Assembly (NCBI GenBank): GCA_949152475.1
Contig: OX424566.1
Span: 12,671,177-12,735,176, forward strand
From: Terebella lapidaria
Lineage: Eukaryota; Annelida; Polychaeta; Terebellida; Terebellidae
DNA: 64,000 nt
Direction of reading: 5' to 3'
Below are positions 1 through 64,000 of the stretch, piece after piece. A program made the position numbers and the translations under genes. The notes under the pieces are model-generated. The model had not been told where the DNA came from and ran no database searches. It saw only the letters and a list, made by a program, of their open reading frames with translations. Position 1 is the stretch's first letter. Each line of letters starts with the position of its first letter.

Positions 1-2566
1 ATCTTTTATGTCCATAAGCCAGACCAATGCCTTTTAATTTCGCTAATTTCCAATTTCTCCATGGCTGACTTGTCGGAGAGGGAAAATGGTCCAGAAGTCA
101 TCAAAGAAGTAGACACGTAAGTTTTTTTAGAGAGTGGCATCGAATAAATTGGTCTTTTTCCCTCAATAATGTGATGATATAATTTTTGCCATGTAGTTGT
201 TCTTGTGAAATAAAACACATTATCAAGTAGGCCTTTGAGAAGGAGAGTAGGTAGGAGGTGTTCTATTTTTGAAAACATGAACACCATAATTGGCAACTCA
301 AAAATACATATTAATTATAGCACAGTAATATTCTTTTGAGATTAATGCATACATTATCATGGTGACAACAAAAGACAAAAGTATGTAACCTTCAAAAAGA
401 TATGTTGTCACCGAAATTTGTGCCACCTCGCGAACACTGCCACAACGCAGGCACTATAAATTAAGCTTAATAATATGAGCTATCAGTACAAAATTTCATT
501 CACATCATTAGTAACTTTGTATAAACTTAGGCATCATTTTTCGTTTGAAATGAATTTTGTTTTCGAGCTTCTGATGTCTACATCCAACTCCATCCATTCA
601 ATGGGCACATTGTGAGAATCTTTTTCCGTAATGTCTGTTCACTTTGGGCAGTTTGGTATCGATGCTGATACTCTAGAACAATAGCATGTTTCATACATGC
701 AGATGTGTTGATCAACCGATCACTGGTTCGATCAGATTTTCTATAATTTTACAAAGCCAGCAGATTTTTAAAATAATATGCTGATGTATTGTTATGGAAC
801 ATACCACGAGTTTATCCTAATATTTATTCCACTCAGGTATGTTATGTCTGTGTAGGTAGTACTAAAACATATGACACTGGATCGACACACATGTGTCCAC
901 TGGCAATTAAGTCTATTACTCTGGACTGATTGACATGCAGCTCTTGTAGCGCCACCGTCCCCAGGTGTCTGTTTAGGTGTTGTTCTACATTCCTGTCTGA
1001 TTCCTCTTGCGTGGGCCCTACCTCCTCTAATCAGCGTCCAGAGTCGCCCGCACGTGCCAGACTGTCGATGAAAAAGGATTTGCTTTTCATCTCAATTCAG
1101 GAGTGGTTTTATCGCACAGGGAAGAGAATTATTACAGCAATGATTTTCATGGAATTTTTAAAGATAGAAATGCTGAAATCATGCATCCAGAAAGTTCCGA
1201 TGTACTTACGTCCACTATTTTTTTCCGGATTATAATTTTGCGAGCATGTTCATGAAATGTCACTAAATGTTAATTGCTCTGTTAACGAACAATTCACTTG
1301 AAATATTGAAAAGGAATACATGGAATCGTGCTATATACACCATATTATATCAGTGGGATTTGCGTACATTTTATACTGAAATGTGAATCTTTGCCAGCTA
1401 TTTATACATTATGCTCTGAGGGAACAATTACGCCAATGAGCGTCATTTGAGTAGTTATTTGCATACAGATAGATTAGTTCTAGCAACGTTTGGATAACTG
1501 TCATGTGATCAATGGATGGCCAACCTTAATTCAATAAGTCGACTTGTGTGTTTCTCAGCGGTGATACATCATTCCTTTCATCATGAACACTCCACCCTTT
1601 CATCTTTCTCTCATAAACTCTCACACAGTATTGCTACTCAGATTTGCTGTCCTGGTATATAAAAGTGGATATATTATTGTTGCGTATTGTTTTTATAGAA
1701 AGATAAAATTTGCTCAAGGCATCTGTTGCAATTATTTTGGGTGCAAAGAACATATTTTTTAAAAAAATTCTATCAGTAAAATGCATTACAGCATTATACG
1801 TTTGGACCATCTATAATTGGACTACCAGAATCTATGATTGTACGAGCATCAATCTATTATTCCTTGAATGTAGCCTTTGTAATGATCTAAATATCTACTA
1901 ATTCTCATACCAGATACTTTTGATAAATGATGACAATGGAAATTTTCTCCATATATGAGTTCTCCTGACCACACCATGAAATTAGGATCTGATCAATCTC
2001 TCCTCGCCATATGCTATATTTGGCCAGTGCACGCCATTGGATCGTTTAGCGTGACATTATAGCCCGAGATAACTGGGCATATAAACCATGACTGTCTGCA
2101 TTGGGGCAGCTTGCAACTCCCATGGGAAGCCATAGTAATAGCACTGATTGCTGGAGGGAATAGATCATAACATATTCTCAAAGTCATTGCATTGCTTTAG
2201 TAAAGAACACTATCTTTTCAAAATACATTAGTTGTATTCACATATCATTCCAAAATGGGGAATATAAATAATACTGACACACAATGCAATCAACTTTGTT
2301 AACTTTCTATATGCACACAGAAACACTACAACTTCAAGGCTACGGCTTTTAGAATGTAATAGTTAATAATTTTGACATGGTGCTTGTGTAGTCAGAAAAT
2401 CGTTGCTCATGCTGTATGCTTTCATCGTTTGGATTCCTGTATATCCCCGAACACCGATGATAGCTGCCTCTTTGAATTGGAGTATTATGATTATGCTTGT
2501 GAAAATTACATTCATTTATTATTCATCCAGATAATTTGTTGGATCGTTCAGCCAAAGTTTACTCTC
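1..2566 (+). repeat. Long tandem duplication, copy 1 (left end cut by window)
   Basis: This segment is nearly identical to 5,483-8,087. The offset is 5,482 bp at the left end and grows to 5,521 bp by position 2,372, because copy 2 carries small extra pieces, for example near 5,905, 6,100 and 7,855. Similarity stops abruptly after the shared run ending ACTCTC at 2,566, where copy 1 joins a different module and copy 2 continues into the exon-like block at 8,088. Older relatives lie at about 10,770-12,645 and 23,420-25,840. Several GC-richer patches, such as 940-1,080, could be old exons, but no frame stays open through all copies. No function is assigned. Confidence 0.9.
61..116 (+). other. Exon-like block, start codon to splice donor (copy 1)
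   Basis: An ATG at 61 opens a frame reading MADLSERENGPEVIKEVD and runs into ACAC|GTAAGT, a good splice donor. The copy at 5,543 is the same. The older copy at 10,836 reads MAGLAGTKNGPEVIKELDKQ, keeping NGPEVIKE with both conservative and non-conservative changes. This could be the first coding exon of the gene from which the repeat unit arose. No downstream exon could be joined with confidence, and I do not recognise the protein. It may be a relic. Confidence 0.3.
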
Positions 2567-5482
2567 GATCTCGATCCCATTCTATTTCTATCCCGTTTGT
2601 TGAGCTATGGATCATCTGCAATTCTAATAAATATCGCAAGGGAATTTGCCAGATAAAACATGTCGCAATTATACTTTGCCACGCTGGGGTAAATGGAAAA
2701 CTAGTTGGCCGGTACAGAAATGTTGTTTTGCTTAAATTCGACAATAAATACGATAATCCATAGACATTTGCTCTGCCCTTATTATTTCATTACAAGTTGT
2801 GTGTATCAACATTCACATTTGCCTGCTTTATTATTCATCGTCCATCCATACGGACATTCTTGTTGACAGGAAGGTAGAAGATTATCGAAATATCAATTTT
2901 TGCCCCACTGTGCATGTCGTGAACATGGTATTGACTCATGAAAGTTCAAATTGGTTCGTTCCACCTTCTGTGACAAAAACCATGTTCGACTTGTATCACA
3001 CTGACTTGATGTGAACTTTATCGGCTTTGTAGGTTACCAGAGACGCACGTTTATATTGGATAAGGACGTTCGAAAGCACGCATCTTGTCACCTCTCTGTG
3101 CGCAATGGGTTTGATGGCTGGCTGTAAGTCGAATTTGTACCTGAACATCTATATTTGTGGACAATTCATTTGGTTTTTCCCATCGAAACTTGAACCGCTT
3201 TGTTTCTTGGTGTCAGTGGAAAAACACTGTTTCTGAACATTTAGTCTAACACTTGGTGGTTTCGAATAAACTATTCAACATTACAACGAAACCTGAAACG
3301 TGCAAGATATTGGCAGATGTTGAGACCGAATTCCCAGTAACAAGTTCAAACGACCTAAAGTCACAAACGGTGTTCCATTCTGCTTCATGTGTCGTATGTT
3401 CTGGCCAAACATCCGGGGAGTGTGTGACGTATTTGCAAGTGCTGGTGTTGTGTCAGCGATGGTGGTGCGTGATATCTCTCTCCTGACAGAATTTCTCCTT
3501 CCTTCTGTTGCTGTAGAAAATTGGAGTTCTGTGTATGAACAGCATCTCCGGGGTTTCCAAAGTGAATATAAGAATCAATTTACCGGTATTACCACCAATA
3601 CAACTAGAGTTTGATGATGCCAATAGCAAACGTAAAAAACAACATTTTGCAATAAAAACAAAGACCTACCAATTAGGTCATCCGATGACACACAATTGCA
3701 TCATCAGGGACGTACGGTGTGTAAAATGTCGTTGTTCCTACTGTACACCTCTTGGATTTATTCTACAACTGCCAAAAACATGAACTTGAACAGTAATGGT
3801 ATCAATTTGGTTTCATGATACGATTTTATCATTTCAGTTCCTAGAATTTAGGACGGACTTGATTGCAATGTACCGAATTCATAACATTATTGTTCAAGTT
3901 CAAGCTCGTCCTAAACTGTTGAGACGAATTTCTACATTCTGCCACATGGTAAACCACAACGTTTGGATAAACAGTGACATTTTCATTTTATTATTTGACA
4001 TTTGATTCCATTTGAGGTACCTAAATCAGCAATAAGATGTTATATTTTGTCACTATGAATGCCGTGAAATGATTCACGATAGCCGGATTCAGTATTTTAT
4101 CGACTGTGGGTTTAAAAGTTTGCTCTGAGTGATTATATTAAAATATAAATTGGGCAAGGTGTAGGGGATGAAATTGTGACTCAACAAATCACGAGAACTA
4201 TTTGCACTGCGCAGCTTTGAGAATGATCTCGACGATGGCCATTTGTCATTACGACTCATCAGCATGCTGTGAGAGACCATGGCATGAGAATTGCATAAAC
4301 GACGGGACTGTCCCTGAAGTATTGCCTCAGATTCTGAAACTGATGTGGCCATAATTTTCCTGCTGTCAGCAACATCGCGTAGTGTGTCCGTCCTCTCATC
4401 GTTTCTCTGCACCAAACGAAAATGTTCGCTAGGTCTCGGGCATGTCTGTCTGAGGTAGGTGGACAACGTATCAACTTGCCAGGATGACATTTGACTTCTG
4501 CCACTGTTCCATACCAATATTGCCACCATGAGCGTGGGCTTTCTTGTGTTGTACTGTGGACAATATTTCTGTAGTCTTTCTCAATAATATTGCATGCGAT
4601 TGCATCCGTAGTTTTTTTGGAAACAAGTCTTCAGTGAAAATGAAGATAATGAAAAAGGTGAAACTATCCACATAGATTTGTTGGATCCCAGACTTGGCTG
4701 AATTTTTATTGTCACCACCCGATAACTCGATTGAGCTATTCACATACTTCAAGTTATGATAATTGGTTATTGTACGTGGTTATTTCGTGCATATGGAGCT
4801 CTCACAAGTTATATACTTATGTTGTTGAATTGATTAGCCAAGTACTAATCTAAAGAATTTGGAGGTTGATGGTAGCAATGGGGTTATCATTTGAATAACC
4901 AATATTTAGTCATTTCATTTCTGTAAGAACTTTAACCACCAATTCTAAGCCTTATATTGATCTGGTGTCTTTCTTATACGTCTGAATCATTTACAGGCGT
5001 GAAAAGAAACAGCTATTATCATTGAAACATCCTCGAAGGGATTGGCTTCAAAGCCCAACTGAAAGCTGATGATTTGCGGGTGATCAATACAGCTGTTTAG
5101 AATTTTTGTCTACAGAGAACCGAAACACCAGACGGACTTTCAAGAGATTCACATCTATGTACCTCTCTGTCCACTTCAACTAACAACCCAAAGATACTCC
5201 ACTGAAAAGAAAACTGTGCGCTTCCACCATAGTGACACCAGAATGAAGAAAATCATACATGTGCCGTCATGTCCATTGACACAAACTGCATGTCTAATAT
5301 CTACCTACATTATGGTGGCTGGTGTCGAGTGGGGATGATACATGACTGACATAAGATCGCAACACGTAAGTCGTCGTCAGATGGGTTACGAGATATGTCA
5401 ACAATTTGCTCCTGTGGATTGGAAAGAGTGATAGAGGGAAAGGGGAGGGGAGAGCTAGCTTGTGTCTGGGAACTAGGTTTTT
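2567..5482 (+). repeat. Spacer module of the tandem unit (relative of 20,870-23,420)
   Basis: This segment separates the two near-identical copies. Its start (2,567-3,030) matches 21,040-21,470 clearly, including the patch around ATTATCGAAATATCAATTTT. Its end (about 4,990-5,470) matches about 22,900-23,400, including the patch around TATGGTGGCTGGTGTCGAGTG. In both places it directly precedes the module that begins at position 1, so the ancestral order was spacer then that module. The interval 4,080-4,760 has no visible counterpart in the second copy. It holds a 146-codon minus-strand open frame (4,089-4,529) that I do not recognise. Confidence 0.7.
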
Positions 5483-8087
5483 ATCTTTTATGTCCATAAG
5501 CCAGACCAATGCCTTTTAATTTCGCTAATTTCCAATTTCTCCATGGCTGACTTGTCGGAGAGGGAAAATGGTCCAGAAGTCATCAAAGAAGTAGACACGT
5601 AAGTTTTTTTAGAGAGTGGCATCGAATAAATTGGTCTTTTCCCCTCAATAATGTGATGATATAATTTTTGCCATGTAGTTGTTCTTGTGAAACAAAATAC
5701 ATTATCAAGTAGGCCTTTGAGAAGGAGAGTAGGTAGGAGGTGTTCTATTTTTGAAAACATGAACACCATAATTGGCAACTCAAAAATACATATTAATTAT
5801 AGCACAGTAATATTCTTTTGAGATTAATGCATACATTCTCATGGCGACAACAAAAGACAAAAGTATGTAACCTTCAAAAAGATATGTTGTCACCGAAATT
5901 TGCTCAAAGTGCCACCTCGCGAACACTGCCACAACGCAGGCACTATAAATTAAGCTTAATAATATGAGCTATCAGTACAAAATTTCATTCACATCATTAA
6001 TAACTTTGTATAAACTTAGGCATCATTTTTCGTTTGAAATGAATTTTGTTTTCGAGCTTCTGATGTCTACATCCAACTCCATCCATTCAATGGGCACATT
6101 CAATTGTGAGAATCTTTTGCCGTAATGTCGGTTCACTTTGGGCAGTTTGGTATCGGTGCTGATACTCTAGAACAATAGCATGTTTCATACATGCAGATGT
6201 GCTGTTCAACCGATCACTGGTTCGATCAGATTTTCTATAATTTTACAAAGCCAGCAGATTTTTAAAATAATATGCTGATGTATTGTTATGGAACATACCA
6301 CGAGTTTATCCTAATATTTATTCCACTCAGGTATGTTATGTCAGTGTAGGTAGTACTAAAACATATGACACTGGATCGACACACATGTGTCCTCTGGCAA
6401 TTAAGTCTATTACTCTGGACTGATTGACATGCAGCTCTTGTAGCGCCACCGTCCCCAGGTGTCTGTTTAGGTGTTGTTCTACATTCCTGTCTGATTCCTA
6501 TTGCGTGGGCCCTACCTCCTCTAATCAGCGTCCAGAGTCGCCCGCACGTGCCAGACTGTCGATGAAAAAGGATTTGCTTTTCATCTCAATTCAGGAGTGG
6601 TTTTATCGCACAGGGAAGAGAAATATTACAGCAATGAATGATTTTCATGGAATTTTTAAAGATAGAAATGCTGAAATCATGCATCCAGAAAGTTCCGATG
6701 TACTTACGTCCACTATTTTTTTCCGGATTATAATTTTGCGAGCATGTTCATGAAATGTCACTAAATGTTAATTGCTCTGTTAACGAACAATTCACTTGAA
6801 ATATTGAAAAGGAATACATGGAATCGTGCTATATACACCATATTATATCAGTGGGATTTGCGTACATTTTATACTGAAATGTGAATCTTTGCCAGCTATT
6901 TATACATTATGCTCTGAGGGAACAATTACGCCAATGAGCGTCATTTGAGTGGTTATTTGCATACAGATAGATTAGTTCTAGCAACGTTTGGATAACTGTC
7001 ATGTGATTAATGGATGGCCAACCTTAATTCAATAAGTCGACTTGTGTGTTTCTCAGCGGTGATACATCATTCCTTTCATCATGAACACTCCACTCTTTCA
7101 TCTTTCTCTCATAAACTCTCACACAGTATTGCTAATCAGATTTGCTGTCCTGGTATATAAAAGTGGATATATTATTGTTGCGTATTGTTTTTATAGAAAG
7201 ATAAAATTTGCTCAAGGCATCTGTTGCAATTATTTTGGGTGCAAAGAACATATTTTTTAAAAAAAAATTCTATCAGTAAAATGCATTACAGCATTATACG
7301 TTTGGACCATCTATAATTGGACTACCACAATCTATAACTGTACGAGCATCAATCTATTATTCCTTGAATGTAGCCTTTGTAATGATCTAAATATCTACTA
7401 ATTCTCATACCAGATACTTTTGATAAATGATGACAATGGAAATTTTCTCCATATATGAGTTCCCTTGACCACACCATGAAATTAGGATCTGATCAATCTC
7501 TCCTCGCCATATGCTATAATTGGCCAGTGCACGCCATTGGATCGTTTATCGTGACATTATAGCCCGAGATAACTGGGCATATAAACCATGACTGTCTGCA
7601 TTGGGGCAGCTTGCAACTCCCATGGGAAGCCATAGTAATAGCACTGATTGCTGGAGGGAATAGATCATAACATATTCTCAAAGTCATTACATTGCTTTAG
7701 TAAAGAAAACCATCTTTTCAAAATACATTAGTTGTATTCACATATCATTCCAAAATGGGGAATATGAATAATACTGACACACAATGCAATCAACTTTGTT
7801 TACTTTCTATATGCAGACAGAAACACTACAACTTGAAGGCTACGGCTTTTAGAAGTAAACATCTTTAGGCTGTTATGTAATAGTTAATAATTTTGACATG
7901 GTGCTTGTGTAGTCAGAAAATCGTTGCTCATGCTGTATGTTTTCATCGTTTGGATTCCTGTATATCCCCAAAGACCGATGATAGCTGCCTCTTTGAATTG
8001 GAGTATTATGATTATGCTTGTGAAAATAACATTCATTTATTCTTCATCAAGATAATTTGTTGGATCGTTCAGCCAAAGTTTACTCTC
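5483..8087 (+). repeat. Long tandem duplication, copy 2
   Basis: Nearly identical to 1-2,566, with scattered substitutions and small indels only. It continues past the breakpoint into modules seen elsewhere (8,088-8,383, then 8,640-10,270). It therefore shows the longer ancestral order, while copy 1 jumps to the spacer at 2,567. The low divergence between these two copies, compared with the other relatives in the window, marks this as the youngest duplication of the array. Confidence 0.9.
5543..5598 (+). other. Exon-like block, start codon to splice donor (copy 2)
   Basis: Identical to the block at 61-116: ATG, then MADLSERENGPEVIKEVD, then a GTAAGT donor. See that entry for comparison with the older copy at 10,836. 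Confidence 0.3.
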
Positions 8088-8383
8088 CCTAATGCACTTC
8101 CACAGGGATACACTCACAGAGGAACGAGACATGGGCCTCAAATCATGTTTTACACTGTTAGCTGCGGTGAAAAGGTCGTGATGTATGTGGATGATATCCC
8201 CATCCGTGCATGCATAATTAACGAAGTGGTTTTGCCTGAAACGTGTGAACAAACCTTAGCCTGGGGACATGGGGTGTTTGAACACCGATTGTCCTTGCCT
8301 GTTGACACTTCCCCAGGGAACAGATCAGAAAGCTGTTGGTTTTGTCACCAATGTATGATATATACTATTTATAAATGAAGAAA
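8088..8383 (+). pseudogene. Exon-like block with a conserved frame and YxDD-like motif (copy A)
   Basis: The plus frame reads through LPNALPQGY, then about 20 residues later MYVDDIPIRACIINEVVLP. Relatives at 12,640, 25,838 and 29,255 give MYLDDILI, VYLDDILI and VYFDDILI in the same frame, some of the changes being synonymous (GAT/GAC). LPQG about 30 residues before a YxDD motif is the spacing of retroelement reverse transcriptases. Nothing else in the block looks like one, so the resemblance may be chance. The frame here stays open from about 7,893 to 8,378. It is probably an exon relic of the duplicated unit; function unknown. Confidence 0.3.
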
Positions 8384-10270
8384 CAAATGAGATATTCTCC
8401 CGAATATGATGTCAGTACCTAAATTATTGCCTCATTTCAAGAGTTGAATAAAACTATGGGGCAATAAATAAATTATCAAGTAGACAAACAATGCATGCAT
8501 ATGCAACGGTACACAACTGGTGAGAAGTTGTAATCTGATCTCGTGAGGTGTTCAGTAAAAATAACAACATTTTACACACTGTATGCCCCTGACGACGCCA
8601 GTGTGTCTTTGGATAATTTTTCAGGCTTCTATTCCAAAATGTTGCACCTTAGGTTCATCATTTTGTGTCTCATCCGTCAGAAGCAAACCCGAGAAATATT
8701 AATTTTACCTAAAGTGCTCTCACACATAGCCTCTATTATTTTTTCCATCCTCAGGCCACGTGCCCTAATCCAGTGAATCAGACTTGATGGCTGCCTGCTG
8801 GAAATTATTAAACTTTCCACACTGTGAAACTACAACAAATTTATCGAATACTAATGCAATTGCTCTCCTGAAAAAATGAATGAATCAATCAACAGAGGAT
8901 GATAATGTTTATTCTAGCAATATCATTCGGATTTTTATGCGGGTTAATTAATTTGATTTTACCTTAGTTGTCTGAATGCTATTTGAGCAAACTGGTCGTG
9001 TTCGAAATTACCATCCGAAGTCTAAATTTAGTGACAAACTTGAGTGATAATTTGAGCGGGATGGACACAATGGCATGAGGTCATATATCACGTAATACAC
9101 TATGGCTTTCACGAGTGAAGAGTGGAAATGTCTGAACATTTTTTAATGTAAATTTCAACGTATCTTTACTTAGACAGGACGCATTTTTACTTAGACAGGA
9201 TGAGTTCTCATTAGCAATGCCTGTGGCGAATTGAAAGGACAAGGTTGTTGTTTCGTACATTTTCTGACTGTGTATGTATGGTGCTTCGTGTACTTATGCC
9301 GTGCCTTCAGTTGTCCATTGTTCAACTCGCAGAAGTGCCAGTTACTAATGGTAAAATATCTTTGGTCAAATATCATTAAATGACTGTCCTTTCCCTCGAG
9401 CCTTCTTCATCCTCACTGCTGGCCAACACAAGGTCAAAGCCATCACACAATGACTCAACCTTTGTCATCAAAACATCTTGGTTTGGTCGTTACCACCACA
9501 CGCGCACAACTCGCCTCCTCCCCCCCCCCACACCTTAATGGAAATCTCCTGCATCCGACGTAATATTAATAAAGGCCTAATAGAGAGTGCCTGACTGCCA
9601 CCATCTACTCCAAGGAATGCCACACCATTGTTGGATTATTTACGTGGGTGACTCCCATGGTTCACAGGCATCATATCGGCGCATTTCGGCATTTAAGGTC
9701 TATTCATTATTTATTTGATATCCATTATCGCTTGGACCCTGGATGATTTTCAGTGGTACATATAGTAGGTGAGATTCCTATCTGATTTGATACTACGTGT
9801 AGACCTAGTAAACAGAGTGCTCAAAATCGACGACTTTTGAATATAAGCTGTAAGCATCATGCTTCTTTTGGTGGAAAATCCAGAGTCGGTCATTACTAGG
9901 ACAGAAATGGGAGATCGTTGGGAAATCCGAATATAATCAGAGGGATACTATAGAATCAAGTGTGTCCCGGGGTCTGTCCAATGAGATAACTAATTAAATT
10001 ATGGTCAATTTATTTGGTGCAAATTAATTTATTCGATGTACTGAATAACACTGCAGCTATTTGGATTAGGGCAATGTTTGAATTACAGTTTGCCAGGTGT
10101 TGACTTATGAGCCCAGTTAGATTACAATAATACATACAGAAAATTGATATGATCAACAACGTTGGGCATGCACTGGATTATGTAACAACTGAATGTTGTA
10201 TGCCATTACATTGAATTTAAAAAAAAAGTTGTGACATGAACACATCGAAAATGATGCTGGTAACAATATT
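8384..10270 (+). repeat. Array modules, diverged copy
   Basis: A run at 8,640-9,070 is related to 28,120-28,640 (shared AACCCGAGAAATATTAATTTT and the following text). A run at 9,410-9,990 is related to 16,130-16,750, 32,090-32,690, 35,560-36,170 and 44,870-45,290. A run at 10,020-10,240 is related to 16,760-16,930, 32,700-32,940, 36,170-36,370 and 45,300-45,530. The segment 8,540-8,610 also resembles 18,080-18,160 (CCTGACGACGCCAGTGTG). No intact gene is seen. Confidence 0.65.
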
Positions 10271-12645
10271 GATATATTCACAACAACGATTAAAATGCAT
10301 ATGTGGAGGCATATGTGCATATGTTGGAATATCCAGATATTTCAAGACGAATAGATACATGCATATATCTGACATCTAATTCAATGGCTAGTTAGTGATT
10401 TTAGCAGGTGTCACAGTTTTTGTTTGGGTAAATATTTCCCGTCTCAGATGACTTCAGAGATTTGCAATGATTCTTCCCATGCCCACGAGGATTGGCCACT
10501 TAGTCTGATCAAAATATTTGTTCATTTGTTTTCCAAAGATAATCAGCGTTTAAACGTACACTTTCCACATGGCAACGTCATTAAACAACAGGCAAATGCC
10601 GTCATTTCTCTCAAAGTACTACATGTTTATTATCTACCTACTATGTTATGGTGGTTGGTTATGACAGACATGATATCACAACATGTACGTCTCCACCAGA
10701 CAGTTCATGAGATATGTCAACAATTTACTCATGTGCATGGGCGACAAAAATAAAGGAGAGGGGGTCTACAAAGTGTCCAGTGTGCCCACGAGCCAGACCA
10801 AAGCCTATTAATTTCGCTAATGTCCAATTTCTTCATGGCTGGCCTGGCGGGGACGAAAAATGGCCCAGAAGTCATCAAAGAACTAGACAAACAGGTTTCC
10901 AGACGATGGTGTGGTGTGCTATCGGCCCATCGAGTTTGGTTCCTCACTTGTGGTGAAATAAATTTGGGCATGAATTTCTACTCTTTTTATGAAATATATC
11001 GAATATCAGAAGATAGTGCTAATACCAGATACATAGAGATTTATACCTTGCCATCACTTCGACTGAATACTATGATATCAGAAAACCAACAGTTTTTTTA
11101 AAGAATTTAATGATAGTTATGGCCGTTATGTTTTTCACGTGCCAGGTTTGGCTTCCATTTCATTTCAGAAGTTAATGTATCGTACAGAGAACAGAAAAAC
11201 ACAGCAATGTTTTCGTGGAATTTTCCACAGATGTAAATGCTGAAATCATGCATCCAGTTAGTTTTGACGTATTGAGTCTTTCCTGGATTATAATTGTGCC
11301 ATCATGTCCATGAAATGTTACTGAATGTTAACTGCACTGTAAATGAAAGGTTCACTTGAGATATTAAGAAGGAAGACATGAATTTGTGCTATATACACCA
11401 GACAATATCAGTGGGATTTACGCACATTTTTAATGAAATTTGAATCTCTGCATTTTGTTTATACACTATACTTCGAGGAACAATACGTCAGTACGTCAAT
11501 GGGAAGGAGATGGATGTACATGTAACAACTATCTGATCAGTATATGATAAATGGATGGCGAACATAATCCAGTAAGTCGACTTGTTTATTTCTCAGCGGT
11601 GATACATCATTCCTCTAATCAAGGACACTCCACCCTTCCATCTTCCTCTATAGACACATACTCGTTGTCTTTTACCACACTATATTGTTGTAGTTTTTTA
11701 GGTTTTTTTTTGGAAATGATCTCTTTTTTTTGTATGCAGGATGTCAAGGATGACGAACTATAGGTGAAGAGCAATATGATTATTTCTGATAAGAGAAAGA
11801 TTATTTTGAATTCAACAAACAAATATATTACAATATCATGCCTGTGAATCATACAGTATCACATTCAATTGTATAACAAAATTATATTATATGTTATTTG
11901 GATGTAACATTCGTAATGTCCCAAATAGTCTCAAATCTCATACCGAACTTTTTCTGGTGAGCAATGAAAATCAACATATCCTCAATATATGACTTCTCCT
12001 GTTCACACCACGATATCAGGATCTGATCAATCTCCCCTCGCCATATGCTATATTTGGCCGGTGCACACCATTGGATCGTTCATCATTATATTATGACCCG
12101 AGATAACTGGGCATATAAACCATAACTGTCCACAGTGGCCAGCTTGTCAGTTTCCATAGGAGGCCAGAGTAATAACACGGATGGCAGGAGGGAACAGATC
12201 ATAGGTTTTTCTCAGCGTGATTGCATCGTCTTCTCAAAATACACCAGTCATATATCCATGCCATTGAAAAGTGTTCAAGTAATGAGTATCGTCAATGATA
12301 CGTTGTGACATGATGTGCTAACAACTCTGATTTGGTTATATTTTATAAAAACACACATACAGTCGACAAAGCTATGGTCTAAAATCTATGCACTTTATAT
12401 GCACATCGAAAGGTTCTTATGTAATAATTGATAATCCTGATGTGGTAGTAGTGTCTTGATTAGGACATTGATCAAAGGGTGATAACTTGGCAAGCCAGTC
12501 TGTTTTTATTCTCTGCATCCCTGCATAAAATCTGCCACTCCAGAGGGGAGTATTTTTTTTATTATGACTACATGTGCGAAGATTATATTCATTTATACTT
12601 CATCAAGGTAATTTGTCCGATCGTTCAGCCAAAGTTTACTCTCCC
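10271..12645 (+). repeat. Third, diverged copy of the position-1 module
   Basis: From about 10,770 the sequence follows the 1-2,566 module with many substitutions and indels. Matching patches lie at 10,790-10,890, 11,200-11,420, 11,540-11,660, 11,970-12,120 and 12,480-12,645. The approach (10,380-10,760) resembles 17,440-17,500 and 23,100-23,300. The older exon-like copy (MAGLAGTKNGPEVIKELD) starts at 10,836. This copy is much older than the 1/5,483 pair. Confidence 0.65.
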
Positions 12646-12925
12646 TAATGTACTCCCACAGTGATAAACTCACAAAGAAACGAGAGCGTGGGCCTCAAGT
12701 AATGTTTTACACCGTGAACTGTGGTGAAAAAAGTGTGATGTATTTGGACGATATCCTCATACATGTATGCATAATTAACGAAGTAGGTTTGCCGAAAATG
12801 TATGAACTAAGCCCAGGGGACATAGAGGTGTTTGGACACAGATTGTCCTCGCTTGTTGACACTGCCTCAGGTAACAGAGAGGGGAAGGTTTCAGGATATA
12901 TCAGGGATAGATGCTATATATAATA
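12640..12925 (+). pseudogene. Exon-like block with YxDD-like motif (copy B)
   Basis: Relative of 8,088-8,383. The plus frame reads MFYTVNCGEKSVMYLDDILI and then CIINEVGLPK. A TGA replaces the glycine codon of LPQG (the sequence reads CCACAGTGA), so this copy is interrupted. Confidence 0.3.
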
Positions 12926-13559
12926 TTGCATGAAGAAAGAAGTTGAGATTTTCCTCTATAAATATTGTACGAATACCTACATTTTCCCCTACTATATAAC
13001 TGACATAAAGCATAACCATGTATGGGGCAAAATCCAAGCTGTAAAGCGCACATCCGTTTTAAGAGATATTGACATGTGAACCCCTAAATTACATGCCTTT
13101 GAATTTTTTCTTACTTTGTCAGAAACATGTACATGTAGAGACGGCTGTTTACCTGAAACTGTTTGATCTTGTTATGATATTAAATGAAAGAGTCGAGAAA
13201 TGAGAATCGCATTTTCCATTCTAGTTGAGTCGTCTTTTCTTCCGTAAATTTGTAACAGGCATTCGAACGATATTTGACGTATGAGTGCATAGAACAAAGA
13301 CATGGGCTGTCTGAAATCTATATTTAGAAACAGGTCATCTGCTGTTGGTCTGGTGTTCTAACAATTGGCAGAAGAACTTGGCACGACATGCCTAATTTTT
13401 CCCTCATTCTCCTTGCATCCTCCCGACTTCGGGGCAAACCACAGGGAAAAAAAAACATTTCACGTAGTGTCGAGTTGGTCTAAGGTGCCAGTTTATGAAA
13501 TTGTGTCCTGGCCAGAATGCTAGAAGATGTCTGCGTTGAATGAACTAGGAAAGAAAACA

Positions 13560-15240
13560 ACCAGGTCATTTTGTCGTGAGCGAGAGATGCTAATCAAGAG
13601 GATGACTATAATGGCAATTTTGTATGGACCACAGCACTGATGCTATCGATTTGTACTACTGCTCCTCAGGTCCGCTCATTACATACTACCTACTAAAACG
13701 GTATACACCGTCTGATCATGTTTTCTGTAATAAGTCATTCTCCATATAAAGTGTGTGGTCTATGATGTGTTTAATGCCATATTCCGATCACGACTGACGG
13801 AGGATAGCCGGATTACAGCCCCAGGCTCTGGGGATCCCGGTGGTTCTGACTCAGAGTTAATGAGCGATACTATGTCAAGATGGAACATGACATGTTCCTC
13901 ACTGAGGAATGGTATGAGAGTCTGCTCATCTCGTAGCTCGTGTAAGCGACGGCGTTCAAGAAAATTGAATACTAAGGTAAAATTGACACTGAAAATGAGG
14001 AATTATTTTTTATGTATGAGAGTTGGGAATGAGTTGAAAATTTGTCGAATTCCGGACGTCTCGTCCTTTTAGAATCGAACTTGGTGCATTTACACTACTG
14101 ACTACGACCGCATCGATGTAATGTTTGTAACACTTGTAATACTTTATGTATGTTTCAAAAGCACATGGAATCTGAATACATATAGGAGCACCTACATTAG
14201 CACCGCTTTGTCAATCTTCTCAACAAACTGAAATATGAATGCTTTGAATTGTTCAGCTGTTTCGATTCTTATCTGCAGGTAAATTTGACAGCAGCATTCC
14301 CATGTATTTAAAACATTTTTTGGATACGTGTGTGGAATAATACCACGCCATATAACACGATTTAATACACTTCATAGTGATATGATATACGGATTGCTAT
14401 TAAATTGTTTTGTATGTCTTTCTTATAAAAAGGATGAACACTTTCTGGAAAAGTGAAAAAAAATTCTTGCTTATATGCCAAATAATATTAGCTCTATTAA
14501 AATTATGTTGCGATAAACATACGACGACTTTGATAATCGATTGCATAAAATAGTGTGCAGCTGTGAGATATACATATTTTATCATATCATCGGAATCGTG
14601 TTGAAGTTGTTTGGATTTCTAGAATGATTTGCTGCTTCAGGTATATATCTGTACATTTGTCCATCCCAGTATGACATTGGTAAATATTTGATCACTGATA
14701 CAGAATTGTTAGAAACATATGGTCGCCACTAATACCATCGAGATTGTACGCATGAATATATTGCTTCCAATACCAGTAGATCTTGATCATGGCAATCAAA
14801 AACTTTAAACGAAAACCTACAATGACGTGTGGATTCTTCAACTCTGAGCAAATACCGTCGTCCAAGAAAGGTAAAATCTCAACCACTATTGTCGAGAGAT
14901 TCTTTTTCCTGCAGTGGAATTTTAGACGACATTGGGACACGTTGATCACTTACGTAAGTATATTCTAAGGAACTTGAAATTAAAGATACTCCTCAGATTT
15001 GTTAGAGAGTCTGCGGGAATACTGTATATTAACCTAACCTAAGCCACAGCGAAACTACAAGAAAGAGCTTGATACCACAGCCAGTTGCATCTTTGCGCAC
15101 TTAGTTCATTTCATTCGAAGGTATTTGACGGAACAACAGTTGTGACACAGTTCATTTTAGTAAGATTATTAAGATTTTTTCCCGAGGTTAATTGATTTGA
15201 TTTGGACCTACATTGTGATTTAATTTTGTCCTGCTTGTGT
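13560..15240 (+). repeat. Oldest copy of the 3.3-kb module set
   Basis: This stretch follows the order seen at 26,640-28,640: the patch with GGTGGTTCTGACTCAGAG and ATGAGCGATA (13,790-13,900), the block at 14,200-14,280, the block at 14,400-14,700, and the block with GACGACATTG near 14,920. It is considerably more diverged than the other copies, which makes it useful for judging which reading frames were conserved (see findings). Confidence 0.55.
14206..14272 (-). pseudogene. Candidate conserved minus-strand exon (oldest copy)
   Basis: On the minus strand a CAG acceptor is followed by a 22-codon frame whose core reads TAEQFKAFIFQFVEKIDK. Younger copies at 27,360-27,428, 30,642-30,710 and 34,014-34,082 read TAEKYKAFVFQFVDIIAK or close variants. 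Most replacements are conservative (K/R, Y/F, V/I, D/E). It is likely an amphipathic helical segment of an unknown protein. Confidence 0.35.
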
Positions 15241-16129
15241 GGAGTTTTCAGAGCGAACTGATTACAATTGTTATTATCAGTATTATTGCCACCTGGAGTT
15301 TACATTTATCCAGTCTCGGTTGATATTTTTTGCCGGATAGAAAGATTCACGATGAATCGAACGTGACATCAAGTGAAAAAAAACATGACATCCGAAGCAA
15401 CCTTATTTTTTTTTTTTATAAATCCCCAGGTCATTGTTTTGTATAGTTGGTAAACCTGAATGTATAAACATGGAAACAAAATTAAAGTATAAATTATTCC
15501 GATAGAAACAAAAGTAAGCCCCTTATCTAAAGTCAAAGTCCAGTTCCAATTAAACTCAAGAAAATTTAAATGGAATATCATGTTGGCTGTGAGGAGGTGA
15601 AATCAGGTGCTCCAAACAGAGTGAGTATTTTCCTGTCCCATATGTGGCACCCGTCCTGAATTCCTAAATAACAATAACTAATATGCCAAAAAATCATCCT
15701 GTATATTTGTTGTACATCTGGTGTTCTTGTCAACCAGATCCAAATGACGTCCATAGAATTTCTCAAAGACAAAATCCTCATATCTGCAGCTAGCTCTAGA
15801 GTAGCATTGTGAAAAAAAGATCACCACAGGAACCTAGGAATGTTGCTACGTAAGAAAAAAAACTGTGAAGGAATGTGGCATCACTGAAATCACCAACCGA
15901 ATATTTGAATAGTTGTAAACATTCGAGGACTGTAGTATCGTTAATTTCGAGTTCCTTGGGATATATGATATCCCCAAAAAATCACCAAACTTGGGATTAC
16001 TCAGTGACATGTTCATGATCCACCAGTGGTCCCTCGTTTAACTCTAGGATTCCCTCGCAGGGGTGCTAGTTGTTAGGGGTCAAATTTTGGTGAGTGACAA
16101 TGTGCTTGCTTTCGAGCCTCCTTACAGTG
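15241..16129. other. No recognisable feature
   Basis: I found no match for this stretch elsewhere in the window. It is AT-rich with short A and T runs, for example at 15,405-15,418. Two short minus-strand open frames (15,369-15,581 and 15,578-15,781) look like chance. Confidence 0.4.
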
Positions 16130-16960
16130 AGAACTTACATGCACACTCACTGCTGGCCAGCACATGGTCAGAGCGAACACTGAAGGCTTGAAGCCTGGTC
16201 ATCAAAACTTCTTGGTGTGGTCGTTACGTCTTCCCCCACTCATTTGGACATCTTCTGCATCCGACGTAATTTCAATAAAGGCGTATTAGAGAGAGTCTGA
16301 TCACTACCATCTACTCCGTGGAATGGCGCACCATTATTAGATTATTTCCATGGGTGACTCCTACAGTTCCCGTTATCAGCTCGGGGCATTTCAGCACTGT
16401 TCGGCATTCAAGGACCATTCATTATTTATTCTTGTATCCATGATCGTTTGGACCTTGAATGACTTCAGTGGTACATATAAAGGGGGCGTTTCCTTTCTAA
16501 ATCGATACTAATGGTAAACCTAGTCACTAAAGGGTGCTCAAAACGACCGACTTGTAAATATAACAAGTTATAGGCATTGGGGTTTTTTTGAGGGGAGATC
16601 CGGACTCGATGTTGCTGGGAGAAAAACGGGAGATCGTTGAAAAGTTAAATCGTATTCTGAGGGATAACATGGAATCAGATCCCGGGATCTTTCATATGAG
16701 ATAACGTCTCTTGATTTCATTATGGTCAATTTATCTGGATAAAAGTGGTAAAAAGTTGTGAACAAATTAATTTATTTGATGCACTGAATGACATCGCAGC
16801 TATTCGGATAGCTGCTAGCCCAGCTAGATTACAATAATACCTAGAGGTAATTGATGCGATCAACACTGCTGGAGCTGCACTAGATTATATAACAACTGAA
16901 TGTTGTTCGCCATTACCTTTGTGATGTAAACAATATCGCATGAAAAGCTGCAACATAAAC
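16130..16960 (+). repeat. Array modules, diverged copy
   Basis: Matches 9,410-10,240 in order. Landmarks are the TGGTCATCAAAAC patch, the GACGTAAT..CAATAAAGG patch, a GGAGATCGTTG patch, and the end module with TTATATAACAACTGAATGTTG. The last part keeps a minus-strand frame shared with four other copies (see findings). Confidence 0.65.
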
Positions 16961-17019
16961 ATATTGAAAATGATGCTGGTGACTATATTATCGGGGGTCA
17001 CAGACATGAATGTTTACTT

Positions 17020-17150
17020 TGAATAGTATTAAAATACGAATACTTAACTTTCACATGACTATGAATACGAATATCTATTTTTACAATGTATTCGAATACG
17101 AATACTTATGGAAGTATTCATGAATACATTCACGAATACTTTTGCCATAA
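17020..17150. repeat. Short-period GAATAC-rich repeat
   Basis: The word GAATAC, or its complement GTATTC, recurs many times in about 120 bp, in the forms ATACGAATACTT and ATTCGAATACGAATAC. It is a local low-complexity repeat that partly folds back on itself. It is not present in the otherwise related stretch near 10,250. Confidence 0.7.
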
Positions 17151-18747
17151 CTTTGTGCTGTGATATCACGTGCAAAAAAGATATTGAAAATATTTATTGT
17201 AAAAACATAAACGGGGGAATAGTTGTATGGTAGAAATATTGGTATATCACAACACCCATTAATATACATATGTGAAGGCATGCAGACGACATCTGCTCCA
17301 CTCATTTTATGGGATACTGAACCTCAATACTGAATGTCTTATCAGAATATCAATATATTTCAATACAGAATGGATACATGCATACATCTGACATCTGTTT
17401 CACCGGTTAACTATTGATTTTAGCATGTGCTTTTGACAACACAATTCTCCTTTTTTGGTTGACTTCAGAGATTTGCAGTGATTCTTCACATGCTCAGAGC
17501 CAATTCGAATTGAGAAACCTGTTCGATTTGGCCTCAAGTGGGAATGGAGAGAGCCCTAACCCCCAGTTGATATCAAACGCTCGGAACGTTGCATTTTCAG
17601 AAGTGGACATCCATTATAAAATCACCACTAATTATTGCTGTGTGATGCAATATCACATAACGAAGTGTCTGATATAACTTGTCTGGTCGTTACTGGACAT
17701 CATTGGGAAATACTAAATCTTCAAAACGTTTGGCAATTGTACCAAAATGGGGATGATTCATTCATGGTAGCTTGAACACTAAAGGCTCACCCTTCTCTAT
17801 AAAATTATGTGACAGTTTTTCTCACAAATCCAAGTTCATCAGAGAATTTCTATCGGCAGCTTAAAGAATAATCGTTGTTATGTAATGCAATAAGAGTACA
17901 TGAACAAAATGGTATTTCCTGTTTCATATAGAGAGTGAATGCAACGTCAATACACCCTTCAACTCAGTAGCCTTTCGGCTTGTGATTAGGTACTTGTGTA
18001 CTTGTCATATAGCTATTCCATGGGGTTTGTTTCCGATTTCTAAATTATTTTCATAGGTTGTTGGGCAGTTGTATACTAATTCCATTAGGTGTACAGTAGA
18101 AACAACTACATTAACCACACTGTCTGCCCCTGATGACGCCAGTGTGTTTTTTGATAAATTATTTGGTTGGGCTTTGTTTCTATTGCAAAATGTTGTAGTT
18201 TACATTTGTTATTGGAATCATCAAAATTTGGCTGTATTGGTGGTAATAGATCGATACTTACCTTCATTGAATATTTTATCATGCAAATATCAAGACATAG
18301 TGTGCAGTATTCTCGATGTTTTCGATAGGAACATTATCCCGCTTAAAAAAACCAGGAATGTTTGCATTTCGAGTACTCCTTCTAAAAGAATGGGCATTGA
18401 CATTGGATGCTTTTTTCGAAATGGTATTGATTCCTGTATGTGATTGTCGTTGACCTCACCCTATGTATCTCCTGTCTTCCGACTCTCTCGGACGACTCTC
18501 TTAGATTCAGAATACATTGGTGTTGGTTTCGCGAATTTGCAATAAAAGCCGATAAATTCCGCTAAACTGATTTAAAAACACTGCTAATATCACTGTACTA
18601 ACAATAAGAATTTGAATGACAATGAGAAGTGCTGTTTCAAATTAGTTTACGGCTGGTATTCGCAAGTGCAATTACCGATTCTCCTGCCGGTTATTTTGGA
18701 ACTTCTCATATTTGAACCGCCCCAGATATAATCACTGCGTTATATAA

Positions 18748-18990
18748 CTACGCCAACAAGTAATCACTAAGAATATGTTGTATTGCAGCGACAGACAGTG
18801 ATACATTAGGTGTAAGCATTTCAGAGAATAGTTTAAAATTATCTTTTCGAATTATTACAGTTGCATTAGGCCTGTTAGGCCATTTCTCCATTTTTCGTGG
18901 GGCGATCAAGCGTGTAGCATAACAAAACTGAAGCATGAGAAATTTTGTTGCTTCACAAGCGCGATCGCCTTTAATAGCAAAGACCGCCAT
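18748..18990 (-). CDS. Small unrecognised open frame, 80 codons
   Basis: The frame starts with ATG at 18,990, reads MAVFAIKGDRACEATKFL and ends at 18,748. The composition is balanced, with charged residues spread along the length, unlike the Leu/Ser/Cys-rich chance frames around it. I do not recognise a domain. It could be one exon of a spliced gene or a chance frame in a somewhat GC-richer patch. Confidence 0.2.
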   Translation of the reverse strand: MAVFAIKGDRACEATKFLMLQFCYATRLIAPRKMEKWPNRPNATVIIRKDNFKLFSEMLTPNVSLSVAAIQHILSDYLLA

Positions 18991-20343
18991 AACGAAACCG
19001 TGACGAATCCGTGCTTTCGACCACGGGTACTTAAAAACCCGGCAATAGGTATAACCTTTATTCCAGTTTTATATGAGCCCTGCTATGGAATTTTGTACAT
19101 ATGCCTAGGGCCTGTGCAGGAACGGTTAGACATCTATCCATTGTAATACGGCTGTACACATACACTTTAGGCCTATATTCATCAAATCCTGCCGCCTCTA
19201 TGTGAATATTTAAACCTATGGTGATGTTTTGGGGCATATTGGGAATGTGAGATTTTAAACTAGAAGATAGTTTCCAGATTCTTGGGCGACTTATGGAGCA
19301 GGAATTTTAGTAGGATGTTTTTAACAGAGCTGCCGACGGCTAGGTCCAAAGACTGGCACTGGCGATCTGGCAAGGATACCGTACATCTAAGTGGACTTGG
19401 GGGAGATAAGTTGGCTGAGGGTGTACACGATTTCCTGTTTCATTTACTTTGATGTGACTGATTGTGTGACTTTTTATATGAACTGTACAACTATTGTTGT
19501 GAGTTATTCATATATATGTGTTGATTGTGTATTGAATTCAGTTTTGTGAGTCCATGGGAAACACGTACACATAAAAGGGCCGGGTTTTTTTCTGCCATGT
19601 TTTCTAAAACATGGCGTTATACTTGTTTTAAATTGAAACGCTCGACTACAAAGAGATACCAGTTGATCCCAAACCATGGCATGGTGGAACAGTGTACCAT
19701 ATAATGAATCATACATTGTTCAACTCAATTAATGTCGAGCAAAAAGTCGATGTGAATGATGGGTAAGCCGTGCATAGGGTTTAGTCCAATAGAATATTAT
19801 AAACTAGATACTTAATATATATTTGCATTCAGGCTGCATGTAAACAAGTAGCACAACTCATTGTACATTTGACTGGAGATACGGAAAGTACGAAACAAGT
19901 AGCATTGCCAATTGTGCCAATATTGTAGCTCCGGGACAATGCTCGAGAGTTACAGACGTTTACATGTATGGGTGTCCGTGTGTGCGTGCACAGTAGATTA
20001 CATTGCTAAGCAATGCTCTCATGTGCGATGGGTCAAGGTGTTTACAAACGTGTGAATATAGTATACTAGAGTATCTAATCATAATTGAGAGGGAGTGGAT
20101 CCTTCTGTTGGGAATATTATAGTCTCCCTTGGTCGGTTTAGTTCGCTGGGGCTGTTGGGACCATTCCCCAGAGCCCTTTGTCGACCCCTCCTTCATTAGC
20201 GATCATTGGTCTTGTAATCCGATTTTCTTAGCGTTCACCTCAAGGCTGTAGAAACCATGTTGTTGCAAGTACATATGATTTGACATTTCTGCTAAATTAG
20301 CCTCTGATCCCCGATTGGCCCCCACATAAGTGTGATATATGAT

Positions 20344-20459
20344 GGGACCAGGGAATCACTGGCATGGAGCGACTCCCCGTCAGTGATTGTTCAGTTACGA
20401 GCTAGAGATTCCTTATCTCCCTGACGGGGTTCAATCGCTAGGCGTCATTTCCTGGGTCC
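20344..20459. repeat. Imperfect inverted repeat (fold-back)
   Basis: The left arm (20,344-20,382) begins GGGACCAGGGAAT and ends GCGACTCCCCGTCAG. The right arm (20,421-20,459) begins CTGACGGGGTTCAATCGCT and ends CATTTCCTGGGTCC. The arms pair over about 40 bp with several mismatches and small bulges, leaving a loop of about 38 nt. It could be the remnant of a small inverted-repeat transposon or a structured element. Confidence 0.65.
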
Positions 20460-20869
20460 AAAGTGAATAAACTTGAAGCAATAATACGTTTGGCATGTTT
20501 CGGAAATCCTTTGGAATCCGTCATCTCATTGAAGCATATTGTTCCATTTATATGGCTGATAACACTACAGTTGAGAATGAGATGAACATATTTTCCCCCA
20601 ATATGTACATATAATATATTTGGATCTCCGGAATCGATGACATCATTCTAATGTATGCGATTTCAACCGTTGGAATTTCAATTGCTCACAATGACAAATG
20701 GACAAAGGTGTGTCCCAAACGAAAGTTGAAGGTCAACCAGTATATATGTGTGTCGATAAAAATGACGAAGCAGTTGTATTGTGTGTGTGATTTATCAATA
20801 TCATATCAAATAGGGCCGATGTAGACAATCCGTATTCGTCACGCAGACTCTACTCTCAAAAACTCGTAA

Positions 20870-23419
20870 TACACATATATGTATGTATTTGTTCATAAAT
20901 GAATTTCTATATATTAGTGTATCAACATTTTTCCCAGATCATCACATCGCATTACCTGGCTCCCATTGCATCTTACAATCGAAGACGAGACAAATCCCAA
21001 TTAATTTCCAAGCTTTGGCATGTGTTCCAAACTGGAAAGTGTTCTCGACCCCATTATATTTCTGTTCCTTTGTTGAGCTGTGGATCATCGGCAATTCTAA
21101 TTAATATCGCAGAGGTAATGTTGCGATAAACTTCGAGGTGATGTGACAATTAAACTTTTTGCAGTGGCAGAAATGTAAATTTGCTTTTAACTTGGCTATA
21201 ATTATGATAATACAGATATATTTTCACTACCCACGTTATTTCATTACATGCATGCTGGTTGATTGTGTGGTATCAACATTTACATTTGCCTGCATCCGTC
21301 TTCCATAGAGCCATTCTTGTTGACATGATGGTGCAAGATTATCGGAATATCAATTTTTGCCCCGCTGTGCACGTTGTAAAGAAGGTATTGACTCATTCAA
21401 GTTCAAATTGGTTCGTTCCACCTTCACCTGACAAAAACCATGACCGACTTGAGTCATGCTAGGTTGATGCGAACTTGCCGACTCTGCAAATTAACAAAGA
21501 CTTGTGTAGATTGGTTTAGGGCACTCCAAAACATGCCTCGTTGATGGCTGGTTGAGAATCGAACTTTTACGTGACCATTCAGAGTTGAGGGCGATCTAAT
21601 TCCCTTTTCAATCGAAACTTGAAATGCTTTGTACTTGCTTTCGTTTTCTGAAGTAAACAACAGTGCGTTCCTATAACGTTTACCACTTGGTGGTCACGAA
21701 TTAACAATATTAATATTCAATAGCACAATGATAAATTTGCAAGGAAAAACGTACGAGCACACCATTTCCTGACTTTTGTAGGATGTTGAAGGCCAAATTG
21801 GTAGCAACAAGTTCATAAGACTTGACGTTACAAATAGTGTTCAGTCCCACACTGTGCTAATTGTTTGCAATGTTGGTTAGTGACGTAATTGTTTGTGCTA
21901 GTGGTGTGACCGGGGTTGTGGGTCGTGAGGTGAGAATTCTTCTTAATCCATAGCAACTTGGAGTTGTGTTGGTGGACAGCGCCTTTGGGGTTACTGAGGT
22001 TCACATTTTTGCCCATTCGGTTTCTGGAAGTTACAATAAATGTTCTTGATGGGGATGGAGTGGATGGGATGTTAATCACAAGCAAGGTATCATATTATTA
22101 TCTGCTTATGAAATAGGTCTAAATTTGAAATATAACTCTTTATTCGAAAGGTCACCCTCTTCGAAGTGACCTTTTTATGGGAAGTGGATACCTTTCATTT
22201 ATGTTGAGGAAACAGTTTTGTAATGGAGCATGACCTGCAGTTGCCCGGCACTACCCGGCAGTGGTTCTATGAATTGTGATTCTTAAAACCATACATGCAG
22301 ATATACAGTGAATGAATATTAAACTCAATATTGTTTGATGGAATATTGGAACGAGGTCACATTCATGCGCTCAAATACTGGTGATGCATTTGAATGATTC
22401 TGAACGCATGTTTTAAGCTTAAATGTTTTGATAATGATATGCTTATCTACATTGTTCAAGTCAGCTATGACAATACACACAATCGCGTTTATCGATTGCT
22501 TACACTGACTAGATGTACTTGAAATCCATTTAGTATTAATGTAGCTGACATTTCACAAAAGATAATTGTAAATAAAATGAAAAGAAATGTATTTTTTTAC
22601 ATTGTTCCGAACAGTGAACGTCCCCAATATACCACAATTTCAGCCACGTTTGCGAGGTTCAATTCAGTCCTTTATTATTGAGACGCATTTCTACATATTA
22701 ACTCACAACAGAGGGTAAATACCAATGTTTGCATGGACTATGACATTATCTTGTCCCCAGTTGACTGGGAGAATATTGTATTGCCGAATGAGTTCAGACT
22801 TACTTTTGTCAATTCTGTATCAGAACTTATCCTAAATTATATACCTTACAATAACATTGTGCCCTAGTAGTGGCAGATACATTTGCATTCATTCGTGGGT
22901 GAGAAAGAAGTCGGTATTATCCTTGAAACAGCCTTGAAAGATTTATTGGTCTAAAAAAAACAAGTGAGAGCTGATTATTTGCCAAGTGATCAATACAGCA
23001 ATACATAAATCTTATTTCCTGGGAACCAAGACACCGGAAAGTCTTCCAAGCAATGTACGTCTACGTCCATCAGTGTAAAATTCCGTTAGCCCCTGATCGA
23101 TTTAGTCTGAATGGTCATCGGATTTGTATCCTTGCTGTGCAAAAATAATTGGCTTTTGAGTGTCACTGCGCTCTCACAACATGGTAACGTTAGAAAAAAA
23201 GAGACAAATTTTATCATTTCACTTGACATACGTTATGGTGGCTGGTGTCGAGTGGGAATGATACATGACCAACATAAGATAGCAAGACGTGAGTCTCTGC
23301 CAGATAATTTACGATATATGTCAAACATTTGTTCCTTGGGGTGGGAGATGGGAAGGAGTGGGGGATGTTACGTTATGTCTGGGAACTAGGTTATATTTTC
23401 TAGGTTATATATTTTCTCC
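20870..23419 (+). repeat. Spacer module, second copy
   Basis: Diverged relative of 2,567-5,482. It is clearest at 21,040-21,470, where GAGCTGTGGATCATCGGCAATTCTAAT and the following 400 bp can be followed, and at 22,900-23,400. It again sits immediately before a copy of the position-1 module, confirming the ancestral order. Confidence 0.65.
22147..22174. repeat. Perfect 9-bp hairpin stem
   Basis: AAAGGTCAC at 22,147-22,155 pairs with GTGACCTTT at 22,166-22,174 around a 10-nt loop. Each arm contains an AGGTCA nuclear-receptor half-site in inverted orientation, but the spacing is unusually wide for a receptor dimer. Function is unknown and it may be incidental. Confidence 0.5.
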
Positions 23420-25837
23420 AGTGTCCACGAGCCAGACCAATGCTTATCGCCATCGGCTCATCGAGCAAATTGGTCTTTGTGTATCTTTTTTAGTAAAGGA
23501 ATGAAATAATTCTGTGGTTGTCCCCTCAATAATAATTTCAACATCCATTACTAGTAGATATAATAGGACTAAAACCAAGATCATGACCATGTACTTGTCA
23601 ATATTAAATACCAGCAGGTTTTTCATGAAATGCTGATGTATTTTTTGTGAAATGGTCATCGTCCTGTTGAGTGGCATGGTATCGAGTGAATTTGACCTTA
23701 TAACTTATTCATTTTTCATCACCACATTCTCCCCTGTTTCACCTCTAGAGAAACCCTGCGTAAATTGGAATATTTTACCCGCAAACACATGATATAATAT
23801 CCATGTCATCCCTCGGGCTTCACAGGGGTAAGGAAGTTGAAAGGGGTATACTTCAAGCCGACATTTGGGTTTTTTACCAAAAGCACACACGAAAATAATT
23901 CCTCAATGGAGCAATGTGCTGACGTTATTACTGGAGATGAAACGTCCCACGAGTGAATGAGTTGTAAGCTGTGTTCGTGTCTGTGTTCCCAAGTAGAAAT
24001 AGCTTACGGTTTTGGAAGACGTGCATTTCTGTAATAACAAATTCGTAGACCTAACTGCAAAAAAATGAATGATTAGTTTATAACATAATCAAGTTTGTAG
24101 AGTAGATGAAACGTTTTATTTGCATGCCCATATATACATCAATGGGGTATGCTTCTGACACACATACTTAGTAATATATTTTCAGAAAATAGCTATGCTC
24201 TCAATGCAAATGTTGAATACAGCGAGATTAAATTATTGGAATAAGGGGGAGGGGGATCGGGGGATTCGGGAAGAACTCCCAAGTTGTGCCAAGTTGTTCA
24301 GTCCGAAGTGAAATCCGAACCAATGCACATGTATGGGGTTCTACTTGTGTGCCACAATATTCGATATTCATTAACAGCGTCAATATATCGTTCCCTATAG
24401 AAAAATGCATTATTTCCAGTCAAAGATGTGATATATTGAAATGAATTGAAAATGTGACGGTATTGCTGACACAAGGCTCGTAGGGCGAACTAGATCTGGT
24501 ATGCAGTTATGTAAAGTGAGCGTCATTGGGAATTATGTGTAACTCTACGCTCCTATATGAAAAACGTCCTACGATTTCTCACAACAACGTATGTTTTGAA
24601 CATTTTTTTTTAACTTGTAGAAGATTTATAGCTTTGCAATCATTTCTCACCAGATACCTTGCCTGTGCTCTATGAGGATTCAGCCTAATATTCATGCCAC
24701 TCCGGTGTGTTGCGCATTTGTGGGTGGTACTAAAAACATATGATATTAGATCGAGACACATGTGTCCATCGACAATTAAGTATATTACTCTGGACTGATT
24801 GGCATTCAGCTCTTGTACCGCGGCTATACCCCAGTGTCTGTTTAGTCAATGTTGTACCACATTCCTGTCTGATTCATCATGCGTGGGATCTACCTCCTCT
24901 AATTAGCGTCCAAAACCGTCTACGCGTGCTAGATTGTCATGGTTAAGTTTATTTCCCATACAGTGTTGTCTGCATTGTTCCGAACAGTTCATTTGAGATA
25001 TAAAGAGGAAGGCAAAGGAATTATCGTGCAATAGGCACAAGGGTACGTTGGTGAAATGAAAGTATATTTTGTACTGGATGTGAATATTTGCAAGCTTTGA
25101 ATGAATGCTTTGTACTTTGCCAAATACTACCAAATCTCATAGCAAATTTTCTTTGGTAAATAATGACAGTGGATACGTCCTCAATGTATGAGTTCTGACC
25201 AGTCTCTCCTCACCTTATGCTATATATGATCAATGCACGCCATTGGATCTTTTATCATGACATTATGAACGGAGATAACTGGGCATATAAATATGTCTAC
25301 AGTCAAAGCAATAACACGAACTGCAGCAGGGAATAGGTCATAGGGTATTCTCATAATCATTGCATCACTTCAGAAAAGAACATCATCTCAAATTACACTA
25401 GTCATAATTCCATAATTGAAAATGAACAAGTAATGAGTTAGGTCAATAGTAGTCTGTGACATGATATCAATAATATCATTATTAATTAAAACCTTGTTTT
25501 ATTCACTTTCTATATTCATCCAGAACAATCAACAAGGCTACTGGCTTCAGAAGTACATGTGTACATTTTTAGTAAGCTGTTAAGTGAAAGTTCATATATT
25601 AAAAAAACGATACTGTAATTGTGCCCCAAGCAGTACAAGAAAATCCTTGGTAAACCAGAGAACTTTCGTAATTCACATCCCTGTATACCCCACGAGGTTG
25701 ATGTTGTTTGCTTCTCTCAAGTGGGTAAGGTTGGTTTTATAACTATGTTATATTCAGATTACATTCAAAGACTAATATAATCAAATAAGACTATATTCAT
25801 TTATACTTCATCAAGGTAATTCGTTCAGCCAAGGTTT
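23420..25837 (+). repeat. Fourth copy of the position-1 module
   Basis: Follows the 1-2,566 module with large gaps. The patch with CACGAGCCAGACCAATG lies near 23,430, the counterpart of 870-1,060 at 24,740-24,930, the counterpart of 1,340-1,400 near 25,040, and the counterpart of 1,940-2,100 at 25,170-25,290. The stretch 23,700-24,600 has no visible counterpart. It runs into the YxDD-like block at 25,838 and the 3.3-kb repeat series. Confidence 0.6.
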
Positions 25838-26115
25838 ACTCTCCTAAAGTACTTCCACAGTGATAAACTCACGGAGGAAGGAGAGCGGGCCTCAAGTAAT
25901 GTTTCACATCATGAGGTATGATGAAAAGATTTTGGTGTATTTGGACGATATCCTCATCCGTGCATGCATAATTAACGGAGTAGTTTGCCCAGAATGCCCA
26001 TAGCTAGCCTGAGCCCGGGGAAGACAGGGGTGTTTGGACACTGATTGTCCTTGCCTGTTGACACTGTCCTCAATGAACAAAGCAGGGAGATTATTGTTCT
26101 ATGATAGATATATGC
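25838..26115 (+). pseudogene. Exon-like block with YxDD-like motif (copy C)
   Basis: The same frame as copies A and B reads VYLDDILIRACIINGVV and then shifts and stops (a TAG near 26,000). A TGA also interrupts the frame near 25,860. Confidence 0.3.
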
Positions 26116-27359
26116 TATATATATATTTAGTGAAGAAAAAATCGAGACATTCTTTTGACCTGATCTCATGGCTTCACATGAGAACCCCAAAATTACTCAC
26201 CAAATATTTAGTTTGGCAGAATTTGAAGACAAAAAAATATTTGATATCGTTATTGATATCGGATGAAAGAAACGAGTACAAGAAACGAACTTCCCATTTG
26301 TTGATTATTGTGGTGATGTCGTACCCAAGTCTTTTTCGTTTTGTATCTCATACCTAACCATATTTGATTCAAAACTCCACAAAACAAAGACACAGACTGT
26401 CTGATGTCTAAATTTACAAACTATCATCCACTGGGTGGTCTGGTGTTTCAATTATTGGTGATAACTTTTATAAATGATATGCCTCGTTTTGCTCTCCTCC
26501 AGCAGAATACTCATATAGATGCGGAACATTTTGAACCATAAGGTGCCAGTTTGTGAAATTGCGTCATGACCAGAATGGCAGCGTTGAATCAACTGCGATA
26601 GAGTATAGCCATGCAGTTTTCTCATGGGTTTCAGTGTACATGTGAGTCGAAAAGTGGGAGGTTAATCAAGGGGACACTTAAAGTGGCGAGTCTGTATGGA
26701 CCACAGCACTGATGATATTGATTTCTGTCAATACACTTCCAGTCTTGCTCATTACCTACTCACCACTCAAACTGTGTATGTCTGATCGAATTTTCTGCAG
26801 TAAGCCATTCTCCATATATATAGCGTGCGGTCAGTGGTATGTTTAATTCCATGGTCCGATCAGCTGGTGAAGCAGAGCTGGATTACAGTCCCAGGCTCTA
26901 GGGACCTCAATGGATCTGATTCGGGAGGTAATGAGCGATAGAGGTAGAGATGGAACATGTACTTTCTTCACTGGGGACTTGTATAACAAGCTGTTTGTAT
27001 TGTATCTTGTCTAAGTTTTAACGACCATGGGCAAGGGGCAACCTACTAGGTATTTTGCTTGAATATAAAGCATTTAAAGTTGGGTTTCAATTACTAATAA
27101 ATACAAGTAATTCCGTGATTATTATCATATTAATATCATATAAATCATGCTTTGCATTCATTAATTCATCTTTACATTCATTAACATGAAATTCATTACC
27201 ATCCAATTTCAGAAACATATTTTAGAGGATTATGAAATTGATTGCTGAATCATTGTAATGAAAAGTGCATAATGTCTGTGAACACCTGACAGATATAATT
27301 CAAGAGCACATGACTCATAATGGCCTATATGAACACCTGCAGAGCACTGCATTTTTCAC

Positions 27360-27428
27360 CTTCGCGATGATATCAACAAACTGAAATACGAATGCTTTGT
27401 ATTTTTCAGCTGTTTTGAATTTGATCTC
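27360..27428 (-). pseudogene. Candidate 69-bp minus-strand exon (unit 1)
   Basis: On the minus strand, TGCAACTGCAG acts as acceptor, then exactly 23 codons read EIKFKTAEKYKAFVFQFVDI and IAK, then GTGAAA could be a donor. Copies in units 2 and 3 and the old copy at 14,206 keep the frame, mostly with conservative replacements. A copy near 43,300-43,370 has a one-base insertion and is broken. On the plus strand the same DNA also has a plausible acceptor, so the coding strand is not settled. Confidence 0.35.
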
Positions 27429-29254
27429 CTGCAGTTGCAGGCAAATGTGACAGCAAAATATTGTGTCATTAAACAGTGTCATGCGTGAGTGGAATACTAC
27501 ACTTTTTGACACGATTTAGTACACTTCATAGTGATATGAATTATAGTTTTGTAGGGTTTCTAATTCATATAACGAACGCTTCTTGGAAAACGACAGAGTG
27601 GCTCTCAGGCACATTCAATAATATTGGCCTCGTGAAGGTAGTTTTTCATGAACACGAGCGATAAAGTATTTTGAAAATTGAAATAGAATCTGCAAGCGGC
27701 TCTGAAGTAGCCTATTAACTTATACTTTTGGGATTTCTAGATGATTCACTGCGTTCAATATGATTTCTGTGTGGATGCTGGTTTTGGTATGGAGTTGACA
27801 AACATTTGATAACCAATATATTCAGTCTTATCACATCAAACAATGGACACCTAATATATCATTAAACACCTACAGCTGTGACTGAGATAGACGACACCGT
27901 AAGGATCTAGACATTTTCTCCAAAACCTAACACAAGCCTGCCATTACAGGGACCAAAAAATCACTGAGTAAGTATTCATCCTCTTGCAACAGAATTCTAG
28001 ACGACATTGCGTCACTGCAAACTTGGCCAGGTGTGAATTTGTGTACACAGCAGCAATACCTCAAGCAGGGTTCACTTGTTTATTCACCTCGGCAATTTTC
28101 TGGTGACAAGTGGTGATTTTTTTTCCACTTTACGTCTCATTCTCCGAAAACAAACCAGAGAAATATTAATTTTCCTTCGAGAGCTTTCACACAAAACCAC
28201 TATTAGTTTCTTCATCATCGAACCACTTGCTCTACTCCAGTGGTTCAAACTCGCTGGGGAGCTTGCAGAAAACTGTATATTAATAAATGCACAGTGCTAC
28301 ACAGCGAATCTACAACAAATAACCCAATACCACGGCCAGTTGCGTCTTCACACTGTCACACAGTTTATTTCATTTGAAGGTACTTGGCGAAGCCAAGTGT
28401 TCTCAGTAGAAAGTTCATTTGTTCAATGAATCAACAGAGAATGACGTTTGTTCCAACAAGATCATTAGGATTTTTATGCGGGTTAATTAATTTGATTCCA
28501 CCCTGTGGGTGGTGTTTGAGCAACCTTGTCGCGTTTATAATTACCACTCGGGAGTCTAAATTTAAACCATCTTGAGTGATAATTTGAGCGAGATGGAAAC
28601 AATGATAATTCGACATTAGTTATGAAACAAATGAATGTAAAGGGCAAAAAATTTCTGAAATATTTTTTTTTTCATGTAAATATTGAAATATTTTCATTTT
28701 TACTGAATCAGCTCTAATCAGACATGCTTGTGTTGAATTATGCTCCATATAGAACAAATGAGTTTGTCTTTACATGCAGTTGTTACAGCCAATGGCCCAT
28801 TGTTTGACGCGAAGAGTGCAAGTTAATAGGGTTCAAATGTCTACAGTAAGTGGCAACGTCCTTCGCTATTGAGCTTTTTTTATATACACCGCTGTGCAGC
28901 ACACGGTCAGAGCAAGTACTGAATGACTCAACCCTGGTCATCAAAACATCTTGGTGCGGTCGTTACCGCCACACGTGCACCACCCCCGTCCTCCCCAAGA
29001 CGTATCAGAGAACCTAATCACTGTCTTTTCGATGGTAATCCAGAGAACTTTCGTAATTCTCATCCCTGGATTCCCCAAGAGGTTGATGTTGTTCCCCTCA
29101 CTCAAGTGGGTAAGGGTGGACGGTGGTGTTATAACGTATAACTGTGGTAGGTTATATTCAGATTACATTCTAAGACAAATATAATCAGATTAAGATTATA
29201 TTCATTTATACTAAATCAAGGTAATTTGTCTGATCGTTCAACCAAAGTTTACTC

Positions 29255-29520
29255 TCCCTGATGTACTTTCACAGTGATAAACTCACGGAGGAATAAGAGT
29301 GGGCCTCAAGTAATGTTTCACATCATGAGGGGTGATGAAAAGGTTTTGGTGTATTTTGATGATATCCTCATCCGTGCATGCATAATTAACGGAGTAGTTT
29401 TGCCCAGAATATCCAGAGCTAGCTTGAGCCCGGGGGAGACAGAGGTGTTTGGACACTGATTGTCCTTGCCTGTTGACACTGTCCCCAATGAACAAAGCAG
29501 GAAGATGATCGTTCTATGAG
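29255..29520 (+). pseudogene. Exon-like block with YxDD-like motif (copy D)
   Basis: The frame reads GPQVMFHIMRGDEKVLVYFD and then DILIRACIINGVVLP. As in copies B and C, a TGA stands where copy A reads LPQG. Confidence 0.3.
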
Positions 29521-30641
29521 AGAGATATGCTATATATATATGCTATATTTTGAGTGAAGAAAGATTTGAGATATTCCATTGACCTGATCTCAGGGCTTCA
29601 CACGAGAACCCCAAAATTAGTCACCAAATATCTACTTTGACAGATTGAAACGAATTTTCCATTTGTTCATTATTGTGTTGATGGCGTACCGAAGTCTTTT
29701 ACATTTTGTTTCTCATTACTTACCATTTTTGATTCACAAAACAAAAACTCCACCAAACAAAGACACAGACTGTCTGATATCTAAATTTAGAAACCACCAT
29801 CCACTTGGAAAACTTTGACCCTTAAGGTACTACATTGTAGTTTGTGATATTGCGTCATGACTAGAATGCTATAAGAGGGCTGCGTTGAAACAATTGAGAA
29901 AGAGTACAGCCATGCAGTTTTCTCATGGGTTTCAGTGTGAGTCGAAGGTTGGAGGTTAATCAAGGGGACACTTAGAGTGGCAACTCAGTATGGACCACAT
30001 CACTACCTGGTGATATTGATTTATGTCAATGCACTCCCAGTCAGCTCATTACGTACTAACCACTGAAACTGTGCACAATCTCAAGTTTTCTGCATCAAGT
30101 CATTCTCGATATATATATAGCGTGCGGTCTGTGGTTTGTCGAATGCCATATTCCGATCAGACCTGGTGAAGCAGAGCTGGACTAGAGCCCGGCTCCAGGG
30201 ACCTCAGTGGTTCTGATTCGGAGGATATGAGCGATAGAAGTAGAGATGGAACATGTACCTTCTTCACTAGGGACTTGTATAACAAGATGTTTGTGTTGTA
30301 GCTTGTCTAGGTATTAACGACCATGGGCAAGGGGGCAACCTACAAGGTATTTTGTTTGAAATATAAAGCATTTAAAGTTGGGTTTCAATTACTAATAAAT
30401 ACATGTAGTTCCGTGATTATTGTCATAATAATACAATGTACCATATAAATCATGCACATCTTCCAATTAACATCTTCCGATTTCAGAAACATATTTTAGA
30501 GGATTATGAAACTGATTGCTGAACCATTGTGATGAAAAGTACATAATGTCTGAAACCACCATGTTTTCTGACAGATGTAATTCAAGAGCACATGACCCAT
30601 AATGGCCTATATGAACACCTGCAGAGCACTGCATTTTTCAC

Positions 30642-30710
30642 CTTCGCGACGATATCAACAAACTGAAATACGAATGCTTTGTATTTTCCAGCTGTTTTGA
30701 ATTTGATCTG
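30642..30710 (-). pseudogene. Candidate 69-bp minus-strand exon (unit 2)
   Basis: The 23-codon frame reads QIKFKTAGKYKAFVFQFVDI then VAK. The AG acceptor is kept (ACTACAG) and the GTGAAA donor is kept. Confidence 0.35.
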
Positions 30711-32176
30711 CTGTAGTTGCAGGCAAATGTGACAGCAAAACATTGTGTCATAAAACAATGTCATGCATGAGTGGAATACTACACTGTTTGACACGATTTA
30801 TTACACTTCATAGTGATATGAATTATAGTTTTGTAGAGTTTCTAATTTATATAACGAACGCTTCTTGGAAAACGACAGAGTGGCTCTCAGACACATGTAT
30901 ATTCAATAATGTTGACCTCGTGAAGGTAGTTTTTTATGAACACGAGAGAATAAAGTATTTTGAGAATTGAAATAGAATCTGCAAGCGGCTGTGAAGTAGC
31001 CTATTGAAACTATTGGGATTTCTAGATGATTCACTGCGTTCAATATGATTTCTGTTTGGATGATGCTTTTGGTATGAAGCTGACGAACATTTTATAACTA
31101 ATACATTCAGTCATATCACACCAAACGATGGACACCTAACATATTATATAAAATACTTACATCTGTGACTGTGAGATAGACGACACTGTAAGAATCTATA
31201 CATTTTCTCCAAAACCTGATACAATCCTGCCATCAAAGGGACTGAAAAACACTGAGAATACTGTCGAAGTATTCATCCTCTTGCAGCAGAATTCTAGACG
31301 ACATTGCGTCACTGCAAACTTGGTCAGGTGTGAATTCGTGTACACAGCAGCAATTCCTCAGACCGGGTTCCCTTGTTTATTCACCTCAGCAACTTTCTGG
31401 CGACAAGTGGTGATTTTTTTCCACTTTACGTCTCTTTCTCCGAAAGCAAACCAGAGAAATATTAATTTTCCTTCGAGAGCTTTCACACAAGACCACTATT
31501 AGTTTCTACATCTTCGAACCACTTGCTCTACTCCAGTGGATCGAACTCGCTGGGGATCTTGCGGAAAACTGTATATTAATAAACCTACAGTGCCACACAG
31601 CGAATCTACAGCAAATAACCCAATACCACGGCCAGTTGCGTTTTCACACTGTCACACAGTTTATTTCATTTGAAGGTACTTGACGAAGCCAAGTATTCTC
31701 AGAAGAAAGTTCATTTGATCAATGAATCAACAGAGAATGACGTTTATTCCAACAAGATCATTAGCATTTTTATGCGGGTTAATTAATTTGATTCCACCCT
31801 GTGGGTGGTGTTTGAGCAACCTGGTCACGTTTATAATTATCTAGGGAGTCTGAATTTAAACCGTCTCGAGTGATAATTTGAGCGAGATGGAAACAATGAT
31901 AATTCGACATTAGTTATGAAACACATGAGAGTAAAAGGTGAAAAAATGTCTGAAATATTTTTTTCATGTAAATATTAAAATATGTTCATATTTACTGGAT
32001 CAGCTCGAGTTCGCCCTTACATATAGTTGTTGCAGTCAATGGCCCATTGTTTGACTCGAAGAGTGCAAGCTTCTATTATCTACACCGCTGGGCAGCATAC
32101 GGTCAGAACGAGTACTCAAGGACTCAGCCCCGTTCATCAGAACATCTTGGTGCGGTCGTTACCGCCACACGTGCAA

Positions 32177-32193
32177 CCCCCCCCCCCCCCCCC
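32177..32193 (+). repeat. Poly-C run, 17 bp
   Basis: An uninterrupted C17 tract. The equivalent place in unit 3 (35,655-35,669) is also a C run, while unit 1 has a shorter mixed CCACCCCCGTCC tract. The tract has grown within the array by slippage. Confidence 0.9.
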
Positions 32194-34013
32194 AAAGACG
32201 TATCAGAGAACCTAATCACTGTCTTCTCGGGAAATGCCCCGCCATTGTTGGAATAGTTCCAAGGGTGACGCTCACGGCCCAATGTTTTGGTGGTTCCCAA
32301 TCATCATCTCGAGACATTTCGGCATGGCTCAGCTTTTAAAGTCCGTTCATTATTTTTCCTCGTGTCCATGGTCGTTTGAACCTCAAATGACTTTCAACAG
32401 TACGTTGAATGGAGCATTTCTCTCTCTAAATTGATACTGGGCATAGACTCGGTCATTGAAGTGTTCAGTACGGCCGACTTTTGAGTATAATGAGTTGTAA
32501 GCATTGTGTCTCTTTTATTGGAGAATCCGGACTTGATTGTTGCTGGGAGAAAAGCGGAAGATCGATGTAAAGTCCAACATAAACTGAGGGATAACGTCGA
32601 CTACACTGTGTCCGGATATCTTTTTTCTATGAGATAATGTGTCGTTTATAATTAAATTATGGTCCCTTTATTTAGCGAAGTGCGGTAGGAGGTCATGCGC
32701 AAATTAATTTATTCGATGTAATGAATAACGTCACAGTTATTTGGATCAGGGAAATGTTTGCCCTACAGTTTACCAGGTGTTGACATATGGGCACAGCTTG
32801 ATCACAATGATAGCTATAGCTTATAGGTAATTTAACAAATAGGCTAACGCTGTTGGACATGCACTATACATGTATTATATAATAACTGAATGCTGTGTGC
32901 AGCCACCTTCGTAATGTAAATAACATCACATCGAAACATATTGCTCTGATGCTGGTGTGAACGATATAACCAGCAAGTTAGTCCCTTGTTAGCAATATTG
33001 GTATATTCAGGAAAATATTCAAAACATTTCTGTAAACTAAATGGGTCAAATACAGTTATCACGAAAGCACGTATGCGAGACATGCATACATTACATAACG
33101 TTTCCCTCCTCCTTGCGAGATACCTACTTAGAGGGGCAAACTGATAAACCCATGAGGTGCTAATTTGTGAAATTGCGTCATACCACAATGCTAAAATATG
33201 GCTACGCTGAATCAACTGGGAAAGAGAAAAACCAGACAGTTTCTTCACAGGTTTCACTCTAACTCGAAAGCTGGGAAAGGTAGACATGATCACACAGGCA
33301 AGGGATGAAAAACTGGAGCGAAGGAGGTTAATCAAGAGGACACTTGACGTGGCAAGTCTGTATGGACCTCAGCACTGATGATATTGATTTGTGTCATTAC
33401 ACTCACAATCTTGCTCATTACGTACTAACCACTGAAACTGTGTATGTCTGATCGAATTTTCTGCAATAAGCCATTCTCTATATATACAGTGTGTTGTCTG
33501 TGGTGTGTTTAATGCCATATTCCGATCAGGCCTGGTGAAGCAGAGCTGGATTACAGCCCTAGGCTTCGGGGACTTCAGTGGTTCCGACTCTTAGATAATG
33601 AGCGATAGAGGTAGAGATGGAACATGGCCCCTTTTCACTGGGGACTTGTATAACAAGATGTTTGTGCTGTAGCCTGCCTGGGTCTTAACGACCATGTTCA
33701 AGGTGGCAACACACATGGTATCTTGTTTGAAATATAAAGCATTTAAAGTTCGGTTTCAATTACTAATAAATTCATGTAATTCCATGATCGTTGTCATATG
33801 AATTCAATATAAATGATGCTTTGCAATTGAATTCATCTCTACATTCACTAACATCTTCCAACATATTTTTTACAGAATTATGAAACTGATTGCGGAACCA
33901 GTGTAATGAAAAGGACATAATGTCTGTAAACGCCATTTTTCAACAGATATAATTCTAGAGCACATGACTCATAATGGCCTATATTAACACCTTCAGGGCA
34001 CTGCAATTTTCAC

Positions 34014-34082
34014 CTTCGCGATGAAATCAACAAACTGAAATACCAATGCTTTGTATTTTTCAGCTGTTTTGAATTTGATCTG
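34014..34082 (-). pseudogene. Candidate 69-bp minus-strand exon (unit 3)
   Basis: The 23-codon frame reads QIKFKTAEKYKALVFQFVDF then IAK, with CTGCAG acceptor and GTGAAA donor retained. Confidence 0.35.
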
Positions 34083-34259
34083 CTGCAGTTGCAGGCAAAT
34101 GTGACAGCAAAACACTGTGTCATAAAACAATGTAATGCGTGAGTGGAATACTACACTTTTTGACACGATTTATTACACTTCATAGTGATATGAATTATAG
34201 TTTTGTAGGGTTTCTGTTTGATACAACGAACACTCCTTGGAAAAACAAAAGAGGGGCTC

Positions 34260-34351
34260 TCATGCACATGTATATTCAATAGTGTTGGCCTCATGAAGGT
34301 CGTTTTCTATGAACATGAGAGAATGAACGAGTTTGAGAATTGATTCAGAAT
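34260..34351 (-). pseudogene. Second candidate minus-strand exon (unit 3)
   Basis: After CTGTTTGCAG on the minus strand the frame reads DSESILKLVHSLMFIENDLH and then EANTIE. Relatives read DSKSILNLVHSLMFIQKSLH (ending near 41,437) and DSKSILNFVHSLMFIQKSLH (near 43,640). A more decayed version lies at 27,610-27,700. On this strand it would lie upstream of the 69-bp candidate. Confidence 0.3.
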
Positions 34352-35702
34352 CTGCAAACAGCTCAGAAAGTAGCCTATTGAAAGTATTGGTATTTCTAGA
34401 TGATTCACTGCGTTCAATATGATTTCTGTTTGAATGATGGTTTTGGTTTGAAGTTGACAAACATTTGATAACTAATACATTCAGTCATATCACACCAAAC
34501 GATGGACACCTAACATATTATATAAAATACTTATATCTGTGACTGTGAGATAGACGACACCGTAAAGATGTAGACATTTTCTCCAAAACCTGATACAATC
34601 CTGCCTTCAAAGGGACCGGAAAACACTGAGAATATTGTCGAAGTATTCATCCTCTTGCAGTAGAATTCTAGACGACATTGCGTCACTGCAAACTTGGCCA
34701 GGTGTGAATTTGTGTAAGCAGCGGCAATTCCTCAGGGTTCACTTGTTTATTAACCAGGCAATTTTCTTGCGAGAAGTGGTGACTTTTTTCCACTTCACGT
34801 CTCATTCTCTGAAAGTAAACTAGAGAAATATTAATTTTCCTTCAAGATTTTCTACACAAAACCACTATTAGTTTCTCCATCCTCGAGCCACTTGCTCTAC
34901 TCCAGTGGATCAAACTCGCTGGGGAGCTTACAGAAGACTGTATAATAATAAAAATAATACAGTGCCACACAGCGAGTCTACAACAAATAACCCAATTCCA
35001 TGACCAGTTGTGTCTTCACACTGTCACACAGTTCATTTCATTTGAAGGTACTCGACGAAGCCAAGTGTTCTCAGAAGGAAATTCATCCATGAATCAACAG
35101 GGAATGACGACGTTTATTCCAACAAGATCATTAGGATTTTTATACGGGTTAATTAATTTGATTCCACCTTGTGTGTGGTGTTTGAGCAATCTGGTTGGGT
35201 TTAAAATTACCACTCGGGAGTCTAAATTTATCCCGTCTTGATTGATAATTTGAGTGAGATGGAAACAATTATAATTCGACATTAGTTATGAAAACATGTG
35301 ACTAAATAGTGAAAAATATCTGAAATAATTTTTTTTTTCATGTAAATATTGAAATATTTTCATTCTTACTGGGTCAGCTCTAATCAGACATGCTTGTGGT
35401 GAAACATGCTGCGTATTGAAAAGATGAGTTCGTCTTTACATGCAGTTGTCACAGCAAATGGCCCATTGTTTGACTTGAAGAGTGCAAGTTACTAGAGTTC
35501 AAGTGTCTACAGTAAGTGGCAACATCCTTCGCTATTGAGCTTCTATTATCTAAACCGCTGGGCAGCACACGGTCAGAACGAGTACTCAAGGACTCAGCCT
35601 CGGTCATCAAAACATCTTGGTGCGGTCGTTACCGACACACGTGCACCTCCCCCTCCCCCCCCCCCCCCCAAAGACGTATCAGAGAACCTAATCACTGTTT
35701 CC

Positions 35703-36976
35703 TTAGTGTAATGCCCCGCCATTGTTGGAATATTTCCAGGGGTGACTCTCACGGCCCAATGTTTTGGTGGTTCCCAATCATCATCTCGAAGCATTTCGGC
35801 ATGGCTCAGCTTTTAAAGTCCGTTCATTATTTATCCTCGTATCCATGGTCGTTTGGATCTCAAATGACTTTCAACAGTACGTTGAATGGAGCATTTCTCT
35901 CTCTAAATTGATACTGGGCGTAGACTCGGCCATTGAAGAGTGCTCGGTATGGCCGACTTTTGAATACAATGAGTTGTAAGCATTGTGTCTCTTCTAGTGG
36001 AGATTCCGGACTCGGTTGTTGCTGGGGAAAGAGTGGGAGATTGTTGTAAAATACAACGTAATCTGAGCGATAATGTGGAATCAACTGTCCCGGGGATCTT
36101 ACTTATGAGATAACGTGCCGTTTATAATTAAATTATGGTCATTTTATTTAGGGAAATGCAGTCCTGTAGAAATAAATTTATTTGATGCACGGAATAACAT
36201 CGAGGCTTTTTGCATTAGGCAATGTTTGTGTTGCAATTTATCTGGTATTGACATAAGGGCATAGCTAGATTACAATAACACTGTAGGATAACGCTGTTGA
36301 ACCCGTACTACATTATATAATAACTGAACGTCGTGTGTAATCGCCTTCGAAATGTAAACAATATCAAATCGAAAACTGTAGCATAAACATATTGCTGTGA
36401 TGTTGGTGTGAATGATATATCCAGCAAATTAGTCTCTTGTTAGCAGTATTGGTTTATTTGGGATGATATTCAAAATATTCGTGGCAGATTCCCGTAAACT
36501 AACTGGGTCAAACACAGTGATCACGAAAGCATGTATGCAAGACCAGCATACAAAACATAATGTTTCCCTCCTGCTTGCGAGATACCCAATTAGAGGGGCA
36601 AACCTTCGAACTCATAAGGTGCCAGTTTATGAAATTGATTCCTAAGGAGAATGCTAAATGATGGCTAAATTGAATCAACTGGGGAAGGGAATAACAAGGT
36701 GCTTTTTAACCGGTTTTAGTCTAAGTCGAAAGCTTGAAAAAGTAGACATAATCACACAGGCAAGGAATGAAACACTGGAGCAAAGGAGGTTAATCAAGAG
36801 GACACTTGAAGTGGCAAGTCTGTATTGACCACAGCACTGATGATATTGATTTCTGTCAGTACACTCACAATCTTGCTCATTACGTACTAACCAATAAAAC
36901 GACAGTGTGCATATTGTCTGGTCGAGCTTTCTGCAATTAGTCATTCTCCAAATATATAGTGCGTGGTCTGTAGTGT
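35703..36976 (+). repeat. 3.3-kb series, unit 4, part left of the transposon
   Basis: Contains the modules matching 32,230-32,940 and the start of the block matching 33,290-33,500. It is interrupted at 36,976 by the inverted-repeat element and resumes at 40,965 with TGTGTTTAATGTCATATTCC, exactly the text that follows in unit 3 (33,501 onward). Confidence 0.75.
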
Positions 36977-37615
36977 TAGTCAGGAGGAAATTTCACACAG
37001 GGTGGAAACGTAGTACAGACTTTTTCTGTCGATTGATATGGCTTCATAATGGTCTAAGACAACCTTTTTCAGAGGGTGTGTAAAATTTTCTCCCGGGCTA
37101 ACTTTTTTATGGCCTTTTTCAAAATGGCCGACATCGAAAATTTGGTATTTTAGGAAAAAAAACCAAAATTATCCTCCTGGCATGATGCTTTTGGTCTATT
37201 AAGGTGACATTTAGTTACATGGAGATATATTCTTCATAACAATACTAATAATACCGATTCAAACGCCCCGAAAATGGAAAAAATCCAAGATGGCTGCCAA
37301 ATTCTTGCCATTTTTACACAAATGTTCATAACTTCCTGCCAAATTGAGATGGGAAGCCAATTTTGGTGTTTGACCCTGGGTTTTGGGATATGAGGATTTC
37401 AAATATATAACCAGTTTTGTTTTTGGATGGTTTGAAGCTGCTCAGAATCCAAGATGGCTGCCAAATTTTAGCCCGATTTCGCAAATAAGCACCAATGACC
37501 GTCACATATATATCAAGATAACAAGCCAACTCTGGTGGCCAGTCCTGGGCTTTGGGGTATGAGGGTGCTACTTGAAGAAATATTCTTGTGTGTAGATGGT
37601 AACTGGCCAATTTAT
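36977..37615 (+). repeat. Left terminal inverted repeat
   Basis: About 640 bp, matching the reverse complement of 40,318-40,964 with moderate divergence. Inside it, a subrepeat of about 167 bp beginning AATCCAAGATGGCTGCCAAA occurs twice (near 37,284 and 37,447). The outer part carries AAAATGGCCGACATCGAAAAT. The two terminal repeats have diverged by substitutions and indels, so the insertion is not recent. Confidence 0.9.
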
Positions 37616-37744
37616 AGGTGTTCAAAGGCGAAGATAACCATTAATTAATGTGAAACATGTAAACGAACCCGTCTAATAGCACCCACTCGCACAAAATCAA
37701 CAGAATCAACCACTATCAGACAGAAAAAAAATATTTCTGAGCCA

Positions 37745-40130
37745 ACTCCTCGGGAGGTCTGACCAGACTCTCACCAGACCATCCTCACCAGACCATCCTC
37801 TACATTGGGATTGCTCATCATAGTCACCATAGAGCCCTTACAGAGTGTAACATTAGCAGAAAGGTTGCATTCAATGGGTACAGGTGTTGGATTCTTCTTC
37901 AAGCCAGATATATTCTCGATAACATTCACAGCAACAATCTTCGATTTCTGTCTCTTCAAAGAATCAGTCTGCAGCAGCAACTTTCTGGAAAGAAAACACA
38001 TGAAGTACATCTGCTTGGATCTGTGATCCTTAAGCATCTCCTAATTTTCAGAGCTCTATGATTCAACATCTCCGAAAACGATTTGTCATTTTTTTTGTCT
38101 CATTATGTCGGTCAAAGTAGTAACCTTGAAGTCGTCCCAAGGCTCTGCAAGGGCAGCTGGGTCTCAGTATTTGTCCTCTTACATGCGGCAGTGGATAAAA
38201 TCACTGACTGCCAGAATCATGAAGAACTTTTGTTTCTCATGAGTTGATCCAGACGACCTCTGATGAATTTCAGCAAGCCTCTGCTGATATCTCATCAATG
38301 ATTATCAGCTCGAGGTTTTGAAACCTAACCTTTGGGGGCAGTGATGAGCTCTTCAGCAAGTGGTATATACTTTTGTCCCACACCCCTTAGCATGGAAGCA
38401 TGGTTCCGCCACTGATGGTAAATGCTTCTTTGCCAGTTGCAGCCACACATCAGAGCTTTGATGATATAAAACTTTCCTTTACCAATATATTGAAAGTCCC
38501 CAGACATTTTCCATTCATCTTATCGATGCACCACTAGCGAGTATGAATGAAGACTTTCCCTTGCATATTGTTCATGCACTGCATGAGATCTTGAGCCTGA
38601 TTCTATGGGATTGCCAAGATGCTGTGCTCTACTGACAACTGAGCCCATCTTGGTGTTGGAGCTCCGAGGCAGGCCACTCAATCTGGCAGGTCTTCCAAAC
38701 TGATGTCCTCGAGGTAAGCGTCATCTAGGTTGGCTTTTGTTTCCAAGCGTCCAGCCACCACTTGCTGGGGCAATGTGTGCCGAGGCATCTTCTGCAAGAT
38801 GATTTTCTCGGATCTCTTCATGGCTACTTCAACCTCTTTGATATTATTTCCAAATAGCGCTTGCTTTTCTCTAGTAATGTTGCTGATGCTTGTCCTTTTG
38901 CCATAGTAGGAAATGCTCCCACTCATTTAAATCCATTTCAAAGTGGTTAAGATAAAAACCCATGAGATTCTGATAATGTTTCTCACTGTCCCTACAGATG
39001 CGCAAGCTTTACTGAAAGATTTCCGTCTTCAGATCTATCATTTATTCCCAGCCAACTTCGATGAAGCATATGGAACATTGGACCGGTTGTCGTTGTTATG
39101 GGTAGAATTTTCTTCAGATGGTTCATAATCTCTACCTGGTTTACTATCAACATTGAAGAGGGATACAATTTCAACCAGACAGGTCTTTGAGAATATCTAT
39201 AGGAGGGCGTGCATAGTACATGTACATGTACCTGTCTAGTACAGATATACAGTGTAGCCACACGTAATCAATGCCTGAATCTCAGTGGCCCAGCAGTAAG
39301 AATGGAAGTGTCAGTCTGGTACTTGTCGGATCTGCAAGTATCCAAACAACATGCCGACTACAGTTTTTGAGAGGTGTGCCTGTGGCCTTGTGAATAGCCT
39401 CCATGCAACTCATCTCCCTGTTGGTCAGGTATGTTTTGCCTAGTCATTGTAGCTTATCGTCTGTCTTATCCCAGCATATTGTGCTCTGCATGGTTCTTCA
39501 TGAAGGAGCGGACCATCTTCACTCTGCTTCTTGTTGCAATAATATGACACAATATATCGAATGCAGGCGTATGCATCAACAACATATTGTGAGTCAAAAT
39601 TAGGATTCCAAGCTTTCAAAGGGTTTTGATTTGCACTGACTTACCCATCAGTCTCTGTGTTTATGTTTATGTACAACCATTTTCGTGGAGGCTATAATGT
39701 TCCAGGCTTGTTCTTCAGCAGCGTTTTTTCACTCATCTGGATCAGTGTCTGCTGGGCTGACAAGAAGGTGGACGGGATAACCTGAACCTGTGGGTCCTGT
39801 TACCCTTCTTGCATGACTTTGTATAATTCTTGAAATGAAGCTGAACATCATTTATGATGTCATGTAACTTGCTGTATCTCGTCTAATCAACGTCCTCTGT
39901 GTTGATATATTTTTTAATAACGTCAACAACTTCCTCATCAAGTTATTTGTCCAGCTTAGGAGGATTTTATACTCAGAAAAGTACCAATGTGAGGCCAATC
40001 TCCTCGTAGAAACTCAACTGAAACAAAGTAGTCACAGACTTTGCCAATTTGATTTGATGGTGAAGTGATCATCAATTTCAAGAGTTTTTTTACTATCTGA
40101 TCAAACATTCTGGCAGCTGTTATATGGTTT
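37745..40130 (-). pseudogene. Decayed Helitron-like Rep/PIF1-like helicase gene
   Basis: Read on the minus strand with frameshifts and stops, the order is as follows. An HUH region at 39,960-40,120 (FDQIVKKLLKLM, then VEFLRGDWPHIGTF); the family motif PHxH has become PHIG, removing a metal ligand. A Cys/RPP segment at 39,785-39,836 (YTKSCKKGN..RFRLSRPPS). The catalytic-Tyr segment at 39,541-39,590 (VVDAYACIRYIVSYY), with both tyrosines kept. TNREMSCMEAIHKATG at 39,376-39,425. A linker with YARPPIDIL. Then a PIF1-type helicase: a damaged Walker A (38,460-38,500, IGKGKFYIIKAL), Walker B LELIIIDEIS at 38,285-38,315, WDDFKVTTLTDIMRQ at 38,090-38,143, and the C-terminal GSMVTMM..NVEDGLV near 37,785-37,850. 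Such proteins drive rolling-circle-type transposition in Helitrons. This copy is clearly inactive. Confidence 0.85.
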
Positions 40131-40317
40131 TAAATGCCTAATATAATATACTTGGTATTGATATGCCTGATATAATATACTTGGGTTTAATTGCTCGGAA
40201 AAAAATTATGCCTGGTAGTTGTACTGTTTATTTTGAAGTGCGAGTGAGTGCTAATTAACAGGTTTGTTTGCATGTGTTTTATTAATGAGTCCTTATCTTG
40301 GCTTTTGGACAGTTGGA

Positions 40318-40964
40318 TAGCTTTAAACTGGCCAATCACCATCTACACACAAAAGTATTTCTTCAGGTAGCACTCTCATACCCCAAACCCCAGGAATGGC
40401 CACCAAAATTGCCTTCTTATTTTGAATATGTGACGGTTATTGGCGCTTATTTGCGAAATCGAGCTATCGTCTGGCAGCCATCTTGGATTCTGAGCATCTT
40501 CGAACCATCCAATCATGAAACTGGTTATTTATTTGGAATCCTCATACCCCAAAACCCAGGGTTAGACACCAAATTGGCTTCCTATCTCAATTTGGCAGGA
40601 AGTTATGAGCATTCATGTAAAAATGGCGAGAATTTGGCGGCCATCTTGGATTTTTTCCATTTTCGGGACGTTTGAATCAGTATTATTAGTATTGTTATGA
40701 AGAATATATCTCCATATAACTAAATGTCACCTTAATAGTCCAAAAGCATCATGCCGGGAGGATAATTATTTTTTTTCCTAAAATACCTAATTTTCGATGT
40801 CGGCCATTTTGAAAAAGGCCATAAAAAAGTTAGCCCGGGAGAAAATTTTACACACCCTCTGAAAAAGGTTGTCTTAGAGCATTATGAAGCCATATCAATC
40901 GATAGAAAAAGTCTGTACTACATTTCCACCCTGAGTGCCATATGCTCAATATTCCTCCTGACTA
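40318..40964 (-). repeat. Right terminal inverted repeat
   Basis: Reverse-complement partner of 36,977-37,615. A 125-codon open frame (40,298-40,675) and a 99-codon frame in the left repeat are just translations of this shared repeat, because the two copies mirror each other. They are not genes. Confidence 0.9.
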
Positions 40965-42589
40965 TGTGTTTAATGTCATATTCCGATCAGGCCTGGTGAA
41001 ACAGAGCTAGATTACAGCCCTAGGCTCCAGGGACCTCAGTGGTTCTGACTCCGAGGTAATGAGCGATAGAGGTAGAGATGGAACATGGCCCCTTTTCACT
41101 GGGGACACATATAACAAGCTGTTTGTGTTGGAGTTTGTGAAGTCTTACCGACCATGTGCAAGAAGGCAACACGCGTGGTATTTTGTTACGGCAACAGCCT
41201 TGTGTCACAAAAATAGTCTCGTGCTGGAGTGGAATACCACACTGTATGACACGATTTAATACACTTCATTTGGTGATATGAATTATGGTTTTGTTTCTAA
41301 TTCATATAACGAACGCTTCGTGGAAAAAACGAGAGAAGGGTTCTGATTATTTTCAATAGTGTTGGCCTCATGAAGGGATTTTTGTATGAACATGAGAGAA
41401 TGAACCAAGTTTAGAATTGATTTAGAATCTCCAAGCAGCTCTGAAAGTATTGGGATTTCCAGATGATTCACTGCGTTCAGTGTGATTGTTGTATGATAAT
41501 TTTGGTATAAGCTTGACAAACATTTGATAACTGCTACAGTCAGTCATATCACGTCAAAAAATAATGGATTATATGTGATTAGAAACATACAGCTGTGAGA
41601 TACACGAGAGCATTCAGTCATTCATACTGTCGAGGCAATTCTCTTGCAGTCGAATTCAGGACAACAATGCGTCACTTTGCAAACTTGGTCAGGTGTGAAT
41701 TTGTGCACACAATGTTAATTCCTCAGGATTTACTGGTTTATTCACCTGGTTCATTGGGATTTTCTGATAATTGATAACTGTTACACTCAATCATATCACG
41801 CCAAACAAAGCACATGATTAGAAACATACAGCTGTGTTACACGAGACTGTAAGGATCTAGACATATTCTTCAGTATATGATACAATCCTGCCATTAAAGG
41901 GACCAAAAGTCATTGAGAATATTGTCGAGGCATTCAGTTAATCATATTGTCGAGGCAATTCTCTTGCGGTTGAATTCAGGACAACAATGCGTCACTTTGC
42001 AAACTTGGCCAGGTGTGAATTTGTGCACACAATGGTAATTCCTCAGGATTTACTTGTTTATTCACCTCGGTAATTTTCTGGCGAGAAGTGGTGACATTTT
42101 CCCACTTTATGTCTCATTCTCCATCTTAAGCAAACCCCGAGAAATATTAATTTTCCTTCGAGAGCTTTTACACAAAACCACTATTAGTTTCTCCATCTTT
42201 GGACCACTTAGCCTACTCCAGTGGGTCAGACTCGCTGGGGAGCTTGCAGAAAACTGTATATTAATAAACCTACCACACAGCAAAAGAACCCAATACCACG
42301 GCCAGTTGCGTCTTCGAACACACAGTTTATTTCATTTGAAGGTACTTGATGGAGCGAAGTGTTCTCCTGAAGAAAGTTCATAACTGAATCAACAGGGAGC
42401 TATGACGTTTATTCTAACAATATCGTTAGGATTTCCATGCCGGTTGATTAATTTGATTTCACTCTGGTTGTGTGGAAGATTTCTGGGCAACTAACTTCGT
42501 CGCGTTTAAAATTACAACCAGAAGTCTAAATTTATCCCGTCTTTAGTGATTATTTGAGCGAAACGGAAACAATGATGATGTGACATCAA
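40965..42589 (+). repeat. 3.3-kb series, unit 4, part right of the transposon, rearranged
   Basis: Resumes the interrupted unit and then skips the modules between about 41,170 and the GTGGAATACCACACTGTATGACACG patch. A block of about 320 bp is then repeated in tandem (41,510-41,750 and 41,770-42,060; CGAGGCAATTCTCTTGC at 41,631 and 41,951). The module at 42,050-42,580 matches 28,070-28,620 and joins directly to the next unit. Confidence 0.7.
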
Positions 42590-44869
42590 TTACCAGACAG
42601 TTTACTCACCGGTTTCAGTCTAACTCGAAAGCTGGAAAAGGTAGACATGATCACACAGGCAAGGGATGAAACACTGGAGCGAAGGAGGTTAATCAAGAGG
42701 ACACTTGAGTGGCAAGTCTGTATGGACCACAGCACTGATGATATTGATTTCTGTCAATACACTCACAATCTTGCTTATTACGTACTCACCACTAAAACGA
42801 TAGTGTGCATACTGTCTGATCGAATTTTCTGCAATAAGCCATTCTCCACATATACAGCCCTAGGCTGTATTACAGCCTAGGTTTACAGCCCTAGGCTCCG
42901 GGGACTTCTGTGGTTATGACTGGGAAGTAATAAGCGATAGAGGTATTGGTGGAATACCTAGCTTTCTTCATTAGGGACTTGTATAACAAGGTGTTTGTGT
43001 TGGAGATTGTGTTGGTCTTACCGACCAATGGCAAGGGGCAACACGCATGGTATTTTGTTACAAATATGAAACAAAAATTGTGTTTCAATTACTAATAAAT
43101 ATGATCCATTATTACTGTCTTAAATGATTACTGGCTTAAATGTTTACGCAGTATAAATGATGCAATTAAATCCATCTTGACATTTGTCTTGCAATTAAAG
43201 AAACATGAAATACACATAATACCTGTACACACCATGTTTTTGACATGTTTTTTTACCTGATGACGTAGATGAACACCTGCATGAGCACTGCATTTTTTAC
43301 CTTCACGACGAAATTCGACACACTGAAAATATAAATGCTTTGCATTTTGCAGCTGTTTTGAATTTTATCCTCTGCAACTGCAGGCAAATGTAACGGCAAC
43401 AGCCTTGTGACACAAGAATAGTCTCGTGCGTGAGTGGAATACCACACTGTATGACACGATTTAATACACTTCATTTAGTGATATGAATTATGGTTTTGTT
43501 GGGTTTCTAATTCATATAATGAACGCTTCTTGGAAAAACGAGAGAATGGTTCTGATTATTTTCAATAGTGTTGACCTCATGAAGGGATTTTTGTATGAAC
43601 ATGAGAGAATGAACGAAGTTTAGAATTGATTTAGAATCTGCAAGCAGCTCTGAAAGTAGTGGGATTACCAGGTGATTCACTGCGTTCAGTGTGATTTTTG
43701 TATGATGCTTTTGGTATAACGTTGACAGATATTTGATACCTGCTACAGTCAATCATATCACGCCAAACAAAGCACATGATTAAAAACATACAGCTGTGAG
43801 ATACACGAGATTGTAAGGATCTAGACATATTCTCCAAAATAAGATACAATCCTGCCGTCAAATGGACCAAACATCACTGAGAATATTGTCGGGGCATTCA
43901 GTCATTCCTATTGTCGAGACGATTCTCTTGCAGTGCATGGAATTCAAGACGACTTTGCGTCGCTTTGCAAACTTAGCCAGGTGTGAATTTGTGCACACAA
44001 TGGTAATTTCTCAGGATTTACTGGTTTATTCACCTCGGTAATTTTCTGGTGAGAAGTAGTGGCATTTTTTATATTTTATGTCTCATACTCCGAAAGCAAA
44101 CCCGAAAAAAATATTTTATTTTTCCTTCAAGAGCTTTTACACAAAACCACTATTAGTTTCTCCATCCTCGGACCACTTGACCCACTCCAGTGGATCAGAC
44201 TCGCTGGGGAGCTTGCAGAAAACTGTATATTAATAACCCTGCCATACAGCAAAAGAACCCGATACCACGGCCAGTTGCGTCTTCGCACACACGGTTTATT
44301 TCATTTGAAGGTACTTGATGGAGCGAAGTGTTCTCCTGAAGAAAGTTCATCACTGAATCGTCAGAGAATTATGACGTTTATTCTAACAATAGCATTAGGA
44401 TTTTTATGCCGGTTAATTAATTTGATTTCACTCTGGTTGTGTGGGAGATTTCTAGGCAACTAACTTCGTCGCGTTTAAAATTACGACCAGAAGTCTAAAT
44501 TTATCCCGTCTTCAGTGATTATTCGAGCAAGATGGAAACAATGATGATGTGACATCAATTAAAAAAAAGCATGACGTCACACATCACGTGATACATGCCT
44601 GGAATATTTCTTTATGTAAATCCCAGAGTATTTTTATTTTTACTGGATCAGTTCTAATCAGCAATACTCGTAGTGAGCCACGCTCCATAATGAAAGGATA
44701 AGTTTGTTGTCCTGTACAGTGGTTGACCAAGTATCTACGATGCATTATGTACATACGGAATGTACCCAGTTGTCCATTGCTTGACTCGAGGGGTTCAAGT
44801 CACTAGGGTTCAAATGTATACGGTGAGTGGCAACGTTCTTCGCTATTGAGCTTCTATGATCTTCACAGC
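42590..44869 (+). repeat. 3.3-kb series, unit 5
   Basis: Matches 33,235-35,300 in order: CGAAAGCTGGAAAAGGTAGACATGATCACACAGG (42,625), the GATAGAGGT patch (42,935), the broken exon candidate (near 43,300-43,370), the second exon candidate (near 43,640) and the module at 44,020-44,560. At 42,855-42,892 the word CAGCC(C)TAGG occurs three times in 40 bp, one of them inverted, which looks like a local template switch. Confidence 0.7.
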
Positions 44870-45690
44870 TGGCCAGTACAGGGTCAAAACGAGTACTCAA
44901 AGACTCGAACTCCAGTCATCAAAACATTTCAATGCCTTACCACAATACGTCACTACTCCCCCACACCCGCACTTGAACGGCTCCTGCAACTGATGTAATA
45001 TCAATAAAGCGCATTAAAGCGTCTGATCACTACCTTCATTCCCCTCTCTAAATTGATACCGGGCGTAGTCTCAGTCATTAAAGAGTGCTCGGTGCGGCCG
45101 GCTTTGTAAGCTCTGTGTCTCTTTTGGTGGAGAATCCGGACTCGATTGTTGTTGGGAGAAAAGCGGGAGATCGTTGTAAAATCCAACGTAATCTGAGGGA
45201 TAACGTGGTATCAATTGTGTCTCGGGGTCTTTCCTATGGGAAAACGTGTGGTTTATAAATTATTTACGGTCACTTTATTTAGGGAATTGCGGTAAGAATT
45301 GCTGTACAAATAAATTTATTCGATGCAGTGATTAACGTCACTGCTATTTCGATTAGGGCAATGTTTGTTTACCAGGTATTGACATATGGGCACAGTTAGA
45401 TTACATTGATATCTATAGCTAGGTGTAATTGAAACAAATAGGGTAACATTGTTGGGCCCGCACTATATTATATAATAACTGAACGTCGTGTGCAGTCATC
45501 TTTGTAATGTAAACAACTTCAAATTGAAAAACTGTAGCATTAACCTTTTGAAAGTGATGGTGGTGAACGATATATCCAGCAAATAGTCTTATGTTATCAA
45601 TATTGGATGTGCACAACACTAGTGAACACAACAACCGGGAGTTCTGTAAACTATCGAAGTCAAATTCAGTGGTCAAATGTGTAAGCCTCA
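44870..45690 (+). repeat. Last array modules and right edge of the array
   Basis: Matches 35,560-36,480. The last recognisable similarity (GTTCTGTAAACTA..GTCAAAT..AGTG near 45,640-45,680) corresponds to 33,030-33,060 and 36,495-36,520. Sequence beyond about 45,690 has no relatives in the window, so this is the array boundary. Confidence 0.65.
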
Positions 45691-48600
45691 AAGTACAATG
45701 TACATCGCTGACCAGAGCCAACTGCAACAAATCCAACAAGTACGTTGCTCTATTCGCTCTATAAATCAATAGTGCAGACAGATGGCATATTTATTTCCCG
45801 TTGACATGAGGACACGAGGACGGCCTGACAGATGACAACAGCATGGCCGATTGATAACGCTTATATGGCTGCGATCAGTCAGTAGTGTATAGTCATAATG
45901 AGGTGGGTGGGGGCGCGGACATGGTGGAGCAAAATGGCCGCTTGACGTTAATGCGAAATATGAATGATTAGGAGTCAACTTCTCCTGATATAATTGCCCT
46001 CGGGATGGTATTTGCGACTGGCCGTATCATACAATAACTCCACAATTATCCCCGACAACGACGGGCGGGGGGTTTTGCTCCGAGGCGGCATGACCTCGTC
46101 TAGGACCAGACGCACAGAGCCACGCTGGAGTGGAAAGCTGCCGGTATAATTGAGTTCGTCATACCGCGCCCGTGGCCCGCGCCGTGTGGACAAGTGGAAC
46201 TCAGGCGAGAAGAGCGGCATTCAACCCCGTTCGCTGTCGACTTCTTGGACGGGGGTAAAGGCCAAAGGATCACCCATTGGCGGTCGTTTCTCTGGCAATC
46301 ATCTCCATTCTCCACCATCGGAGAAGATTCCAGCTCTGGATTTCCACTCCTAAAGCCATGCGCGGAAGAATACAAATTGTGAAGATTGAGAAAACGGTGT
46401 GTGACGGAGCGCTCAGTTACGCAAACTGGAGATCGTGTGTCATTTGCTGCTGGTTAGATGGCTTTCCAGGGCAGTTGAGTTTATCATAGAGTCGCACTGC
46501 TAGATCGGGATTTATCTCGCGAGGGCGATGTCCAAGATCCGAGAGCGCGTAAATTATAACGTATCTATTTCGGAGAGCCACTATCTACCTTAAACAGACT
46601 GCATGGCTGATTAATCTTGTCAAAATTAATGCCATCTTTTGCACTGGACTTCCGCGTCGTAAACATCAGTCGTAAACCAAAATCGTATGCCCCTTGAAGA
46701 CAGTGGCTCTCTTTCCACGAACCGATCAACTCGGGCAATAAATACGCTTTGCCTTATATCCGCAACTTCATTATCTGCCGTACTATAGACTCTGGAAACC
46801 GAACTATTACCCTCGCACACCCCCATCTCTCCAAAGACTGTGTCAAGGGTCTGGCGCTCTCCGCTCAAGGCTGAAATTTGGAATTATTGGTCTCCAGTAA
46901 TTAGGCTTGTGAGGTGTGCAATTTTCCGCGCAAGGATATTACTTTGCTCCTGTCTTTCCTATAGTATTCCTCCGCGGCCCTTGTTGGTGACAGGAAAATG
47001 AGGGTCGAGTGTTGAAGGGGGTATGGGAGGGGGAGGTGGGGTTGTATCCAAGGCGACTGAAACTCTTTGCCATGTTCTCGCCACTACTGGGAGGATGGTT
47101 TCATCAACGCGCAGATGTAGCGCGGGAATATGACACGCGTATCGCGACCGCTCTTCCAAGGCCGTTGGCATTCTCTGCAAGTGGAGGGAACTGGTCACCA
47201 ACGGTGCGTCATGGCTCGTTTGCCGAACTACATTAAACATACATATGATAGCCTCATCTATCAGGCTCTCCTCTATAGAGATCCGACTGAGAAGCAACAA
47301 TCCGCATCCTCTAAATTCCGCCGTTTATCAATCTGTCAAATCGCAAGGAGCGCAATAATTCGGTTGATATTGAGACTCTGTGCATGTTTAGTCTGGTCGG
47401 AATTTTATTGACAAGTTGATTGGTTTTATTCGAAACTCGATATGAAATTCTCCATATTTCAGCGCATGTCAGCTAGAAGTGGGTTATATTTCAGTAAAGT
47501 ATTGTGCAATGCCGCACTATTTATAGTTATCGCGTCTCGTGTGCGTGCTCAATAATGTTTGACAAAGATCCTGCCTTTTTTCCATCCTCGCCCAATACCT
47601 TCAAGCACGGGCAAACAACCCCCCCCCCCCTCCTTCTCGCCATCACGTACGTAGCACGAATACTTCTATTGATCCACCCATGGAGCCGCTGTCTCCCTCC
47701 CCCTAGATATCACTGACACCATATCAAGGGCCCTTAAGATCTGGTTACAGTCTTGCTGTTTTGTCTTGCAAGCTATGACACAGACTCTCGTAATTATGAA
47801 ATGCCATGAGACACTTCCCTCCCCACCACCGTCATTATTTTCTAACCTCCTGGCGCCTTTGTCGGCAAAGACGCTCACGTAAACAGGATTATTTTTGCGA
47901 AATTCAATTGTGGCTCCCACGCGAGAAACTCCCTTCTTTTCTTCGAGGGGTGCTATTGCTTTATCCATTAAAGGCGGCGGTGAGGTTTTTGTTTTTACCT
48001 GGTGGGGTCGATGTCATGAAACTGATTATCCAGTGATTGTCTCATATTCACAGGGCGCTTTAAGATAACGACATTTACTCGATAAAATGGCCGGCTTCTG
48101 GGCGAAATTTATAATACATGAGAAAATTTAGTATAAAATTCCAGTGCACTATGGACAGACAATGGTTATATACGCGTAGGGGCCTACATTTGGAACACTT
48201 TTACATGAAATGAGAAACATAATCATGATTCAGCATGTAAACATTAAATAGGTTATATATGAGCGGCGAAATGATGGGGGGGGGGGGGGTATAGGCTTAT
48301 GCCGTATGAAGAAATTAATTATATAAGCTAGAAGCTGTCCATTACGACGGTCATATTACCCCCTCATGTTTCGTACAATATCAGCCATGAAAAAGTCTTG
48401 CGTCGTTACGTTGAAGCATTGTTAAATATTACACCGAAGACCATAATTTTGTACCAGTTTTGTATGTTCATTTAAATTAATAGCATGTCTATTACATGTC
48501 CGAGGGACTTTCCGCGCATCTTGTTACGCTTAGTGACAGAAAATGACAGCTAATAGTGATGTATGCACATTTCATCGGGAAAAATAAGGACATCCCTCTT

Positions 48601-51600
48601 GTTTTATTTGGCAAAGCAATCCATTAAATTGAATAAAATATAAGAAAGCTCGCACAGGAACCAATGCGAACGGTAATAGCATTTCGAAGACACAATATTG
48701 CTCTGTTTGCGGCGATCAACGTTACTAGATGTTTTGAGATGAGGACGCCCGCCCGGAGCCAGGTAGAATCGTCTTCTCACATTAGCATGCCGTCGATAGA
48801 AGGAACGGTCAAGATCACTGCTTAGGGCGGGTGTTGAGACGACGTCAATTTGTGCACTTCCGAAAGGAGGAGATCAGAGCAACGCGGGCAATATCTGCTC
48901 CTAACTCTGCCGGTTGCGTTTGTATGAGGTGAAAGAACATCGACAACTTCACGCTATAATTAAGCCACACAAACTTTAAAATCGAGACGTGATTTTATAA
49001 TTTGAAAGATGACAATTCGAAACGAATGCTCATTTGCGTCAGACTAGAGAATAATAAATGGGACTATTTCTGAACTGTTGATAAGTTGACTTGCAACAAA
49101 TGGTTGCCTGACATTATTGTTCTATATATATGTGAATACCTTCCGGCTTCCAGCTACGACCTGAGGTCTGATTGCCCATCGTGGTGAAAGGTGCCAGTGG
49201 CATTCATTGTTATGAAATTATCAAGGAAATTGCTTCGACAGCAGCCCTGGATTCTAAGTCTCCAAATAACAGCAAATAATGGCGAATTTACTTCCCTATT
49301 TGTAAACAATGACGTCCGAGTGAGTCAGGTTTTTTTTGTATTTTCCGACAGATAATTCGAACGATTAGTTCTATTTATAATTGCAGCAGACGGAAATAGA
49401 ACACTCAAGAGTAGTCGTCGAATTGAATGACCTTGGCGAAATTTGACGTCTCGAGAAAAGAAACTTAGAAGGACTTCAACTTGATCCGTTTTTTTTTTTG
49501 CAAAGGGACCAATATTTTGTGCTTCTGAAATGTCATGACATTTCTTATCTCTTTCGTTCATATTGATATACACAGATATATATACGTGTATATATATTCA
49601 AGTTCACATTTTCAATGTACATGCTCCAAGCCTCTTGACATTTTCATATCTACACCAGCCACTAAAGAATGCACGAAGTATAGTCTTCAGTTACCTGCGG
49701 ACGCTGATAGTACTGAAAAAATGCGATGGCTCCTGCAATAAATGCACTTCTTAGAAAATTCGATTAGCGCTCATCTATCATTCAGCTGCAGGGTATAGTG
49801 TTATTATTGGAGGCAGCACGCGTACTTTGCGAGCTGCGGATCAGGTTACATGCAGTGGATTACGATATTTTATACGCCTTTTATCGTGATTTCGTTTTTT
49901 CACTGATGCTATACTGGACAATATTTAGTGTATATTCAGCTTTTTTTCCAGTTATGTACACACACCGATCAATGTCGGTGGTCGTTTACCGTCAAGGTTC
50001 TTTTAATTTTTGATTTGGTTTCATTTTTTTCATGGTATATTTTTACATGTACACTGTGAAGATTGCAATGTTTTCCTTGATCTACATCAATACCTAAGAT
50101 CACAATTTGGTGTTCCATCCACCACGTTCCACAAAAAGCCATGACTCACAGTTCTAGTCCTGATAGCTATGAACTATCCAATGTTACCTGTGGAAGGTGA
50201 ATGTTCGTCAGCTGTTCCGAAGCGAATGGCGCATTGCCCCCACATAACACCCCAACTACTATGTGTGTGCCCATACCAGAACACAATATAAAAATGGGGA
50301 AATCCATATGAAAATCATTACCATCAGCTGTGTGAAACAGTAGTCCAACAGCGGGTAACTCGATGGGGTTTTTATGCCTCATAGGACAGTAACTCCACTA
50401 AAACAGCAGGTTCCCACGGAAAGTTCAATTGTGGAAACGTGTTATGTTTTCACGTAGATGTAGGTATACCTCGTATCATGTGCAGAATTGAAGGTCACGG
50501 CGTGTTATTGTGAATTTTCCCATCCATCCAGTGTTTTGATCTCTTGTGGTGACATGTGTATACACTCTGGCATGCGAGGTGCACGTACAATAGCAAACGT
50601 GCGGAATTCTGGCACCTGTCTTTCACGAAAGTTGGAAAGACCTCAAAAAATAGTATCTTCATTGCTGACAAGGACTGAGGATAGGTGTCTGGTGTCACGG
50701 ATGTATGCGTGTAAATGGATATTGTTCACAACATCGACAATAGCAATAACAAGCACACATCGTTTTGGGAACCAAAAGTAGATCATGTAGTTGTATGTTC
50801 ACTTTGATTATTTAGATTTGACTTTAATGACTTAGATGGGCACTAACTCAGTGTTCTGATTATCTTTCAGATAGAGAACTAATTGCAAATTCGAAGTTTA
50901 ATGCTTATAATACAATATATTCATCATCCCAGTGGCGGTATTCAATACAACCATCTGGTATTTACTTGGTGGAGAATCGCATAGAATATGTTTGCAAGCA
51001 AGCAAGCATGTGTCCGTGTTCAAGGTCACACATGTCGCACTCGGCTACTCATACCACGATCCCACACTTCGTAATGGGTGTTCCATAGCAGGTTTACAAA
51101 CTCCGCTAGTATCAAGAGAAATCCACTGTGCGGAGAAAAAAACTCTCTATAATGATGAATTGGAAAGCCAAAGCAATGAGCTTTATAGAAATCCACGCGC
51201 AGCCTTTCAGTCATTGTGCCTCGTTGAAAACAGAGCTGTGTCTTGATTTGGCATCAACACAATGGTAGTCGCCATGGGAAACCCACATCGAATACATGGG
51301 GGGGGGGGGGGGGTCAACCACGGAAGACATGGCAAGAAAACGATCGAAATCTAAACAAATGTTTTCTTCAAATGTAAATTATGTTCTTCTCGTGTAGGCT
51401 ACTTCTAGCTTTTTATTCTTTTTCTCTCTGTCTTTCAAGGCACGACTCATGAACAAAAATCCAGACTGTATTGTTGTTTCTTGTGGCGGGTTTGGTGAGG
51501 TTCCAGTTTTAATCCTTGTTGTGACCGATCAATTATTTGGTAACCAATACAAAGTTCCTGATCGATTCTATATTGATTCTCTGGAATTCCTTTGCCTGAA

Positions 51601-53099
51601 CAAGATGTTAAACCACTGACCTAAATCGGGAACAACAAATATTTACCAACAGTTACTTTTAAAGAAACAGCTTTATGTTACAGTTATCATATATACCACG
51701 GTTTTACTCATTCTACCAAGTGTACATTTAGCCTATATGTGTTGAATATTTTGTTCACTTCATGCTGTGCTGTTTATTTATCACAAGAAAAAAGTATAAT
51801 TACACCGTCTCAGAGTGACTTCTTCAAGCCGTCGTTTGCAGTGAGAAAGCAGTCTTTTTTCCCCCAGCAGCAGAAGCTATTACCCACCTCCAATGACTCC
51901 CTTTCATCTGCTAACAACAAATCTGAGCTCGCCATTAGAGAAAACTGTTTGAAGTATAACAACTGTCAATACCAGACACTGCACAAACCTCAACACAGAG
52001 AACCATCAAGAAAGAAAAGCCGCAGAAAGTAAGCGGTTGTAAATCAGCATTCTGATTTCAGCGGCGAGAAAGCGACAGCCAAATTCCAGGACAGAGTATG
52101 TTGGACCCTCCGAGGTGCTTGCGTGAGGCCGTGTCCACTTTTCACCACCTCTCTCGATGACATTGCGTCATTGGGGTGCAGATTCGAGGGCCACTCGGTA
52201 CCGATCTGTCATATTACACAATGTAACCAGTTGATATCAATAAAACTTGCTCGAGTGCGATGCTCCAAAGGCTTCTAGTGGGCACCCCGACAATACTCAA
52301 CTCAATAGCCTCGACTGATAACATTTGCTTTGGCTCTCGAGAAATCTACGCACGGCAAACATGGAAAGTCTCCGGTTGTTTTGCCACTTGACAGGTATGT
52401 TTGGTATAGAGGCAGGGGCTGGGATATGGGAGGGAGGCAGGGACACAGATCGAGCGGGGCCAATAAGCTGGAGTCCAGATACTCGGAGGTGAGGAGGACA
52501 GGTACTGGAGCGCTCGATACATGGTCGATTGAGGGGGAGGGGGGTCTTTCCCCAGCTTGATAATCCAGTCATATCCAAACGGAGCGTGACCTTTATATCA
52601 CTAAATGCTCGTTATATCGAGTATAGAGAGAGGGTATATCACTGTGAATGGGTCGCTAGGTCGCCCTCCTTTCAATGAGTCCCGTCTCGATTTTTTGCAA
52701 TACCTCAAAGTCTTAACAACCCAGACCAAACTTGGTCGAACTCTGTATATGATCCCCTTCGATTTTTTCCCTAGTCCCGTCTTTGACCGATCATGGTGTT
52801 TTGAGCGAATATAATGCCCCCACTGTGGAGCCGATGCTATTGAGTTTTCATTCAGAGGCTTTATCCTGTGGGGGTAGACCTACAGTACGTGTATGGCTGG
52901 TGTTTAAAGCATTACTTTGGCACTACATTAAGGGCCACTGTTCAACATGCAGAACCCGCCGTAAATCTGGAGACCACAGCACGACCACTCCCAGACGACC
53001 GCTCGCTTGCTCGCCTGTTGTATAGGGCTGGATCACGTCAATCACGTCATGTATGCAGGGGATGTGATGTCTATTCTTCAACATGTAGCCTTATTGAAG
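45691..53099. other. Single-copy non-coding-looking region with CpG-rich patches
   Basis: No relatives elsewhere in the window and no recognisable gene. CpG-rich patches lie at 46,010-46,400, 46,620-47,250 and 47,860-47,990. Homopolymers include C12 (47,619-47,630), G14 (48,276-48,289) and G16 (51,298-51,313). A G-rich stretch at 47,014-47,042 could form a quadruplex. Protein-like open frames of 97-100 codons lie at 47,666-47,968 (minus) and 51,739-52,032 (plus), neither recognised. The patches could be upstream regulatory DNA of the gene starting near 54 kb. Confidence 0.45.
51739..52032 (+). CDS. Unrecognised open frame, 97 codons
   Basis: The frame begins with a non-ATG codon here, is rich in Ser, Gln, Lys and Asn (for example SFFPQQQKLLPTSNDSLSSA) and ends in a basic KKSRRK tail. 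No domain is recognised and there is no second copy for comparison. It is probably chance or part of an untranslated exon. Confidence 0.12.
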   Translation: MLNILFTSCCAVYLSQEKSIITPSQSDFFKPSFAVRKQSFFPQQQKLLPTSNDSLSSANNKSELAIRENCLKYNNCQYQTLHKPQHREPSRKKSRRK

Positions 53100-54950
53100 A
53101 GGATTAGGTGAGAAGGGAGCGACTGGCGGAGGTAATAACCAGGGGAGTCGAGGCGGGTGACGCCTCTGTGTTGGCTACACGTGAAGAACGGAACTCCAAA
53201 CGGACCCTGTCCCTCGAGTCACAACAACTCCACCCCCCACCCGCGGCGCCCCTCGCACCTAGGTGAGAGCAGTCTACCTGAGCGCACTCCTCTATCAGGC
53301 AACAATCTGCGCTGAGACCACGGCGGTCTACACGTACCTCGCCTTGATTCGTGACGTAGTCGGCGTCAGACTTATAGAGGGAGAGACGGAGGCTACAAGA
53401 GAGCTAAAAGGCAAACTAACAATAAACTCGCGGACAGGTGACCGACCGTCTCCAGCGCCACCCCCAGCCTTTCCAACTCTACCCCCAGGGGAGACACAGC
53501 GATACACTGGAGACAGGAGAGGGACAGAGAAGCACACGTGAACGGCAGAGACGTTAGCGGCGGCGGCGGCTCGGGAAAGAGAGAGAAGAGCTTTGCGGTC
53601 ACGAGAGCTTTTCAAAATGCCGTAGACAATTTCACAATGGTTTTAATTTTGTTGAAGAGACGTGTCAAGTGTGGTCTTGAGACTGGAATTTTTGGTGACT
53701 TCTTCTCGGTACACAGCAAGTGATTACCGAATGAGAGGGACGCGAAGATTTGTGGTGGATTAACTCATGAGATGATAGCGAGAAACGTCTTGGAAGAAAA
53801 CGAAATGGGAGGAAGCCAGTAAGCGAGCGCGTCTGTGAAGATTTCACAGTTGGATAACTCCACGACAGTTTCGGATTAATGCTAGCCTACAATGAGCGGA
53901 TACCAATAAATCTGAAACATCATATGGATCATGGAGTAGCAGAATTAGCGACGCATCGCGTGCCACTACCTGTGGGTGACAAGCTCGTGGGTTCCCATTG
54001 GATACCGTTGACGTGGTTCGAGGTGAATCACTATAGGCTTAAATAACAACCGCCGCTTCATCGGATTACACTCTTTTTCTCATCAGTGCAAAGCATAGAC
54101 GAGGATAAAAATTACCTCGCACCTGAGAACTCAAGGATTTTTTGCCTTCATCCTAATAAATAAGTTTAGCGCTGCCTACGTCTTTCACAACCAAATGGAG
54201 CACCGTCACCGTGACCCCACAACAATCGCAGTGCCCCACACGCGCGATCCACACCCCGGGATATGCTGCTGACCGTTGCTGCGATACACGTTGCGATGAA
54301 GCGGGCAGCATCCGTACGCCGCACGCGGCGACACCCTGCCCTTAGCCACCACCAGAGTCCAGCGGCGGCACCACAATCTCTCTCAAACTTTGTCCTTCCT
54401 TTGCTGACAGGTAAGCGTCTCTACATGGCCGCCTCCCCCCCACACACCCATCTAAGGTGTTAACCCCTCCTCTGACACGGCGGCGTGTTGAGTATACGTT
54501 AGAATGAACAGCCACTAGGTTGCGTCTGCATGGGCTCGTTCATTTGCCTCCCGCGGAGACTTTTATGGGAATTATCGTGATTATTCGCTCACTTGTGATG
54601 CGATCTGGCTCCGCGCCGTCGTCGTCATCTTCATTAAGCGCGGGGGGGGGGGGGGAGGGGGGGACTGACAGGGGTTCTAGTCCTTACGGCTGTTCGCAGA
54701 ATTCGTTAATTGGTGTTTTCTCCATTACAACATTATCTCCCCCCCCTCACCCCCGCAAAGGAAGAAGCGTCTTTCGTAAGGAGTTCCGTAGTTGTCTGGG
54801 AGACGCATTGCTAGGTTTCCCCGGTCGTCGCAGAGCGATTATCAGACAGGTAGCAGCAACAGTAGGAGTGTGCACATGTGCCTCTCCGCAGATTTGGCAC
54901 GACGAATAGAGAGAGCAAAACCGGAGGCAGATCGTATTGCTGAGGTGGAT
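53100..54950 (+). promoter_or_regulatory. CpG-rich promoter-like block
   Basis: CpG dinucleotides are conspicuously denser here than in the array. A GCGGCGGCGGCGGC run lies near 53,557-53,570 and poly-G tracts at 54,642-54,663. The block contains the candidate first coding exon. No convincing TATA box sits at a useful distance. The picture fits a CpG-island promoter with a long 5' untranslated region on the plus strand, but the start site cannot be placed from sequence alone. Confidence 0.5.
54263..54410 (+). CDS. Candidate coding exon 1 of a secreted-factor-like gene
   Basis: An ATG at 54,263 is the first in frame after a TGA near 54,212. It opens 49 codons plus one base, ending in CTGACAG|GTAAGC, a strong donor. 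The product starts MLLTVAAIHVAMKRAAS and continues with Arg/His/Pro/Ala-rich sequence to NFVLPLLT. A short hydrophobic start could be a weak signal peptide, or the signal may lie in another exon or start site. The exon ends in phase 1, which matches the exon at 62,603-62,861: the split codon becomes GCC. It lies inside the CpG-rich block. It could instead be untranslated. Confidence 0.4.
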
Positions 54951-57912
54951 CTGCGCAACAACGAATGTCTCATTTAGAGCTGAAATGTCACGTTTCCTGT
55001 TGCTACTGATAGAGACCCTGTTTGAAGTTTCCGCCTCGTCTCTGTTGTATGGTACTTTCCCTACACGTATTCAGAAGACATTGTCAGACACACAAGATAA
55101 TTTAGGAGGGAAAACAACTTCAGAGCGTCGATATAGCTTCGAAACACATACAAAAAGTGATAATTTGCAGACAGAATAAAAACACGTAATGGGTTTCTTC
55201 AGGTATATAAATGTATCTGCGTTGTTATTGGCTACAATAATTGCTAGTATGATTCCGAGACATAGGTACATACTTATGTACATTTCTATACAGAAGCTTA
55301 TATTGTGCTGTTAAGCTAAGCTCCTAGTCTATGTTGAGGACACTCTTGCCATTGTCATTGAGGATTCACTTCAAGGCTTTAAACAAATCAATGGCGTTTC
55401 ATCCAAATCTTGATGAATTGCGTAAGAAATCAACACCATGCACAAATTGTACCCATAGACGGTAATTTAAAAACACGTTTAGACAAATTGAACAACTGGT
55501 CGTATCTACCTTATACAACAGCAACAATAATATACCATATATTGTAGTTGAACGCCCGGAAATAAGTATATACCTCGAACAAACATAAGTGATACATGAA
55601 AAGCAAGAGTTCCATGGCCGATGATAAAGTGCCGACCATATATTCTCATGGAGAATATATATAATCTTTGTGTAGAAGCTTGGACCGTTCATCTTCCCCG
55701 TAACCAGCAAGTGGGCCCCAGGGAAATATAGCAAATAGCGGGCTAGTTTAGTGGCTGAGATTGCCTAAGAGCCCACAGAAGTAAGTCAGCCAGGATGGAC
55801 ACAGCGCAAGGCTTCCCTTCAGATAATCAATGCCGAATTAAGCTATCGAGAGCCGGCCCTTGGAATGATGCTGGTCACTTTGTCCGCTGTCACGGCCGTC
55901 CATTCAATGTAGTCCGCTGTCCGACTCGATCTGCCGCGGTGTAAAAACATTTTAGCGGCGGCCAGCACCGCGTAGAATCGTGCCGTTACCTCGCCGAAAT
56001 ACAACAAACGTCACGATAATCAACTTGTAGAATTCTTTGCGGACGCGACGCTCCTGTGTGACAACATGCCGCTGTCCGTTTCGACTCTAATTGCAGGCTT
56101 TTGTACTCTGGAAACCTCGTACAACAAAAGTCGATACATCTCAACCCGTCCTTCCGACGACAAAAAGCTTTGGCGACACGACTTTTGCCATAATTTCCCG
56201 GTTGGACGGTTTTCAACGATGAGTGGACATTTTTGTATCGCCAGCACAAGGACTCCTATTTTATTAACTCAATATCAACAAGTTTGTTCTCGCGTTCTCT
56301 CTATACTGATCAATCAGTGACACTTTCTGGAGCACAGAATCGCAGTTATAAATACACATAGACTAGCTGCATATTGTATTGACGTAAAAGCACCTGTTGA
56401 TAACGCGTCCATAAGCCGCTGCCGGGATAAGTGCAGGGAAATTATCTAATAAGGGAGGAAAAAGCGCCGGCTTTTGACTATGGCAGACTGCAGTTACCAC
56501 AATGTCGCCACGACGTTTTGATCACCCGTGATGCGTGGAAGAGCCGGTACGAATACAGTTTGACCTGGGCTGAATCAATACCCCGAGGTGGTATAGTAAT
56601 TTTTCCCTACATAATCTGTCACCTGTATGTACATGTAGGGAAAGGGGAAAATCAATAGATGGCATAGCCGGGGGAGGGGAGCAAGGGAAGTGAACCTTAA
56701 TATCGCATTTGCTTTGAATGTCAATTACTCGGGTCTATGAATGACTCGATCGTGCGTTCTTTCGAGGCAACGTGCATATTAATTTCATATTAATGTTCTC
56801 TCTTGGAAATGGGTATAATGCACTATGCACTATTTATGTTGAACCCATATGAAGATATCCCCCTTACTTACATGTGCGAAGTGTGGGATATACTATAGAT
56901 GCTGAAAGCACATGCACCCTTTGCCTCTGCACATAGAGCTCTGCGTCCGGACTACACCACAATAACACCACAGATATACGTTCTGGGAAAACTGTAATGC
57001 GTTCTGAATAGGGTCAGCACTTAATTTCGACATTATCGATAAATCGTACAAATATGCAGTTTCGTATGTAAGTGACCTGATTGACGTTTTGCGTGGAACA
57101 TAACGGGTTAAAAAAATCATGCTGGTTATCAGTATACTATAGTATGACAATACAAACAGTAATTTAAAATTGAAGATCATGCATGTATCAAGTATACGCT
57201 TGAAGGCATGATTGTTTACGAAATATTTTTCACATATTACCAAATAGTAGACGCTGCGATACATTTATGTATGCAAAAAATACTGGGCGAAATATATGGA
57301 GATGTAGGTCGTTCAGGAAAAGACAAAGTTGTGACGTGAAAAAATCAAATGGACACTCTAAATGCAATCAGGCATGCACGCGATAAAGGATAAAATTCAA
57401 CGAGTGCTCTACCCATATAGAAGACAAAAAGATATCTTGTGGCCAGCATCATCAGATGATGGAAATGACTGGGAAAACATCTTCGTTTTGCTCAAAGACT
57501 ATCAACTGTAACGACGTGTTCCAGGTGATCATCACCAGCAAACGCGAGTGGCTTCAGGCGACTGTATACGCTGTTCACCGCGTGCACTACCCTTTTGCGT
57601 ACTCTACATGTGCAGTTTCCACGCCGTATCACCCATGCAGGCTGCTGCTCCAGTCCCGTGCAATTTATTGTCAGAGCACGGATCACTGCACAGTCGTGGG
57701 TATCGATTCACCAAGCGGTGATATAAAACTCCTATCGTCTTGGGCACTTGCTCCTGCTTGCATCAATGCGCTATTGATCCTATTAGAACGACGAGAAAAT
57801 ACCAACCCATATTCATATTTTAAGGGGTTAAAGTCTGTCTGTGATGCTGTTGGGGACAATTATAGCGAGTACCATGGGAGTTTATGGGTGGGGAGGTTGC
57901 GTGTGTATGGAT

Positions 57913-57934
57913 GGGGTGGGGTGGGAGGCAGGGG
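57913..57934 (+). promoter_or_regulatory. G-quadruplex motif
   Basis: Four G-runs separated by short loops: GGGG, T, GGGG, T, GGG, AGGCA, GGGG. This meets the standard G3+N1-7 pattern on the plus strand. Confidence 0.7.
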
Positions 57935-58360
57935 CAATTGAGGTAGATTATTGATAAATATATGATGTGGATTTTATACAAGATCTGTACATGTATGTGA
58001 ACACTCCTCAGCGAAAAAAAAATCTGTGTCATTCAGTTGTTTGGTAGTGTTTCATATGGTTTACGGAAGTTTATTTCATCAAAAGTTATATATATGTATA
58101 TACAGTACATGTGTATGGGGATAACTCCGAATCCCGCCATCGAAATGCCCCGGGTGAATATTTCAGAGGCTTAAAAGAATTCACATTCAAAACCATTATG
58201 TTCAATGAAGCACCCCGATGAAAGAGCTTACTATGACAGCTATGTGCTTTTCAAATGGTCTAAAATTTTCCATCTACTGGAAGTTGTTAATGGTTTTTTT
58301 TCTGTGCAATTGGCGGTGGCAGAGCTGTTTCCTTTGACGAACGTGATCAGAATCTGGCCG

Positions 58361-58378
58361 TGACGTCACCATGGCAAC
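58361..58378. promoter_or_regulatory. Overlapping CRE and RFX X-box
   Basis: TGACGTCA (58,361-58,368) is a full cAMP-response element. It overlaps GTCACCATGGCAAC (58,365-58,378), which fits the RFX X-box pattern GTHNYYATRRNAAC at every position. X-boxes are bound by RFX factors, often at ciliary genes and neural enhancers. Its place in a large first intron would fit an enhancer; this is inference from motif matches alone. Confidence 0.45.
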
Positions 58379-59919
58379 TTATTGCACCAAATTACAGCGT
58401 GCAATTCGCTCCACCCGTGATTTCAGCAGATAAAGTGGGGGCATAGGAGAGTTCCTAATCACTCTACGCCATTGTGTGTGCGGCCATTCTGTGATGTCAT
58501 TTTTTCTCACACGACGTTCGCACATGCATTTACTTGTAATACGTTGCATTCAGAAAATTTTTGATCGGACTTGTAAAATTACAAAAGCAATATTATCGAA
58601 CGATTGAAAGTACATCTTACTTCCCATGTCAAGCTCAATTTCATTTATTCGGTGCCTCCTCTCTCTTCCAACACTGCCGACAAATGCTATAACGACCATC
58701 ACCGACTTGCTATTTGGTTCGCACCTCCATCCATAGTATATACACATATAGATGGTGTGAGTATGTCCAATCTGGCCTCGGCGGATACTTTATGGCATTA
58801 TATAACGACAATTGTGAATATGAGAGCGACCCGATGAAAGAAGGCCATAAACTGCCCAAGCACCACAAAGGTCATTATCTAATAAAAACAGCGTGATCAG
58901 ATCGGACCAAACATGTAATGGTGCTCTTAATACTGTTTATAATATTTCTGATTTCAGATTTCATACAATAAGCAGCCAAAATATATATATTTTTTTATCA
59001 TAAAAACACATACATACCATTTGATCAACACAGTGAACTATATGACTAATCCACAATTAATTATTCATGTGCATGTAATTATCGTAAGGACAAAGAAAAA
59101 AAGTTATGATAATTGCATTGCGAGCTCTTTTGGTATACTCAATGAGAAATCCCGTGGTTCCATGCGTAATACTGTGCGAAGTAGCTCTTACCCCTGCGCG
59201 CGTGAGTGCATCGTTGTCAACTAACCCCCTCCTCGAGCCCAGACAATGTCTGGCACAGCAGAACCGCTGAATGTCAATTTGCTCATTCAATAATTGCTCT
59301 ATCTCATAATGTCACATGATTATCTGCCATTCTTATGCATGCAGTAAAACTATAAATAAAGCATGATACGAATCAGGCCTAATTATTTTAAAACGCTGAG
59401 GTCATATTACAGACTATCTTGACGGTTCGTATTTACGCGAGGTCAAATCACTGTTTATGATGTGGGGGAAAAATTGAAATAAGACCGGGGAAGCCGTAAA
59501 ATTTTGTTGAACAGTATCACTTCACAAAAAACATGTTCCTTTTCACGGTGCTCTCAACGAGGCTTTCAAGGAAGAAATTGATGCCGAATTGAGGAAGAAA
59601 CTTCTCATCCGAATGAGGTCAAAGCCGTGTTGGAAATATCGCCACCAGGAGGTTGCCCAGACAAGATCAATAGATTTCGGCAATTATCCCTTGTCCTAAC
59701 CCTGTCCGACACTGCAGGAATATCTGTCATTGGTCCAGGTTTTATGTGATACGAGCAGTTGTTACCGTGACAACTGGTCACGTGTTCGTATCAGAGAAAA
59801 AGAACACATTGACTACATAAATCGCTGCTTTGTGGAACACATTGACGTGCATTATATTTTTCTGAATCCCCATCCTGATCGGAATCTCTATATTTTCTAA
59901 CTCGTTTTCACCGTTTTTA

Positions 59920-60842
59920 GGTTACCGAACATTTGGCTCACTTTTTGCCTGCATAATGGGATCTGCCCAACTGTATTCATAGAATGCATGAAGATAGACC
60001 TTAGATATTGGCACTTTCAAATAGGAAGCTATATATGGCGATTTATGTGGTGACCTTGAATATGACCTTCGATGACCCTGAAAGGTCAAAACAGCCATTT
60101 TTGGGTCGAACAAATACCCAAATTTGCCTCTATTGATGAAATGCTTGTAGGTAGTGCTCATGTTTGCATTGTGAGCATATAGGAAGTCATATGGAACAAC
60201 TAATGATGACCTTGGGCTTGACCTCGGATGACCTTGAGTGCTAAATGTCTGACGTGGAATGTGTGAATTGGCTACCGAAGCTTGCACCTAGAGGTTATGA
60301 TTGCATTCGGTAGGCAGGTAGTTTATTTAGATGTGCATATACATGATACATAACAGTGACCTATTACTAAAAAAAAAAATAGAAAGCACACCCAAGGTGA
60401 CCCCAAAAACAATATCTGTAACCCAGAGGACTGGGATCAACTGTAAAAGAAAATTCGTAAGGATCACACCGGCAAACCATAACCATGATAACAGAATTAT
60501 ACTATACTAGTACATGTAGTTCAATCATATAAATTTAGGATCCTGGAACCTATTATAAACTTATAAGAAGTCATTAGGCACGTCTTTTGGTGACCTTGAA
60601 CTTGACCTTAGGTCAACTTAAACGCTAGATCTCAAAATGTCGCCTCACCTGAAATGTGCAAATTGGCCTCTACACACAAACTACTTGTTGCTTAGAGCTT
60701 ATATGTTTGTAATATGAACATATAGAAATTCATAAGCAGCACACATGCTGGTGACATTTAAGTTCACAAGGATGATCTTGGTTGGAATATTTCATGGACA
60801 TATGTCAACTGCAATGCGTCAAACCAAAACTGTCCGGTAACC
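59920..60842. mobile_element. Inverted-repeat MITE-like element, 923 bp
   Basis: The element starts GGTTACCGAACATTTGG and ends CCAAAACTGTCCGGTAACC, imperfect inverted repeats of about 18 bp. It is flanked by TA on both sides (59,918-59,919 and 60,843-60,844), consistent with a TA target duplication as in Tc1/mariner-type elements. Inside, a unit of about 150 bp with TAGGAAGTCAT and GTGACCTTGAACTTGACCTT-like text recurs (near 60,026, 60,177, 60,563 and 60,718). No transposase is encoded, so it would be non-autonomous. Confidence 0.65.
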
Positions 60843-61283
60843 TATCTCAGCCCTTTTTGCTGATATCATTGCGATGTTGAATTGTATTGTGTTATAACTT
60901 GGCATGCGTAGTCTGGAAGTCAAGAAACGGCAAGTTTCTATCACTTTTCAGACTTGAACCATGCACGTAAACATATATAGGGCCTCAAATCACCTCAGAA
61001 ACCAATGCTGAGCCATACAGAAACCTGTTATTGATATATTATTAATCAATACAAACATAACATACATGTAGGAAATGCAGATTGGGGACATAAAGAATTC
61101 ATGTGCTCCATGATTTCAGAACGGACTATTTTTTGGTTTTGGGAGAAAATGGAAAACAAAGCCTGAAAAGAAAGTACATGTATTCGTTTTATATGTACAG
61201 TGTATTCAAATTGCACGTAACATCTTGCCACAAGTCACGTTTGAACAGCTCTCCACTCAATTCATTATCACCGGTCAGTTCAT

Positions 61284-61296
61284 GTTGCCAAGCAAC
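61284..61296. promoter_or_regulatory. Second X-box-like palindrome
   Basis: GTTGCCAAGCAAC fits GTNRCC, a 1-base spacer, then RGYAAC, the RFX consensus with minimal spacing. It lies in the same candidate intron as the site at 58,365. Confidence 0.35.
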
Positions 61297-62602
61297 CGAA
61301 TTCAATTTCGAACTCAAATCCAATGTGGTATTTTAGGAATAGGTTGCAACGACAGAAAAAAAAAACCGAACAAAGATTTGAGTAGCTATGAAGCTTGTTC
61401 ACCGGAGAATAAATCTGCCAAGTGATTGAGTTGGCAATTTCTCTCCAACAGGACCAAAAATTGTTAGTTTTGATTTTCAGCACAGCCGGAAGTCGAATAT
61501 TTCCATTAGCTGATGGAGTTCTTTCCATTGCATTTATTAAGTGATCGATCAAGAAAAAAAATCGTCCCGTATTTCATTAGCAAGGATCGGTTTAACACGG
61601 AAGAAATAATATTGAGGGCTAGGTCATTGTCAGAAATTACATAATAGCATTTTTCCCGGGGCGTGTTTGGTCATCTGCATGAGCACCAAATGCAAATGTT
61701 GAATAATGCCAAAACAAACGACGTTACCGCTTGACCTTTGAACACTACTAGATCAGTATCGAAAGTTAAAAACAAATTGTTAAGTACAAACGGTCGCTGA
61801 AATTGGTCAGTGCAGGTTTGTTTGAATTGTCTTTCTCCTGATTGCTTGAGAATCAATGGATATCACTAGGAAGACATAATTATGGGTCTTCTGATTGGAT
61901 TAAATCAATATTTCCACTGTCAAAACGCACGCGAAGTCCAACCCAGTGTTACCTGTTGGTACAGGACTCGTAAAGCATAGGACAATGTCTGTACCGTCAA
62001 GGGTCCACTTATGGAACATCTATCATGGATATCGATCTGTTTACGTCGCTTACACATGATTAATAGCACATATATTCATGGTCAGACACCTTTGCGCTAC
62101 TGAAGGTGCGAACGAGAGTTGACATGGGGAAGAGGATGCTAGGCGGATCATTCATTGGCAAGCACCTGCAGACTATCATAACGTTTTGTCCTTGTATGGC
62201 ATGACGGTGCAAAAGTGGAGAGTTGCGGAGACCGTTTTGAATCTACAGAGCATGGTTGTCATGGCAGTTCCAGCTAAAGTCCAATGTCTACCATCATGAT
62301 GCCTTTCAAGCAAATTACGAATGCCATAGTCAGTTGAATAGAACTCGTTACTCTGTGTACTAGTATTTTATTGGAAATTAATATAATTGTAGTAGGTCAT
62401 TCTAGATAAATACAGTAGCCAATTCCGAGTCTAGAAAATTACATGACAAAAAGCTCACTATTTACTTGCACGTTTCATGATATTACCAATTGGCAATATC
62501 ATTTTATAAATATATAGATCTAAAATACATGTGAAATGTGATTTTTAATTCAAAATACATGCAATGTTTCAAATTTTCCACCTTTTTTTCTCCCACTTAC
62601 AG

Positions 62603-62861
62603 CCAGCAATAGAGCCTCATCCCACCCTCCCACGCCCGCTGTGGACCACTCCCCGCGCAGTGCCGCTTTCCTGTCCGCACGCGACCCCGACTCGCCGTTG
62701 CCAAGGAGTCGCGTTGCTAACCAGACGGAGTACTACGATGACGCGGGTGACGGGGCAGACGACCCACAGCCGGTTTCCCGCCGGCGCGCGGTCGACGCTT
62801 CCGATTTACGCACATGCGCACTGGTCCAAACCCGGATGAAAACATGGAAGCAGTATCCAGA
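62603..62861 (+). CDS. Candidate coding exon 2, possible PDGF/VEGF-type precursor
   Basis: An excellent acceptor (TTTTTTTCTCCCACTTACAG) precedes 259 bp of GC-rich open frame, which ends before GTAAGT at 62,862. In the frame matching exon 1 the product has, in order, a Ser/Pro-rich segment, an NQT glycosylation sequon followed by acidic EYYDDAGDGADD (possible tyrosine sulfation), a tribasic VSRRRAV site, and then LRTCALVQTRMKTWKQYP. The last part resembles the first conserved Cys segment of the PDGF/VEGF domain (C, about ten residues, then an aromatic residue and a Tyr-Pro pair), which in that family follows a basic cleavage site. The next exon should carry the P.C..L.RC.GCC core; it lies beyond the window. 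The usual Arg three residues after the Cys is absent. The exon itself is well supported, the family only weakly. Confidence 0.5.
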
Positions 62862-64000
62862 GTAAGTGTTTTTTTTTCTTCATTCCTATTATCATATTTT
62901 ATGCGGGGTTCTCCTTGCAAGAACAGCACGAGAGAAACATGGTTGGACAATATGGTTGGACAAGATGGGCGTTATATCTTTAAATATCTGAAATGACATT
63001 GTGCGTGGCAGGTTAAACGGTTCTTTCTCCATATTATTTTTTTTTTGACAAAAAAGGAACAGCATACATCCCTGAAATGTCACCTTGTACACTTATAGTC
63101 AAAGAATATAAAACACAATGTTTTCTTCCCGTGGGCCTACCATAATTGATGACAAAATACATTGCAAGTTATGACCATTTGCATGGACTAGGCCTATACT
63201 AATTTAGTACGTTGCTTGTTACTGGTGTCCACATACTATTGGCATGTCTAGCATATTGGTCAGATATGGGCATTGGGCATTGGCATTGGGGACTTGTTGT
63301 ATAACAGTAAATGGGCACAAAAGACGTCATAACGGATACCACCAAACGCCTGAAAACCCTGGTTGACGGACGCTATCGTTTATACGGGTATAAACTAATC
63401 ACAAGAAATTAGGGACGTTTCTAATGAAATTTTTATCTATATTTTGTCTTGTAAATCATTTACATACAATAACTTCAGTTGCGAACTTTACAAAAAAAAA
63501 AACGAATTCGCTCCAAGATTCCGTGATCCGTTTATACTAGACTATATAGGAGTGTACATTTAAAAGAACATTGCAAATGTATGTTATTGCATAATTATTT
63601 TTAAATTTCAAATTTCCATAGAAAGGTAAATAAAGAACGTCACGCGACGTCACAAAAAATCGCCTGTATATTATCGGTGAGCCATTATTTATATTTATCA
63701 TTAACACATTCGGAACTCACATATATAGCGTGGACTTAGTAGATTTCACTGTATTGTGCTTTATTATACAACGTAGGTGTTTACCGCACGCTGATTGGTC
63801 GAAACGTTGTCACGTGAGCCCTCATAAAATTACGTATTTCTGCAGGTGACCCGTGGAATCTTATATTGGTCCCTCTTCTGGCAGCCCAATATAACTTTCC
63901 ACGGGTCTGCTGCTACATTTGTTGTCATGTTTGTTTCAAAAACTTCAGAAACATTACTTCGGGTTTGAAAATGTTGAAAACTATTTAGGCCTATGCGTTT
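62862..64000 (+). other. Candidate second intron, continuing beyond the window
   Basis: Starts with GTAAGTG followed by a T run. It is AT-rich and has no open frame of note. It holds a strong hairpin at 63,848-63,907. A CpG-containing patch before the hairpin (63,785-63,815) reads CTGATTGGTCGAAACGTTGTCACGTG. Confidence 0.4.
63848..63907. repeat. 22-bp inverted repeat (hairpin)
   Basis: The left arm GACCCGTGGAATCTTATATTGG (63,848-63,869) pairs with the right arm (63,886-63,907), whose complement is the same except for AAG in place of TCT. The loop is 16 nt. Short outer homology (GCAG on both sides) extends the stem. It could be a small palindromic transposon remnant or a structured RNA element. 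Confidence 0.8.

Follow-up and report, generated by a model that had tools for sequence, protein, structure and literature searches.

The element described here occupies positions 36977-40964 (3,988 bp) of the window, by which we mean the whole 64,000-nucleotide stretch that was analysed, C13:12671177-12735176 of a 762-Mb genome. Its termini read TAGTCAGGAGG...CCTCCTGACTA, with TAG at the ends (Table 1). The original prediction had given it inverted repeats of 640 bp; long inverted repeats are indeed present, but they are slightly longer, at about 715-730 bp. The aligned arms (36984-37692 and 40238-40947) form five collinear blocks that are 95% to 76% complementary, and in most copies of the element the two arms are about 88% identical.

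Table 1. Features of the element and its insertion site (window positions)
Feature	Positions	Strand	Remark
Target-site duplication, left copy (TGT)	36974..36976		
Left terminal inverted repeat (TIR)	36977..37695	+	begins TAGTCAGGAGGAAATTTCAC
Decayed internal fragment, Helentron-type Rep-Hel gene	37777..40129	-	tblastn; approximately residues 495-1389 of the intact 1,754-aa relative
PIF1-like helicase part of the fragment, approximate limits	37777..38707	-	in the intact relative, PIF1 spans residues 1065-1269
Rep part of the fragment	39180..40129	-	about residues 495-846
Right terminal inverted repeat	40236..40964	-	ends CCTCCTGACTA
Target-site duplication, right copy (TGT)	40965..40967		
Nearest paralogous empty site, neighbouring tandem unit	33461..33560	+	single TGT at 33504-33506

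Insertion site and interior

The TGT duplication had previously been checked against an intact site at about 33,500, and this was confirmed: joined minus one TGT, the flanks align to the empty site in the neighbouring unit without an internal gap. Both flanks were matched at five places in the window, four of which (33365-33656, 26699-26989, 29993-30285 and 13627-13889) align cleanly through the site, while the fifth (42725-42989) has gaps there. The surroundings consist of a tandem array of related units at 1-13900 and 25800-44500, into one of which the element is inserted; the units are of kilobase scale, spaced about 2-5.5 kb apart, and are 61-100% identical in the blocks listed. Within the window no open reading frame starting with ATG, GTG or TTG reaches 180 aa, and Rfam returned no match at gathering score.

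On the minus strand, the interior reads in the order Rep to helicase. Pfam examination of its stop-free pieces gave a Rep trace below threshold (PF14214, E=0.0077; score 16.9 bits, cut-off 28.9). The nearest of 23 Rep loci compared lies at C14:13676585, with a protein 62-67% identical in the longer Rep blocks. This locus holds a 1,754-codon open frame, which we class as a Helentron-type gene because it combines Helitron_like_N (348-545), PIF1 (1065-1269) and Exo_endo_phos (1572-1740). The intact relative aligns collinearly to the element interior, and on each side some 80-110 bp separate the gene match from the TIR. The residues matched are 495-1389 in the window copy and 494-1429 in L057, a diverged relative described below, such that the upstream breakpoint near residue 494 is common to both, and the downstream breakpoints, compared in these two only, are 40 residues apart. 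The interior had been described as one decayed gene with Rep and helicase segments in the correct order. Order and decay both stand, but to judge from this alignment what is present is only an internal fragment of one gene, without either of the gene's ends.

Copies, older relatives and the intact gene

Used as a genome query, the left 324 bp gave 679 candidates, the best 40 of which were scored, at 98-100% identity. A 17-base pattern fitting both ends found 490 exact termini in the genome (247 forward, 243 reverse) and the reversed control none, a count far beyond chance. From the first 100 termini, which were the ones listed, 41 convergent pairs could be formed with 18 left over, and 30 of these pairs were 3.8-4.3 kb long. 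The other lengths included 716, 954 and 2,265 bp, which look like deletion forms (the two shortest are too short for the gene fragment), as well as five of 5.1-6.2 kb and one of 16.3 kb at C1:80642884-80659167.

The search of the termini across the genome and the comparison of flanks, as proposed with the original prediction, bear out the duplication, which is perfect at 3 bp in 19 of 21 copies, the window copy included. In the other two, L015 has one mismatch and L026 has the outer 3 bp of its left end altered. The 19 duplications follow no single motif, T/A being mildly preferred. Recurrence of the Rep-Hel piece inside the same termini was likewise established: the same interior lies between the same ends in all 20 further copies sampled (half of the 40 scored matches, of roughly 245 elements), some with deletions or inserts. 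These 20 are young copies, since they were chosen as top TIR matches. Three copies (L010, L018 and L026) were excluded from the alignment because of deletions or inserts, and the 18 aligned copies are 0.70-1.56% distant from the majority letter. Rep-Hel sequence found repeatedly between TIRs with target duplications is, by itself, no proof of a new Rep-Hel mechanism.

Older relatives came from a search for an autonomous partner with the pattern TAGTCAGGAGGAANNVV, which excludes most of the main family and had 13 matches in the genome against one for the reversed control. Ten of these are related to the element, and three (L045, L047, L056) are without similarity. When 3 kb of each was examined, interior pieces were present in six of the ten (L046, L048, L049, L050, L053, L054) and absent from four (L044, L051, L052, L055); L044 measures 992 bp end to end, without the interior and with no matching duplication. 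The full element of L053, designated L057, is 4,185 bp long with flanks acg/aca (one mismatch), and its interior is 76-80% like that of the window copy in two main blocks. The presence of interior pieces in older relatives therefore places the entry of the fragment early in the lineage.

Helitron_like_N matches number at least 150 in the genome, and many of them sit in open frames of more than 2,000 codons. Around the intact gene, 15.5 kb was examined and contained neither a TAGTCAGG terminus nor TIR similarity. The same region (C14:13668500-13684000) also contains an 821-codon open frame preceding the Helentron-type gene, in which a RYQREETKGDILRRAKN-like repeat recurs many times and the 756 codons scanned gave no Pfam match; after the gene, units of about 147 bp form a long tandem array. 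As a genome query, the part of the intact gene that matches the element gave 353 candidates, the best 40 of which were scored, with gene and element loci side by side. Upstream of the breakpoint, about 0.7 kb was examined at six of the seven loci ranking next after the two best. At three (L069, L070, L071) the gene continues at 76-78% identity and the 0.7 kb contains no TIR match; one (L073) passes directly into the TIR at 81% identity; and two (L072, L074) have neither TIR nor further gene and look truncated. No locus examined combined the TIR with a part of the gene lying upstream of the breakpoint.

Decay of the fragment and origin of the family

Whether a gene drives an element or travels as its passenger can be told from a codon-position test together with shared disabling changes. 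When residues 481-1440 of the intact gene serve as reference, all 18 aligned copies have in common 18 frameshifting indels and 15 in-frame stops, and 23 and 19, respectively, are found in at least 90% of them; inside the matched piece, the numbers common to all 18 are 16 and 12. Because these disabling changes are common to all 18 copies, the copy that multiplied was already dead. Codon positions were counted only where the local alignment of window copy and L057 was at least 60% identical. Between these two, positions 1, 2 and 3 differ by 17.3, 16.9 and 16.5% (p=0.94), whereas the intact gene differs from either by 21-24% at positions 1 and 2 and by 41-42% at position 3 (p=1.2e-17 and 6.4e-19 for the third-position excess). 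Against the intact gene, the window copy and L057 have 14 indels in common, ten of them not multiples of three, a count that hangs on gap placement in one alignment. The equal codon-position differences and the shared indels thus indicate that the piece has been without useful coding since before the two lineages split, and, with the shared disabling changes, that it was dead in the common ancestor and that the family multiplied afterwards. The family still moved long after the gene piece stopped coding, which is our main argument against Rep-Hel as the driver.

With the termini, 3-bp duplications, empty sites, copy number, truncation and decay before amplification observed here, we are highly confident that this is a non-autonomous TIR cut-and-paste transposon, mobilised in trans, which carries a captured and long-dead Helentron gene fragment. 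Long ago, part of the interior of a Helentron-type Rep-Hel gene would have come to lie between the ends of an ancestral copy, probably through gap-repair capture or through insertion and subsequent deletion. This piece lost its reading frame before the split of the sampled lineages, and the element then grew into a family of a few hundred copies, among which the young ones are about 1% from their common sequence. The TAGTCAGGAGG termini would have been recognised by a transposase supplied in trans, which duplicated 3 bp of the target through what was probably cut-and-paste chemistry. Of the two readings in the original prediction, capture of a Rep-Hel gene by a trans-mobilised inverted-repeat element is accordingly the one that survives, though only an internal fragment was captured, and long ago.

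As to how the piece arrived, a variant compatible with this explanation is that an older TIR element received an entire Helentron, which deletions later trimmed at both ends. We regard this route as possible but tentative: the 80-110 bp left between gene match and TIR on either side and the abundance of Helitron_like_N matches in long open frames would suit it, whereas none of the copies examined has a recognisable Helentron terminus and the upstream breakpoint near residue 494 is common to the window copy and L057.

The other reading put forward originally, a Rep-Hel lineage that gained long inverted repeats and a target-duplicating mode, with the present copies as dead offspring of an intact element, now appears very unlikely. 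The association of Rep-Hel and termini is old, as the interior accompanies the termini in 20 of 20 further copies and in six of ten relatives. Nevertheless, both gene ends are absent in the window copy and in L057, coding constraint has been absent since the lineages split while disabling changes are shared, and the locus of the intact gene is without these ends. Moreover, a passage of PMC4067079 describes Helentrons as having short subterminal repeats, a 3′ palindrome and no target-site modification, while noting that earlier studies had sometimes reported such modification. The interior fragment derives from a gene of the Helentron type, with Rep-Hel and a C-terminal endonuclease, but the element itself, with TIRs of about 715 bp and a 3-bp duplication, differs from them as that passage portrays them. 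Two findings named at the outset as counter-evidence did not appear: no copy examined contained an unrelated transposase, and no Rep-Hel terminus was seen nested inside the repeats, the latter because the fragment lacks both gene ends. An inverted duplication around a dead Helitron, with TGT arising by chance, has nothing in its favour beyond its general possibility for a single copy and is already refuted by the 490 termini, the duplications in 19 of 21 copies and the several empty paralogous sites.

Returning to the captured fragment in a trans-mobilised TIR element, its closest counterparts are the Pack-TYPE elements of plants (Pack-MULE, Pack-CACTA), which are described in part of PMC8903248 as non-autonomous TIR transposons with captured gene fragments. 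Like them, the element has TIRs, a target duplication, a captured truncated coding fragment, no transposase of its own that was seen, and a family that multiplied; a donor-type gene with an open frame is present elsewhere in the genome (C14:13.67 Mb). Pack-TYPE pieces come from coding genes, whereas here the piece comes from the gene of another transposon. Both readings had originally been called unusual; for capture this is less so, because Pack-TYPE elements with captured gene fragments have been described. In our literature search, we found no report joining Helitron and Rep-Hel with terminal inverted repeats and a 3-bp target-site duplication, and the family offers a clear case of a TIR element with a piece of a rolling-circle transposon's gene.

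The mobilising enzyme

A DDE-type cut-and-paste transposase leaves its trace in long TIRs, a target duplication fixed at 3 bp and clean empty sites, and the element shows matching TIRs, many copies, a duplication of fixed length and empty sites, as a non-autonomous TIR transposon should. Helitrons and Helentrons, on the other hand, are characterised by insertion at A-T or T-T with no target duplication, and by CTRR with a 3′ hairpin or short subterminal repeats in place of long TIRs; among the copies examined there is no intact Rep-Hel gene with these ends, and the element instead has a 3-bp duplication and long TIRs. We infer that the mobilising enzyme must act in trans. Pattern, profile and TIR searches of the genome, together with the copies examined, yielded no autonomous partner with the element's ends. 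The pattern TAGTCAGGAGG with non-family bases at positions 18-19 gave 33 matches against 69 for the reversed control, with no convergent pair, and the TIR of a diverged copy, used as query, matched its own locus and, at 78-80%, 39 others that include known main-family copies. In L018 and L026, whose interiors are longer, the inserts measure 582 and 1,980 bp, and their open frames do not exceed 76 codons. An 11.3-kb left-left pair was considered as an autonomous candidate and rejected; we read it as two adjacent elements, because a 1.6-kb piece of it, at a distance of 4.2 kb from the first left end, contains a right end whose TIR is 85% alike. Discovery of the transposase could make the family an example of how passive elements that carry foreign cargo come to outnumber their masters. 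Separately, at C2:12159469-12171218, one right and four left element ends occur, the left ends at 2,644-bp spacing, which looks like local tandem amplification of part of an element copy.

Among known superfamilies, CACTA/EnSpm, whose termini begin CAC, is disfavoured, as the ends here read TAG and the single PF02992 (Transposase_21) match in the genome is unlinked to the element's ends. Academ elements have a 3-4 bp duplication and an XPG-bearing transposase; XPG_I has nine matches genome-wide, with no large expansion, and this count lends Academ no support. Four of the nine lie on small contigs (C436, C403, C75) with stops inside, possibly reflecting intron read-through or foreign contigs, and two chromosomal matches (C7, C8) likewise have stops. 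PIF/Harbinger and its relatives (PHIS) share with the element TIRs and a 3-bp target duplication, but each PHIS group has a rule of its own, given in a section of PMC4482050 as TWA, ANT, CWG or TNA, and the 19 duplications fit no single one; since TWA in particular is not followed, Harbinger-type enzymes are disfavoured. It is conceivable, though improbable in our estimate, that TAGTCAGGAGG ends, TIRs of about 0.7 kb and a 3-bp duplication following no single sequence rule mark a cut-and-paste superfamily with an undescribed transposase, the Helentron piece being a passenger that marks a non-autonomous branch. In Repbase, according to a passage of PMC4455052, non-autonomous families are assigned by the length of the duplication and the first 11 bp; matches to the terminal 11-mer in the text of 21 papers are probably chance ones, to judge from the titles of the ten listed. 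Within the genome (G000), the 19-mer TAGTCAGGAGGTACTGCAC, which combines the terminal 11-mer with different sequence, occurs at C4:32322856, C5:4830763 and C7:29946693.
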